Positions 1 to 64,000 of a stretch of 64,000 nt of DNA are shown in pieces; the stretch's first letter is position 1, and every line of letters begins with the position of its first letter. Position numbers and translations under genes: made by a program. The DNA is taken from NCBI GenBank assembly GCA_024681475.1, contig JAILAT010000049.1, positions 1 to 64,000 on the forward strand, given 5' to 3'. Under the pieces are notes generated by a model that worked only from the letters and a program-made list of their open reading frames with translations, had not been told where the DNA came from and made no database searches. This DNA is from Bacteroidales bacterium. GTDB lineage: Bacteria > Bacteroidota > Bacteroidia > Bacteroidales > P3.

Positions 1-141
1 TCAGCTCGCCGACTACATAGATTATTACAACAACAAACGCATCAAGCTGAAACTAAAAATGAGTCCGGTGCAATACCGAACTCATTTCTGTAGACAAATT
101 AACTGATTTTTTAATCCGTCCAACTTTTGGGGGTCACTTCA
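1..141 (+). mobile_element. 3' end of an IS3-family insertion sequence (partial, truncated by window start)
   Basis: Transposase C-terminal tail followed by an IS3-like terminal sequence gtccaacttttgggggtcacttca at about 118-141. Confidence 0.75.
2..106 (+). CDS. IS3-family transposase (OrfB / rve integrase core), C-terminal fragment
   Basis: Frame 2 reads QLADYIDYYNNKRIKLKLKMSPVQYRTHFCRQIN*, the typical YIxYYNxxRIxxKLxxMSPVxYR tail of IS3-family OrfB. Confidence 0.85.
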   Translation, partial: QLADYIDYYNNKRIKLKLKMSPVQYRTHFCRQIN

Positions 142-349
142 ACAAGCCACCCTTTATTTTTTAAGTCATCTAAAAGTAATGGTCACAGCATGGAAGAACA
201 GCTCCCAAAGATGTGATTGTTTCTCGGCTATTATTCCTGCGTAACAATCGTTAGAACACAATAGCCCAACGAAGAACAATCAAGAAGACTTACTGGGGAG
301 TCCATTATGAAGGGTGTCTGTAAAATAAAAGGGTAATAGTTGTATCTTT

Positions 350-1534
350 TTACATAGCCAGTATCTTGAATTCAACACGGCGATTTTTGGCGCGGCCCTC
401 TTCAGTAGCATTGCTCTCGATGGGCTGGCTCTTGCCGAAGCCTTTATATTGCAGTCGCTTGATGTCTATGCCTTGCAATACAAGGAAATTCACCACAGCT
501 TTGGCGCGGTTCTCCGAGAGCCGCTGGTTGTATTCTGCGGAGCCATGGTTGTCTGTATGGCCTCTCACCTCAATGCGCATCTTGGGGTGGGCCTTCAGGA
601 TTTCTGTCAGTTTTATTAGCTCGTTGTATGACTGTTGCAGAAGGTTGGCTTTGTCGAAATCAAAGAAGATATTCTCAAGGATGAAAGTGGCTCCCACTTG
701 AAACGAGTCTTTTGGGGACTCTACGGGCGTTCTTTCTACAATAGGGGTGGTGTCGGGAGTAATGGGGTTGTAGTTGCAGGATAGACATATCAACGACACG
801 TCGTCAATGTAGTAATATGCTCCTGGGAGTAGATATGTCAGTGAATCCAAGTCTTTTAGGTTCGATTGGGCAGCAGGGTAGAAGTTGCCGATTGTAAGAT
901 AACGTTCGCCACCTTGGGCTGTGAACACTCCAGACACCTGCATCCAGTCTTTTGTGTTGGCAAGCAGATTGTCGTAGGGATTCACCACCTGAGGCTCGTA
1001 GTAGGTGGCGACGGTCTGTGTGATGCCTGGTGCCAATGTGCGTATCTCTTTGTTCATCAGTACACTGCGCACCGTGTCCGAGATTCTGTCTGTAGTAAAC
1101 AGGCCACCGATGGTGGCTACCGAGCCTGACGAGTATTCCGAGAGGCTGACGAAGAATGCCAGCCGATACATTTCGCCCGCTTTGAGAGGTTCTTTCAGCT
1201 CTGTCTGCAGATACTCCCGGTAGTCTGTCTTTGAGCAATAGATGCCGCAGAAACCGTTGCCGGAATGAGGCTCTTGGATGCCCAGTTTATTCTTGGGGAC
1301 GCCACATTCCCGCGAACCACAGACGTTGAAATAGTCAGCAGAGCCCGCAGTGGGCTGATACCAAGCATCAACAATCGTCAACGTTCCCAGTGCGTCGACA
1401 CGCTTCGGACACTCCTGATACTGCTCAAAAGAAGGATTGTATATCAGTTCAGGACGCAGCACGGAGCGAGTTTGCGCAGCTGCTTGGAGACAGACCATCA
1501 AGGCGAGGGTTATTGCTATATGTTTGGTATTCAT
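350..1534 (-). CDS. OmpA family outer-membrane protein with C-terminal peptidoglycan-binding domain
   Basis: Signal peptide; C-terminal FFDFDKANLLQQSYNELIKLTEIL...RGHTDNHGSAEYNQRLSENRAKAVVNFLVLQGID motif. Confidence 0.9.
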   Translation of the reverse strand: MNTKHIAITLALMVCLQAAAQTRSVLRPELIYNPSFEQYQECPKRVDALGTLTIVDAWYQPTAGSADYFNVCGSRECGVPKNKLGIQEPHSGNGFCGIYCSKTDYREYLQTELKEPLKAGEMYRLAFFVSLSEYSSGSVATIGGLFTTDRISDTVRSVLMNKEIRTLAPGITQTVATYYEPQVVNPYDNLLANTKDWMQVSGVFTAQGGERYLTIGNFYPAAQSNLKDLDSLTYLLPGAYYYIDDVSLICLSCNYNPITPDTTPIVERTPVESPKDSFQVGATFILENIFFDFDKANLLQQSYNELIKLTEILKAHPKMRIEVRGHTDNHGSAEYNQRLSENRAKAVVNFLVLQGIDIKRLQYKGFGKSQPIESNATEEGRAKNRRVEFKILAM

Positions 1535-1547
1535 AATCGTTGTTGTC

Positions 1548-2681
1548 TTATTGACTTTGCTCCACAGTCCTCATCATGCTATCCCACAGCAGATGGGCCG
1601 TCCGGTCCCAGTTGAAGAGGTCTTTTCTTTGGTAACCTCTTGTTATCAGTTCGTTGCGTAAGTTGTCGTTACTGTCGATTTGTTGCATGGCAGTGGCAAT
1701 GTCATCAACAGAATAGGGGTCGACAATCAGTGTCGCGTCGCCAGCCACTTCAGGCATGGAGGTCACGTTGGACGTGATCACGGCCGTACCAGCGTGGAAA
1801 GCTTCGATGATGGGGATGCCAAATCCTTCAAACAGAGAGGTGTAGGTTAGAGCGTATGCGGCGCCGAGCAGCTGGGCAAGTTCTTCCGCGCTCACATGGC
1901 CGGTGAATACGACCTGGTCGCGATGGCGCATGGTATTGAGGACCTTCTTCAATTGCTCGTCCTCTTGATATACGTTTCCTGCCACCAACATCATGATATC
2001 GGAGTCGGAGCTATCCTTAAATTTGTCGAAAGCTAAAAGTATGTTACTCAAATTCTTGCGTCGTGATACGGTGCCAATAAATATAAAGTAAGGATGACTC
2101 TGCGTGTATTTGTGTCTGACAAGGAGCTTCTGTTTCTCATCAAGAGGCTGATAGGAGTCGTGCGCACCGTCGTAGACTACATCAATCATCTTGGAATCAA
2201 TGCTGTAGGTCTCGCTGATGTCTTTTTTGGAAAATTCCGAAACGGTGGCGATGCGTGTAGCTTTTTTGGCAAAGAGCGGAAAGTAGTGTTTCATGTATCG
2301 CTGATGTGAGCGGCGTAGATAATCCTCGGCATGTTCGAAATTGAGGTCATGGATGACGGTCAGTGTCGGAACTTGTGTGCGAAGAGAGAGCCACCCATCG
2401 GTGGATACAAAGAGGTCTATGTTGTTGTTTTTAAGCCATCTGGTGACGCTCCATTCGAAGAACATATACCATAAGACCGGGTGTCGGGCCTGAGGGCACA
2501 AGGTGACGAGCTTGACATTGTCGGCATACTTGAACCGCTGGTCGGGCTTACGGTCGAATAGCATAAAAAACTGATGCTCAGGATGCTCTCGGATGATGCG
2601 CTGAGTCGTTTCCGCCGTGAACCACCCGATGCCGTCAAGCCGGCCAGGCAATAGGAGTCGTGTGTTGATAGCTATGCGCAT
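1548..2681 (-). CDS. Glycosyltransferase family 4-like (group 1) protein
   Basis: GTVSRRKNLSNILLAF and SLFEGFGIPIIEAFHAGTAVITSNVTSMPEVAGDA motifs. Confidence 0.9.
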   Translation of the reverse strand: MRIAINTRLLLPGRLDGIGWFTAETTQRIIREHPEHQFFMLFDRKPDQRFKYADNVKLVTLCPQARHPVLWYMFFEWSVTRWLKNNNIDLFVSTDGWLSLRTQVPTLTVIHDLNFEHAEDYLRRSHQRYMKHYFPLFAKKATRIATVSEFSKKDISETYSIDSKMIDVVYDGAHDSYQPLDEKQKLLVRHKYTQSHPYFIFIGTVSRRKNLSNILLAFDKFKDSSDSDIMMLVAGNVYQEDEQLKKVLNTMRHRDQVVFTGHVSAEELAQLLGAAYALTYTSLFEGFGIPIIEAFHAGTAVITSNVTSMPEVAGDATLIVDPYSVDDIATAMQQIDSNDNLRNELITRGYQRKDLFNWDRTAHLLWDSMMRTVEQSQ

Positions 2682-2709
2682 GATGACTACTTACTTTTCA
2701 TGGAATCAG

Positions 2710-3312
2710 TCAGTTATTTTGCTCTTTAGGCATGGGAGTACCCAAGATGAAGGCTTCAATCACAGGGGGATAATAGGCTTTCTCCAGCAGGTGGATCTTT
2801 GCTGCCAGGTCGTCGGCGCTGTCTTCAGGTGCAATCGTACAATGTGCTTGGAACAAGGTGGTTCCGCAGTCGTAACGGTTGTCGATGATGTGGATGGTGA
2901 TGCCCGATTGCTTCTCGTGGTTGGCAATCACAGCCTCATGCACATGCATGCCGAACATTCCTTTGCCTCCGTAGTTGGGCAGCAAGGCAGGATGAATGTT
3001 GATGATGCGCTCGGGATAGGCCTCCAGCAGATAGTCAGGAACCTTCAGCAGGAAACCGGCCAGCACGATGTAGTCCACACCGCGGCTTTTCAGCAGTTGG
3101 AGGATTGCGTCGTTCTCGTAGAACTCCTTGCTCTTGAAGTACAAAGCCTCGATGCCTAGGTTTTTGGCGCGAGTAGCCACGTAGGCCTCTTTCCTATTAT
3201 ATAATATAATGTTGACTTCGGCAGTCTGGTGCTCGGCGAAGTATTCTGCTATTTGCTGGGCGTTGGTGCCATTGCCCGAGGCAAAAATGGCGATTTGTGG
3301 TTTTCTGTTCAT
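2710..3312 (-). CDS. purN: Phosphoribosylglycinamide formyltransferase
   Basis: IAIFASGNGTNAQ, LAGFLLKVPDYLLEAYPERIINIHPALLPNYGGKGMFG; start chosen at MNRKPQIAIFASG inside the 234-aa ORF. Confidence 0.92.
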   Translation of the reverse strand: MNRKPQIAIFASGNGTNAQQIAEYFAEHQTAEVNIILYNRKEAYVATRAKNLGIEALYFKSKEFYENDAILQLLKSRGVDYIVLAGFLLKVPDYLLEAYPERIINIHPALLPNYGGKGMFGMHVHEAVIANHEKQSGITIHIIDNRYDCGTTLFQAHCTIAPEDSADDLAAKIHLLEKAYYPPVIEAFILGTPMPKEQNN

Positions 3313-3663
3313 TCTTTGCGCTTTTCTATTGTGTTGTTTTTTAGCATCCATTACAGGTGCCAATTTGTGAAAATAAAATGCAAATTTACAGAAAAAAAAC
3401 CAAATATTGGCCACTTTCGGCGTTTTTTTTATAATTAGTTGTATATCACCGCTCTATTTTGGAGGCATTTTCCCTATCCGTTTGATTATCAGTATTATTT
3501 TTTGCCATTTTTCCTCATTTTTTGCATTCAAAAAAAACGTCCATATCGCACTGCACCTCAGTTTGTTAACAAATTTAACATTAAGATTTTTTCACGATTA
3601 TAGTGCTCGTATGATTTTTTTTTCGTTATTTTGCATTTTGTTTAACACATAAAAAAAATAGTT

Positions 3664-3900
3664 ATGTCAGAAATTGCAACCAAAGTTAAATCAATTATTG
3701 TTGAAAAGCTTGGAGTGGACGAGAACATTGTTACCCCCGAAGCTAGCTTCACGAACGATCTTGGAGCCGATTCTCTCGACACTGTTGAGTTGATCATGGA
3801 TCTCGAGAACGAGTTCAAGATTGAAATCCCCGAGGAAGAATCCCAGAATATAGCCACCGTTGGCGACGCTATCGCCTACATCGAGGCTCACACGAAATAA
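3664..3900 (+). CDS. acpP: Acyl carrier protein
   Basis: 78 aa, phosphopantetheine motif [12 protein letters not shown]. Confidence 0.97.
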
Positions 3901-3974
3901 TTGGATTCTCCTGAGCAGAAGCGCAGTAGGGGTAAGGTGAAAACCGTACCCCAGTGCTTTTTATCAAAAAACAA

Positions 3975-5222
3975 ATGAATCTGAAAAGAGTAGTCGTTAC
4001 AGGTCTAGGATCACTTACTCCCGTGGGCAACACTGTGTCTGAAACATGGGCCGCGTTGCTCAATGGCGTAAGTGGTGCTAGCCTGATTACTCATTTTGAT
4101 GCTTCGAAGTTTAAATGTAAGATAGCCTGCGAGTTGAAAGGCTTCGATGCGCTCAGCTATTTTGACCGCAAGGAGGCCAACAGGATGGATCCTTTCTCGC
4201 AGTATGGTGTCATCGCCGCCGAGGAGGCCATCAAGGATGCGACCCTCAACGAGGCCCATATCGACCCGACGCGTGTCGGTGTCATCTGGGGCAGCGGCAA
4301 CGGTGGTGTCCACACCTTCCAGAGAGAGATTATGGGCTATGTTGAAAGTGGCTATACGCCGCATTTCAGCCCCTATTTCTGTCCACGTCTGATTTCCGAT
4401 ATCTGCGCAGGCCTTATTTCAATAAAGTACGGTTTCCGAGGCCCGAATTTCTGTACCGTAGCGGCATGTGCTTCTTCGGCCGTGGCCATTTCGGATGCTT
4501 TCAACTTGATTCGTCTGGGCAAGGCCGACGCCATCATTGCCGGAGGCAGCGAGGCTGCGGTGGAAGAGTGCAGCATTGGAGGCTTTTCCTCCATGCAGGC
4601 ATTGTCCACTCGCAACGACAGTCCTGAGACTGCTTCGCGTCCCTTCGACCGCGACCGCGACGGTTTTGTGCTTGGTGAAGGTGCTGCGGCGCTGGTTCTC
4701 GAAGAGCGTGAGCATGCGCTGGCACGTGGCGCCAAGATTTATGCCGAGTTGTCGGGTTGTGGCTTGAGTGCTGACGCCTACCATGTCACTGCTTCGCATC
4801 CCGAGGGACAAGGTGCCTACGATGCGATGCGTCTGGCTGTCGAGGACAGCGGTATGCAGCTCACCGATGTGGACCACATTAACACACACGGTACCTCCAC
4901 TCCCATTGGCGACGTGTCGGAGCCCAAGGCTGTGGTGCGTCTCTTTGGCGACCATGCCAAGACGATGAATCTGAACTCGACAAAGTCGATGACGGGCCAT
5001 CTGCTTGGCGCTGCAGGAGCTGTGGAGGCCATGGCAACGGTGATGGCCATCAAGGAGGGAATCATTCCTCCTACCATCAATCATTTCAACGATGACCCAA
5101 ACATTGAGCCGTTGAATTTCACGTTCAACAAGGCCGTCCGTCGCGATGTGCATTTTGCTCTCAGCAATGCATTCGGTTTTGGCGGACACAATGTCTGCTT
5201 GGCTTTCAAGAAAGATGAGTAA
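3975..5222 (+). CDS. fabF: 3-oxoacyl-ACP synthase II
   Basis: KRVVVTGLGSLTPVG, VAACASSAVAISDAF, NTHGTSTPIGD, STKSMTGHLLGAAGAVEA; start chosen at MNLKRVVV. Confidence 0.96.
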   Translation: MNLKRVVVTGLGSLTPVGNTVSETWAALLNGVSGASLITHFDASKFKCKIACELKGFDALSYFDRKEANRMDPFSQYGVIAAEEAIKDATLNEAHIDPTRVGVIWGSGNGGVHTFQREIMGYVESGYTPHFSPYFCPRLISDICAGLISIKYGFRGPNFCTVAACASSAVAISDAFNLIRLGKADAIIAGGSEAAVEECSIGGFSSMQALSTRNDSPETASRPFDRDRDGFVLGEGAAALVLEEREHALARGAKIYAELSGCGLSADAYHVTASHPEGQGAYDAMRLAVEDSGMQLTDVDHINTHGTSTPIGDVSEPKAVVRLFGDHAKTMNLNSTKSMTGHLLGAAGAVEAMATVMAIKEGIIPPTINHFNDDPNIEPLNFTFNKAVRRDVHFALSNAFGFGGHNVCLAFKKDE

Positions 5223-5333
5223 CCGTACTGTTGGCGATTTGCGCGGCTTGCGCGTCGTCGGTCATCCCCCCTTGTCGAGGTACTATGGGAGGGTGGTTTT
5301 TTATTAAGTGACAAACACAGAAGGATAAGACCG

Positions 5334-6086
5334 ATGTTGAGATTGTTTTGCAAACGTAAGCGCAAGGAGAACGAGGCGTTCTACAAGTTCTTCAAGAATG
5401 TGCTGGGCTTCGAGCCCAGGCGCACCGATTTGTACGAGATTGCATTCATCCATCGGTCGATGTCCAAGGAGGCCCCACAAGGGCACCGCATCAACAACGA
5501 GCGTCTTGAATATCTGGGCGATGCGGTGTTGGGCGCTATCGTCGCCGATTATCTGTATCAGAAATACCCCTATCAGGGCGAAGGCTTCCTGACGGAGATG
5601 CGCTCCAAGATTGTCAGCCGCAAGAATCTCAACCAGTTGGCCCATAAGATAGGGCTCTCCGACCTGGTGCGCTACAACAAGGAGCAGCAGGGGGTCTTCA
5701 AGTCGGTCGATGGCGACGCCTTCGAGGCGCTGATTGGCGCCATCTATCTCGAGAAGGGTTATTCTTTCACCCGCAAGGTGGTGGTGCAACGCATTATCAA
5801 TATGCATATTGACATAGATGCAGTGCTGCATCAGGACTGGAACTACAAGAGCAAACTGATAGACTGGGGGCAGAAAGAACGCAAAAAAGTGGCATTCGCG
5901 GTGGTGCGCACCATGTATCAATCCAAGCAAGGCCTCAGCCGTCGTGAATATGAGGTGCAGGTGACCATCGATGGCCAGCCGCACGAGAAGGCTGTGGAAT
6001 ACAGCATCAAGGCCGCAGAACAGCTAGCCGCCGAGAAGACCTACAAGAAACTTTGTGAGAGTGGCCAGATACAACCCACGGAATAA
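5334..6086 (+). CDS. rnc: Ribonuclease III
   Basis: NNERLEYLGDAVLGAIVADYLY motif and C-terminal dsRBD; directly follows fabF. Confidence 0.94.
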   Translation: MLRLFCKRKRKENEAFYKFFKNVLGFEPRRTDLYEIAFIHRSMSKEAPQGHRINNERLEYLGDAVLGAIVADYLYQKYPYQGEGFLTEMRSKIVSRKNLNQLAHKIGLSDLVRYNKEQQGVFKSVDGDAFEALIGAIYLEKGYSFTRKVVVQRIINMHIDIDAVLHQDWNYKSKLIDWGQKERKKVAFAVVRTMYQSKQGLSRREYEVQVTIDGQPHEKAVEYSIKAAEQLAAEKTYKKLCESGQIQPTE

Positions 6087-6129
6087 TCCCGCGGGGTTTA
6101 CCGACAGGCATAAGAGATTGTTTCTCAAT

Positions 6130-6948
6130 ATGAATCGAATACTCATAGCAGTGGTGCTGATGGTGTGTACGGCTTTGCCGCTACACGCCCAGTTCGACTT
6201 TCCCCCTCAAGGGGCTCGCTCGGCTTCTTTAGGAGGTGCCTCCATGGGGTTAGATGACATGGAATCAGCCATATACAATCTTGCTGGTCTTGCCGGACAA
6301 AGGCAGTTCGCCGTCGCTATGGGTCTCCGTCAGGATTTCCTTGCCGAGGGGATGGGCTACCAGTGGCTGGGTTGTGTGCTGCCTGCCGGAACGGGCACAT
6401 GGTCAGCCGATTACGTGCGTCATGGCAACACAGAATACAACGAACAGAAAGCCTCGGTGGCCTATGCGCTGCCCCTCAGTGGCCAGATATCGCTAGGTGC
6501 TGCCCTGCATTATCTCTATTCCGGCACCTCCGATCCTTACTATACTCCTCAGCATCTCCTCACTTTCTCGCTCGCTACACGCTACCGGCCCAATGAGCGC
6601 CTGACAGTGGGCGTGAGGGTCTATAATCCTGTTTCCATGCGTCTTACGTCGGTCGAGGAGGTGCATACACCCATCCTTTTCACTTTGGGCGCCTCCTATC
6701 GTCTGGCAGACGAACTGTTGGCGGTCGCCGAGGTGGAAAAGCAACTCTATCATCCTGAATCTATGCGTTTTGGCTTGGAATATTGCTGGAACAGATACTT
6801 CTATGCGCGCGCAGGTGTAGCCACACAGCCCATCATCTGGAGTCTTGGTCTGGGCATGAAGCGCAGCCACTACGCCATCGATATCGCCATGCAGCACCAC
6901 GCCGTCCTGGGTATCACACCCCAGCTCTCCGGACATTATTCATTCTGA
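6130..6948 (+). CDS. PorV/PorQ-like outer-membrane beta-barrel protein
   Basis: Signal peptide, then GARSASLGGASMGLDDMESAIYNLAGLAG and beta-barrel-like strands; start chosen at MNRILIAVV. Confidence 0.6.
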   Translation: MNRILIAVVLMVCTALPLHAQFDFPPQGARSASLGGASMGLDDMESAIYNLAGLAGQRQFAVAMGLRQDFLAEGMGYQWLGCVLPAGTGTWSADYVRHGNTEYNEQKASVAYALPLSGQISLGAALHYLYSGTSDPYYTPQHLLTFSLATRYRPNERLTVGVRVYNPVSMRLTSVEEVHTPILFTLGASYRLADELLAVAEVEKQLYHPESMRFGLEYCWNRYFYARAGVATQPIIWSLGLGMKRSHYAIDIAMQHHAVLGITPQLSGHYSF

Positions 6949-6959
6949 TTGTCAACGCC

Positions 6960-9041
6960 ATGTCCTTACGTCACCTTCTTTTCGTCATTCTCCTGACATG
7001 CAGCGCAACGCTGCTGCTGGCGCAGAACGACGACGATGCCGCATGGCGAGAGATGCTGGAACAATGGGCCGAGCAGAACGATAGCGAGACGGTCCCCGAC
7101 GGACTGCTGGAGCAGTTGCAAGATTACCGTACCGCCCCTATCAACCTGAATGACACGCACTCTACGGCGCTCTTGGACTTGCCTTTCATCACTGAGTTTC
7201 AGGCTGATGTCATCAAGGCCTACATCGAGCAGAATGGCGAGATGGTGACGCTCGGAGAGCTTTATCTGCTCAATGGCTTCGACCCCGCCACAGTGCGGCT
7301 GTTGAGCTATTTCGTCACCGTCGCACCTGTCGAGAAGCAGAAGCAACTGTCTCTGAAAAAAGTCCTTACACATGGCCGCAGCAACCTTGTCGTGGGAGGC
7401 CGGACCACAGTGCCACGCTCCCGGGGATATGACGACAGCAGCTATGTCGGTTCTCCTTATCGCCTCTATTTCAGATACCTATACAAATATTCCGACCGTG
7501 TCGCCTTTCAGCTGTCAGCCGACAAAGACCCCGGTGAGGCGTTCGGCGGCGCCTACAATCCCCAAGGTTTCGACTACTATGGCTACTATCTGATGCTCAA
7601 CAATTTTGGCATCCTACGGCATGCCATCGTCGGCAAGTATCAACTGCAGTTTGGCCAGGGGCTGACACTGTGGAGCGGTTTTGCTCCCTGGATGCTGAGC
7701 AGCAAGCCCTTCTGGCGTTATGGGCAGGGCATCAGGCCAGCCAGCGCTTTCTGCGAATATGGCTATCTCAATGGTGCTGCTGCGACGCTCGATATGGGTC
7801 GCCATACCGAGTTGACACTCTTTTATTCCTTCGTGCGTCGCGATGCTACCACGCAGACGGCCATCGACTCTTTGGGCAACGCGACAAACTACTTCCAGAG
7901 CCTCTACAATTCAGGCTATCACCGCTCTGAGTTGGAGATGGCCAAGGAAGACCTCCTTGGCGAGCATTTTACTGGTGCCCGGGTGCAATATCGCCGCACC
8001 CACCTGATGGCCGGCGCCACGGCCACATGGCTGTTGCTCAACGAGCCCATCACGCCAGCCAGCTACGTGTACAACACCTTTGCCTTTGCCGGTCGGCATG
8101 TTGCCAATGCAGGTATGGATGTCTCCTATCGCTATCGGCGTATGCTGCTTTTCGGCGAGGTGGCCTCGTCGTGGAGCGACTCGACGGAAGCGATGATGCG
8201 GCGGTCGGACTTTGTCCCCCTTGCCGCCGTCGCCGGCGCCCAGCTCAACATCAACACCTACAACACGCTGTCGGTGGCCTATCGCTATGGCTCGCCAATC
8301 TACCACAACCTTCACGCCTGCGGCATAGGCCAGCACTCCTCGGTGCAGAACGAAGAGGGGTTGGGGCTCTTTCTCACCAGTCGTCTGCCCTATGCCGTCG
8401 ACATGCAAGCCTCTGCTGACATCTTCCGCTATCCCTGGATGCGCTATAGGGTGTACAGCCCTTCAACGGGCTACGATTTCAGAGTCAAGCTCACCCGCGA
8501 GGTGGTGCAGCATACCCAGCTGTCGGTGCAGTACCGCTACCGCTCCGAACAGCGCAACAGCGATGCGCGGCTGCGTTATACCGAGAGAACCGGACGCCAG
8601 CAGCTCCAGTGGAATCTGGACTTTGTGCCCACCGACGATTGGCGCCTGCAGACGCGTGTGATGCACACCTGGTTCAGCTGCGAGGACCACGACAGCGAGC
8701 GCGGCTTCCTCATCAGCCAGGAGGTCACCTACCATCCTGTGTTTGTGAGCCATCCTTATTCGTTGGGAGTCCGCCTCGCACTCTTCGATGTCTCGGCCTA
8801 CGATGCGCGTCTCTTCCTCTATGAGAATGATTTGATGTACGAGTATGGTGTGCCGATGCTTACGGGGCAGGGGCTGCGCTGCCATCTGGTCTACCGTCAG
8901 ACCCTCACGCCGTCGCTCTCCGTGGCGTTCAAATGCGCCGTGGCCTACTATCCCGACGCCACGACCCTCGGCTCCGGACATGATCAGATTGACGGCAACT
9001 GCCGCGCCGACGTGAAACTCCAGCTCCGCTGGAAGTTCTGA
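6960..9041 (+). CDS. Helix-hairpin-helix (ComEA-like) domain protein with predicted outer-membrane barrel
   Basis: Signal peptide MSLRHLLFVILLTCSATLLLAQ; INLNDTHSTALLDLPFITEFQADVIKAYIEQNGEMVTLGELYLLNGF; long Tyr/aromatic-rich strand-like C-terminal region. Confidence 0.7.
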   Translation: MSLRHLLFVILLTCSATLLLAQNDDDAAWREMLEQWAEQNDSETVPDGLLEQLQDYRTAPINLNDTHSTALLDLPFITEFQADVIKAYIEQNGEMVTLGELYLLNGFDPATVRLLSYFVTVAPVEKQKQLSLKKVLTHGRSNLVVGGRTTVPRSRGYDDSSYVGSPYRLYFRYLYKYSDRVAFQLSADKDPGEAFGGAYNPQGFDYYGYYLMLNNFGILRHAIVGKYQLQFGQGLTLWSGFAPWMLSSKPFWRYGQGIRPASAFCEYGYLNGAAATLDMGRHTELTLFYSFVRRDATTQTAIDSLGNATNYFQSLYNSGYHRSELEMAKEDLLGEHFTGARVQYRRTHLMAGATATWLLLNEPITPASYVYNTFAFAGRHVANAGMDVSYRYRRMLLFGEVASSWSDSTEAMMRRSDFVPLAAVAGAQLNINTYNTLSVAYRYGSPIYHNLHACGIGQHSSVQNEEGLGLFLTSRLPYAVDMQASADIFRYPWMRYRVYSPSTGYDFRVKLTREVVQHTQLSVQYRYRSEQRNSDARLRYTERTGRQQLQWNLDFVPTDDWRLQTRVMHTWFSCEDHDSERGFLISQEVTYHPVFVSHPYSLGVRLALFDVSAYDARLFLYENDLMYEYGVPMLTGQGLRCHLVYRQTLTPSLSVAFKCAVAYYPDATTLGSGHDQIDGNCRADVKLQLRWKF

Positions 9042-9064
9042 GGGGGGGGCTGAAGGCAGAATAA

Positions 9065-9106
9065 AAGGGCGACTGGTATGAATATAACCAGACGCCCTTG
9101 CTTTTT
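9065..9106. terminator. Bidirectional hairpin terminator between convergent genes
   Basis: aagggcgactggt...aaccagacgccctt followed by gcttttt. Confidence 0.75.
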
Positions 9107-9123
9107 ATGCCGACGGCCTATTC

Positions 9124-10935
9124 CTAGTCGAGCACGGCGTGAAGTTCAGCGTCGTTCCAGTAAGTCATGCGGCGGTACTCGTTTTCAGCGTCTTTCTTGC
9201 GGGTGAGGACCTTCTGGTCGTCGACATACTGGCGTATGCGGCGGAAGTCGGCGAGGTATTTGTTCCACTCTTCGTCGTCGAGACGGCGTTTTTGCGACAG
9301 ATGGCACAGTATCTGGTAGGCGTGGCGGCGTTTTGCGGCGGGGTAGGCCTCCCACAGCTGGTCGAAGCGGGCGTGGATATCCTGCCAGGAGGCCAAGGTG
9401 CCGTTTTCGACGTCAGCGATGAGCTGCTGCAGGTCGCCGTCGGCGACGAGCTGTCCGCCGATGTTCACCCAGTGGGTGACGCGTTCGCCGTCGCAGCCTT
9501 CGCCCGAGGGCAGCGCTGTCTCTGCCGCGTCGTCGCCGCAGAGCGTCTTCATGGCGTAGTATACCAGCATATCGTAGTAAGCCTTGTAGCCTTCGCCCGA
9601 CTTGAGTATAACAGTCTTGCGTTTGCCTTTCTCCATGCCGTGGCCCTCAATGTCGGTCTTGCCTTCGCGGTAGGCCTCTTCGGTCCAGATGTGCAGCAGG
9701 TCGCGGGCGATGACCATCTCCTCGGCGGTGTCGGGTGCCAGGTTGTCGAACTCGATGTGTTGTGCCTTGTAGCGACGTTTGTCGCGTTTGGCGAACTTCT
9801 TCGAGTTGCGGTCCATGGCATACATGTTGTAGAGCCACCAGTATGCGGGCATCACCTCCAGACGGTTCTTGGCGGCGTTGTTGTTGACCAGGGCGAAAGG
9901 CAGGGTGATGTTGAGCTCCGAGGGGTAGTCGGCCTTGGCAAGCAGACAGTAGCTGGCGAAGCGGCTGGAGTGTTTGAGGCTTACGCAGAGGCCAGGCCAG
10001 AAGCCGCGGCCGGCAGCGATCTCGTTGTCGGCGGTGCGGCTGTTGTGGTTGGAGCCGAGGGTGCCGCCGGCGGCCACGTTGCTCTGTCCCATCACCAGTG
10101 CGGCGATGAGGAACGAGTTGTTGTGGTGCTGTTCGTGGGCGGGGAAGATGATGCTGCAGCCCACCTCGCAGCGTGCCAGCGTCGAGTTGTCGCCCACCAC
10201 ACTGTCGTTGAGGCGCAAACCATATTCCAGCGTGACATGTTCGCCCAGCAGGAAACGCTGTGCGATGATGCCGAATTCCAGCTTGCAGCCGTAGCCCACC
10301 ACGCCGTCGGTCAGTGCGATGCACTCTTCGATGCGTGAGGGGTCGTCGGCTGTGGAGCGCACCGCCACGTTGTGGATGCGCTTGGTGTTCTTGATGACAC
10401 ATCCGTCGCCCGCCGTGGCGTAGGAGCCTTCGGGGGTGGCGAGATGCTGACGTGTAATGCTTTCGAGACGCTCCATCAGTTGGCTCTGTCCGCGGAAGCG
10501 TGCCCAGAGGTAGGCGTCGCCGATGGTCATGCCGCTGAAGGGCAGAATGCGGCGTCCGCCGTTCTCGTTCATGGGTTCCAGCCATGCGTAGTCGGCCTTG
10601 TCGCCGCTGACGGCGGTCATTTCGTCGACATTGAACAGCAAGCAGCCGTTGCCGATGGTGTAGCCCGAAAGATAATGCACATTATGTATGGCGCAGCCGC
10701 TGTCTATGGTGCAGTTGCGCAGCAGCGAGTGGCTGACGCCTACGGGCAGCACCAGCTCGCCGTCGGCCAGGGTGCCGGGTTGCAGCGCGCCCAGCTTCAC
10801 GGTGCCCAGCAGCGTGGTGTTGCGAAGGCATGCCGTGTCGAAGCCTTCGGCTACAAGCACATGCTCCCAATTCTCGGCCGTGTTGCCCTGCGTTTGCAGG
10901 ACAGCAATCTCAGATGATGATAAATTATGATACAT
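9124..10935 (-). CDS. DUF4954 family protein
   Basis: 603 aa; left-handed beta-helix-like N-terminal half and conserved Bacteroidales family appearance (MYHNLSSSEIAVLQTQGNTAENW...). Confidence 0.75.
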   Translation of the reverse strand: MYHNLSSSEIAVLQTQGNTAENWEHVLVAEGFDTACLRNTTLLGTVKLGALQPGTLADGELVLPVGVSHSLLRNCTIDSGCAIHNVHYLSGYTIGNGCLLFNVDEMTAVSGDKADYAWLEPMNENGGRRILPFSGMTIGDAYLWARFRGQSQLMERLESITRQHLATPEGSYATAGDGCVIKNTKRIHNVAVRSTADDPSRIEECIALTDGVVGYGCKLEFGIIAQRFLLGEHVTLEYGLRLNDSVVGDNSTLARCEVGCSIIFPAHEQHHNNSFLIAALVMGQSNVAAGGTLGSNHNSRTADNEIAAGRGFWPGLCVSLKHSSRFASYCLLAKADYPSELNITLPFALVNNNAAKNRLEVMPAYWWLYNMYAMDRNSKKFAKRDKRRYKAQHIEFDNLAPDTAEEMVIARDLLHIWTEEAYREGKTDIEGHGMEKGKRKTVILKSGEGYKAYYDMLVYYAMKTLCGDDAAETALPSGEGCDGERVTHWVNIGGQLVADGDLQQLIADVENGTLASWQDIHARFDQLWEAYPAAKRRHAYQILCHLSQKRRLDDEEWNKYLADFRRIRQYVDDQKVLTRKKDAENEYRRMTYWNDAELHAVLD

Positions 10936-10952
10936 ATTATTTATATAAAATA

Positions 10953-10980
10953 GGCAGGGCGGCGTCTGCGCCGCCCTGCC
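10953..10980 (-). terminator. Hairpin downstream of nagB
   Basis: ggcagggcggcg-tctg-cgccgccctgcc perfect 12-bp stem, T-rich on the minus strand after the stem. Confidence 0.7.
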
Positions 10981-10989
10981 GAAAGACTG

Positions 10990-11814
10990 TCAGACGTTGT
11001 AGTAACCAAGGAATTCTTCGATGGCACCTTCAATACGCTGTTTATCCTTGAAATATTCATAGGTGCTGATTTTCAGCTCCACGGTGGCCTCTTCGTCGCA
11101 GAATACGATGCCGTGGGCGTGCATCTGCAACATGCTGGAAGTCCACATGTGGCTTATGCCGTTCTCGATCATGTGGTGCAGGGCGCGGGCTTTGTGGGGG
11201 CCGTTGCAGAGAATGAGCACCTCGCGGGCATCCATCACGGTGCCGACGCCGACGGTCAGTGCCTGTTTGGGCACCTTGTTCACGTCGTTGTCGAAGAAAC
11301 GGCAGTTGGCCTGTATGGTGTTGGTCGTCAGTGTCTTGATACGGGTGCGCGACGACAGGCTCGAGCCAGGCTCATTGAAAGCGATGTGGCCGTCGGGGCC
11401 CACGCCGCCCATGAAGAGGTCGATGCCGCCAGCCTCGGCAATCATCTGCTCGTAGTGTTCGCATTCAGCAATCAGGTCGGGAGCGTTGCCATCGAGAATG
11501 TGCACATTCTCCTTCTTGATGTTGATGTGGTTGAAGAAATTGGTCCACATGAAGCTGTGGTAGCTTTCGGGGTGCTCTACCGGCAGCCCCACATATTCGT
11601 CCATATTGAACGTCACCACGTTCTCAAAGTTCACCAGACCCGCCTTGTTGAGTTTGATGAGGTGTTTGTACAGGCCCAGCGGCGAGCTGCCCGTGGGGCA
11701 TCCCAGTTTGAAGGGTCTTTCGGCCGTGGGACCGAACTCGTTGATGCGGTGTGCCACGTAGTTGGCTGCCGCTCGCGACATTTCGTCGTAGTTCTTTGTA
11801 ATTAATACGCGCAT
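10990..11814 (-). CDS. nagB: Glucosamine-6-phosphate deaminase
   Basis: [43 protein letters not shown]. Confidence 0.95.
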
Positions 11815-11861
11815 AAAATGATAACTTTTATATTGGAAAATAGGTTTAAATTATTATGTCT

Positions 11862-14066
<2,205 letters not shown>

Positions 14067-14417
14067 TGTCTCCTCAATGCTACGTTTTTTGGGTGCCGAT
14101 GGCGGCAGCCATATTATCGTTTGTCAAATTATTTTGCCATGCAGACAATTTATAAAATAATTCGTCGTTATCGTTTTGTTATTGTTTTACAAAGTTACGA
14201 ATTATTTTCGAAACGTCAAAAAAAAAATTGAAGCGAGGGGAGTAGACTGGGTGAAAGCAGTTGAAATACAGACAATTGACAAAATGCGAAAAGCTGTCGT
14301 CCATCTGTCGTGGAGGCATGGAGACAGCGTTGTCGGCAGTGCGGAATTGTTTTTTTCGGCCCCTGTAGCACCCCCCACGAAGGCGTATGAGAATAATACC
14401 CAAACACAACAAGCATC

Positions 14418-15176
14418 ATGGAACTCCGAACAGAAAGCGTAGTCAAGAAATATAAGAGCCGCACCGTCGTCAACCACGTGAGTGTCAGCGTCCAACAGGG
14501 TGAGATAGTGGGTCTGCTGGGTCCCAACGGCGCCGGCAAGACCACCACCTTCTACATGATAGTGGGCATCATCCATCCCAACGAGGGACGTGTCTTCCTC
14601 GACGACACCGAGATTACGTCGCTGCCCATGTATCGCCGCGCGCAGCGCGGCGTGGGCTACCTGGCGCAGGAGGCCTCCGTCTTCCGCCAGATGACCGTGG
14701 AGGACAACATCATGTCCATCCTCGAGTTCCGCAAAGACCTCGACAAACAGCAGCAGCGCGACAAGCTCGAGGCGCTGCTTAACGAATTCGGCCTGCAGAA
14801 GATACGCCGCAGCAAAGGCATACAGCTCTCCGGCGGCGAGCGACGCCGCACCGAGATAGCCCGCGCCCTGGCCAACGACCCCAAATTCCTGTTGCTCGAC
14901 GAGCCCTTCGCCGGCGTCGACCCCATCGCCGTGCAGGATATCCAAGACATCGTGGCGCACCTGAAAGAGAAGGATATAGGCATCCTCATCACCGACCACA
15001 ACGTCAACGAGACGCTGCGCATCACCGACCGCGCCTACCTGCTCTACGAAGGCACCGTGCTGCACCACGGCACCCCCGAAGACATCGCCAACGACCCCGA
15101 CGCCCGCGCCAAATACCTGGGCCGCGACTTCGTATGGCACGGCCGCAAGGTGACCAAGAAGTTGGAAGAGGAGTAG
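14418..15176 (+). CDS. lptB: LPS export ABC transporter ATP-binding protein
   Basis: GLLGPNGAGKTTTFYMIVGII, QLSGGERRRTEIARAL, LLLDEPFAGVDPIAV. Confidence 0.94.
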   Translation: MELRTESVVKKYKSRTVVNHVSVSVQQGEIVGLLGPNGAGKTTTFYMIVGIIHPNEGRVFLDDTEITSLPMYRRAQRGVGYLAQEASVFRQMTVEDNIMSILEFRKDLDKQQQRDKLEALLNEFGLQKIRRSKGIQLSGGERRRTEIARALANDPKFLLLDEPFAGVDPIAVQDIQDIVAHLKEKDIGILITDHNVNETLRITDRAYLLYEGTVLHHGTPEDIANDPDARAKYLGRDFVWHGRKVTKKLEEE

Positions 15177-15242
15177 CGCCTAGCGCGAAGAAAAACAAGT
15201 GAAAAAACGACCCAAAGAATCGGGAATACAGTATAGTAAACG

Positions 15243-16619
15243 ATGACAGAGACACAGAACATAGAATACAAACAGACTTGGCGAGACGAATATCTCAAGT
15301 GGATATGTGGATTCGCCAACGCACAAGGGGGCACTATCTTCGTTGGTATTGACGACAAAGGCAAGGTCTGCGGTGTTGAAAATGCGCCAAAGCTGATGGA
15401 GGATATCCCCAACAAAGTGCGTGACTTGCTGGGTGTTGTGGTCGATGTCAACCTACACAAGAAAGGGCGGAAGGAATATCTGGAGATTGTAACCGAGCCC
15501 TATCCATACCCCATAAGCTACAAAGGACAGTATCATTACCGTAGCGGCAGCACCAAGCAGGAGTTGAAGGGTGCCGCCCTCGACCGCTTCATGATGCGCA
15601 AAATAGGCCGCACGTGGGATGGAGTGCCCATACCCCATTTGAAGGTTGATGATTTGGACAATAGGACCTTTGATGATTTCCGCAGATATGCCAAACGCAG
15701 TGGCCGTATAGACGAAGTCACCCTGTCAGGCGACAACGAAGAATTGCTTGACAAGCTTCGTCTGACCGACGGCAAATACCTAAAACGCGCTGCTGCGCTG
15801 CTGTTCCATCCAGATCCGGAGCGATATGTCACCGGCGCTTACGTCAAGATAGGCTATTTCAAGGAAAATGCAGACTTGATATACCAGGACGAGATACATG
15901 GCAATCTGTTTCAGCAATCGAAGGGCACACTCGACCTGTTGACCACCAAGTATATGAGTGCGGAGATATCGTATGACGGCATCCATCGGGTGGAGACCCT
16001 ACCCGTGCCGCGCGAGGCATTGCGTGAGGCAATCCTCAACGCCATAGTCCACAAGACCTACGAGAGCAACACCCCGATACAGATTGCCGTATTTGACGAC
16101 CGAATAGAGATTTGGAACACGGGGGTGCTGCCGGAAGGGTGGACGATAGAGGATTTCCTCAAGCCCCACCGCAGCAGTCCCTACAATCCTGACATCGCCC
16201 ACGCATTCTTCCGTGCCGGTGAGATTGAGTCATGGGGACGTGGCATTCAGCGTATTGTCAATGCCTGCAAGGAAGCAGGCAGTCTGGAGCCGCAGTTCCG
16301 ATTCGACGGCACCGGAGTGTGGCAGATATTCCCAAAAACTACCTCAAAAACTAGCCCAAAAACTAGCTCAAAAACTACAACAAAAACTACAACAAAAACT
16401 ACAACAATCAATGAAGTTCAGGACCTGATTCTGAATAAATTACGAAAATACCCAAATTCTACACGCAAGGATTTATTGGAAGAACTACCACAAATGACCA
16501 TTAATGGCATTCAATACCACATTGTCCAGCTGCAAAAGAAGGGGCTGCTCAAAAGAGTGGGCGGTACTCGTGGCGGCTACTGGCAAGTGATTGATGGTGC
16601 CGGGAAGAAGCCACGATAG
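15243..16619 (+). CDS. AlbA_2 (Schlafen-like AAA_4) domain ATP-binding protein with C-terminal winged helix
   Basis: IEYKQTWRDEYLKWICGFANAQGGTIFVGIDDKG; REALREAILNAIVHKTYE; C-terminal wHTH-like RKDLLEELPQMTINGIQYHIVQLQKKGLL. Confidence 0.88.
   Translation: MTETQNIEYKQTWRDEYLKWICGFANAQGGTIFVGIDDKGKVCGVENAPKLMEDIPNKVRDLLGVVVDVNLHKKGRKEYLEIVTEPYPYPISYKGQYHYRSGSTKQELKGAALDRFMMRKIGRTWDGVPIPHLKVDDLDNRTFDDFRRYAKRSGRIDEVTLSGDNEELLDKLRLTDGKYLKRAAALLFHPDPERYVTGAYVKIGYFKENADLIYQDEIHGNLFQQSKGTLDLLTTKYMSAEISYDGIHRVETLPVPREALREAILNAIVHKTYESNTPIQIAVFDDRIEIWNTGVLPEGWTIEDFLKPHRSSPYNPDIAHAFFRAGEIESWGRGIQRIVNACKEAGSLEPQFRFDGTGVWQIFPKTTSKTSPKTSSKTTTKTTTKTTTINEVQDLILNKLRKYPNSTRKDLLEELPQMTINGIQYHIVQLQKKGLLKRVGGTRGGYWQVIDGAGKKPR
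16335..16406 (+). repeat. In-frame 12-bp tandem repeat (six units) encoding a (K-T-T/S-S/P/T)n linker
   Basis: aaaactacctca aaaactagccca aaaactagctca aaaactacaaca x3. Confidence 0.95.
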
Positions 16620-16620
16620 A

Positions 16621-16709
16621 AAGGCACGGCACACGTGGACACCGATGTCTACGGCGGCGGCAGCCAGGGTACCGTCAATGGCGGCACGCAAGTGACAATA
16701 GAAGGATAG
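16621..16709 (+). pseudogene. 3'-terminal remnant of a giant GGGN-repeat protein gene
   Basis: ggcacggcacacgtggacaccgatgtctacggcggcggcagccagggtaccgtcaatggcggcacgcaagtgacaatagaaggatag, nearly identical to the end of the 17137-21792 gene (GTAHVDTDVYGGGSEGTVNGGTQVTIEE*). Confidence 0.9.
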
Positions 16710-16772
16710 AGAAGGACTGGTGTGAGGCTGTGAAAGACGGCATTTGGGAGTAAGAAGCGATAGAGATAGCGA

Positions 16773-16831
16773 GCGGCGGAGCGTCGCTCCGCCGCGACAG
16801 AGAAGGTTCAACGAGCCAAAAAGCTCGTTGA
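16773..16831 (+). terminator. Two consecutive hairpins downstream of the remnant
   Basis: gcggcggagc-gtc-gctccgccgc (10-bp stem) and tcaacgagc-caaaaa-gctcgttga (9-bp stem). Confidence 0.6.
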
Positions 16832-16892
16832 GCTTTGCTGTTGCTTTTAACATTAATTAAGGGTCGGAGTTTTTTTTTCCAAAAAATAATCG

Positions 16893-16900
16893 TATCTTTG
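16893..16900 (+). promoter_or_regulatory. Bacteroidetes -7 element (TATCTTTG) upstream of giant gene 1
   Basis: TAnnTTTG consensus; about 235 nt upstream of the 17137 start. Confidence 0.5.
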
Positions 16901-17136
16901 CAATTGGGATACTATCCACTGCTTGTTGTGCAACACGTTGGTTGCTAGGCGAGTATGTTGATGTTTCCCTTATTATAGTTTTGTAGGTTTATATAGGTAA
17001 GATGCGGTTGTAGGATTACATGATAGCGGGAAAAAATTCACCAAGGGAGGAGGAGACGGATTACAAATCCGATTAGGTAGAAAGACAGAAAAAACATCAT
17101 TGAAAAAAATCCAGAAGTGGAGAAACACAACAAGAT

Positions 17137-20100
17137 ATGAAAAAAACACCAGAAACAAAGGTACTAGGAAAGATAATACTGCTGGCCGTGATGATGGCTG
17201 CAGGACTATTGGCTTCGGGTTCGGCCAAGGCCCAATCTTATTATGTCATAATGGCCAGTAATAATGGCACATGGCATTATCTGGGCAACTCGGACAACAA
17301 TACGACCATTGACGATATGACGACATTCAGCTATGCCTCATGTGTCTGGACATATGAAAGCAACAACATGTACATCAATGGGTATTATCTCCGTAGTAAT
17401 GGTAATAACGATTATTTTGCGCTTTATAATGGTACCAGTGGCAACACAACAACAATAACCATCACTGGTAATAAAATCTACAGAAATCAGTATTCTACAG
17501 GTGGTTGGTGGTCAACCACCTATTATGCCCGATATCTTCGCTATAACAATGGCTGGACATCCACCACTACTGCCAATGACGGTACGCAAGCGGCATATAC
17601 AATCTCGTCGTATTCCGCCCAATCGCTTTCCGCTCCTACCATCACATCCTCCTATACAACGTTTACCGCACTGGGTTCGCAATCCTCCACTCATTCGAAT
17701 TCAACATACACCTATCCCCGATACCAACTTTCGGGGAGCAGCACCTATTACATAAGCGAAGGAGAGAGCACCCCTAACAACTCTACTACAGCACCCACCA
17801 CCACTTCGGGCATCACCTATACTTGGACCCTGAACGACGGAACAAATGACGACGGGCATGTGCGTATCAATGCCACTACTGGCGAGGTGACATATTATGA
17901 CACATATATAGAGAACACCGTAACGACCATCAAAGTGACGGCCACACATACAGCCAGCGGCCTTACTGCTTCGGCGACCAAGGCACTTGCATTCAATGCG
18001 CTTCCTGTTGCCAACCCGACCGCCATCAGTGCAACCGCTAAAACAATTATTGAGGGTGATATATGGGCTGCTAACAACTATACCCTTACCGTTCCGTCGG
18101 GCTACAGCCCCTATAAGTATGTTACGGCCTCTAGCAGCAACACCAGTGTTGCCACGGTGGCCAACAGTGACGGCGGCTTCACTATTACGGGCGTGGCTGC
18201 CGGCAACGCGACGATAACCATTACCGCCTATCAGCAGGACAACACCACTGTGGCCGCCACAACCACCTTCACGTTGACAGTGATAGGGACAGGCGTCAGC
18301 GGTAGCACGGTGACGCTTATCGATTTGGAGGACCATAACTGGAGCTACTATCAGGCCAGCGGCAATTTGCCGACTGGTTATCCGACAGAATATCTCTCGT
18401 CGCCCAATCCGCGCAATGTGAAGATTACCTATCGAGGCATAAATGCGACTGATAGCAAGCCTCATCTTGCCAATGGCAATGCAATAGATAATGCGACCGC
18501 TGTTGCCATTTCTGCGCTTGACGGAGAGGGACAGAACGAGATGATATATTACAAAACTTTGGAGAAGAGTGTGCTTGGCATGTCGGGCGACTATCCGTAT
18601 CAGGTCATCTCCAATCCTTTCAGCAAACGCCCTTCGACAGGCAGCGGCAATAGCAAGGTGTATTATGGCTTTGCCGGCTGGAAAGTCGTTGATGGAGGAG
18701 AGTATATCTCTGAGTATGCTGATAATGCTGTTCTCCCGCTTGATGCCACTATCCATTTCACAGCCCTTGATGCTGGCTATACCCCAAACTGCACCTCGGC
18801 GGAGGTGGTTTTCGAAGCTACTTGGGCCACCGCCACTGTCCAAACAGGAAGCAGTGCCCAAACGTTCACCGGCGGCACATACGAGACCAATTTCTGGGTA
18901 CTTAGCGGTAATAACGATATAGGAAATTTAAATATTCCTGGCAGTTGTACTATGAGTGCACGATATCCCGATGGTACTACTAACTTTACACGAAACCTGA
19001 CTGGCAGAATCAGAGCTAGCGGTGACAATTCCAAGGTGGAATTCGTGAATATGAACAGTACGGGAGAGGTAAATGCTCGTGGATACACCTTCACTGTTGG
19101 TCGCGGAGTGACCAACAGTGGCGATGGTGGTGAATTGATAGGTTGTGCGGCTAATCAAGCTTGTGTCCATACTGTAAAAGTAGAGAGTGGGAAATACGCA
19201 AGTCTTAGGAATTTTACTTCTGGTATTTCTTCTGGAAATTCAGTCGACCAGTTTATGATATTGGGTTGTGACTACGATAGGGCTCGTGCAGTGTCTACAG
19301 CTTCCTATAATGAAAAACTAAATATAACTGGAAGTATGTATGTGGCAGGAACATCTTTGGATTTACAAAGAGCCTCTGGTGCCTTGTATGTCCGTTGCAT
19401 CATTAAAAGTGGTAATTTCCTATCATCAGTGGCAATAGACAATAACTATACTGGTGCAGGTGGAACACAAACGTATTATTTTTCTGTCGGAAATTCCAAT
19501 ACACAAAATGCAGGACGACGTTATCTTGTGATGGAAGGAGGTATCATTAAAGGAATCGCTGGAGGAATGGATGAGGATAACGACCAAAACACGGGAGCCA
19601 GGGCTTTTGACCTCCGTGTTCGCGGAACGGCCCAAATCGATGGTGTAGTGTATGGCGCTGCTGAATTTGCCGGTGGACGCGGAATACGTACCATGGTCTT
19701 TACTGGTGGTACAATCAATGGTTGGATAGCGGGAGGAGCTAATGGTACCCAAGAGAGTGGAGGTGCATTAAATGGTACATCGTATCTTTATTTTGGTGGT
19801 ACTGCAAGAGCAGTTTGTGCAAATGCAACAGCCAATACTGTTATGAATCGTGCTGTGGGTGGTAATGTGTTCGGAGCAGGCTGCGGATTTAATAACAACA
19901 GTACTGCAGGACAGGTCTCTCTTGGCACTAATGTTGTCATCGCAGACGAATCGATTATTGATCGAGGTGTCTATGGCGGCGGATCATACGGTTATACAAC
20001 TTCTACATCCAAAATCTTCATTCTTGGCGGAACTGTCAACGGAAAGGACGGCGGTGTCAACGGCACCTCGTATCAGGCATCCATCACTGGAGGTGTCTTT

Positions 20101-21792
20101 GGCGGTGCTTGCCAGAACCAAGGAGGCACGGTCAATATCTATATGGACGGCGGTCTGGTGAAGGGTGGTGTCTATGGTGGTTCGAATGCCACAGGAACCG
20201 TCTCGGGCAATGTCACCATGCAAATCGACGGTGGTCAGGTGGGTGAGGATGCCAGCCATACCGCCAACATCCACGGTGGCGGCTTTGGCCAGGCTACTGT
20301 GGTGAGCCGCAATGTGGAATTGACGCTGGGCTCATCACCTTCGGCGACGGAGGGCGTGACGGTATACGGCGACGTGTACGGCGGCTCGGCGCTGGGCAGC
20401 GTGAACGGCACCTCGGCGAATACGGACTACCACACCTACGTGACGATGAACAAGGGCACCATCTACGGCTCGCTGTACGGCGGCGCCCTGGGACAGCGTA
20501 ACGGCATCAATGGCGCCACGAGCAACATCGTGGCCAATGTGTACGGACCTGTGAAGGTGAAGGTATATGGCGGCTCGGTGCTGAAGCCTGAGGGCAACCC
20601 GGGCAGCATCTTCGGTGCCAACAACTTGAACGGAGCGCCGCAGCGCAGCGTGACGGTGGACATCTACGGCACCGACCCGGCGCCGGACGTCAGCCACTAT
20701 GCCATCTATGGCGTGTATGGCGGCGGCAACCGCGCCGACTACACCTACGGCAACGGCTATCCCACGGTGAAGGTACACAACTGTAACAACAGCATAGAAT
20801 ATGTCTACGGTGGCGGCAACGCCGCTGCTGTGTCGGCTACCGACGTGGAGATATATGGCGGCAACAAAATAGGCAACGTCTTCGGTGGCGGCAACGGCAC
20901 GGAGGCAGCTGCCAATGTGAATGGCGCCGCCAGTGTGGTTATCTACGGCGGCACGATAGAGAAGGTGTTTGGCGGCAGCAACACCAACGGCACCATCAGC
21001 GGCAACATCACGGTGAACGTCAGCAAGGGTGGCGACAGCGACCCTGAAGGTACTTCGACGGCCTGCGCGATGAAGGTGGGCGAGGTGTACGGCGGCGGCA
21101 ACCATGCCAACAGCCAGGCCGGCACCATCACGATAGGCTGTACGGGCGACCTGACGACGCAGGCGGCGAACCCCAACGAGGTGGGCTATACGCTGGAAGG
21201 CATCGGCGACGTGTATGGTGGCGCCAACGAGGCTGACATCACCAGCGGCACCATCACGCTGAACATTGTCAGCGGTATGGTGAACCGTGTGTTTGGCGGC
21301 AACAATACCAGCGGCAGCATTGCCAATGGCATTACAGTGAATATCAACAAGAACAACGGCTCCAGCTGTGCCAGCCACTGGTACTGCGGTGAGGTGTACG
21401 GTGGCGGCAACATGGCCGACTACGGCGGCACGCCGGCGGTGAACATCATCAATGGCACCGTGTCGCGCAACGTGTATGGCGGCGGCAACAACATCACCGC
21501 CAACGGCGTCGGTGTTGCCGGCGGCAACGTGACGATGACCGGCGGCTTGGTGCAAGGCAACGTCTTCGGCGGCTGCAACACCAAGGGTACGGTGACGGGC
21601 ACCACATCGGTGGCCATCAGCGCCGGCACGGTGAACGGCAGCGTCTATGGCGGCGGCTTGGGCGCCAACACCAGCGTGACGGGCAAGGCTACGGTGACGC
21701 TGAGCGGCACGGCGCACGTGGACACCGATGTCTACGGCGGCGGCAGCGAGGGTACCGTCAACGGCGGCACGCAGGTGACTATCGAGGAGTAG
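17137..21792 (+). CDS. Giant secreted GGGN-repeat protein 1 (predicted beta-solenoid surface protein; N-terminal Ig/Big_2-like region)
   Basis: Signal peptide MKKTPETKVLGKIILLAVMMAAGLLASGSAKAQ; Big_2-like SSNTSVATVANSDGGFTITGVAAGNATITITA; many V[FY]GGGN...V.I.GG repeats. Confidence 0.85.
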   Translation: MKKTPETKVLGKIILLAVMMAAGLLASGSAKAQSYYVIMASNNGTWHYLGNSDNNTTIDDMTTFSYASCVWTYESNNMYINGYYLRSNGNNDYFALYNGTSGNTTTITITGNKIYRNQYSTGGWWSTTYYARYLRYNNGWTSTTTANDGTQAAYTISSYSAQSLSAPTITSSYTTFTALGSQSSTHSNSTYTYPRYQLSGSSTYYISEGESTPNNSTTAPTTTSGITYTWTLNDGTNDDGHVRINATTGEVTYYDTYIENTVTTIKVTATHTASGLTASATKALAFNALPVANPTAISATAKTIIEGDIWAANNYTLTVPSGYSPYKYVTASSSNTSVATVANSDGGFTITGVAAGNATITITAYQQDNTTVAATTTFTLTVIGTGVSGSTVTLIDLEDHNWSYYQASGNLPTGYPTEYLSSPNPRNVKITYRGINATDSKPHLANGNAIDNATAVAISALDGEGQNEMIYYKTLEKSVLGMSGDYPYQVISNPFSKRPSTGSGNSKVYYGFAGWKVVDGGEYISEYADNAVLPLDATIHFTALDAGYTPNCTSAEVVFEATWATATVQTGSSAQTFTGGTYETNFWVLSGNNDIGNLNIPGSCTMSARYPDGTTNFTRNLTGRIRASGDNSKVEFVNMNSTGEVNARGYTFTVGRGVTNSGDGGELIGCAANQACVHTVKVESGKYASLRNFTSGISSGNSVDQFMILGCDYDRARAVSTASYNEKLNITGSMYVAGTSLDLQRASGALYVRCIIKSGNFLSSVAIDNNYTGAGGTQTYYFSVGNSNTQNAGRRYLVMEGGIIKGIAGGMDEDNDQNTGARAFDLRVRGTAQIDGVVYGAAEFAGGRGIRTMVFTGGTINGWIAGGANGTQESGGALNGTSYLYFGGTARAVCANATANTVMNRAVGGNVFGAGCGFNNNSTAGQVSLGTNVVIADESIIDRGVYGGGSYGYTTSTSKIFILGGTVNGKDGGVNGTSYQASITGGVFGGACQNQGGTVNIYMDGGLVKGGVYGGSNATGTVSGNVTMQIDGGQVGEDASHTANIHGGGFGQATVVSRNVELTLGSSPSATEGVTVYGDVYGGSALGSVNGTSANTDYHTYVTMNKGTIYGSLYGGALGQRNGINGATSNIVANVYGPVKVKVYGGSVLKPEGNPGSIFGANNLNGAPQRSVTVDIYGTDPAPDVSHYAIYGVYGGGNRADYTYGNGYPTVKVHNCNNSIEYVYGGGNAAAVSATDVEIYGGNKIGNVFGGGNGTEAAANVNGAASVVIYGGTIEKVFGGSNTNGTISGNITVNVSKGGDSDPEGTSTACAMKVGEVYGGGNHANSQAGTITIGCTGDLTTQAANPNEVGYTLEGIGDVYGGANEADITSGTITLNIVSGMVNRVFGGNNTSGSIANGITVNINKNNGSSCASHWYCGEVYGGGNMADYGGTPAVNIINGTVSRNVYGGGNNITANGVGVAGGNVTMTGGLVQGNVFGGCNTKGTVTGTTSVAISAGTVNGSVYGGGLGANTSVTGKATVTLSGTAHVDTDVYGGGSEGTVNGGTQVTIEE

Positions 21793-21892
21793 CCGATGCT
21801 CCTGGGATCTTGTAGATTATTGCCTGCTTGGCCTTGGCCTTGCAGGCATTTTTTCTCCTGCCGGGGCTCACTACATCTTGTTGATTTTGCTT

Positions 21893-22260
21893 CGCGCGCC
21901 TTCGGCGGGGATTCTCCTGCTCGCTTCGCTCGCGAAATCTGTAAATCTTATAGATTATTTCCGCCTTTGGCGGGATTGATTCTTTTTTGCTGCGCGGCCT
22001 TCGGCTGGGCTCCTTGCCGCTTGCGGCAGAGATCTTGTTGATCTTGTAGATTTTTTGCTGCGCGCGCCTTCGGCGGGGATTCTCCTGCTCGCTTCGCTCG
22101 CGAAATCTGTAAATCTTATAGATTATTTCCGCCTTTGGCGGGATTGTTTCCTTTTTGCTTCGCGCGCCTTCGGCGGGGATGCTTCTTTTTTTTGCGCGGC
22201 CTTTGGTAGGGTTTGTTTCTTCTTTTTTCGCTGCGCGCGCCTTCGGCGGGGTGGGGGGGG
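21893..22260. repeat. Intergenic repeat cluster: perfect 86-bp direct repeat (21893-21978 and 22061-22146) plus further CGCGCGCCTTCGGCGGGG-like units
   Basis: Both 86-bp copies read cgcgcgccttcggcggggattctcctgctcgcttcgctcgcgaaatctgtaaatcttatagattatttccgcctttggcgggattg. Confidence 0.95.
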
Positions 22261-22371
22261 CTTTGGTGGTGGTGGGATTTTTGTTTGCAAAGGTGGCTTT
22301 TTGACACGGGAAAACTGCACTGCAATTAACAATATTTAGCATAGAACTGCTTTTGTTTTAAGAAAAATGTG

Positions 22372-22379
22372 TATATTTG
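22372..22379 (+). promoter_or_regulatory. Bacteroidetes -7 element (TATATTTG) upstream of giant gene 2
   Basis: TAnnTTTG consensus with TTTTG about 16 nt upstream. Confidence 0.5.
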
Positions 22380-22438
22380 CATGGGCGTGAACCATTGAGG
22401 TTGTCGTGTAATGCGATGACTGTCAGGGGTTTGGGCTA

Positions 22439-22460
22439 ATTATAGGCTGTGGCCTATAAT
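22439..22460 (+). other. Perfect 9-bp stem-loop in the 5' leader of giant gene 2
   Basis: attataggc-tgtg-gcctataat. Confidence 0.7.
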
Positions 22461-22597
22461 AGAAAAATATTAATAATATTTCTTGGGCCGAAGTTGCGGG
22501 CATTGCAGCGAGGCTGAGGACAAAAAAGGCAAGAAAAAAGAGTAAACGAAACAAAAGTTGGAGGGCATCGTCGCTCGCAGAGCTGACGGCACCAACG

Positions 22598-25500
22598 ATG
22601 AAAAAAATAAACAAAAGGGAAAGCGAGATGAAGATTATAATTCATTGGACGAAAGGATTATTCAGAGTCATGAGTGTGGCAATGGCTGTGCTTATGCTGC
22701 ATTGTGGAGTTGTCAATGCACAGGTCGTGGTGGGCGGCGACGTCTACGGCGGCGGTGCTTTGGCCAACGTTACAGGCAATGCCCAGGTGGACATCACGAA
22801 AGGCACGGTGTCGGGAGCAGTGTACGGCGGCGGCTTGGGCCGCAAGGCCGGCACCGAGAGTCCCAGTGACCCTGGCGTGGCAGCCCTCGTGACGGGCACG
22901 GCGACGGTGAACATCGGCAGCGATGGCGACCAGACTGTGGTGGCCGGTAACGAAGTTTATGTCAAGCGAGTGTTCGGCTGCAACAATGCCAACGGTACGC
23001 CGCAGGGCGCCGTGAAGGTGAACATCTATGCCACGAACCGCACTGCCGAGAAGGACCAGGCACCCTACGTGGCTGCCGACGCCACCTACTCGATGATCGA
23101 GGTGTTCGGTGGCGGCAACGAGGCTCACTATCAGCCTTCGGTGGCTGGTACCAAGACGTCGGTGCACGTGTATGGGTGCTACAACACGATAGAGAGTGTG
23201 TATGGCGGTGGTAACGCTGCCAATGTGGGCACTGCCGGCACCAACGGTGCTGTGGCCGATACCATCGACGGCGGCCGTATGGACTGGGTGTTCGGCGGCG
23301 GCAACGGTGCCGGCGCCTCCAACCCGGGTGCCAACATCTATGGCAACGTGGGGCTGCTGGTGAACGCGGGTCGTATCAACCACCTGTTTGGCGGCAGCAA
23401 CGAGAAGGGTACCATCAGCGGCACGAAGAATATACAGGTGCTGAACACGGGTTTGTGTACTGAGTACATCGGTGAGGTGTTCGGAGGCAACAACAAGGCC
23501 GAGGGCAGCGGCGCTTTGACGCTGACGCTGCCGTGCGGCGCCAAAGCGCAGAATGTGGGTGCCGTGTATGGCGGATCGAATATGGCCAACTTGACCTCTG
23601 GCACGACGATAGTGTTGAACATCGAGGGCGGCACGTATGATTATGTCTATGGCGGCTCGAAGGGTACGAATTCGATCGCTGCCGATATTGATGGCGACGT
23701 GACGCTGAATCTGCATGGCGGCACGATAGCCAACGCTTTCGGCGGCAACAATGTGAACGGCAACATCACGGGACTTATCACGGTGAATGTCGACTCGTCG
23801 AGTGCCTGCCCGCTGCGCGTGGACAATGTGTACGGCGGCGGCAACCTGGCAACATACAATCCTACGGCAGCGAAAGCGAAAGCGCCCAACTACTCGCCTG
23901 TGGTGAACCTGATACACGGCACAGTGGGCTACCGTTCGGCTCCCAATGCTTTCAACGATGCCGATCCTGGCGACCATGGCCGTGTGTTTGGCGCCGGCAG
24001 GGGCAAGGCTGACGATCTCGATGCCGGCAAGGTGAACTCCAACCCGAAGGTGTGGATGAAGCCTGCCGCGCATGCCGACAGCAGCTTTGTGGTGCTCAAC
24101 GCCATCTATGGCGGCGGCGAGATGGCCGCCGTGAACGGCAGCACGCTGGTGCAGATAGACAACGGCCATGTGGGCAGCACGGAAGGTCTCGGTGCCCATT
24201 TGGCGCACGACAACGGCTACGTGTTCGGCGGTGGCAAGGGCTTGTATGTGGACTACAGGCTTGCCGCGGTGACGGGCAACTGCACGGTGAACATGGCCGG
24301 CGGCTATGTGCACAACACCCTCTTCGGCGGCGGCCAGATGGCTATGGTGGGCGTATATGACTATGCCAATGCCGCTTATGTGTCAAGTCATCCCACCTTC
24401 GTCGAAGGCGAGCAATACAACTGCACGGCCGGCGGCAACACCTATGTGAACATCAGCGGCGGCCAGGTGGGTCCTGTGGATGTGACGATGCAGGCCGACT
24501 TGGGCTTTGTGTTCGGCGCCGGCATGGGCTACTACACGCAGCCTGCCGCTCCGGGCTATGCCGACCCCGACCTCGACCAAGATGAGGATGGTTATATCAA
24601 TGCCCGTTTCGGCTATGTGAACAATACGTATGTGACCATCAGCAGCAACGCCTTCATCGTCGGCGCTGTATGGGGCGGCAGCGAGAACGGCCAGGTGCTG
24701 AACGACTGCCATGTGACCATCAGCGGCGGCCAGATAGGCGTGGGCAAGAACCAGACTGGAATTTACACCGAAGAGCAGTGGACTGCTGCCAAGAATGCGG
24801 TGAAGACCTACTACAACACCCCGACACCTGCCAATGAAGCCGCTCTGGCTACCGTGGCTGGGAACATGCCGGAGTGCGACAGCTGGCCCTATAGGGATGC
24901 CACGGGTGTCACCGACAACCATGGCGACACCTATCACTATTTGCCTTACGATGCTTATGCCGATGTCGACAATGCCGTGGCATTCCCCGCCAGCGTCGAG
25001 AACTACGCTTCGACCACCCATGCCGGCGACGGCCACACCTTCTTCGGCAACGTGTTCGGCGGCGGCTCGGGCTACTATCCCTACCGTGTCGGCGATGCCA
25101 CCAAGCACAGCACGTGGTACGAATTCCAAGGCCGTGTGCGTGGCGACACGTACCTCACCATCGAAGGCGGCCACATCCTGACCAGCGCCTACGGCGGCTG
25201 CGAGTATGCCGACGTGATGGGCGACTGCCATGTGACGATGAGCGGCGGCACCTTGGGTGTGCCGCGTACGGTGGCTGCCGCGCTGGCGCACCCCGTGACG
25301 TGCTATCTCTTCGGTGCCGGCAAGGGCGACCAGCGTACCACCTTCAATGTGCGTACCAATGTGCAGGATGTCGAGGTTACCGTCAACGGCGAGGCCTTCA
25401 TCTTCGGCTCGGTGTTCGGCGGCGGCGAGGACGGCCACGTGATCGGCGACGCGACGGTGAACATCGGCGGCAACGCATGGATAGGCACCACGGGTACCTC

Positions 25501-28500
25501 CTATGTCGACGGCAACATCTTCGGCGGCGGCCGCGGCTTCGGCGGCACGGCACTCACGGCAGGAAGCACAGAAGGCAACGTCGAGGTGAACATCAGCGAC
25601 AACTGCAAGATACTGGGCAACATTTACGGCGGCGGCCGACTGGCGTCGGTGGGCGTGCACATGGTGGCTGTCGGCGATTCGCGCTACGGCTACCTGATAG
25701 GCGACTACAGTGACGACGACCACAGCGATGCCACGCTCGAAGCCCACGGCAACATTGTCATCAACATCACCGGCGGCACGATAGGCAGCAACGTGGAGTT
25801 TGCCCCTGCGGCATTCTCGGATGCGGCATCCTACTCCATCCATGACATAGTACTTTACGACAACGATATCTGGCGCTTCACTGCAGCGCACAGCGGTGCA
25901 TGGAACGCGGCGCATGTCACGAAGATAGACCACACCACCGGCGGCAACGTCTTTGGCGGCAGCATGGGACGACTCACCGACTTGGAAGGTGCGAAGAACC
26001 ACCTGTGGCCTGGCTTGGCCAGGTGCCGCAGCACGGAGGTTAACATCACCGGCAATGCCGCCATCTTCGGCAACGTGTACGGCGGCGGCGAGCTGGGCTA
26101 CGTGATGAAGCACACCGACGTGAACATCGGCACCACGGGCGCACCCGAGATAGGCAAGGCCATCGGCACGCTGCCCAACGTGCGCTACACCGGCTCGGTG
26201 TATGGCGGCGGCTACGGCAGCGACGACATTGAGCAGCACACCAACGACACCGCCAGCCTGAACAACACCTATGTGACGGGTGCCATGCACGCAGGCCGCG
26301 TGTACGGCAACACCGACGTGGCTGTCGCCGGCGGCCATGTGTGGGGCAACGTGTACGGCGGCGGCGAAATGGCCTCGGTGGGTCGCCGATGGATCAACAT
26401 AGCAGCCAACGGCGATGCCGACAACTACATTCCCTTCGTCGGCAGGACGAATGGTACTTACACTGTCGATGCAACAACATACGACCAATATGCATGGAAC
26501 TCCGCTGTGGGCAACGCAAGTGTGACCATCAGCGGCGGCACGGTGGGCGATGTTACCCACACCACTATCGGCACAGAGCGCCAAACTGGCTGGGTGGCTG
26601 GCAAGACCGGCGGTGTCTTCGGCGGTGGCAAAGGCCACCCGGGACGCGTGGGTGAGGACTTCCATTTCACCCGCATGGCCTATGTCGACTCGGCGCAGGT
26701 CAATATCTCTGGTGGCCAGATGGCTGTCATCTTCGGTGGCAGCGAGAACGGCCATGTGCGCTACGGTACTTATGTCAACATGACCGGCGGCACAGTCGGC
26801 TTGGCAATGAGCGATGAGGAAAAAGACATGGACCCCTACGGCTACAGCCCCGTGGTGGTGTTCCATGGCAACGTGTACGGCGGTGGTCGCGGAGTCGATG
26901 TCACGGAAACCGGACACTTGGGCGACGGCTCGGGCCAGGTGTATGGCAGCACCTGTGTGACCATCAGCGCCGGCACGGTGACACACAATGTGTATGGCGG
27001 CGGCTCGCTGGCTACGGTGGGTGTCCAGCAGGCTGATGGATCCTTCCAGGCAGGCACTGGAAAGGCCACTGTCCTTATCAACGGTACCGCCGCCATCGGC
27101 GATGCTGCTGCCAAGGGCCACAACAGCGGCCGTGTGTTCGGCAGCGGGCGTGGTGTGGCAGCAGAAGAATTAGCCTCGCGAGCCTACACGAACAACACCT
27201 ATGTCACCATCGACGGAACGTGTCATGTATACGGATGTGTGTTCGGCAGCGGCGAGAACGGCCGTGTGTGGCAGAACACCTACGTCACCATCAACGGTGG
27301 CCAGATAGGCGAGGATTGGGCTTCATTGGAGGGAAGCCACAAAGAATATATCGGCAACGTCTATGGCGGCGGCCGTGGTATCGACCCTGCAGAAGGTGGC
27401 ATCAGCCGCACGGCGGGACTGGTGCACGGTGCGACGCACGTGAAGGTGACCGGCGGCAAGATATACCATAACGTCTTCGGCGGCGGCTCGCTGGCCAACG
27501 TGGGCGACACTGTGGAGCTCTCGCAATCGCGCATCGATGCCGGCGAGATATATGCGCAATACTATGATACCGTCGATTATGTCTACTCGCATGCTGAGCA
27601 CACTGCCGACGGCTTCACCAATGCCACGAACAACGGCAACACCTACATCTACATCAGCGGCGGCAAAATCGGTATTGACGGTAACAACAACGGACGTGTG
27701 TTCGGCGGTGGCCGCGGTAATGCCGGTCATAGCGACTATACGCCCTTTATCGACCCTCTCAGCACAGACGGTTTCACATCAGGCTCGGTCACCATCGCAG
27801 GAAATTCCTACACCATCTACTACAAGACCGAAGGCGGCAAGGTCATCACCTACCGCGTGACCAACAAGAGCGAGTTTGGTTACGACCAGTCGAAAGCGAT
27901 TTGGGTGTTGGGCAAGGAGCGCAACAGTACTTCAGAACCCTACGAGGATGCTGTGGTGTTGCGCGACTATACGAACCATACCTATGTGAACAGCACACAC
28001 GTGCTGGTGGACTACCCGTCGGTGACAACTACTGAGGTAAGCTATCCTGACGACCGCACCACGCTGTATGCCGTGAACGGATCGGGCGTGATGGAGACCT
28101 ACAACACCCATCTGGCTACTACGAAAACAAACACGGCCAGCTATGACTTTATCCGTGGCAGCGTGTTCGGCGGCGGCGACAACGGCCACGTGCGCGGCAC
28201 CACGGAGGTGGTGATCGAGCAGGGCCGCATCGGCACGCTGACAGGCAACGGCAACGGCGACGTGTTTGGCGGTGGCCGCGGCGAGGGCTTGAGCTACGAC
28301 GGCAACTACAGCTACGACGCCGGCAAGGTGTATGGCAACACCAACGTGACCGTCAACGGCGGCTGGATACTGCACAATGTGTATGGCGGCGGCAACCTGT
28401 CGTCGGTGGGAGAATTCACGGTCACCCTCTCGGGAGCACCTTCGGGTCGCGAGCACGACAAGGATGCCTGGCTGAACGGCTTGGGCTCGGTGGCAGGCTA

Positions 28501-31500
28501 CACCACTGCCAACGGTACCTGCACGGTGGATATTAACGGCGGTATCATTGGCGAGAAAATGACCGACATCATGGATGGCGGCAATGTGCGCGACGGAATG
28601 GACGGTGTCAACTCGAACCTGGGCGGCCACGTGTTCGGTTCGAGTCGCGGCCAGTCGTCGAACGAGGATCTTGTGAATAGAATGGCCTACGTGAACAACA
28701 CCGTTGTCAACATCAACAGCGGTGCCGAAGTGCACGGCTCGGTGTTCGGCGGCGGCGAGAACGGCCACGTGTTCTTCACGACCAACGTGAACATCAGCGG
28801 CGGCACCGTCGGTGTGCAGAACACCGCCACGACGGGCACCATCTATCGCGGCAACGCCTACGGCGGCGGACGTGGTACAGACCATGTGGGCAACACCACC
28901 GCCATCGGCCGTAACTCGGGATTGATTCTAGGTAACAGCTATCTTACCATGACGGGCGGCACGGTGTATCACCATGTGTTTGGCGGCGGCTCGCTGGCCA
29001 CGCTGGGCACCTATACCTACAGAGAGGGCAGCGGTGACGACAAGGACGAGATTACCGCGCTGCAGCGTGTCGAGACCGGCAAGACGGAGGTGTCCATCAG
29101 CGCCGGCACGGTGGGTATCAACGGTGTCAACAACGGCAGCGTGTTTGGCGCCGGCCGCGGAATGGTCGGCACAGTGGGCACTCAAGATATGGACATCTAT
29201 ACATTCGTGGACCGCACCTATGTGACCATCAGCGGAGAAGCCAACATCAAAGGCAACGTGTACGGCAGCGGCGACAACGGCCATGTGCTGCACAATACGC
29301 AGGTAGTGATTGCCGGCGGCACCATCGGTAGCGGAGCCACTGGCGGCAGTCCTCTGATTGGCAATGTGTTCGGTTCGGGCCGCGGTGCCGACACCTATCT
29401 GAACGGCAGCGACGAACCCACTTTGAGCGAAAATGCAGGCCGCGTGTATGGCAACACCGACGTGTATGTCGCCAACGGAATAGTGCGCAACAATGTGTAC
29501 GGTGGCGGCTACCTGGCCTCGGTGGGCGGCAACACCCATGTGACCATCGACAAGCAGGTCACCGTCGACAGAGAGACATGGACCTTCCCGGGAATGGTGG
29601 CCACGTTGACTCCTACCCCGACCACATTCCCTGCCTCAGCAGGTTCGCCTGTGGTGTGGGGCGATGTGTTTGGCGGCTCGGCACTTGGCGAGCTGGGCAA
29701 CGCCTCGGGCACGACGACCGTCGAAGCATTGAACGGCACCTTCGGCAGCACTTCGAGCTATCACTATGTTGCCACTGGTGAACTGAAGGGCAACATCTTC
29801 GGCGGCGGCAACGGCGACGCTGAGGGCAACACCATGGACAGCTACAGCAACGGCACCACCAGCGGTCACCGCGCTGCCAATGTGCTGAACGCCGTGCAGG
29901 TGAACATAGGCAAAACAACGCAGTACGACACCCCCGCCGAGGGTCCGAAGATTCTGGGCAACGTGTTCGGCTGCAACAACATCGCCGGATGCCCGAAGGA
30001 CGATGTCAACGTAGATATATATAGTACATACCATAATACCGGCGACGGCATCACCACGGGCGACGTATACCCCGTGACTCTGAAATCACAGGCGGCCGAC
30101 GTCGATGTGCTCGACAGCCTCGACATCATCCAGGTGTCGACGGCCAATCCCAAGACGCAGAATAACGGCTGGGAAGTGCTTGCCGTGCCCGCACGATATG
30201 CCCTGACGGGTGTGTATGGCGGCGGCAACCAGGCCTCGTATGCTCCCACTGGCGACCACAAGACCACCGTCACGGTGCATGAGTGTCACGAGAACACCAT
30301 CTACCGTGTGTATGGCGGCGGCAAGGGAGGCACGTCGCAGGCTGTGACGCACACCAACGCCGACGTGGTGATTGAAGGCGGCCACTTCTACCAAGTGTTT
30401 GCCGGCGGCAACGGTGAAGGCACAGGTAACCTGGGCGCCAGCGTGACCACGGCTAACGTGACCATCAAGGGCGGTGTCATCCAGAATGTGTTTGGCGGCT
30501 CGAACAGCAACGGTACGGTGACCAACACGTCGGTGAACTTCGAGACCAGCATCTGCGACGACTGGCAGCTGATACAGGAGGTCTTCGGCGGCGGCAACCG
30601 CGCTACCGGCAATGGCAACATCGTGGTGAACATCCCCTGCCACGCCAAGGGACTGAAAGATGTCTATGGCTGCTCGAACATGGCCGACTTCACGGGCGAT
30701 GTGCAGCTGAACATCTTCGGCAGCAAGATGCAGCGTGTCTTCGGCGGTGCCCGCAGCGCCAACATCAATGGCAACGTGGAGGTCAACATCTTCGCCGGCG
30801 ATATCGACGAGGTGTTCGGCGGCAACAACGTGGACGGCTACATCTTCGGCGACCTGGCCAGCGACAAGGGCAACATCGTGGTGAACATCGACATGAACAA
30901 CGACATCTGCCCCGACGAGAAGAACATCAACTATGTGTACGGTGGCGGCAACCTGGCAGCCTACCAGCCCGATGTGACGGGTGTGACAGGCACCAGCACC
31001 TACGACTTCAGCGGAGCCTCCTTTGGCTATGAGGCCACGCGCGTGTCGCCGCAAGTGAATGTCATCAGCGGCACGGTGAACACGGCAGTGTTCGGCGGCG
31101 GCCTGGGTGCTACGGCAGTGGTGAAGGCCAACCCGAGTGTGGTGATTGGCGCCGACCGCGTGCAGCAGCCCACCTACGAGCTGTCGGATCCGCTGGATCC
31201 TGGTTCGGACAAGATATACACTGGCGTGGAGGCACTGCTTACGCCGGTGTCCAACAACACCGTTGTCATCGGAGCAGGTCCTGCTTCCGACTTGCGCGGC
31301 TGTGTGCTGGGCGGCGGCAACGAAGCCGAAGTGTCGGGCAACACGAAGGTGAATGTGAAAGGCATCAGCGTGGTTCACGGCCATGTGTTCGGTGGTGGCA
31401 ACGCTGCCGACATCAGCGCTGACACCGAGGTCATCATCGGCGGACGGTCGAGGACCTTCGGCAACGTGTATGGCGGCGGCAACCTGGGAGAGATTGGTGG

Positions 31501-31531
31501 CAACACCAAGGTGATAGTCAACCAGGAGTGA
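22598..31531 (+). CDS. Giant secreted GGGN-repeat protein 2 (about 2977 aa; start may be the internal ATG at 22628)
   Basis: Signal peptide (GLFRVMSVAMAVLMLHCGVVNAQ) leading directly into VYGGGALANVTGNAQVDITKG repeats; repeats continue to the stop. Confidence 0.85.
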   Translation: MKKINKRESEMKIIIHWTKGLFRVMSVAMAVLMLHCGVVNAQVVVGGDVYGGGALANVTGNAQVDITKGTVSGAVYGGGLGRKAGTESPSDPGVAALVTGTATVNIGSDGDQTVVAGNEVYVKRVFGCNNANGTPQGAVKVNIYATNRTAEKDQAPYVAADATYSMIEVFGGGNEAHYQPSVAGTKTSVHVYGCYNTIESVYGGGNAANVGTAGTNGAVADTIDGGRMDWVFGGGNGAGASNPGANIYGNVGLLVNAGRINHLFGGSNEKGTISGTKNIQVLNTGLCTEYIGEVFGGNNKAEGSGALTLTLPCGAKAQNVGAVYGGSNMANLTSGTTIVLNIEGGTYDYVYGGSKGTNSIAADIDGDVTLNLHGGTIANAFGGNNVNGNITGLITVNVDSSSACPLRVDNVYGGGNLATYNPTAAKAKAPNYSPVVNLIHGTVGYRSAPNAFNDADPGDHGRVFGAGRGKADDLDAGKVNSNPKVWMKPAAHADSSFVVLNAIYGGGEMAAVNGSTLVQIDNGHVGSTEGLGAHLAHDNGYVFGGGKGLYVDYRLAAVTGNCTVNMAGGYVHNTLFGGGQMAMVGVYDYANAAYVSSHPTFVEGEQYNCTAGGNTYVNISGGQVGPVDVTMQADLGFVFGAGMGYYTQPAAPGYADPDLDQDEDGYINARFGYVNNTYVTISSNAFIVGAVWGGSENGQVLNDCHVTISGGQIGVGKNQTGIYTEEQWTAAKNAVKTYYNTPTPANEAALATVAGNMPECDSWPYRDATGVTDNHGDTYHYLPYDAYADVDNAVAFPASVENYASTTHAGDGHTFFGNVFGGGSGYYPYRVGDATKHSTWYEFQGRVRGDTYLTIEGGHILTSAYGGCEYADVMGDCHVTMSGGTLGVPRTVAAALAHPVTCYLFGAGKGDQRTTFNVRTNVQDVEVTVNGEAFIFGSVFGGGEDGHVIGDATVNIGGNAWIGTTGTSYVDGNIFGGGRGFGGTALTAGSTEGNVEVNISDNCKILGNIYGGGRLASVGVHMVAVGDSRYGYLIGDYSDDDHSDATLEAHGNIVINITGGTIGSNVEFAPAAFSDAASYSIHDIVLYDNDIWRFTAAHSGAWNAAHVTKIDHTTGGNVFGGSMGRLTDLEGAKNHLWPGLARCRSTEVNITGNAAIFGNVYGGGELGYVMKHTDVNIGTTGAPEIGKAIGTLPNVRYTGSVYGGGYGSDDIEQHTNDTASLNNTYVTGAMHAGRVYGNTDVAVAGGHVWGNVYGGGEMASVGRRWINIAANGDADNYIPFVGRTNGTYTVDATTYDQYAWNSAVGNASVTISGGTVGDVTHTTIGTERQTGWVAGKTGGVFGGGKGHPGRVGEDFHFTRMAYVDSAQVNISGGQMAVIFGGSENGHVRYGTYVNMTGGTVGLAMSDEEKDMDPYGYSPVVVFHGNVYGGGRGVDVTETGHLGDGSGQVYGSTCVTISAGTVTHNVYGGGSLATVGVQQADGSFQAGTGKATVLINGTAAIGDAAAKGHNSGRVFGSGRGVAAEELASRAYTNNTYVTIDGTCHVYGCVFGSGENGRVWQNTYVTINGGQIGEDWASLEGSHKEYIGNVYGGGRGIDPAEGGISRTAGLVHGATHVKVTGGKIYHNVFGGGSLANVGDTVELSQSRIDAGEIYAQYYDTVDYVYSHAEHTADGFTNATNNGNTYIYISGGKIGIDGNNNGRVFGGGRGNAGHSDYTPFIDPLSTDGFTSGSVTIAGNSYTIYYKTEGGKVITYRVTNKSEFGYDQSKAIWVLGKERNSTSEPYEDAVVLRDYTNHTYVNSTHVLVDYPSVTTTEVSYPDDRTTLYAVNGSGVMETYNTHLATTKTNTASYDFIRGSVFGGGDNGHVRGTTEVVIEQGRIGTLTGNGNGDVFGGGRGEGLSYDGNYSYDAGKVYGNTNVTVNGGWILHNVYGGGNLSSVGEFTVTLSGAPSGREHDKDAWLNGLGSVAGYTTANGTCTVDINGGIIGEKMTDIMDGGNVRDGMDGVNSNLGGHVFGSSRGQSSNEDLVNRMAYVNNTVVNINSGAEVHGSVFGGGENGHVFFTTNVNISGGTVGVQNTATTGTIYRGNAYGGGRGTDHVGNTTAIGRNSGLILGNSYLTMTGGTVYHHVFGGGSLATLGTYTYREGSGDDKDEITALQRVETGKTEVSISAGTVGINGVNNGSVFGAGRGMVGTVGTQDMDIYTFVDRTYVTISGEANIKGNVYGSGDNGHVLHNTQVVIAGGTIGSGATGGSPLIGNVFGSGRGADTYLNGSDEPTLSENAGRVYGNTDVYVANGIVRNNVYGGGYLASVGGNTHVTIDKQVTVDRETWTFPGMVATLTPTPTTFPASAGSPVVWGDVFGGSALGELGNASGTTTVEALNGTFGSTSSYHYVATGELKGNIFGGGNGDAEGNTMDSYSNGTTSGHRAANVLNAVQVNIGKTTQYDTPAEGPKILGNVFGCNNIAGCPKDDVNVDIYSTYHNTGDGITTGDVYPVTLKSQAADVDVLDSLDIIQVSTANPKTQNNGWEVLAVPARYALTGVYGGGNQASYAPTGDHKTTVTVHECHENTIYRVYGGGKGGTSQAVTHTNADVVIEGGHFYQVFAGGNGEGTGNLGASVTTANVTIKGGVIQNVFGGSNSNGTVTNTSVNFETSICDDWQLIQEVFGGGNRATGNGNIVVNIPCHAKGLKDVYGCSNMADFTGDVQLNIFGSKMQRVFGGARSANINGNVEVNIFAGDIDEVFGGNNVDGYIFGDLASDKGNIVVNIDMNNDICPDEKNINYVYGGGNLAAYQPDVTGVTGTSTYDFSGASFGYEATRVSPQVNVISGTVNTAVFGGGLGATAVVKANPSVVIGADRVQQPTYELSDPLDPGSDKIYTGVEALLTPVSNNTVVIGAGPASDLRGCVLGGGNEAEVSGNTKVNVKGISVVHGHVFGGGNAADISADTEVIIGGRSRTFGNVYGGGNLGEIGGNTKVIVNQE

Positions 31532-31593
31532 CCCGTGGACAGTGATATATAGATATGTATTCTATTTATATTAAAAAGCAAAACAAAGCAATC

Positions 31594-34500
31594 ATGAATA
31601 ATATAAAAAGCATGCAATTGTCAAAGGCAATAACAAGAAGAACGAAGGGAATGGTCCCGCTGCTGCGGAGTCTGACGGCCTGTGTGTTGATGCTGGCCGC
31701 CGTGGCCGGCAGTGCCAAGGCACAGGATAAGCCTTACGTTATCGTCAAGGATGGCCACTACCTGGCGCACGTGGAGACGAGCCCGGGAGTGTGGGCAGTG
31801 CAGGATGTCACGACGTTCGGTCCCAACTGCCTGTGGCTGTCGGGCAGCAACATCAACCCGTCGGGTACAAACCACAACTACTACTTCGACGACGGTGTGA
31901 ACTACCGATTCCTGATGGCGCCGCTGGAAGCCAACGGGGAGCTGGAGCTGAGCGCCTCGCAACCCATTACGTCGCTGCTGCGCAACACGGACCAGAGCTA
32001 CTATTTCTACGACTGGGATGCAGACAGCTACGGTCGTGGCGTGGCCCGTGGCCATTGGTACTCGGAGCTGACAGTGCAGAGCACCTGCGAAGCCGCCAAT
32101 CACCAATGGAGTGTAGAAGACGGCCAGTGCTGGGATGTCTTCTGGGTGGCATACTCCGGCGGATGGACCACTTCGAGCAACAGCTATGATTTGCCTGAGG
32201 CTACAGCATCCCGTTTCCGCCTCGTGACTGTGGAGGAGCATGCCCAAGAGGTGAGCAACGAGACGGGCGGTATCGCCGGCCTGACGGACTTCAGCCTGTC
32301 GTATGTTGCCACCCCCCTGGCCAGCCATACGCCCGGAGTGACGGTGAGCAACTATTCGTATGACTACATCGCGGCATACACCACCTACACCTTTGGCGGC
32401 ACGACGCACAACTACTGGGGCGATGCCGACCATGGCACCAGCGTGCCGGACAACGCCACGAGCAGCGGCAACACGCCCACGGCCTACCTGTGGACCCTGA
32501 CGGGCGACGGCGCCGCCTACCTGTCGTTTGAGCAAGGCAGCAATGTGCTGGAGAGCACCTCGTCGTCGGTTCCGACGGTGTACTACCGCACGGAGAACAA
32601 CGAAGGCCACAAGACGGCTACACTGACCCTGACGGTGACCTACAGCGACGGCTCCACGCAGACACGCACGGCAGAGATAACGGTAAACACCCCCTGCCAG
32701 AGCCCTGTAAGGGCCGCCGAGCCGGTGGTGAACTACGAGGAGGTCATCGTGTCGTGGGTGCCGACGGCAACAAGCTACAAAGTGTACTGGCAAGAGCAAG
32801 GCGCCGGCGAATGGGAGTCGGCCACGGTGGGCGATGTCACCTCGTATGCCATCAGCGGCTTGAGCTACAACACGACCTACAACTACAAGGTGGCAGCCTT
32901 CTGCAGCGAGGTGGAGCAGAGCGTCCCTGGCGGCCAGGTGTATGAATTCACCACGAAGGAGACCCCCGGACTGCTGATATACGGTGCTGTGTTCGGCGGC
33001 GGCCGCATGGCCGACGTGACGGGCAATACCGAAGTGGTTATCATCAACTGCGACAGCATCAGCGCCGTGTATGGCGGCAACGACATATTGGGCGAGGTGA
33101 AAGGCAGCAACGGTGCCACCATCGCGCTGGGTGTGAACAGCGGCGACAGCTACGACAGCTACGGCACCACGACATCGAACTTCAACATCGGCTCGGTGTA
33201 CGGCGGCGGCAACGGCTACTATGCCTACAACGGCACCTATACCACAGCAAGTTACAACACCACCTACACCTTGGCAGAGAATGCCAATGTGAATGCCATG
33301 ACACGTCAGCACCAGATTGAAGGCATCGTGTGGACCAACAATACGGGTGCTGCGCTCTCCAACAAGACCTGCCCCAAAATCAAGAAAACGAACCTGCGAG
33401 TGCGTAACAACTATGTGTATGTCGACTCGCTCTTCGGCGGTGCCAAAAACGCCATCCTGAGCGATGGAACCAACGACGTGACCATCACCCTCGACGGTGG
33501 CACGATATACGCTGTCTTCGGCGGCAACAACTGGGGCGGCTCGCTGGGCTACAACTCGCATGAATATATCACCGTCAACGCCACGAAGACAGATCTCACA
33601 CCCAATATCAGCAACACAGCCCGCACCGGCTACGGCCGCGACTTCGGTGTGCGCTACCTGTTTGGCGGCGGCAACAAGGTGACAGGCTACACCTCCCATA
33701 TCACCGTCAACGGCGGGCAGGTGGACACCCTCTTCGGCGGCGGCAACCAAGCCAGTGTGAACAACGGAGCCAACATCCTGGTCAACTGCACAGTGGGCGA
33801 CGATGCCGGCGACGGAAAGACCTTCGGCAACACCTATACGCAAGCCATCAGCAGTTATTCGGCCGGCACCATCACCGCCAAGGAAACCCCGACCTACGCA
33901 TGGGACGGCACGGGCGTGTACAATGTGCGCACCCTCTTTGGTGGCAACAACGCAGCGCCGATGGATGTCGTGCCTACCGTCACGCTGACCTCGGGCAGCG
34001 CGGGCACCGTGTATGGCGGCGGCAACGCCGGCGACATGCTGGCACAGACCTCCACCACCATCAAAGGACAAAGCGTCAAATACGGCACCCATGTGACGAT
34101 GAGCAGCGCCAACATGCTGGTGGACAATCTCTACGGCGGTTGCCAGCAGAGCAATGTGGACTACAGCACCTGGGTGGAGCTGCAGAACGGCCATGTGGGC
34201 ACTGTGTATGGTGGCTGCAACATCAGTGGTGACGTGGGCAGCACGAAGATATATCTGGAAAGCAGCACTCCGCGCACCTTGGAGAATCAGGCCGTGCAGG
34301 GCGGCACCTACGTGGTGGCCACCGGCGGCACGGTGTACAAAAACCTCTTCGCCGGAAGCAACGGATACTACCACTGCAACAACGGAGAGGTGTATACCAA
34401 CTCGCCCTTGATTAACTACGACGATGCCGAAGGACTGTATTTCGGCTTGGCCATACCCACGCACAACGAGACGCACGTCTATGTGAGTGAGGCCAGCCCC

Positions 34501-37251
34501 AGCGTGCCGATGCTGGTGAAAGGCAACGTCTACGCCGGCGGCAACCTGGCACCAGTGGGTTTCGACGACAACCACGGCAAGCCCTATCCTGTGCATGTGG
34601 GCATGGCCTCGGTGTCCATGGAGGGCGGCACGGTGAACGGTGACGTGTACGGCGGCGGCAATATGGCCTCGGTATACGGCAGCAACGAGGTGTGGGTGTC
34701 GGGCGGCACCATCGGCGGAGCCCTTTACGGCGGCAACGACCGTATCGGCCAGGTGGCCGACATGACCAACCGTCTGTTGGATATGACCACCGCCTCGGAC
34801 GGCGAGACCTCGCTGGGATCGGTGGCCACCTATGTGAAGGTGACAGGCTCGCCGACCATCGGAACGGTATTTGGCGGCGGCAACGGCGACTACGGATACA
34901 CCTTTGCTTTGGACGGCATCGACTATTGCGATGCTACAGACAAGCCCATCCAGAGCAACACCTTTGTGGACATCAACCTTGACGAAAGCGGCACCATCAA
35001 CACGGTGTACGGCGGCGGTAACGGCGTGACGGTGACGGGCACAGCGAAAGTGTTCCTCAATGTAGTGAGCCCCACCTTGACGCGTAACCACGTGGGCACC
35101 ATCTATGGCGGCAACAACAAGGGCAACTTGGCCCTAGTGCCCGATGTCATCCTGCTCAGCGGGCAGGTGGGCGATGTGTACGGAGGCTGCAACCAGGGTG
35201 CGATGACCGGCTCGGTGGCAGGCTCATCGATTGATGCATCGCTCAGCGCATACACAGGTCTGGGCAGCATAGTGTGGCTGCGCAGCAGCTACAACGGCCA
35301 TACGCCCAACTTCACGGTGAGCGGCAATGTCTACGCCGGCTGCAACATGAACAGCGTGACCAACAACACGCTGGTGCTGATGGAGCACGGCACAGTGCAG
35401 GGAGCCATCTTCGGCGGCAGCAACACCTCGGGTACCGTGAGCGGCAACACAAATGTGGTGGTGACCGGCGGCACAGTGGGCGACGGCACTACCGACGACG
35501 GTATCTATGGCGGCGGCAAGGGTCAGCTCACGGGTGTGAGCGGCGACGTGAACGTCACCGTGGGACCCATGACGGCAACCTCGAATGCCACTTCGCAGAT
35601 ACCTTATATATATGGTGACATCTATGGCGGATCGGCATTGGGTGCAGTCAACACCAACACGTCGAACACCACCACGGTGGAGATACTCAATGCCCACATC
35701 GTCGGCAACGTGTACGGCGGTGGCCAGGGTGCCGCAGTGCTGGACGGCAATGGCTACATCTCTTCGGTGACCACCCAGGCTGTGGTGAACGGCAACGTAC
35801 ATGTGAAGATTGGCGACAACGCCGGCCAGACGGAGACGCAGAACTATGTGACCATCGACGGCAGCGTGTTCGGCTGCAACAACTTGGCCGGAACGCCCAA
35901 GGGTACGGTAAGCGTCGACGTGTACCGCACCGACAAGAGCTACTATCCCAACCCCGAGCCCACCACCGTGGGGAACATCACCCCGCAGGCCTCGTGGGCC
36001 ATCGGCAAGGTGTATGGCGGCGGTAACTTGGCGAACTATGTCCCCACTACACCCTCGGCTCCCGCAGTGCATGTCTACAACTGCTACAACACGATAGAAT
36101 ACGTATACGGCGGCGGTAACGCAGCCAGCGTGCCGGCAACGAATGTGACCATCGACGGCGGCCGCTTCGGCAAGGTGTTCGGCGGCGGTAACGGCGAAGG
36201 CACGGGCAACCCCGGCGCCGACATCGGCGGCGACGTGCGGCTGGTGGTCAACGGCGGTATCATCGACCAGCTGTTCGGCGGCAGCAACACGAAAGGTACC
36301 ATCAGCGGTACCACCAACCTCAACGTGACCAACGTACCGCTCTGTACGCGTCTCATCAAGGAGATCTACGGCAGCGGCAACTTGGCACCGAGCACCGGCG
36401 ACATCGTGGTGAACATCCCCTGCGGCTCGAAACTGAAAGATGTCTACGGCTGTAGTAACCAGGCTGACCACACCGGCAATGTGACCATCAATGTGTTTGG
36501 CGGCACCATCGACCGCGTGTTCGGCGGCGCCAAGAACGCCGACATCAAGGGCAACGTCACCGTCAACATCTTCTCGGGCAACATCAACGAGGTATTCGGC
36601 GGCAACAACGAAGGTGGCTACATCTTTGGCGAGCTGGCAGAGAGCAAGGGCAACATCGTGGTGAACATCGACATCGACAATGCCATCTGCCCGTCGGAGA
36701 AGCGCATAGGCTATGTGTATGGCGGCGGCAACGATGCCGACTACCGTCCCGACGTGACTGGCTACACCACCACTTCCGGCAACTACACTTTCGATGCGGC
36801 CACCTTCACCAACCAGCCCACGCGTCTGTCGCCTGAGGTCAACGTCATCAGCGGCACCGTCGACGTGGCAGTGTTTGGCGGCGCCAAGGGCGACGTGAAT
36901 GCCGCCACCATGCAGCTGCAGGCCAACCCGGTGACGACCATCGGCGCTACGCGCAAACAGGAGCCCACCTTTACGCTGGAAAATCCGCTCGACCCGTCAT
37001 CGGCCAAGACATACACGGGCGTGACACCCCTCGCGCCAGGCAACTATGTCGACAACAACAACGTGGTTATCGGTGCCGGCGCTGCCGCTGAGCTGCGCGG
37101 CAACGTGTTTGGCGGCGGCAACGCTGCCAAGGTGACCGGCAGCACCAAGGTGCTGATACGCGGCAACAACACCTCCGTGGAGAACAACGTCTACGGCGGT
37201 GGCAATGCTGCCAAGGTCACGGGCAGCACCGATGTGAAGATAGGTGAATAA
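31594..37251 (+). CDS. Giant secreted GGGN-repeat protein 3 with N-terminal region and fibronectin type III-like domain
   Basis: Signal peptide ending AKAQ; FN3-like VNYEEVIVSWVPTATSYKVYWQEQ...YAISGLSYNTTYNYKVAAFCS; GGGN repeats to the C-terminus; start chosen at MNNIKSMQ. Confidence 0.85.
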   Translation: MNNIKSMQLSKAITRRTKGMVPLLRSLTACVLMLAAVAGSAKAQDKPYVIVKDGHYLAHVETSPGVWAVQDVTTFGPNCLWLSGSNINPSGTNHNYYFDDGVNYRFLMAPLEANGELELSASQPITSLLRNTDQSYYFYDWDADSYGRGVARGHWYSELTVQSTCEAANHQWSVEDGQCWDVFWVAYSGGWTTSSNSYDLPEATASRFRLVTVEEHAQEVSNETGGIAGLTDFSLSYVATPLASHTPGVTVSNYSYDYIAAYTTYTFGGTTHNYWGDADHGTSVPDNATSSGNTPTAYLWTLTGDGAAYLSFEQGSNVLESTSSSVPTVYYRTENNEGHKTATLTLTVTYSDGSTQTRTAEITVNTPCQSPVRAAEPVVNYEEVIVSWVPTATSYKVYWQEQGAGEWESATVGDVTSYAISGLSYNTTYNYKVAAFCSEVEQSVPGGQVYEFTTKETPGLLIYGAVFGGGRMADVTGNTEVVIINCDSISAVYGGNDILGEVKGSNGATIALGVNSGDSYDSYGTTTSNFNIGSVYGGGNGYYAYNGTYTTASYNTTYTLAENANVNAMTRQHQIEGIVWTNNTGAALSNKTCPKIKKTNLRVRNNYVYVDSLFGGAKNAILSDGTNDVTITLDGGTIYAVFGGNNWGGSLGYNSHEYITVNATKTDLTPNISNTARTGYGRDFGVRYLFGGGNKVTGYTSHITVNGGQVDTLFGGGNQASVNNGANILVNCTVGDDAGDGKTFGNTYTQAISSYSAGTITAKETPTYAWDGTGVYNVRTLFGGNNAAPMDVVPTVTLTSGSAGTVYGGGNAGDMLAQTSTTIKGQSVKYGTHVTMSSANMLVDNLYGGCQQSNVDYSTWVELQNGHVGTVYGGCNISGDVGSTKIYLESSTPRTLENQAVQGGTYVVATGGTVYKNLFAGSNGYYHCNNGEVYTNSPLINYDDAEGLYFGLAIPTHNETHVYVSEASPSVPMLVKGNVYAGGNLAPVGFDDNHGKPYPVHVGMASVSMEGGTVNGDVYGGGNMASVYGSNEVWVSGGTIGGALYGGNDRIGQVADMTNRLLDMTTASDGETSLGSVATYVKVTGSPTIGTVFGGGNGDYGYTFALDGIDYCDATDKPIQSNTFVDINLDESGTINTVYGGGNGVTVTGTAKVFLNVVSPTLTRNHVGTIYGGNNKGNLALVPDVILLSGQVGDVYGGCNQGAMTGSVAGSSIDASLSAYTGLGSIVWLRSSYNGHTPNFTVSGNVYAGCNMNSVTNNTLVLMEHGTVQGAIFGGSNTSGTVSGNTNVVVTGGTVGDGTTDDGIYGGGKGQLTGVSGDVNVTVGPMTATSNATSQIPYIYGDIYGGSALGAVNTNTSNTTTVEILNAHIVGNVYGGGQGAAVLDGNGYISSVTTQAVVNGNVHVKIGDNAGQTETQNYVTIDGSVFGCNNLAGTPKGTVSVDVYRTDKSYYPNPEPTTVGNITPQASWAIGKVYGGGNLANYVPTTPSAPAVHVYNCYNTIEYVYGGGNAASVPATNVTIDGGRFGKVFGGGNGEGTGNPGADIGGDVRLVVNGGIIDQLFGGSNTKGTISGTTNLNVTNVPLCTRLIKEIYGSGNLAPSTGDIVVNIPCGSKLKDVYGCSNQADHTGNVTINVFGGTIDRVFGGAKNADIKGNVTVNIFSGNINEVFGGNNEGGYIFGELAESKGNIVVNIDIDNAICPSEKRIGYVYGGGNDADYRPDVTGYTTTSGNYTFDAATFTNQPTRLSPEVNVISGTVDVAVFGGAKGDVNAATMQLQANPVTTIGATRKQEPTFTLENPLDPSSAKTYTGVTPLAPGNYVDNNNVVIGAGAAAELRGNVFGGGNAAKVTGSTKVLIRGNNTSVENNVYGGGNAAKVTGSTDVKIGE

Positions 37252-37272
37252 GCCTTAGATACACAACACTCT

Positions 37273-37307
37273 GCAGGGCCGCGCGCAGCGCGGCCCTGCT
37301 TTTTTTT
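37273..37307 (+). terminator. Intrinsic terminator downstream of giant gene 3
   Basis: gcagggccgcgc-gca-gcgcggccctgc followed by tttttttt. Confidence 0.92.
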
Positions 37308-37417
37308 CGCCAGTGCCGGCCTCACGGAGCCGCCCATGGGACAGGCCGGCAGGCAACAGTGGCTTTCCTGACGAAAAAAAAACTTACTTTTTTTCTTGCG
37401 GAATGAAAAAAAAAGCC

Positions 37418-37425
37418 TACCTTTG
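37418..37425 (+). promoter_or_regulatory. Bacteroidetes -7 element (TACCTTTG) upstream of the 37485 oxidoreductase
   Basis: TAnnTTTG with TTG at 37397-37399, about 18 nt upstream. Confidence 0.55.
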
Positions 37426-37484
37426 TAGTCGTGTTGGAAATTTGTGCTGTTGGCGTAAGACATTAATCCATAAACTACTATAAT

Positions 37485-40400
37485 ATGTATAAGATAGAAC
37501 AGCATCCCATTCTTGAAATTCCGCAGCGCGAGACTGTCGAGTTTCTGTATGAAGGAAAGAAGGTGCAGGGCACCAAAGGCTACACCATCGCTGCGGCGCT
37601 GCACCAGGCAGGCTACCCCGTGCACAGCCACAGCATCAAGGGCTGCAACCGCAGCCTGGAGTGCGGCATCGGCAAGTGCGGCGCCTGCGAAATGCTGGTG
37701 GACGGCAAGGTGCGCCGCATCTGCATCACGCCGGTGGACGGTGTGAAGGAAGTGAAGAAGATAGAGAATCAGGGCGGTCTGAACGACCTGAGCATCCAGA
37801 GCAACCAGAGCGACGTGAAGATTTATAAGACCACGGTGGCCATCATCGGCGCCGGTCCTGCAGGCTTGGCCTGCCGCGAGCAGCTCAACGCCTTCGGCAT
37901 CGCCAACCTGGTGATAGACAATAACGCAAGAATCGGCGGCCAGTTCAACATGCAGACCCACCAGTTCTTCTTCTTCGAGAAAGAGAAGAAATACGGTGGC
38001 ATGCGCGGCTTCGACATTGCCAAGACGCTGGCCGGCGACAGCCAAGAAGGCATCCTGCTGAACAACACGGTGTGGGACCTGCTGGAAGGTCCGCGCATCG
38101 CCATCAAGAATATCCTCAACGGCGAAATGGCCTACGTCGACGCCCAGTTCCTCGTGGTGGCCACGGGTGCCGTGCCTTTCATGCCGGCCTTCGAGAACGA
38201 TGACGTGCCGGGCGTGTACACCGCTGCGGTGTTCCAGAAAATGATGAACCAGGAGCATACGCTGCTGGGCAAGAAGGTGCTGACCGTGGGCGCCGGCAAC
38301 ATCGGCTACCTGACCTCCTATCAGGGCATGCAGGCCGGTGCCACCATCAAGGCCATCATCGAGGCCATGCCCCGCGAGGGCGGATTCCCCGTGCAGGCCA
38401 ACCGCGTGCGCCGTCTGGGCATCCCCATCATGACGGGCTATACGCTGGTGCGCGCCATCCCCAACGAGGACAAGACAGGCATCGTGGGCGCCGTCATCGC
38501 CAAGTGCGAGAACTTCAAGGCCATCGCCGGCACCGAGCAGGTGATCGACGACATCGACATCATTAACATCTGCACCGGCCTTGTGCCCGACAACCAGCTG
38601 CTCACCAAGGGCAAAGAGCTCTTCGGCCACCATGTCTACGGCGTGGGCGACGCGGTGCGTATCGGCGAAGGCACCAGCGCGGTGCTGCGCGGCAAGCAGT
38701 CGGCCTACGAGATTGCGCAGGAGCTGGGCATCCGCTACAACTACGACGAGTACCTCGACATCTCGCGCCAGTACATCGACTCGCAGCAGCACCCCATCCG
38801 CATACTGGAGACCCCCAATCTGCCCAGCGAGGAGCGTATGAAGGTGAAACCCTTCGTGCAGCTCGACTGCCTCTATGGCTTCGCCTGCAACCCCTGCACC
38901 TTCAGCTGTCCGCAAGGCGCCATCAGCAAGCCCACCACCAGCAGCACGCCGACGGTGGACTACGACAAGTGCATAGGCTGCATGGCCTGCGTGAACCACT
39001 GTCCCGGTCTGGCCATCTTTGGCTACAACCTGGAGAAGAACTGGTGCTTCCTGCCCATCGAATACGCCGTGGCCGAAGGCACCGAGGTATTTCTGGTGGA
39101 CAACAATGGCCAGAAGATCGGCGAAGGCACCGTGGAGAAAGTCCAGGTGAAGGAGAACAAGACCAATGTGGCCAGGGTGCATGTCGACAAGCTGACTGCC
39201 GACAAGCTGACCGACGTCAAGGGATTTATAGCCAAAGACAGATATCCTGAGAGCCTGAATCTTCAGGGCAGCCAGAATAACCATAAGGACACCACCTATA
39301 TCTGCCATTGCGAGGACATCACCGACGAGGAGATGCTGGCCGCTGTCGGCAACCGCAAATATATCTCGGTCGACGAGCTGAAGCACATCACCCGCATGGG
39401 TATGGGCCCCTGCCGCGGCAAGCGCTGCATAGCCCGCGCCCGTGGCGTGCTGCGTGCCCACGGCATCGAACTCACCGGCGACGCCACCCCGCGTGCGCCG
39501 CTGAGCAACCAGGTGACGCTGGGCGATGTGTATGCCGAAGGCCGCAAGGAGGTGTATGTCTTCCCGAAGGGCAACGACGTGCAGCACGAAGAGGTGAAAG
39601 TCTTCATCGCCGGCGGCGGTATCTCGGGTAGCGGCCTGTTCCGCTACTTCAGCGAGGCGGGCCTGAAGCCTGTGATGGTCAACTGGAGCCGCGGCGCCTC
39701 GTGGCGCAACATCGGCGGCGGCCGTCCGGCATTCTCGAACCCCGACATCGCCGACATCGCACAGCACAGCCACGAAATATTCAAAGGCATCCAGAAGGTG
39801 CACAACATCAACTACAAACCCACGCACTATGTGAACCTTGTTCACGACGAGGCCACCTACAAGGCCCTCGACGCCAGCCGCGCCTGGAGCGACGCCTATA
39901 TGATTGACCGCAAGGACTTCAAGAAGGAGATTTCGCCGCTGTGGGACGACACACGCGACACCTACAGCCACGCCCTCATCACGCGCGACTGCTGGCAGGC
40001 TACGCCAGGCCGTGTCATCGACTACATCCGCGGTATCGGCGTCAGCCTCGGCGGCCGCTACTACGAGGACTGCGAGCTGCTCAGCGTGTGGCGCAAGGGC
40101 GACAAGGTCGTCGCACTGGTGCGCAACCACGAAGGCAAATACATCGAATACACCTGCGGCCACTTTGTCAACGCCATGGGCTGGGGTGCCGAGAAGTTCA
40201 CCGACATGCTGGGCATCGACACGGGTCTCTATCCTGTGAAGCACCAGGCCTTCATCACGCGCCGTCTGCCTTTGATGGGACCCAACGGCGGCGCGCTGGA
40301 CATGATCATCGACCGTCGCCACTACAAGGGCTTCAGCGCCGTGTACGGCCAGCAGTTTGAGCACACCGGCCAGATTATCGGCTGCGCCAGCCCCGACACC

Positions 40401-40718
40401 GACGCCTACGAGACACGCCAGAACATCAAGTACAACAGCAAGGAGTTCCTCGAGATTGTCAGCCAGGTGTTCGCCGAATGGCTGCCCAACCTGAAGGAGG
40501 TGAGCTTCCTGGCCTGCTGGGCCGGACGCTACACCGAGCCGCGCTACATCGTCGACCCCGAGGTGGGTCTACTCACGGGTCTCCGCGGCCACGGTTTCAT
40601 GCTGGGCCAGTATCTCGCCAAGCTTTATGTCGACAAGTACTTGGGTCGCGAGGTGCCAGGCTACATGAAGGATCTCGCCCTCAGCGGCCACGGCCTCAGC
40701 GAGAACGCATTTAAATAA
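37485..40718 (+). CDS. Multi-domain FAD-dependent oxidoreductase: 2Fe-2S + pyridine nucleotide-disulfide oxidoreductase + 4Fe-4S + BFD-like [2Fe-2S] + DAO-type FAD domain
   Basis: CNRSLECGIGKCGACEMLVDGKVRRIC; AIIGAGPAGLACREQL; CNPCTFSCPQGA...YDKCIGCMACVNHCP; CHCEDITDEEM...GMGPCRGKRC; FIAGGGISGSGLFRYFSEAG. Confidence 0.85.
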   Translation: MYKIEQHPILEIPQRETVEFLYEGKKVQGTKGYTIAAALHQAGYPVHSHSIKGCNRSLECGIGKCGACEMLVDGKVRRICITPVDGVKEVKKIENQGGLNDLSIQSNQSDVKIYKTTVAIIGAGPAGLACREQLNAFGIANLVIDNNARIGGQFNMQTHQFFFFEKEKKYGGMRGFDIAKTLAGDSQEGILLNNTVWDLLEGPRIAIKNILNGEMAYVDAQFLVVATGAVPFMPAFENDDVPGVYTAAVFQKMMNQEHTLLGKKVLTVGAGNIGYLTSYQGMQAGATIKAIIEAMPREGGFPVQANRVRRLGIPIMTGYTLVRAIPNEDKTGIVGAVIAKCENFKAIAGTEQVIDDIDIINICTGLVPDNQLLTKGKELFGHHVYGVGDAVRIGEGTSAVLRGKQSAYEIAQELGIRYNYDEYLDISRQYIDSQQHPIRILETPNLPSEERMKVKPFVQLDCLYGFACNPCTFSCPQGAISKPTTSSTPTVDYDKCIGCMACVNHCPGLAIFGYNLEKNWCFLPIEYAVAEGTEVFLVDNNGQKIGEGTVEKVQVKENKTNVARVHVDKLTADKLTDVKGFIAKDRYPESLNLQGSQNNHKDTTYICHCEDITDEEMLAAVGNRKYISVDELKHITRMGMGPCRGKRCIARARGVLRAHGIELTGDATPRAPLSNQVTLGDVYAEGRKEVYVFPKGNDVQHEEVKVFIAGGGISGSGLFRYFSEAGLKPVMVNWSRGASWRNIGGGRPAFSNPDIADIAQHSHEIFKGIQKVHNINYKPTHYVNLVHDEATYKALDASRAWSDAYMIDRKDFKKEISPLWDDTRDTYSHALITRDCWQATPGRVIDYIRGIGVSLGGRYYEDCELLSVWRKGDKVVALVRNHEGKYIEYTCGHFVNAMGWGAEKFTDMLGIDTGLYPVKHQAFITRRLPLMGPNGGALDMIIDRRHYKGFSAVYGQQFEHTGQIIGCASPDTDAYETRQNIKYNSKEFLEIVSQVFAEWLPNLKEVSFLACWAGRYTEPRYIVDPEVGLLTGLRGHGFMLGQYLAKLYVDKYLGREVPGYMKDLALSGHGLSENAFK

Positions 40719-40767
40719 CAAACCGAGTGGGGGGCCGACAAGCCCCCCCATTGGGACAATAACAACA

Positions 40768-41778
40768 ATGATGATGAAAAAAACAATTCACTATTTTCTT
40801 GTGGCATTGCTGGTTACGGCGATGCTGGGCTTGGGCGCCTGCTCGAAAAAGACTGAGAAACTGCCCTACACCATCACTTGCGACGAGACGGAGTTGATGG
40901 ATGGCTGCGAGCGCGCATATCTTACGGACTTGGTTCTTGGCGTGGTGGACTCGGCTGACATCGTCGACGGCATACTCTGTTTCAAGGGTGAAGTGGACAC
41001 CGCCTTTTTCGCCATGGTGACGTTTGACAACAACCCGTGGCTCGGATGGTATGTCTATGTCGAGCCGGGCGAGATGCAGCTGCACGACGTGATGGTATTT
41101 GCCGAAGGCACAGAGATTAATAATGATCTGGAACTGTGGATGGAAGAGCTTATGGAAATCTATTCCGAGGAGGGAACCATTGAATACACCACAGACGTTT
41201 ATTGGAACGAGAATACCAATGGTATTGTCCGTGGTTTCATGGTGACGACGCTGATGGATGTTCTTCCGTTTGCGAAACTGGATACGATGATTTCCCAGTT
41301 GCCTCCTGAGGTGATGAACAACCGCTACATCGCCAAATTCCTGAAAGAATTCGAACAGCGCAGAAGCGCACAGCCTGGCAACAAGTTCGCCGATTTGCCG
41401 CTGACCACGCTCGATGGCGAGGCAGTGAAACTATCGGACTACGTTGGCAAGGGCGATGTGGTGCTCGTTGACTTCTGGGCCAGCTGGTGCGGCCCCTGCC
41501 GTCGCGCCATTGCCAGTATGCAGGCCCTGTTGCCGCAGCACAAGAATCTGAAGGTGCTGGGCGTCGCCGTGAGCGACGAGGCTCCCGACACGCGCGATGC
41601 TATGGAGGCGATGAATATCACATGGCCGGTGATTTGCGACACGACAAACAACGCCATCACCACCTACGGCATCAGCGGTATTCCCTTCCTGATGCTGATA
41701 GACCGCGACGGCACCATCTTGGCCACCAATATCTCTGAAGAGGAGTTGGAGACGTTGCTCGTAGAGAAGGGTATTTGA
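40768..41778 (+). CDS. TlpA-like thioredoxin-fold lipoprotein (DUF4369-type N-terminus)
   Basis: Lipobox LGACS; VDFWASWCGPCRRAIASMQ; GISGIPFLMLIDRDGTI. Confidence 0.88.
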   Translation: MMMKKTIHYFLVALLVTAMLGLGACSKKTEKLPYTITCDETELMDGCERAYLTDLVLGVVDSADIVDGILCFKGEVDTAFFAMVTFDNNPWLGWYVYVEPGEMQLHDVMVFAEGTEINNDLELWMEELMEIYSEEGTIEYTTDVYWNENTNGIVRGFMVTTLMDVLPFAKLDTMISQLPPEVMNNRYIAKFLKEFEQRRSAQPGNKFADLPLTTLDGEAVKLSDYVGKGDVVLVDFWASWCGPCRRAIASMQALLPQHKNLKVLGVAVSDEAPDTRDAMEAMNITWPVICDTTNNAITTYGISGIPFLMLIDRDGTILATNISEEELETLLVEKGI

Positions 41779-41831
41779 TGAGCAGGGCTCGTTAATTAAG
41801 GTTAAAAAGAGTCATTGTTCGAAAAATTTTG

Positions 41832-41839
41832 TATCTTTG
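41832..41839 (+). promoter_or_regulatory. Bacteroidetes -7 element (TATCTTTG) upstream of the small lipoprotein gene
   Basis: attgttcgaaaaattttgTATCTTTG. Confidence 0.55.
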
Positions 41840-41909
41840 TATCAATATTGGGGAAGCCGAAAACCATATAGAGTAGGCGTAAAAGATTGATAAATAGGAG
41901 AATATAAAA

Positions 41910-42128
41910 ATGAAGAAAGTATTGATTACCTTGGCAATTATCGCCGTTGCTGGCGCTTTCGCTTCCTGCAGCAAGACCTGCCAGTGCAAAACTTTTGTGG
42001 CCGGTACTGTCACCTCCGAGTATGAAGTCGACCTTGACGACATCGACAACGAGAACGTGAAGAAGTGCAAAGACCTGAACACCGTCGTTGAGGTTGCTGG
42101 TCTGAAGGCCGGCAACGAGTGCAAATAA
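41910..42128 (+). CDS. Small Cys-containing lipoprotein, function unknown
   Basis: 72 aa; lipobox FASCSKTCQCKTF; own promoter-like element and terminator. Confidence 0.75.
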   Translation: MKKVLITLAIIAVAGAFASCSKTCQCKTFVAGTVTSEYEVDLDDIDNENVKKCKDLNTVVEVAGLKAGNECK

Positions 42129-42155
42129 TTTGCACCGTATTATTTTGAATTGTAC

Positions 42156-42185
42156 AGGCGCGCCAGCCGGCGCGCTTGTTTTTTT
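42156..42185 (+). terminator. Intrinsic terminator
   Basis: gcgcgcc-agcc-ggcgcgc followed by ttgttttttt. Confidence 0.85.
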
Positions 42186-42236
42186 CACCCGAGGTGAAAA
42201 TAGAATAACATGATACTACAATAAAAAGAATACAGT

Positions 42237-43298
42237 ATGGCAGAACGTTATTGTATCATCATGGCAGGCGGCATCGGCAGCCGCTTCTGGCCGCTCAGCA
42301 AGAACAACTATCCCAAGCAGTTTCTGGATATCTTTGGCACGGGCAAGAGCTTCATCCGCACCACTTTCGAGCGTTTTCTGCCTCTGGTGCCTGCCGAGAA
42401 TTTCTTGGTGGTGACCAACGCAGCCTACAAGGCTACGGTGCTCGAGCACCTGCCCGAGCTGCGTGAGGATCAGGTGCTTTGCGAGCCAATGCGCCGCAAT
42501 ACAGCGCCCTGCATCGCCTACGCCACCTATCACATCAAGGCACGCTGCCCCGAGGCGTCGATAGTGGTGACACCCTCCGACGCACTGGTGACCAACGAGA
42601 CGGAATTCCACCGCATCATTGCCATGGGTTGCGACTTTGTGGCGCAACCCGAGCATCGCGATGCGCTGATGACCATCGGTATCAAGCCTTCGCGTCCCGA
42701 AACGGGCTACGGCTATATCGAGTTGCCTGCTGGCAGCAGTCTGGAGAGTCGTGTGGTGGAAATCAACGGTTTCAAGGAGAAACCCGACCTCGAGCGCGCC
42801 AAGGCCTTTGTGGAAGCCGGCCACTATCTGTGGAATGCGGGCATCTTCATCTGGTCGCTCGACGGCATCATGCAGGCGTTGCGCACCTTCTTGCCCGAGT
42901 TGACAACGCTGTTCGACCAAGGTGCCGCCCAGTTTGGCACCCCCGAGGAGCAGCATTTTATCGACGAACATTTCGCCCAGTGCCCCAATATATCCATCGA
43001 CTATGGCGTGATGGAGAAGGCCCAGCGCCGCTACACCATCCCTGCCGACTTCGGCTGGAGCGATATCGGCACCTGGGGCTCGCTGTTTGTCCACGCCGCC
43101 AAGGACGACCACAACAACGCCTTGCGTGGCAAGGTGATTGTGGAGGATACGCGCAACAGCGTCGTCAATGTCGAGGCTGGCGTCGAGGCTATCGTCGAGG
43201 GTCTCGACGGCTGTCTGGTGGCCTACCGCGACAACTCGCTGCTGGTGTGCCGCCTGCAGGACGAGCAGCACATCAAGGAATGGGTCGAAAAACTGTAA
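42237..43298 (+). CDS. manC: Mannose-1-phosphate guanylyltransferase
   Basis: IIMAGGIGSRFWPLSKNNYPKQFLDI; IDYGVMEKA; FGWSDIGTWGSL. Confidence 0.92.
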   Translation: MAERYCIIMAGGIGSRFWPLSKNNYPKQFLDIFGTGKSFIRTTFERFLPLVPAENFLVVTNAAYKATVLEHLPELREDQVLCEPMRRNTAPCIAYATYHIKARCPEASIVVTPSDALVTNETEFHRIIAMGCDFVAQPEHRDALMTIGIKPSRPETGYGYIELPAGSSLESRVVEINGFKEKPDLERAKAFVEAGHYLWNAGIFIWSLDGIMQALRTFLPELTTLFDQGAAQFGTPEEQHFIDEHFAQCPNISIDYGVMEKAQRRYTIPADFGWSDIGTWGSLFVHAAKDDHNNALRGKVIVEDTRNSVVNVEAGVEAIVEGLDGCLVAYRDNSLLVCRLQDEQHIKEWVEKL

Positions 43299-43334
43299 GG
43301 TTGCAGCACCGACGAGGCCGCTGAGATAAGCAAA

Positions 43335-43367
43335 AAAAGAGCGGGCGGCATCGCCGCCCGCTCTTTT
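43335..43367. terminator. Bidirectional terminator between manC and the convergent 53-aa ORF
   Basis: aaaaaagagcgggcggc-atc-gccgcccgctctttt. Confidence 0.92.
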
Positions 43368-43372
43368 CGGTG

Positions 43373-43534
43373 TTAGTTCAGATAGAGTCTCATCCTCTTT
43401 TTCTTCACCTCTACCGTCTGGGTGCAACGGGCGAAGTTGAGAATGTTTTGAACAACTCTTTTTGATGGCTTAATTGTGCTCGCAGATTCCAATGATGTAT
43501 TTGTGCTGGCGGTGAAATCGTACTGTTGCGTCAT
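43373..43534 (-). CDS. Small ORF, 53 aa, function unknown
   Basis: MTQQYDFTASTNTSLESASTIKPSKRVVQNILNFARCTQTVEVKKKRMRLYLN*; clean ATG-to-TAA frame ending next to a bidirectional terminator. Confidence 0.75.
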   Translation of the reverse strand: MTQQYDFTASTNTSLESASTIKPSKRVVQNILNFARCTQTVEVKKKRMRLYLN

Positions 43535-43574
43535 AAGCACGGGTTTGAGTTGAACAATATGTGAATTAACTTTT

Positions 43575-44714
43575 ATGAATGTTTTACGTTTTAGTGAGTT
43601 ACAACGCTTGGGGAAGCGAAAAGGTTCGTCTCTCTTCGGCCTTTGTAGCCCTGTTTCTACCCCTCATAACAACGTTTCGCCTTTTTTATTGTGCAAAATC
43701 TGTTTTTTAACATTTTTCTTTCTCGTCGCCTTTTCTGCGCAGGGCCAGAAAACCTCTGACGGCCACCGCTACCGCATCGCTTTTTGGAATGTGGAGAATT
43801 TGTTCGACACTGCAAACGACACACTTACCAACGACGACGAGTTCACCCCCGAAGGGTCGCACCATTGGACACGCAAGCGATACGACCTCAAGCTGGGCCA
43901 CATGGCGCAGACGCTGGCTGCACTGTCGCTCGACGGCGAGGGCTCTTTCCGCCCGCCGCTGCTGGTGGGCATGGCCGAGGTGGAGAACGGCCGTGTGCTT
44001 CGCGACCTCTGTCGCGGCACGGCGCTGCGTAAGCTGGGCTACAGCTTTGTGCATTTCGACTCGCCGGACCGCCGCGGCATCGACGTGGCGCTGCTCTACC
44101 GCCGCAAACATTTCAAACCCTTTCTGACCGACCGCATCGTGCTGTCGGACAGCACAAAAAGCTTCTTTACGCGTGACATACTGCTCGTCGAGGGTGTCGC
44201 CGAAGGCCACGACAGCATAGCCGTCTTTGTGTGCCACCTGCCCTCGAAGCGTGGCGGCTACACCGCCGAGACGCGCCGTATGCAGGCCGCCGCGCGGCTG
44301 CGCATGGCCATGGACACGGTGCGCCAAGCACATCCCCAGATGGCCCTGGTGGTGATGGGCGACTTCAACGCCACACAGGAAGAAGCCTGCATCCGCGAGG
44401 GAATACTGCGCCATCAGCAGGGCGACACACTCTACATCAACCTGATGGACAGCGTGCCGGCGGGCACGGGGTCGTACAAGTTCCAGGGCAGCTGGTCGGT
44501 GCTCGACCACATGATTGTCCCGCAGTCCCTTGCCCACGGCACAGGCCATGTGGCCGTGGCCGGTGGCAATGCCCACATCTTTGCGGCCGACTTCCTGTTG
44601 ATGGATGAGAGTCGCGACATGGGGAAGAAGATGTTCCGCACCTTCCAGGGCGAACAATATCTGGGAGGCTACAGCGACCATCTGCCAGTCTATCTTGATC
44701 TTATCTTCCAATAA
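43575..44714 (+). CDS. Endonuclease/exonuclease/phosphatase family protein
   Basis: RIAFWNVENLFDT; VVMGDFNATQEE; YSDHLPVYLDL. Confidence 0.88.
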   Translation: MNVLRFSELQRLGKRKGSSLFGLCSPVSTPHNNVSPFLLCKICFLTFFFLVAFSAQGQKTSDGHRYRIAFWNVENLFDTANDTLTNDDEFTPEGSHHWTRKRYDLKLGHMAQTLAALSLDGEGSFRPPLLVGMAEVENGRVLRDLCRGTALRKLGYSFVHFDSPDRRGIDVALLYRRKHFKPFLTDRIVLSDSTKSFFTRDILLVEGVAEGHDSIAVFVCHLPSKRGGYTAETRRMQAAARLRMAMDTVRQAHPQMALVVMGDFNATQEEACIREGILRHQQGDTLYINLMDSVPAGTGSYKFQGSWSVLDHMIVPQSLAHGTGHVAVAGGNAHIFAADFLLMDESRDMGKKMFRTFQGEQYLGGYSDHLPVYLDLIFQ

Positions 44715-44749
44715 GCTTCGTCGCAGCGCCAGTAGGAGACATAATAAAA

Positions 44750-44777
44750 GCAACGGCACGATTTTACGTGCCGTTGC
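44750..44777. terminator. Hairpin between convergent genes
   Basis: gcaacggcacg-attttа-cgtgccgttgc type inverted repeat (gcaacggcacgattttacgtgccgttgc). Confidence 0.75.
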
Positions 44778-44802
44778 GGTATCTGTTACTGCCTTCTGCG
44801 GG

Positions 44803-45639
44803 TCAGCAGAAGTTTACCTTTTGCAGCTCGGCGGCCATCTGCTCCTGTAGCTTGCGGGCCTCCTCGGCGGCGCGCTGGGCATAGTCTTCGCCCTTCGAGG
44901 CGTAGATGATGCCGCGCGACGAGTTGACCAGCAGCCCGCATTCGGCGGTGAGGCCATAACGGCACACCTCTTCGAGGCTGCCGCCCTGGGCGCCAACGCC
45001 GGGCACGAGCAGGAAACTGTCGGGCACTATGGCGCGCACACGCGTCAGCATGTCGGCTTTCGTGGCGCCCACCACATACATCATGTTCTCGGGGGTGCCC
45101 CACAGCTTGGAGGTCTTCAGCACCTGCTCGAAGAGGGGTCCTTCGGGCGTCTCAAGGAATTGGAAATCGATAGCGCCCTTGTTGGAGGTCAGTGCCAGCA
45201 GCACCACCCATTTGTTCTCGTAGACCATGAAAGGCTTCACGGAGTCTTCGCCCATGTAGGGTGCGATGGTGAGAGCGTCGAAGTCGTACTCGCCCTGAGG
45301 GTCGAGGAAGGCTTTGGCATACTGCTGCGAGGTGTTGCCGATGTCGCCGCGCTTGGCGTCGGCAATAATGAACGGCTTGTCGCTGAGACTCTTGAAATAG
45401 TCCATGGTCATGTTCAGCTGGCGCATGCCCTCGATGCCGGCGGCCTCGTAGAATGCCAAGTTGGGCTTATAGGCCACGGCGTAGGGCAGCGTGGCGTCGA
45501 TGATGGCCTTGTTGAAATTGAAGATGGGGTTCTCCGTCTCCAGCAGATGCGGCGGTATCTTGGCCAGGTCGGTGTCGAGGCCGACACAGAGGAACGACCG
45601 TTTGCTGCGTATCTTTTCGATGAGTTCTTTGCGTGTCAT
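44803..45639 (-). CDS. pyrF: Orotidine-5'-phosphate decarboxylase
   Basis: FLCVGLDTDLAKIP; FIIADAKRGDIGNTSQQYAKAF; LVPGVGAQGGSLEEV. Confidence 0.95.
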   Translation of the reverse strand: MTRKELIEKIRSKRSFLCVGLDTDLAKIPPHLLETENPIFNFNKAIIDATLPYAVAYKPNLAFYEAAGIEGMRQLNMTMDYFKSLSDKPFIIADAKRGDIGNTSQQYAKAFLDPQGEYDFDALTIAPYMGEDSVKPFMVYENKWVVLLALTSNKGAIDFQFLETPEGPLFEQVLKTSKLWGTPENMMYVVGATKADMLTRVRAIVPDSFLLVPGVGAQGGSLEEVCRYGLTAECGLLVNSSRGIIYASKGEDYAQRAAEEARKLQEQMAAELQKVNFC

Positions 45640-45667
45640 GGTGCTAGTGGTGTTATGATGTCCTGTT

Positions 45668-46375
<708 letters not shown>

Positions 46376-46402
46376 GATGTGTAGTCAAAGTATTAGTGTC
46401 GC

Positions 46403-47719
46403 TTAGTCGTCTTGCAGTTCGCGGGCCTCTTGCAGGCTGATGCGTTTGCCGTGGTAGAAAGCGATGATGAAGGCGTCGCTGAAGCCTTTGCGGCGCATGT
46501 CGGCCTGCAGTGTCTTGGCGCGCGCCATGTTGGGCTCGTTGCCCATGGTGTAGCGATAGAGGCCGTCCTGCTGGTAGCTCTGGTAGCCCGTCACGCCTTT
46601 GAATTCCTTGGCGCCCTCTTTCAGCGGCTTCTCGCTGGTGAGGAACTGCACACGGTAAGTGACGCCTTCAATGACCTGCTCGTCCTTTGTGGGCACGGGA
46701 TGCCACTCGTCGTCGGCTTCGGGGGTGCCCACCTTGCTTTTGGGCACCTCAATCTCGGCCTTGGGCACCTCCTCGCCTTGCGAGGCCAGGATGGTGGCGG
46801 CCAGCGCCTCGTCCTGCTTGGCGATTGCCTTGCTGGTCGAGTCGACGGCGGTGCCGTGCTTGGTGACGGCAGGTGCGGTGTTCTTGTTCTTGCCATAGCC
46901 CGGCAGGTTGATGGTCATCTTGGCGGGCTTGGGGGTGTTCTCCTCGTGGGCCTTGTAGTTGGCGAAAGCGTTGAGCAGACACACCGCGATGGTGGCCTGA
47001 CCTGCGTCGCTGATCATATAGGCCTCCTCGGTGGGGTTGCTGATGAAGCCCACCTCGGTGAGCAGCGACGGCATCGAAGTCTTGTAGAGCACGAAGAACT
47101 CGGCCTGCTTCACGCCACGGTTGGTGGTCTTGATGTTGGCTTTATACTCGTCCTGAATATATTGTGCCATGTTGAGGCTCTTGTCGAGATAGGCGTTCTG
47201 GTAGAGGGCGAACATGACATAGCTCTCGGGCGAATTGGGGTCGAAGCCCTGGTATTCGGAGTTGTTCTGATAGCCGCTCTCCAAGAGGATATCGGCGTTC
47301 TCTTTTTTGGCGACCTCGAGGTTCGAGCGGCTGCGCGACAGACCCATCACGTAGGTCTCCATGCCCACAGGCACCGAGGTGGGGTGCGAGTTGATATGGA
47401 TGGAGATGAACAGGTCGGCCTTGGCGCGGTTGGCGATGTTGGCACGTTCGGCCAGCGACACGTCGACATCTGTGGTGCGCGTGAAGATGACGTTCACATC
47501 GGGGTAGTTGTCGCGAATGAGTTGGCCGAACTTGGTGGCGATGGCCAGCGTCAGCTCTTTCTCCTGCGAGTGCTTGCCCAAGGCGCCAGGTTTGTCGCCG
47601 CCGTGGCCCGGGTCGATGACTACGGTTTTCACTTTGCCGGGCTCCCTTTTTTGGCAAAACGCAGTCCCCGCGCAAAGTGTCAATGCGAATACAAGAACTA
47701 GTAATCTCTTCATTATCAA
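46403..47719 (-). CDS. N-acetylmuramoyl-L-alanine amidase (Amidase_3)
   Basis: VVIDPGHGGDKPGALG; ISIHINSHPT; LLTEVGFISNPTEE. Confidence 0.93.
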   Translation of the reverse strand: MIMKRLLVLVFALTLCAGTAFCQKREPGKVKTVVIDPGHGGDKPGALGKHSQEKELTLAIATKFGQLIRDNYPDVNVIFTRTTDVDVSLAERANIANRAKADLFISIHINSHPTSVPVGMETYVMGLSRSRSNLEVAKKENADILLESGYQNNSEYQGFDPNSPESYVMFALYQNAYLDKSLNMAQYIQDEYKANIKTTNRGVKQAEFFVLYKTSMPSLLTEVGFISNPTEEAYMISDAGQATIAVCLLNAFANYKAHEENTPKPAKMTINLPGYGKNKNTAPAVTKHGTAVDSTSKAIAKQDEALAATILASQGEEVPKAEIEVPKSKVGTPEADDEWHPVPTKDEQVIEGVTYRVQFLTSEKPLKEGAKEFKGVTGYQSYQQDGLYRYTMGNEPNMARAKTLQADMRRKGFSDAFIIAFYHGKRISLQEARELQDD

Positions 47720-47758
47720 ATATGTATTTTTATTTTTTACTAATTGGTCAAATAGTAT

Positions 47759-47766
47759 TATCTTTG
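47759..47766 (+). promoter_or_regulatory. Bacteroidetes -7 element (TATCTTTG) upstream of the LptD-like gene
   Basis: TAnnTTTG consensus 75 nt upstream of 47841. Confidence 0.5.
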
Positions 47767-47840
47767 CATTTTATTTTGCAAAGATACTAATATTTTTTTA
47801 TTGACGTTACAAAGAAAAAAGAAATATTACGAATAGCAAG

Positions 47841-50603
47841 GTGTTGATAGAGTCTATGGTTCTGTTTTGCAGTGCAATAGACGACCTTGCGGCAAGAATG
47901 GAGAGAAGAAAAAGCATAGCCTTGAGAGCGAAAGAAGGACATAGAGTGCTGAGGATGCTGCTGGTGCTGCTGGCACTGGTGGCATGGGCTGGTGTGGCCA
48001 TGGCCCAGGACACCGTATCGGCCGTACGCCGTGGCGGCGCGGAGCGCGACTCGGCGACGCTGGCACGCATCGACTCGTTGCGCGCCGTAAGGCAGGCAGT
48101 GGCCGACTCGCTGGCGGCACAGGGTGCCCTGCTCCCCGAATCGAAGGACGCCATCGACGCCATCATCACCTACAAGGCTAAGGACTCCGTGGCTTTCGAG
48201 CTGAAAAACAAGCGCGCTTTCCTCTACAACGAGGGCGACATACAATACGACAAGATGACCCTCCAGGCCAACAGCGTCATGGTGGACTTCGACAAGCAGA
48301 CCCTCACGGCGCGCGGCACTGTGGCTACGGCCGACTCGGCGGCAGCCGACTCGACGGGAGGCTACCTCGGCCGCCCCGTCTTCAAGCAGGGCAGCGACGA
48401 ATATATGGCCGACACCATCGTCTACAACTACAACACCGGCAAGGGCATCATCTCGGGCGTCATCACCCAGGAGGGCGATGGCTACCTCCACGGCGACAAG
48501 ATCAAGAAAATCAACGACTCGGTGATGTATCTCAGCAGCGGACAGTACACCACCTGCAACTATGCCCATCCCCATTTTGCCATCAACTTCACCCACTCCA
48601 AGCTGATAGCCAACGACAAGATTCTCACCGGCCCCGCCTACGTCACTGTCGAGGATGTGCCTACGCCGCTGGCGCTGCCCTTCGCCTTCTTCCCGCTCAC
48701 CAAGGATCGTGCCTCGGGCATCATCATGCCCTCCTACGGATGGATGACGGGCCGCGGCTACTACCTCAAGGATGGCGGCTACTATTTCGCCATCAACGAC
48801 TATCTCGACCTCGCCCTCCTCGGCGAGCTATACACCAACCTCAGCTGGTCGGCCGAGGTCAAGTCGAACTACTACAAGCGCTACAAATACAAGGGCTACT
48901 TCGATGTGCGCTACGGCATCACCAAGACAGGTATCCGCGGCGACACCAACACCTTCCAGCAATACAGCGACTTCAAGGTCGCCTGGCGCCACGACCAGGA
49001 CTCCAAGGCCAACCCCGTCAGCCGCTTCAGCGCCGACGTGAATCTCATCAGCCGCAACTATAACCGCAACACCACCAACAGCAACGACTATTTCAACAGC
49101 ACCACCACCTCGTCGGTGAGCTACACCACCTCGCTTTTCGGCATGCTCAACCTCTCGCTTGCCGCCAACGAGTCCTACAACGTGCAGACAGGACTGATGA
49201 ACATCAAGCTGCCCTCCGTCTCGCTGAGCACCAACACGATATACCCCTTGCGGCGCAAGAACCCCTCGGGATCCTACCGCTGGTACGAGAACATCTCCCT
49301 GTCCTACGTCCTCAACGGCTCCAACAATATCACCACGCAGGACACCAACCTGCTGAAGAAGACCATCTTCAACGAGATGCAGTATGGCGTGTCGCACAGC
49401 GTGCCGATCACCAGTTCGGTGAAGGTGCTGAAGTTCTTCAACTGGACCAACTCGCTGTCCTACAACGCCCGCTGGCATTGGTCCACCATCCGCAAGGACA
49501 TCGACTCGACGGGCACGCTGGTCATCGACACCGTGCAGGGCTTCCGCGCCAACCGCGAGGTGGCCTTCAACTCGTCGCTCTCCACGCGCATCTACGGTAT
49601 GTTCAACTTCAAATATGGCCCTCTCAAGGCGTTACGTCATGTGGTAAATCCCTCGGTGTCCTTCAACTTCCGCCCCGATTTCGGCTCGGCGAAGCTGGGC
49701 TACTGGCAGCAATACACCGACACCACGGGCTACGTGCACCGCTACTCCATCTTCGAGCAGAGCCTCTACGGCGGCCCTGCCGACGGACGCTCGGGACAGA
49801 TAGGCTTCTCCATAGGCAACAACTTGGAAGCCAAGGTGAAGCCGCTGCGCGACACCACCGACGAACTGAAGAAGGTGATGCTCATCGAGAACTTCACCAT
49901 AGCCATGAACTACGACCTGGCGCGCGACTCGCTCAACTGGTCCAACCTCTCCCTCAACGGCCGCACCACGCTCTTCAAAAAGTTGGTTATCAACTATTCG
50001 GGCTCCTTCTCGCCCTACGAGATCGACACCCTGGGCAACAAGCACAACGAGTTTCTGTGGCACACCCGCAAGAAACTCTTCCTGCTCAACCAGTCGACCT
50101 GGAGCACCCAGTTCTCCTTCAGCCTCAACAACAACACGTTCAAGAAGGGCGTGAAACAGAACGGCACCGTTGTGCAGCCCATCCTGATGTCGCCTTACGA
50201 CCGCGACAATGGCCTGTTCATGGGCACCTATGCCGACTTCTCGGTGCCGTGGAACCTTTCGGTGAGCTACACGCTGAGCTACGTGAGCACCTACGACGCG
50301 GCGCGTTTCAACATCGCCTCAAAGGCCACACACTCGGTGAACATTTCGGGCAACATGACGCTGACCGACAACTGGCGCGTGGCCGTCACCACAGGCTACG
50401 ACTTCACCAACAAGGGCTTGTCCTACACCAGCATCGACATCTACCGCGACCTGCACTGCTGGGAGATGCGCTTCAACTGGGTGCCCTTCGGATACTACAA
50501 GAGCTGGAACTTCGCCATCAACATCAAGGCCGGCTCGCTGAAGGATGTGAAATATGAGAAACGCCAGAACTACCAGTCCAACCAAGGATACTACACCTAT
50601 TGA
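47841..50603 (+). CDS. lptD: LptD-like LPS-assembly outer-membrane protein (Bacteroidetes type)
   Basis: OstA-like N-terminal VMVDFDKQTLTARGTV...MADTIVYNYNTGKGIISGV; TPLALPFAFFPLTKDRASGIIMPSYG; large barrel region. Confidence 0.88.
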   Translation: MLIESMVLFCSAIDDLAARMERRKSIALRAKEGHRVLRMLLVLLALVAWAGVAMAQDTVSAVRRGGAERDSATLARIDSLRAVRQAVADSLAAQGALLPESKDAIDAIITYKAKDSVAFELKNKRAFLYNEGDIQYDKMTLQANSVMVDFDKQTLTARGTVATADSAAADSTGGYLGRPVFKQGSDEYMADTIVYNYNTGKGIISGVITQEGDGYLHGDKIKKINDSVMYLSSGQYTTCNYAHPHFAINFTHSKLIANDKILTGPAYVTVEDVPTPLALPFAFFPLTKDRASGIIMPSYGWMTGRGYYLKDGGYYFAINDYLDLALLGELYTNLSWSAEVKSNYYKRYKYKGYFDVRYGITKTGIRGDTNTFQQYSDFKVAWRHDQDSKANPVSRFSADVNLISRNYNRNTTNSNDYFNSTTTSSVSYTTSLFGMLNLSLAANESYNVQTGLMNIKLPSVSLSTNTIYPLRRKNPSGSYRWYENISLSYVLNGSNNITTQDTNLLKKTIFNEMQYGVSHSVPITSSVKVLKFFNWTNSLSYNARWHWSTIRKDIDSTGTLVIDTVQGFRANREVAFNSSLSTRIYGMFNFKYGPLKALRHVVNPSVSFNFRPDFGSAKLGYWQQYTDTTGYVHRYSIFEQSLYGGPADGRSGQIGFSIGNNLEAKVKPLRDTTDELKKVMLIENFTIAMNYDLARDSLNWSNLSLNGRTTLFKKLVINYSGSFSPYEIDTLGNKHNEFLWHTRKKLFLLNQSTWSTQFSFSLNNNTFKKGVKQNGTVVQPILMSPYDRDNGLFMGTYADFSVPWNLSVSYTLSYVSTYDAARFNIASKATHSVNISGNMTLTDNWRVAVTTGYDFTNKGLSYTSIDIYRDLHCWEMRFNWVPFGYYKSWNFAINIKAGSLKDVKYEKRQNYQSNQGYYTY

Positions 50604-50657
50604 CGACAGTACAGAAGGGGCGACGGCCCTGGAACCAATCATAAAAAACAACAGATT

Positions 50658-51008
50658 ATGGACGACAAGAAACTATACTACAACATAGGCGAGGTGGCCG
50701 AGATGCTCGATGTCAACCCCTCGTTGCTGCGCTACTGGGAGAAGGAGTTCCCCATGCTCAAGCCCCGTAAGAACAACCACGGCACGCGCTACTATACGCA
50801 CGAGGACATCGAGCTGCTGAAACGCATCCACTATCTCACCAAGACCTGTGGCTTCACCCTCGAAGGCACCCGCGAACAGCTGCAGAACGGCACCCGTAGC
50901 GCACGTGTGGGTACCCAAGGTGGCGTGGGCTCCGAGGAGAGCATGCAGCTGGTCGAGACCCTGCAGGAGCTCCGCGGTTTCCTGGTGGACCTGAAGAAAG
51001 AACTGTAA
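50658..51008 (+). CDS. MerR family transcriptional regulator
   Basis: LYYNIGEVAEMLDVNPSLLRYWEKEFPMLKPRKNNHGTRYYTHEDIELLKRIHYL. Confidence 0.92.
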   Translation: MDDKKLYYNIGEVAEMLDVNPSLLRYWEKEFPMLKPRKNNHGTRYYTHEDIELLKRIHYLTKTCGFTLEGTREQLQNGTRSARVGTQGGVGSEESMQLVETLQELRGFLVDLKKEL

Positions 51009-51038
51009 TTCGCTAGCCTTCGCAGCCTCTCTCGCGAC

Positions 51039-52388
51039 ATGAACGTCGAACTTTCGGGACATTACAACTATTCACGGATAGTCAAATCCGTGCTGCCGAG
51101 CATCGCCATGGTGCTCGTCACCTCTATTTATAGCATCGTCGACGGCTTCTTTGTCTCCAACTTTGCCGGCAAGAGCGGCCTGGCAGCCGTCAACCTCACC
51201 TGTCCGATAATCATGATGGTAGGTTGCCTGGGTCTCATGCTGGGCAGCGGCGGCGCAGCCCTTACGGCCAAGTTCAAGGGCGAAGGCCATGCCCGCACCG
51301 CCGACAAGGTCTTCTCCATGCTTGTCGTTGTGGGGCTGACGGTCGGTGTCGTTTTCGGAGCGCTGATGGCTCTCGGTGCGCCGCTGTTGTCGCGCTGGCT
51401 GGGTGCCGACGAAGGCATGATGCGCGAATGTGTCGTCTACATCCGCCTGAATATGTTGGGAATGCCCGGCTTTGTGTTGCAGATGGCATTCCAGTCGTTC
51501 TACATGGCCGCCGAGCGGCCCCAGCTGGGCACGATGATGAGCATTGTCTCGGGTGTCACCAATGCGGTGCTCGACGCCGTGCTGGTGTGGGCCCTGGACA
51601 TGGGTGTCGCCGGCGCCGCCTTGGCCACCTCGGCGGGATGCCTCGTGGGCGGCATCTTCCCCTTGTGGTATTTCGCTTCGCGCCGCAACCGCGGCAGCCT
51701 CCATCTTGTGCGCACACGCATCCACTGGGCCTATGTCGGCAAAGCCTGCACCAACGGCCTCTCGGAGTATGTGGGCAACATCGCCATGAACATCGTCGCC
51801 ATCTGCTACAACCTGCAGCTTATGCGTTTTCTGGGCGAGGACGGCGTCGCCGCCTACGGCGTACTCATGTACATCGCCTTTGTCTACGCTGCCGTCTTCA
51901 TAGGCTACAACATAGGCATCACACCCATCATCGGATTCCACTACGGGGCCCGCGACGTCGGCGAACAGCGCTCGCTGCTGCGCAAATCGGTGAATATCAT
52001 TGGTGTTACAGGATTGCTTATGGCTGCTGCCGCCGAACTGTTCGCCACCCCCATGGCGCGTCTCTTTGTGGGCTACGACGCCGACCTCACTGCGCTGACG
52101 GTCCATGCCCTGCGCATCTACATGCTGGGTACCCTCATCTGCGGCTGGAACATGTTCATCTCAGCCCTCTTCACGGGTCTCAACAATGGCGTCGTCAGTG
52201 CTGCCGCCGCCTTCGCCCGCACGCTGGTCTTCGAGCTCACCTGCGTATGGCTGCTTCCCACCGTCCTGGGCATCAACGGTATATGGCTCTCCTGGCCCAT
52301 CGCCGAGCTTTTATCCCTGTTCCTCTGCGCCTTCCTGCTCCGCCGCTTCGCGCCCCAGCTGCTCCGCAAGTCGCAGGCGCGCAGCTAG
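51039..52388 (+). CDS. MATE family efflux transporter
   Basis: 12-TM hydrophobic pattern; SIYSIVDGFFVSNFAGKSGLAAVNLTCPI. Confidence 0.92.
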   Translation: MNVELSGHYNYSRIVKSVLPSIAMVLVTSIYSIVDGFFVSNFAGKSGLAAVNLTCPIIMMVGCLGLMLGSGGAALTAKFKGEGHARTADKVFSMLVVVGLTVGVVFGALMALGAPLLSRWLGADEGMMRECVVYIRLNMLGMPGFVLQMAFQSFYMAAERPQLGTMMSIVSGVTNAVLDAVLVWALDMGVAGAALATSAGCLVGGIFPLWYFASRRNRGSLHLVRTRIHWAYVGKACTNGLSEYVGNIAMNIVAICYNLQLMRFLGEDGVAAYGVLMYIAFVYAAVFIGYNIGITPIIGFHYGARDVGEQRSLLRKSVNIIGVTGLLMAAAAELFATPMARLFVGYDADLTALTVHALRIYMLGTLICGWNMFISALFTGLNNGVVSAAAAFARTLVFELTCVWLLPTVLGINGIWLSWPIAELLSLFLCAFLLRRFAPQLLRKSQARS

Positions 52389-53800
52389 AAGTCCTCCTCA
52401 TCATGCCAGTCCGAAAAACGGACATATCTGTCCTCAAAACGTAGCGGCACGATGCCTAAACTACCCGAGCGATGCTTCAATATGTGCAAATTGGCCAACT
52501 CCGTGATGTCTCTGCCTTGATCGTCCTTATTTTGACCATATATAACTGGCCGATGTATTGCCATCACAATGTCAGCATCTTGTTCCAATGAGCCCGATTC
52601 ACGCAAATCAGATGATTGCGGTATGCCCATTGGCCTATCCTCCACACGACGGGACAATTGTGACATGGCCAATACAGGGATGTTCAATTCCTTGGCCATC
52701 TCTTTCAGTTGCCGTGAAATAGCACTCACTTCCTGTTCCCGGTTGCGGTTGCGCGAGTCGCCGGATGAATTCATTAGTTGCAAATAGTCGATAAATACCA
52801 TTTTTATTCCATGCTGTTGTTGCAACCTCCTGCATTTGGCCCGCATCTCGAAGATATCGATACCTACCGAATCATCTATGATGAGAGGTATATCTCGCAT
52901 CGAGTCCAGCGTTGACACGAACAACTCCTTCTCGCGGTTGTTCATGGATTGCACCTTTTTCAGCTTTTGTGCAGAGATACTGGATTCTGCCGATACTAAC
53001 CTTAACAATAGTTCAATCCCGGTCATCTCTAGCGAGAAATAAACTACTGGCTTGCCGAAATTTTTTACTATGTTGAGTGCCATTGTTAGTCCACATGCTG
53101 TCTTTCCCATTGCAGGTCGGGCAGCAAGGATGATGAGACTGCCAGGTTGAAATCCGGAAGTTATGCGATCTAGCCTAATAAACCCCGAGGGTACAGAATA
53201 ATCTTCTTCGTTTCCCTCTGTCAGCAGTTTTTTCTCTGTGTCGGCAATGATAAGGTCCAATTTTTGGCTTTGTTTTCGGAAGCTCAGCTCGCTGATTTCC
53301 ATCAAGTTCTTTTCTGCTTTGTTGACAAGTTCAATGGCATCAGTAGTTGAGTCATAGGCGTCTCGGATATTCTCGGTCGAGGTGCGTATCAGCTCACGTT
53401 TCATATACAGTTCTGCAAGAATATGGATATGAAACTCCACATGCGCTGCTGAGACAATATTGTTGGTCAACAAGGAAATATTATACGACCCTCCTGCAGA
53501 TTCCAGCGTTCCATCCTTCGTCAGTTGCTGCACCACAGTGAGCATGTCAACCTCCTGCCTGTTGGCCACAAGTTTCCGTATAGCGTTGTAAATTAGTTTG
53601 TTTTCTGACTTATAGAACAGCCCTTCATGTAATTTGTCTATCACACCAAACAGTTTGTCCTCGTCCAGCATCAAAGCTCCAAGTACGCTGCACTCCAACT
53701 CTACAGCCTGTGGAGGTACCTTGCCGTTTATTTCCCCCGCGGCTGTGAGGCTCAGCCGCTTAGACCGGTTTATATCTTGCCCTATCGTGATTTTCTCCAT
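52385..53800 (-). CDS. dnaB: Replicative DNA helicase
   Basis: LIILAARPAMGKTACGLTMALNI; VFIDYLQLMNSSGDSRNRNREQEVSAISRQLKEMAKELNIPVLAMSQLSRRVEDR. Confidence 0.95.
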   Translation of the reverse strand: MEKITIGQDINRSKRLSLTAAGEINGKVPPQAVELECSVLGALMLDEDKLFGVIDKLHEGLFYKSENKLIYNAIRKLVANRQEVDMLTVVQQLTKDGTLESAGGSYNISLLTNNIVSAAHVEFHIHILAELYMKRELIRTSTENIRDAYDSTTDAIELVNKAEKNLMEISELSFRKQSQKLDLIIADTEKKLLTEGNEEDYSVPSGFIRLDRITSGFQPGSLIILAARPAMGKTACGLTMALNIVKNFGKPVVYFSLEMTGIELLLRLVSAESSISAQKLKKVQSMNNREKELFVSTLDSMRDIPLIIDDSVGIDIFEMRAKCRRLQQQHGIKMVFIDYLQLMNSSGDSRNRNREQEVSAISRQLKEMAKELNIPVLAMSQLSRRVEDRPMGIPQSSDLRESGSLEQDADIVMAIHRPVIYGQNKDDQGRDITELANLHILKHRSGSLGIVPLRFEDRYVRFSDWHDEEDF

Positions 53801-53802
53801 GA

Positions 53803-54378
53803 TTATATTATTGTATTTGAATGTTCTAACATTATTTTTGCTTTTTTGTATTCTCTCATTGCCTGCTCTTCGAATGAGATGAGCTCTCCCTTCACAGGAT
53901 ATCTTCTTTTGTCAAAAGAAGAGAAATTCTCAAGCCCCCACCATTCCATGAATACTGCCAGCTGGGGCCACAGGCCGCCAACACTCATAAAGCTGCGTAG
54001 CAGCATCGAATAGGCATCCGACGGCTTTTCGAAAGGAAAATTGTGGATGATGGCAAACAGCCTGTCGCCCAGATCAGCCGTAAACCACTGCATCTCAAGG
54101 CTGTCCGCCAGCATGTCGCGTATTGGATAGACCACCGCGCCCCACAAGCGCTTGTTGCTGTCCGCGATGCCTATGCTGCCGAACTCCTGGAGCCGTTCCA
54201 GAAAGATGTCCCGACTGTAGACATGGGTGCTGATTTTCAGCACGGCTATTATTTCCCACGCCAGCGTTGATGTGGCGCGCACCGATGAGGGGCACAATTC
54301 CCAGTCGGCCCGTGCCAAAGCATAGGCAGACTGATAGTCACCGATCTTATGATAATAGGATACCTTCCCGTTTGTCAT
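53803..54378 (-). CDS. Hypothetical protein, TPR-like N-terminus
   Basis: KIGDYQSAYALARADWELCPSSVRATSTLAWEIIAVLK; 2 nt from dnaB. Confidence 0.75.
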   Translation of the reverse strand: MTNGKVSYYHKIGDYQSAYALARADWELCPSSVRATSTLAWEIIAVLKISTHVYSRDIFLERLQEFGSIGIADSNKRLWGAVVYPIRDMLADSLEMQWFTADLGDRLFAIIHNFPFEKPSDAYSMLLRSFMSVGGLWPQLAVFMEWWGLENFSSFDKRRYPVKGELISFEEQAMREYKKAKIMLEHSNTII

Positions 54379-54415
54379 CGCTCTTCATTAGAGGCTGCTA
54401 CAAAGCCATCCGCCG

Positions 54416-54787
54416 TTAGAATGGTAATATATTTTCATTGTCATCGCCGAGACTTTCCAGTGGCGAGGGCCCTGACTCTTGAGCCTTTTGCGTGGAGCTG
54501 TCCGTGGCCGCACCGCTCAGTTGCATCACGTTAGTGCATCGCAGAGTGGTAAAGTAGCTGCCGTTCTTCGATTCGTGGCTCTCAGCATAGAAACTTATCC
54601 GTACCGCCGTGCCAGTAGGCAGGGCCTCTACCGCTGCCAAGCGCTCATGTCCGAACACCTCGAAATGCACTGGCTTCGGATAATCGTCCCGCATGATTAC
54701 AAACGCCCCTTTCACGCCAGGCGTCCCGTCTTTGTAAGTCACCTCCTCTCGTGGGAGAATCTTGTACATTGTTCCTGTTATTTCCAT
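54416..54787 (-). CDS. DUF3127 family (SSB-like) protein
   Basis: MEITGTMYKILPREEVTYKDGTPGVKGAFVIMRDDYPKPVHFEVFGHERL. Confidence 0.75.
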   Translation of the reverse strand: MEITGTMYKILPREEVTYKDGTPGVKGAFVIMRDDYPKPVHFEVFGHERLAAVEALPTGTAVRISFYAESHESKNGSYFTTLRCTNVMQLSGAATDSSTQKAQESGPSPLESLGDDNENILPF

Positions 54788-54798
54788 ATTCCTTTTTA

Positions 54799-55164
54799 TT
54801 ATATAAAACTATTAATCAAAAGCTTTAAGATAAAACCCAGAAGAAAAGCGCAGATGATGTTACGCCACCCATGTTCAGATTCCTTTTTTCCTGCAAATTT
54901 GAAATCATTCAAATCGCCCAAGTCAAAATCACCGTCATACGTTGCTTCTTTCACTGCCTCGTTTTTTGGGTATTTTTCATATAAATACATGTCACACAGT
55001 GTCTTATATGCTTCGTTGACATGTTGCATTTTCTCGATGGCGTCAATGCTGACGTTCACGTCGGGATGCAACACCTTGCATTTCGCGTGGTAGGCTTTTC
55101 TTACATCCTTCATTGTAGCATCGTAATCCAAGTTGAGAACCCTATAACATTCGTTAACAGTCAT
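54799..55164 (-). CDS. J-domain (DnaJ-like) protein with hydrophobic C-terminus
   Basis: CYRVLNLDYDATMKDVRKAYHAKCKVLHPDVNV (HPD motif) and C-terminal FLLGFILKLLINSFI. Confidence 0.85.
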   Translation of the reverse strand: MTVNECYRVLNLDYDATMKDVRKAYHAKCKVLHPDVNVSIDAIEKMQHVNEAYKTLCDMYLYEKYPKNEAVKEATYDGDFDLGDLNDFKFAGKKESEHGWRNIICAFLLGFILKLLINSFI

Positions 55165-55570
55165 ACCTTTTTTTGTTTATTTGATTACCCTTCTCGCGCC
55201 AATGTTGCAGGCGGATAATCAATTATTTATTATTTACTTATATGTCAAAATGCTAATTATCAATCGCTTATGTTCTTTCCCATATTACCCCATCATCTCA
55301 CACACCGCTAACATCTATGATACCAAGTCAGTTGAAACTCTTTCCTGCTTCACAATTCCATCTGCAAAAATAATGAGGAAAAACGTTCTCTTTTTCGATA
55401 GTGTCATGAAGTTATAAACCCCCTGTATTGCCCTGTCTGACAGCGATATACGCCATCATTATATTTACCTGATTTTTAGCGCAAAAAGCCGGCGCTCCAT
55501 TTCAAGCATCACAAAGTCAGGGAGATCTTTTTTATCAACAGACCTCCCAAACCGGCCATTCGTGATATTG

Positions 55571-55708
55571 TCAGTCGATATTCCAGTAAGCGTCCGCCTC
55601 ACCGTCGAGGACATCGTAGATGTCATCGTCGCTCCATCCTTCCACATCGTGGACATAAGTGCCTTCAAAATCCGATTCGGTGTATTCGTCTTCGTAATCG
55701 TCGTACAT
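55571..55708 (-). CDS. Small acidic protein, 45 aa, function unknown
   Basis: MYDDYEDEYTESDFEGTYVHDVEGWSDDDIYDVLDGEADAYWNID*; strongly biased coding composition in a frame not in the supplied track. Confidence 0.75.
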   Translation of the reverse strand: MYDDYEDEYTESDFEGTYVHDVEGWSDDDIYDVLDGEADAYWNID

Positions 55709-55815
55709 TTCTTTATCCCTGATACGTGTCGGGCGCAACTGTTAATGGTTAGACTTACTCTTTCGACTGCAAATATATGGCGGCTATGCGCAATTAATTT
55801 GCGTGTCGTCAAAAA

Positions 55816-56439
55816 TTACTGATGTTCAGGTATCACAAAGCCCACGTGTCTCTTCTTTGCCGGGAACAGGCTGGCTACCCTGTCGGCATTGGCCTGCATG
55901 CCCTGCATTGTCTCGTTGATTTTCTCGAAGGCGAAACGGTACTCCTCGAGGAAATCCTTGGCGTTTTTCACCGAGGTCTCCACCATGCAGCTGAAATGGT
56001 CGCCGTAGAACTTCACCATGGTATGGTCGTAGTTGGCGTTGCACTCTGCTGCGAGCAGTGCCCACCCCTCCGGCAACACAGAGTCGATGATAGTGGGAGC
56101 AAAGTCGAACATGAAGTGTACCCGCTTCATTCCGTGCGTTCCGTTATTCCATAATTTTGCATTCATAATGAAATCGCCCTGCTTCACCACTATGCCGTCC
56201 TCTTTCCTCTTGCAGGAAAGACCGGCCTTTGTGAGCAGCGCCATCGCCTGGGCGGAGAAGTCGTATTTTCTTTTCATATTATGTATGGCATAGGCGCTCC
56301 ATACAAATAGCACCGCCACACCCGAGATGATATACCTCACCATAATGTCCTCCATCATACCGGCGCACAGAAGTGCGACGCTCATAATGATGGTGCAGAT
56401 GACACTGAGGCGGACAAAGATGGTGTTGGTGGTTTTCAT
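55816..56439 (-). CDS. Hypothetical membrane protein (two predicted N-terminal TM segments)
   Basis: Start chosen at MKTTNTIFVRLSVICTIIMSVALLCAGMM; second hydrophobic segment YIISGVAVLFVWSAYAI. Confidence 0.7.
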   Translation of the reverse strand: MKTTNTIFVRLSVICTIIMSVALLCAGMMEDIMVRYIISGVAVLFVWSAYAIHNMKRKYDFSAQAMALLTKAGLSCKRKEDGIVVKQGDFIMNAKLWNNGTHGMKRVHFMFDFAPTIIDSVLPEGWALLAAECNANYDHTMVKFYGDHFSCMVETSVKNAKDFLEEYRFAFEKINETMQGMQANADRVASLFPAKKRHVGFVIPEHQ

Positions 56440-56597
56440 ACTCGGTTGTGTTGGTTTTCGAGTGCAAAAGTACACAACCTCCGCGCAGTTTTTTTGCGCC
56501 AACATTAATTCATATTTCGAAATGCAAAACAATAGCCATATTTTACATTTTAAAATGTAAAAATATAATAATTTTTTGTATTTTCAGATATAAATTG

Positions 56598-56605
56598 TAT
56601 CTTTG
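56598..56605 (+). promoter_or_regulatory. Bacteroidetes -7 element (TATCTTTG) upstream of the 56632 ATPase
   Basis: TAnnTTTG consensus 26 nt upstream of the start, TTTTTTG further upstream. Confidence 0.55.
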
Positions 56606-56631
56606 CAACGTAATAATAACAATGTTATATC

Positions 56632-57837
56632 ATGGATACATCTGAATTACAGCCACTTTTTGATAATTATCATCGTAAGATTTCCAAGATAGATTTGCGT
56701 TTCAAGCGTTACCTCTACCATCAAATCAACTGGAATAGCCGACTCATCGGAATCAAAGGTCCTCGTGGTGTGGGCAAGACCACCATGCTCTTGCAGAACA
56801 TCCTGGAGAACTATGCCGACATCGACCAAACGCTATATGCCTCACTTGACGACCTCTGGTTTGCATCGCACTCCTTGATGGATCTTGTGGATTGGGCTTG
56901 GCAGCATGGCGTCATGCGGCTGTATCTCGACGAGGTGCATCGCTACGACCAGTGGGCGGCAACATTGAAAAACATCTACGACAGCTACCCCGACATGAGC
57001 ATCGTATATACCAGCAGCTCGCTGCTGATTATGGACAATGCCAAAGTGGATCTCTCGCGCCGGCAGACCGTTTACACGCTTTATGGCATGTCTTTTCGCG
57101 AATACCTCATACTGGAAGGAGTCGTGGAACTCGATGCCATTCCGCTCGAAGAGTTGCTTCAGAACCATGTACGTCACGCCATGCGGATAACCAAAGCCAT
57201 TAAGGTCGCCCCGCTGTTTGAGGAGTACCTGCGTCATGGATATTACCCATTCTATCGCGAATCCATTGAGGACTTCCCCATGCGTCTTCGCGAGACGATA
57301 TCGGTGGTGATTGATTCCGACTTGCCTGCTGTTGAAAACGTGTCGTTTGAGACCCTTCAGAAAGTCAAACGGCTTCTGATGATCATCAGCGAGCGAGTGC
57401 CATTCGAGCCCAATATGTCTGAACTATGGAAACAACTGGCCACCAACAACGAGTTGGGGTTGCGTATGCTTTACGCCCTCGACAAAGCTCAACTATTAGG
57501 GTTGCTCACTGCTAATGTCAAGAACTACAAGAATCTCATAAAGCCCGACAAGGTCTTTCTTGGCAATCCGAACCTCATGCATGTGCTCTGTCCCCATGTT
57601 GAAAAAGGCAATGAGCGGGAAACCTTTTTCTTTAGCCAGTTGGTTGTAACTGGCAATGTGAAATATCCCCGGCGGGGCGATTTCCTTGTCGATGACAAAT
57701 ACCTGTTTGAGGTGGGAGGCAAGGGTAAGACCTTCGACCAGATATCCGATGAACCCGACAGTTTCCTGGCCATTGATGATATAGAAGTCGGTCACGGCAA
57801 CCGCATACCGTTATGGATGTTTGGATTGCTGTTCTGA
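56632..57837 (+). CDS. AAA_14/DUF4143-type ATP-binding protein
   Basis: GIKGPRGVGKTTMLLQNIL; RLYLDEVHRYDQWAATLKNIYDSYPDMSIVYTSSS; C-terminal FEVGGKGKTFDQI. Confidence 0.9.
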   Translation: MDTSELQPLFDNYHRKISKIDLRFKRYLYHQINWNSRLIGIKGPRGVGKTTMLLQNILENYADIDQTLYASLDDLWFASHSLMDLVDWAWQHGVMRLYLDEVHRYDQWAATLKNIYDSYPDMSIVYTSSSLLIMDNAKVDLSRRQTVYTLYGMSFREYLILEGVVELDAIPLEELLQNHVRHAMRITKAIKVAPLFEEYLRHGYYPFYRESIEDFPMRLRETISVVIDSDLPAVENVSFETLQKVKRLLMIISERVPFEPNMSELWKQLATNNELGLRMLYALDKAQLLGLLTANVKNYKNLIKPDKVFLGNPNLMHVLCPHVEKGNERETFFFSQLVVTGNVKYPRRGDFLVDDKYLFEVGGKGKTFDQISDEPDSFLAIDDIEVGHGNRIPLWMFGLLF

Positions 57838-57847
57838 TGGCAGCGCC

Positions 57848-58024
57848 TTATACATCGTCCCTTTGGTGATGCTTCCTCTTCCTGCTATACACCTTCTTGC
57901 TTTTCTTTATCTTAGTGCGTGAATGGAACCCATCTCCGTGCAACAGCCGTTCTATCTCGCGGTTCGCCCTGCGGGCTGCGAGTATCTCCAAGGGCACCTT
58001 CTTGTTTCTTTTACCAATCCTCAC
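57848..58024 (-). CDS. Small basic ORF, about 58 aa (GTG start assumed)
   Basis: (M)RIGKRNKKVPLEILAARRANREIERLLHGDGFHSRTKIKKSKKVYSRKRKHHQRDDV*; begins 7 nt after the stop of the 324-aa gene. Confidence 0.6.
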   Translation of the reverse strand: MRIGKRNKKVPLEILAARRANREIERLLHGDGFHSRTKIKKSKKVYSRKRKHHQRDDV

Positions 58025-58031
58025 AAGACAT

Positions 58032-59006
58032 TTACCATTGGATTATTGCAGCATCTCCTGAACCAGCAAAACGCGCACAATTCCAACATGGGCGCAGGCC
58101 AAGTTTCTGGAGAGTTTCCTCGTCAAACTTTAATTCAGGGCAATACTGAATATGATACAAGTGTTTCAACTGATTAATAATGCTATTCCTTTTTATCGAA
58201 TGTATTCCACGCAGAATACGTTTTACATCTTCTTGAGAATACGGTGCAATGTCACCATAAATATCTTCTTTTTTATCCCCAAGCCAGGATTGCCGAAATA
58301 GCCATTTCTTTTCAAGCCATATTTTTCTACGACCCTCGTCTTCCCATAGACTTTTGAACCCTGCGGCAATATCCTCTTTTATATAAACAATCTCGTCATT
58401 CTTCCAATTGTGAACACCACTATTTTTTGCTCCTATCACATCTCTTTCAAAAACATCTGTATCTGGTATGTTGAACCGCATCGATATTCTCGCAGCAAAC
58501 CGGAGCTTATTTTCATCTTTTTCAATCCAATCTTCTCCATATTTGGTATTGAATTCATTGATGAGCGTTCTAAAATACACTCTATATTCATTAACTTTTG
58601 TTTTTAACTCCTCTTCGCCAGAATAGCGTTCTTTATAAACCTCAGGTATTTTAATGGCCGTGCTATCATAATCTGCATGTAATTTTTCACAATCTTTATC
58701 AAGATGATAACAAGGATTCTTTTCTGGTGAAATATATCGATAACTATCCTCAACTTGAATCTTTTTAAAGACGGTGATATTAAACAAATTTGAGTCCTTG
58801 CATATTGCCTTGAAAGTGAGAAGTTCTCTAATTTCAACATCACTAAATATCACGGGATTATCAAGCCCAATCTCTCCACCATTCGACAATTCCCATATAA
58901 GAGTATCCTTGAATTGGAATTCTTTTGGCAGTTCTACCTTTGTGGTTAGCTTCTTGAATGTCGCCTCTGTAATATATGCTTGTCTTATATCAGAATTATC
59001 ACTCAT
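58032..59006 (-). CDS. Hypothetical protein with Cys/His motifs (324 aa)
   Basis: Long AT-rich ORF; NPCYHLDKDCEKLHADY and YCPELKF...LGLRPCWNCARF. Confidence 0.8.
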   Translation of the reverse strand: MSDNSDIRQAYITEATFKKLTTKVELPKEFQFKDTLIWELSNGGEIGLDNPVIFSDVEIRELLTFKAICKDSNLFNITVFKKIQVEDSYRYISPEKNPCYHLDKDCEKLHADYDSTAIKIPEVYKERYSGEEELKTKVNEYRVYFRTLINEFNTKYGEDWIEKDENKLRFAARISMRFNIPDTDVFERDVIGAKNSGVHNWKNDEIVYIKEDIAAGFKSLWEDEGRRKIWLEKKWLFRQSWLGDKKEDIYGDIAPYSQEDVKRILRGIHSIKRNSIINQLKHLYHIQYCPELKFDEETLQKLGLRPCWNCARFAGSGDAAIIQW

Positions 59007-59124
59007 GAATGATCAACATATTTTTACGTTATTCGCTGTTTTTCAAGATAAACCCATTTTTCTTTTTTTATTCTAGTTTTTTTCTATAGTCCATATTGAG
59101 CAGCAATCGTACTATTTTGTGTAA

Positions 59125-62100
59125 TTAGACTTCTACCAATTTGTCCCATAGATCAGAGTCTATCATTTGTTTGAATTTTTCCAAATATCCTTTCGGTACT
59201 CTTATTTCCTTTAGTTTTTTGCAACACGAAAAAGCAGTCTTTCCAATCTGTCTGATTGTCTTTGGTAAAGAAACAATTGATAGGTTATTGTTAATATTGT
59301 CTTCAACTCCCGTTTCAAGTGCATCCTGCGCGTCCGCAAACGATACGCATGGATCAAATGCATTATTACAAATAATTTCACAGCCATCTTTGACGCAATA
59401 CTCTGTTGCGAAATTATTTTCAAAGGCAACTAATTTTTTCCCATCTTTGGTGTAAAATACACCATTCCCCTCATGAAAATATTTTTCTGTCATACAAATT
59501 ATTTTCTCAGGATCCGCCCAACCATCTGCCTCTTCCAATACAACTCGGAATTCATCCCTTTGCGACAATGTTTCATCTATTTCTTGAAGCTCTTCCAAAT
59601 GAAGATTCCGTATTATAATAACACCATCTTGGCTGACACTCATTAGTTTCCTATCATCAGGTGAGAATGATACACAAGTCACATCCTTACTACGCAGACC
59701 CCTTATTTCATCACCATGGTCCGAAAAACGCAGCTCTTTATTGTTTCCTACTTTTCTCACATAGATGTTGGCTGACCTCATATGCCCCCAACTAGACGGA
59801 TTAACAGAAAATGGAATATAGCCTTTATTCGACATTGCAATATATTTACCAGACCTACTGAATGTAAGAATACTTTTTCCCGGTATTTCTTCTAACTGTC
59901 CATTTTCAAGTTCTCCACACCTTGCATTTGGTATGCTATTATAATATGCAAATAATCCAGAGGTGCTGAAAAACGACTTCCATATGGCGTAATTTGGTGT
60001 ATCAGGGCCATATACCCAGTCTCGCAACATCAAGTCATAAACTCCAATAAAACCTGTTGTCCAACTATGAACCCCACATTTGCCACTTATTGATACAAAT
60101 CTATCATCATGTGAAAAAGAAACATTGTTCAGATAATAGAGATTATCAGGTAACTCTATCTCGCTTATACATACTGAATCATCAGTATTATAAACATTGA
60201 TTCTTGAATGCCTTTTCTCACATATTTCATAATTCTTAATAAGTTTGATAATACTATATGGTTTCGTTTGTGTATCTGTTTTTGTTTGATTAAAAAGGTC
60301 TAATAATATTTTGGTAACATATAAAACCTCACATGCTTTCTGTTTGTCGGTTCTATCTAACGAATTTGTCCAATCAAAAGATTGTATTGTTTTCATTTCT
60401 TCTTGATTCAGAAATTCTTCCAACAATACACCTTCATCATGCTTTTTCTCTTTAAAATAGAAATATCTTTTTGTTGATGATACACTGGTTCTAGAAAACA
60501 ACTTCCCTGATGGACTAACAAATACATAATCACTCAAAAATGCAGGAGGTATCTTCTGAAGAGAGATAGGATTAACAATATCAACGCGCCTTTCTGTTTC
60601 TTTGTAATATATATAAAAATTCATGTTATAGAATCCCCTTCTCTGGCTCAACGCAATGTTAGATTCCATTTCAAACTCTATTTCCTTTTCTGATACTATA
60701 TCATAGTAAAACCAGACTCCTTCTTTGCAATAAATTGTGTGGTTCCCATCATCTGCAAAAAGGGCATTTCTATATTTGCTTGTATCAATAATATCAAGTA
60801 AATCCGATTTTATGTCATATCCTGTTTTTTCAGAATATTTTTCATGAATAATTAATCCACGTGGCGATTGGGATAAAATAATACTACCATTATTTGAAAC
60901 AGAAAGTATGCTATTTATAGATACGGGCAAATCAACGGGATGCTGATGTTCACTTAGTAGATAGCATTGCCCATCATCATCTGTGTCCCTAAGAAAACAT
61001 TGATGATTTTTTTCTTCAATAATATACTTTTGGTGAGCCATATGTTGCCATATGTTATCATCTATATAGTAAATGCGGTAGTTTTTACTATTCTCTGTCA
61101 AGATACCGTATCTTTCCACAAAAGACAATTGAATATCTTTTTCATTTCCTTGGATTATTAACTCATCCTTCGATACATTTACTTTGTATACTTCCACAAT
61201 CTCTTCTTCACGTTTAGCATAAATAAAACTTCCTAGGGGCGTTTTATAAAGAGTTCCGCCGGACAATTCCCTAACACATTTACCGCCATGAAATATTTTT
61301 ATTGACTCATTTCCTTTTACTATAAGAATCTTGTCCGATATATATATACTATCCCTCTCTCCAATTTTATTGAATTCGTCACTACAATTCATTGATAGTT
61401 CACTCCATGTATTTGGGCGTTTGTAGTTATAATCGGACCATACGTAATTATTATGAACCACTTTAGTATAAATACCATCAGAATTCTCGATAAGTGTTAA
61501 ATCCAGAATATCAACATGAAGGTCTAATTTGGAACATATGCCCTTGTTGTTTGTGACTAATGAATAAAAGTCCTCCACCAAATCTGATTGAGTAACTTTT
61601 ATTTCATTTATTTTTCTAATAACACCTCCGTAACTATGAATTGGAACCCCTATATAATTTGTTGGCTCTATAATGTCCTTCAGAAAGAAATACCTACCAC
61701 TACGGTGTAGATAATAATGATTTAGTATAAAGCCTATAAAATCATCTTTTGCCCCGCTACAATATGGGAGTTCTGCTCCCGTTCCATCTGATTGCAGTTT
61801 AATAACCTTATAGCTCTCATCATCTATACAGCAATAATATAAAATCTCATCTATTATGGTATAAGACTTACACTGAATGGTCTGAATTTTACAATCGTCT
61901 TGATGCCAAATCACACTAAGGCATAGCGTACCGTCTTTAGATGTGTCTGAAAAAACAGCAATATCCAAGTTGTGAAAAACATATTTCTCAAATCGGCCTA
62001 TAACTTCTCCGCAGCAAACATCATACACACAAAACTCCATAGTTTGAATCTTGCCATTATCTTCTTTTATGCCATAATTTAGCGACAACAATCTTTTGTT

Positions 62101-62481
62101 TATTGCCAGTATCTTTACGGGAGATAAGCCATTTTCCACATGATTATCTCCGGTGTCCGTGTTAAAAAAATATGTTCTGTCTTTCCTTACAACAGCAATC
62201 CACGGAGAATTGTCAAAACAGTAACCAGCTTCCAATTCACTACCACCTAATCTAACGGCATCTTCTACCTCCACTTCGTCAATCTCAATATCATATCGAT
62301 CACTCCCCTCAATGATACTTCTTATTAGATGTTTCCCCGCTGACATTCGGAATGAATGGACGTTCTTCAAAGGCGTGGTCGCCTGATCAATGTAAAAGCT
62401 ACGAATTTTTTCATCAAATACTTGAATCTGAAAATCAGTATTAAGATATCCTTTGTGTGGAAATATTGAGAAACTTTTCAT
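59125..62481 (-). CDS. 1118-aa WD40/beta-propeller-like protein with C-terminal leucine-rich (BspA-like) segment
   Basis: DVTCVSFSPDDRKLMSVSQDGVIIIRNL; NLYYLNNVSFSHDDRFVSISGKCGVHSW; C-terminal NNLSIVSLPKTIRQIGKTAFSCCKKLKEIRVP. Confidence 0.85.
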   Translation of the reverse strand: MKSFSIFPHKGYLNTDFQIQVFDEKIRSFYIDQATTPLKNVHSFRMSAGKHLIRSIIEGSDRYDIEIDEVEVEDAVRLGGSELEAGYCFDNSPWIAVVRKDRTYFFNTDTGDNHVENGLSPVKILAINKRLLSLNYGIKEDNGKIQTMEFCVYDVCCGEVIGRFEKYVFHNLDIAVFSDTSKDGTLCLSVIWHQDDCKIQTIQCKSYTIIDEILYYCCIDDESYKVIKLQSDGTGAELPYCSGAKDDFIGFILNHYYLHRSGRYFFLKDIIEPTNYIGVPIHSYGGVIRKINEIKVTQSDLVEDFYSLVTNNKGICSKLDLHVDILDLTLIENSDGIYTKVVHNNYVWSDYNYKRPNTWSELSMNCSDEFNKIGERDSIYISDKILIVKGNESIKIFHGGKCVRELSGGTLYKTPLGSFIYAKREEEIVEVYKVNVSKDELIIQGNEKDIQLSFVERYGILTENSKNYRIYYIDDNIWQHMAHQKYIIEEKNHQCFLRDTDDDGQCYLLSEHQHPVDLPVSINSILSVSNNGSIILSQSPRGLIIHEKYSEKTGYDIKSDLLDIIDTSKYRNALFADDGNHTIYCKEGVWFYYDIVSEKEIEFEMESNIALSQRRGFYNMNFYIYYKETERRVDIVNPISLQKIPPAFLSDYVFVSPSGKLFSRTSVSSTKRYFYFKEKKHDEGVLLEEFLNQEEMKTIQSFDWTNSLDRTDKQKACEVLYVTKILLDLFNQTKTDTQTKPYSIIKLIKNYEICEKRHSRINVYNTDDSVCISEIELPDNLYYLNNVSFSHDDRFVSISGKCGVHSWTTGFIGVYDLMLRDWVYGPDTPNYAIWKSFFSTSGLFAYYNSIPNARCGELENGQLEEIPGKSILTFSRSGKYIAMSNKGYIPFSVNPSSWGHMRSANIYVRKVGNNKELRFSDHGDEIRGLRSKDVTCVSFSPDDRKLMSVSQDGVIIIRNLHLEELQEIDETLSQRDEFRVVLEEADGWADPEKIICMTEKYFHEGNGVFYTKDGKKLVAFENNFATEYCVKDGCEIICNNAFDPCVSFADAQDALETGVEDNINNNLSIVSLPKTIRQIGKTAFSCCKKLKEIRVPKGYLEKFKQMIDSDLWDKLVEV

Positions 62482-62547
62482 AATTTGTTTTCTTTTGTGC
62501 TACAAAAATACGAATCTCTCTCGCAGTCTTTTTGCACAGTTCTTTAT

Positions 62548-63492
62548 TTATTCCACAACTCTTTTAATGTCTAGAATTTCGTTTGTGATACTATTCCTTT
62601 CAATTAGCACTTCATCGTTTTTTTTGAGCGTCTTGATCTTATACCATAATTTCCCTTTATCTAGACAAAAAACATTTCCATCTTCTGGTTTAATAAAGAC
62701 TACGCCACTGGGAAGCACACTGGTTATCACACCAATTTCCTCCTTCTTGGCCATAAAAGTACTTATATGCTCAACAAAATTCACAAGCAGTCCATTGAAT
62801 TTCAAGTAATAGAGATAGCGATGAGGAAGTATTCTCTCAATTATACTTTCTTGATAGGGGGTCGACTCTCCGCCTCTGTGATTAAGGTTTCTGCATTGGT
62901 ATAGTTCATTTAATTCATTGTAAGTAGGTTCAAATACACCTTTGTAATACTTCCCATTATAATATACCCAATACAGAATGGCCCGAATTCTTTCATTGAA
63001 ATACAATTTCATAAGTGGCATATTCTTTCTAACATCATAATCGCTTTGAATAACAATCTTTCCTATGCTGGTTGTGTCTCCCTGATTGTTTATTACAACT
63101 TCGTCGTCCTTTCTCTCATTAAACAAACTAATGAATTTTGGCCTCTGGCAGAACCAATTGGTAATATTCTCCACTTGCTGGAAAACAGCAAGGCAATAAT
63201 CTTCAAAGTTATTTTCCCTTTTATAGCGCTCCATTCGGCAGAAATCTTCAACCAATTGGGGGACAATCTCCTTTATCGGGAAGTATTTGTAAAACTGTTC
63301 AGATTGTTCCTTGATAACTTTTTCTATGCAGTATTCGTATATCTCATTGATACGACCGTCTGACGACTCACTAAAAACACTCGATGCGGAATCCGTTTTT
63401 CCAAACAGTTCCCGCATGGCTGCATCAAATTCGGCATTCTGAGATGATAGCGTCTTTATCTTTTCAATGGTGTCTATAAGGCGTTTATCCAT
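62548..63492 (-). CDS. 314-aa protein with helical N-terminal region and OB/cold-shock-like C-terminal segment
   Basis: C-terminal EEIGVITSVLPSGVVFIKPEDGNVFCLDKGKLWYKIKTLKKNDEVLIER; internal CRNLNHRGGE; start overlaps the RT stop. Confidence 0.8.
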   Translation of the reverse strand: MDKRLIDTIEKIKTLSSQNAEFDAAMRELFGKTDSASSVFSESSDGRINEIYEYCIEKVIKEQSEQFYKYFPIKEIVPQLVEDFCRMERYKRENNFEDYCLAVFQQVENITNWFCQRPKFISLFNERKDDEVVINNQGDTTSIGKIVIQSDYDVRKNMPLMKLYFNERIRAILYWVYYNGKYYKGVFEPTYNELNELYQCRNLNHRGGESTPYQESIIERILPHRYLYYLKFNGLLVNFVEHISTFMAKKEEIGVITSVLPSGVVFIKPEDGNVFCLDKGKLWYKIKTLKKNDEVLIERNSITNEILDIKRVVE

Positions 63493-64000
63493 AGTTATTT
63501 ATTATTGCATCCAAAGAAGCATTCAAATCTTCCACCAAAGAGCTTGAATCTTGCTTTGGAAGATAGTTTTTATTGTTGAAGGTGGCGATGTTTGTCGGCA
63601 CTGACTCACCATTGTTGTTGCCTGTGAATAATTTCAGCAGGCGCTCATTGAGTTTTCTATACGTTTCATCCTTTTCCCCTTTTACCATCTTGAGGTAAAG
63701 CAGCTTTCCGGCAATGACATTTTCTATGTGTGGTATACCTACATTGGGACGTGTGGTTTTGGGCGTATAGTGCTTTTCAAAGAGCCGTTGCGCTTCAGGC
63801 AAGCCTTTCGCTTCCCATATATGCAGGAAGAGACGTATCTGCTTGACATACTTCCGGGTGACGTTGGTCTGCTCATTTACAGTCAATCCCGTAACCTCCT
63901 GCCGCTCACCACTGTGGCAAAGGCGGGTCTTGTCGGCATTGATCTTGAAATGCTCCTCGTTCTCAATAATGTTATGCAGGGATTTACAGAACCTGCCGTC
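63485..64000 (-). CDS. Retron-type/defence-associated reverse transcriptase, C-terminal part (5' end beyond the window)
   Basis: Frame is open to the window end: FKINADKTRLCHSGERQEVTGLTVNEQTNVTRKYVKQIRLFLHIWEAKGLPEAQRLFEKHY...IAGKLLYLKMVKGEKDETYRKLNERL, typical of bacterial RT C-terminal motifs. Confidence 0.85.
   Translation of the reverse strand, partial: DGRFCKSLHNIIENEEHFKINADKTRLCHSGERQEVTGLTVNEQTNVTRKYVKQIRLFLHIWEAKGLPEAQRLFEKHYTPKTTRPNVGIPHIENVIAGKLLYLKMVKGEKDETYRKLNERLLKLFTGNNNGESVPTNIATFNNKNYLPKQDSSSLVEDLNASLDAIINNYG

Follow-up and report, generated by a model that had tools for sequence, protein, structure and literature searches.

A tandem array of four-coil super-modules in a giant, putatively surface-exported protein of gut Bacteroidales

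Giant 2 (G2), the second of three successive giant open reading frames (ORFs; G1, G2, and G3, all on the plus strand) in a 64-kb stretch of Bacteroidales DNA (hereafter, the window), carries a tandem array of eight complete four-coil super-modules (B1–B8, aa 638-2356), with a degenerate copy, B0, upstream. As judged from sequence comparison, this array is old, has been kept intact between species, and is not currently growing. The best reading is that G2 is a putative surface-exported β-solenoid scaffold or adhesin. We favour, with moderate confidence, the fuller account that it is a secreted, very long β-solenoid of A and B super-modules, whose array arose from old duplications of four-coil blocks and was maintained from then on by purifying selection. 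Briefly, the coils of G2 fall into super-modules of two types, A with about 12 coils and B with four, and variable-length loops, one of which is CBM5/12-like, would project from the solenoid. Whole four-coil blocks would have been duplicated before the compared species diverged and, because the duplicated unit is a whole block, added blocks would keep the solenoid in register; purifying selection would since have kept the array while the loops diverged. The super-repeat would illustrate how a solenoid can grow by register-keeping blocks. The more useful result is the family itself, i.e., giant, secreted, probably solenoidal proteins that neighbour T9SS-tailed members.

The B array and the predicted fold of G2

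The window is the start of contig C54 of a genome of 2.38 Mb that is 87% complete, and its features are listed in Table 1. The three giants are composed mostly of coils of the type NVYGGGNxAxVxGNTxVxIxGGTV, which in G2 span approximately 25-40 residues each. Each giant begins with a signal-peptide-like stretch that ends in A-Q, and only 23 nt separate the stop codon of G2 from G3. Unit boundaries were obtained by cutting G2 at [VI][FY]GGG motifs, which gives the repeating coil order VFGxGRG – VFGGGENGHV – NVYGGGRG – VYGGGSLAxVG (RG / ENGHV / RG / SLAxVG) over positions 24509-29665. When coil order was permuted, the z-scores of coil similarity were 7.0, 7.4, 5.8, and 5.9 at lags of 4, 8, 12, and 16, respectively (0 of 2000 permutations reached the observed value at each lag), and odd lags were depleted. 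The lag-4 signal is absent from G1 and G3 in the same permutation. Since the observed values were never reached and the other two giants yield nothing at lag 4, the array is real and specific to G2.

Table 1. Positions of the three giant ORFs in the window and of the parts of G2
Feature	Position	Strand	Remarks
Giant 1 (G1)	17137..21792	+	1551 aa; member of the family; a single module A, module B absent
Giant 2 (G2)	22598..31531	+	2977 aa; ORF bearing the B array
Predicted Sec signal peptide	22598..22720	+	ends ...GVVNA|Q; read by eye
N-terminal module A, about 12 coils	22724..23983	+	aligns with C-terminal modules of G1, G2, and G3; profile match aa 43-434
Degenerate super-module B0	23984..24508	+	RG and SLA coils, without ENGHV coil; position kept in orthologues
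Super-module B1	24509..25306	+	266 aa; positional orthologues
Super-module B2	25307..25948	+	214 aa; positional orthologues
CBM5/12-like insert in B2	25814..25906	+	aa 1073-1103; Pfam PF02839 below cut-off in four orthologues
Super-module B3	25949..26614	+	222 aa; positional orthologues
Super-module B4	26615..27133	+	173 aa; positional orthologues
Super-module B5	27134..27697	+	188 aa; positional orthologues
Super-module B6	27698..28630	+	311 aa; first coil carries a long loop insertion
Super-module B7	28631..29140	+	170 aa; positional orthologues; AlphaFold2 model with B8
Super-module B8	29141..29665	+	175 aa; positional orthologues; AlphaFold2 model with B7
C-terminal module A	29666..31087	+	profile match aa 2351-2802
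C-terminal coils VFGGGNxAxI..NVYGGGNxGxIGGNTKVIV	31088..31528	+	end common to the family
Giant 3 (G3)	31555..37251	+	1898 aa; same family

The four-coil order and the lag-4 signal bear out the tandem super-module that the initial annotation had placed in the centre of G2. The five block starts given there are the NNTYVTI/ENGHV parts of B4–B8, the more divergent versions that it placed from about 24600 onwards correspond to B1–B3, with B0 as an additional degenerate copy, and the insertion that it noticed around 27520-28140 comprises one coil of 75 aa in B5 and another of 155 aa in B6. Its unit of about 175 aa, spaced by 500-550 nt, holds in part: a repeating unit exists, but what is constant is the number of coils and not the length, which ranges from 170 to 311 aa, and the proposed spacing fits the shortest copies only. 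The B unit is therefore better defined by four coils than by 175 aa. Unit length varies because the inserted loops differ in length, and this variation accounts for the behaviour of the DNA: autocorrelation yields only weak peaks (510 and 519 nt among others) and no clean 500-550 nt period, and TRF reports no tandem array in the B region. DNA identity between B units is low.

Among the closest homologues (L041, L042, and L044, described below), part of the first-coil loop of B6 is missing in L044. The CBM5/12-like insert in B2 is conserved in all four orthologues, the window included, and matches PF02839 in each with a score (15.5, 17.3, 23.9, and 22.3 bits) below the gathering score of 26.2; the E-values are 0.017 in the window and 0.0048, 4.3e-5, and 1.4e-4 in the others.

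AlphaFold2 models were obtained for B7 with B8 (pLDDT 87, pTM 0.90) and for module A of G3 with its cap (pLDDT 88, pTM 0.90), and both are repetitive β structures with strands at the coil spacing, from which the coils of G2 likely form a β-solenoid. Foldseek returned no match with E <0.5 for either model in the PDB and nothing at E <= 0.001 in the PDB and BFVD; its weak matches are mostly β-solenoid and left-handed β-helix proteins, none of them significant. Sequence searches of the PDB, with G2 as well as with both alignments, gave chance matches only.

The family and its link to type IX export

In Pfam and NCBIfam, no profile matches the coil regions of G1–G3 above cut-off; an fn3 domain occurs in G3 alone among the giants, and neither an anchor nor an adhesion domain reaches the curated cut-off in G2. 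A family search profile comprising module A and the C-terminal coils matched 64 of 119 genomes within the genus, i.e., more than half of those sampled, 9 of 392 genomes of the order, and 2 of 393 genomes of the phylum, both of which fall in the same order; the genomes are mostly metagenome assemblies. On these searches, G2 belongs to a secreted giant family that has no match in Pfam or NCBIfam, and none among solved structures, and that is common in one gut Bacteroidales genus. The best 80 of 291 named relatives are all from Bacteroidales or Bacteroidetes genomes, whose titles mostly name cattle, goat, sheep, yak, buffalo, roe deer, or horse gut, or carry rumen isolate codes; the habitat picture rests on these 80, and other habitats are possible. 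The family is undescribed in the literature searched, in which the coverage of subscription papers is limited. A phage origin was considered and rejected: none of 119 IMG/VR pattern matches encodes a relative, and G2 matches no PHROGs family.

Members of the family reach 7129 aa, a single gene occupying up to about 21 kb, and 42 of 46 complete ORFs have signal-peptide-like N-termini. At the named loci, no more than 60 aa separate the last coil from the stop codon in 55 of the 60 ORFs whose end is known, and wherever a locus holds several family ORFs, these are on the same strand (16/16). The ORFs may also be joined: G1 and G2 form one fused ORF in L044, and G1- and G2-like parts share one ORF in L042 and L045. 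The tandem layout of several genes, the ending of most members on the solenoid without further domains, and a composition very high in Gly, Thr, Asn, and Val and low in Lys and Arg would suit purely structural proteins, i.e., a surface-layer or matrix fibre for coating, spacing, or phage shielding that binds no specific ligand. We regard this reading as possible but doubtful, since the conserved loop inserts, including the CBM5/12-like one, and the C-terminal CHB_HEX_C-type or InlB-type domains of some members suggest more than bulk. If the giants are surface scaffolds, rumen and hindgut Bacteroidales might use them to attach to plant particles or to one another.

Evidence on export comes from the neighbourhood. 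The TIGR04183 and PF18962 profiles find no T9SS tail in G1–G3; the genome of the window holds 52 such tails over cut-off, none at the ends of the giants, together with three PorP-family genes. Searches for the core T9SS translocon (SprA/SprA_N) found no match in this genome and are uninformative because the controls were equally silent. On another contig of the same genome (C30), a 3777-aa coil protein ends in a T9SS tail. Furthermore, in four relatives (G009, G012, G015, and G029), the next gene after the G2 orthologue, starting 8 to about 550 nt past it, encodes a coil protein of 4009-4392 aa with a PNP-type T9SS tail. This tail is the last 90 residues; it is confirmed by Pfam PF18962 in G012 and G009 and identified by a profile match and the motif in G015 and G029. 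The C30 protein aligns with these companions over most of its length (27-29% identity), and the coil region of G3 is common with them. Through gene neighbourhood, these links connect the cluster with type IX export, and we infer that G2 itself crosses the outer membrane. A periplasmic G2, never exported past that membrane, would agree with three giants that have Sec signals and lack a T9SS tail; it is rather unlikely, however, given the tails on same-family neighbours in relatives and a solenoid of >60 coils and 2977 aa, which would be roughly 30 nm long by arithmetic (about 0.48 nm per coil). The genes flanking the giants that were scanned are of housekeeping type, and those of the window were not found at the loci of relatives, which provide only a few kb of flank.

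Taking fold, family, and neighbourhood together, we tentatively propose that the coil family may be a β-solenoid class absent from the PDB and may constitute a T9SS-linked, multi-gene giant surface scaffold of rumen and hindgut Bacteroidales, lengthened by register-keeping four-coil blocks.

Age and origin of the array

Full-length homologues of G2 are found in three uncultured Bacteroidales genomes, L041 (2995 aa), L042 (from yak rumen), and L044, and align with it over nearly all of its length at 54-58% identity; the number of units equals that of the window in L041 and essentially so in L042 and L044. Within the window protein, the B units are 32-45% identical to one another, whereas same-position units of the window and these three homologues are 56-77% identical, which indicates that the array is older than the species compared. 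In a tree of 77 units, all nine window units cluster with orthologous units of the same position, seven of the nine positional groups having a support of 0.93-0.995. The group of WIN_5 has a support of 0.53, and WIN_7 sits with its L041 and L042 counterparts inside a wider clade (support 0.81). Only two of the 77 units have their nearest neighbour within their own protein. Positional clustering and this scarcity of same-protein neighbours imply that the array predates the species and that its units are not undergoing homogenisation.

More distant relatives differ in the number of units detected: 8 in G012, 9 in G009 and G025, 10 in G015, 12 in G029, 13 in G016, and 14 in G022, on a count that gives 9 for the window with B0 included and that moves by about one with the coverage filter. 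In G016 and G029, units 6, 8, and 10 cluster together, as do units 7, 9, and 11 (G016 numbering), indicative of a triplicated two-unit block; two rounds of duplication of such a block in a common ancestor would give this pattern. The range of 8-14 units and the shared triplicated block place growth in the past. The array was thus built by tandem duplication of a multi-coil unit, for which the lag-4 order also speaks, and the growth by unequal recombination that the initial annotation had proposed is partly supported, as past block duplication but not as a current process. A tandem repeat that is unstable at present, with unequal recombination causing differences among strains, e.g., for antigenic variation, could explain the tandem organisation, the differing unit numbers between species, and the G016/G029 block; on collections with one genome per species, this alternative is nonetheless distinctly unlikely, as units resemble their counterparts in other species more than each other, almost none is nearest to a unit of its own protein, and the DNA shows neither a TRF array nor high identity between units.

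Within the preferred account of an old, selectively kept array, two observations concern its later history. In a smaller unit set, the N-terminal units of the window fall with those of G009, G025, and G016 and the last two with G012, which may reflect mosaic ancestry; uneven sampling would explain it just as well. For the G009 and G025 orthologues, the first 1750 aa give a dN/dS of 0.42, which favours this account; the ratio reaches about 1-1.6 between aa 1972 and 2300 and is near or above 1 in the C-terminal ~400 aa, which counts against it. These windowed ratios were used instead of the whole-protein ratio of 0.58 because the C-terminal part behaves differently, for which relaxed constraint, recombination, or diversification could be responsible.

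Comparison with known systems

Long β-solenoid stalks are typical of the two-partner secreted (TPS) CdiA/FHA proteins, and by that general likeness the giants could be delivery or competition proteins of the contact-dependent-inhibition type with the solenoid as a toxin stalk; this is very improbable, given that 55 of the 60 ORFs with a known end close on solenoid coils and carry no domain after them, that Pfam finds no two-partner secretion domain in the giants, and that no immunity-like partner was recognised among the scanned flanking genes. As a putative surface scaffold or adhesin, G2 resembles FHA and HxuA in being very long, secreted, and made mostly of repeated coils with a predicted β-solenoid fold, and HxuA and Ag43 are among the weak fold matches of the models (E > 0.5, not significant). 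However, its coils are of the YGGG type, and it has no recognised toxin end and no TPS domain (no Pfam match at E <= 1). Likewise, Pfam finds no autotransporter C-terminal β-barrel in G2, which ends on a coil, and no haemolysin-type Ca2+-binding repeat of the RTX β-roll; in contrast to the GGxGxDxUx nonapeptides of RTX proteins, the coils of G2 measure at least about 25 aa, and their GGGNxA turns lack Asp.

Among large surface proteins of Bacteroidota exported by the T9SS, the tailed companions find their counterparts, and about 50 sorting tails occur in the genome of the window; G1–G3 differ in lacking the tail and any recognised catalytic domain. A rumen Bacteroidetes lineage exports multi-modular CAZymes by this route (PMC5831590). 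Fibrillar adhesins (PMC8286594) combine a stalk with an adhesive domain, and G2 similarly has a stalk of repeats and an insert that is a candidate for sugar binding; its stalk is, however, predicted to be an insert-bearing solenoid and not a chain of discrete domains, the adhesive domain is below cut-off, and no anchor was found. Finally, the giant repeat adhesin MpAFP (PMC4083281) is, like G2, a very large repetitive surface protein, if the surface position inferred for G2 is correct, and its β-helical ice-binding domain (3p4g) is the closest by TM-score among the PDB matches (0.26/0.35, E 4.9); MpAFP is built of ~120 identical Ig-like repeats, whereas G2 is built of strongly diverged coil units.

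Selection along G2 and cysteines of module A

Between the two G2 orthologues compared (L110/L111), dN/dS is approximately 0.4 in the B array, the tandem four-coil super-modules in the centre of this giant coil protein, whereas it rises to approximately 1–1.6 in the C-terminal region (aa 1972–2300), possibly owing to diversification or recombination. In module A, the ~12-coil super-module, of G3 (aa 1438–1898; 35866–37248) and of the relatives in A3, several cysteines located where the coils turn are almost invariant (positions 73, 160, 186, and 275 of the aligned stretch) and may form disulfides.

Gene arrangement and the companion coil protein

G1-like and G2-like parts are combined in a single ORF in L042, L044 (4748 aa), and L045. 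In the window, the G1–G2 intergenic stretch (21880–22250) is occupied by imperfect repeats with lengths of 72 and 34 nt (GCGCGCCTTCGGCGGGG), accompanied by hairpins of the CCGCC-TTT-GGCGG type. Directly after the G2 orthologue, four relatives encode a coil protein of ~4000 aa that ends in a type IX secretion (T9SS) sorting tail; its counterpart in the window's genome is located on another contig than G2, and its coil region is shared by G3.

Coordinates of companion proteins and antisense ORFs
Feature	Location	Strand
T9SS-tailed coil protein, relative	L125:486-13019	
T9SS-tailed coil protein, relative	L126:476-12565	
T9SS-tailed coil protein, relative	L127:715-12741	
T9SS-tailed coil protein, relative	L128	minus
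Counterpart, window's genome (G000)	contig C30, L109:4545-15875	
Antisense ORF, 912 aa	window 24383-27121	minus
Antisense ORF, 1156 aa	window 31621-35091	minus

Other features of the window

A 12-nt tandem repeat (CAAAAACTACCA, six copies; 16333–16407) within a Schlafen/AlbA_2-domain gene (15243–16619) encodes a Thr-Lys run. The very long ORFs antisense to the giants are probably a by-product of the Gly/Ala-rich codon use of these genes.
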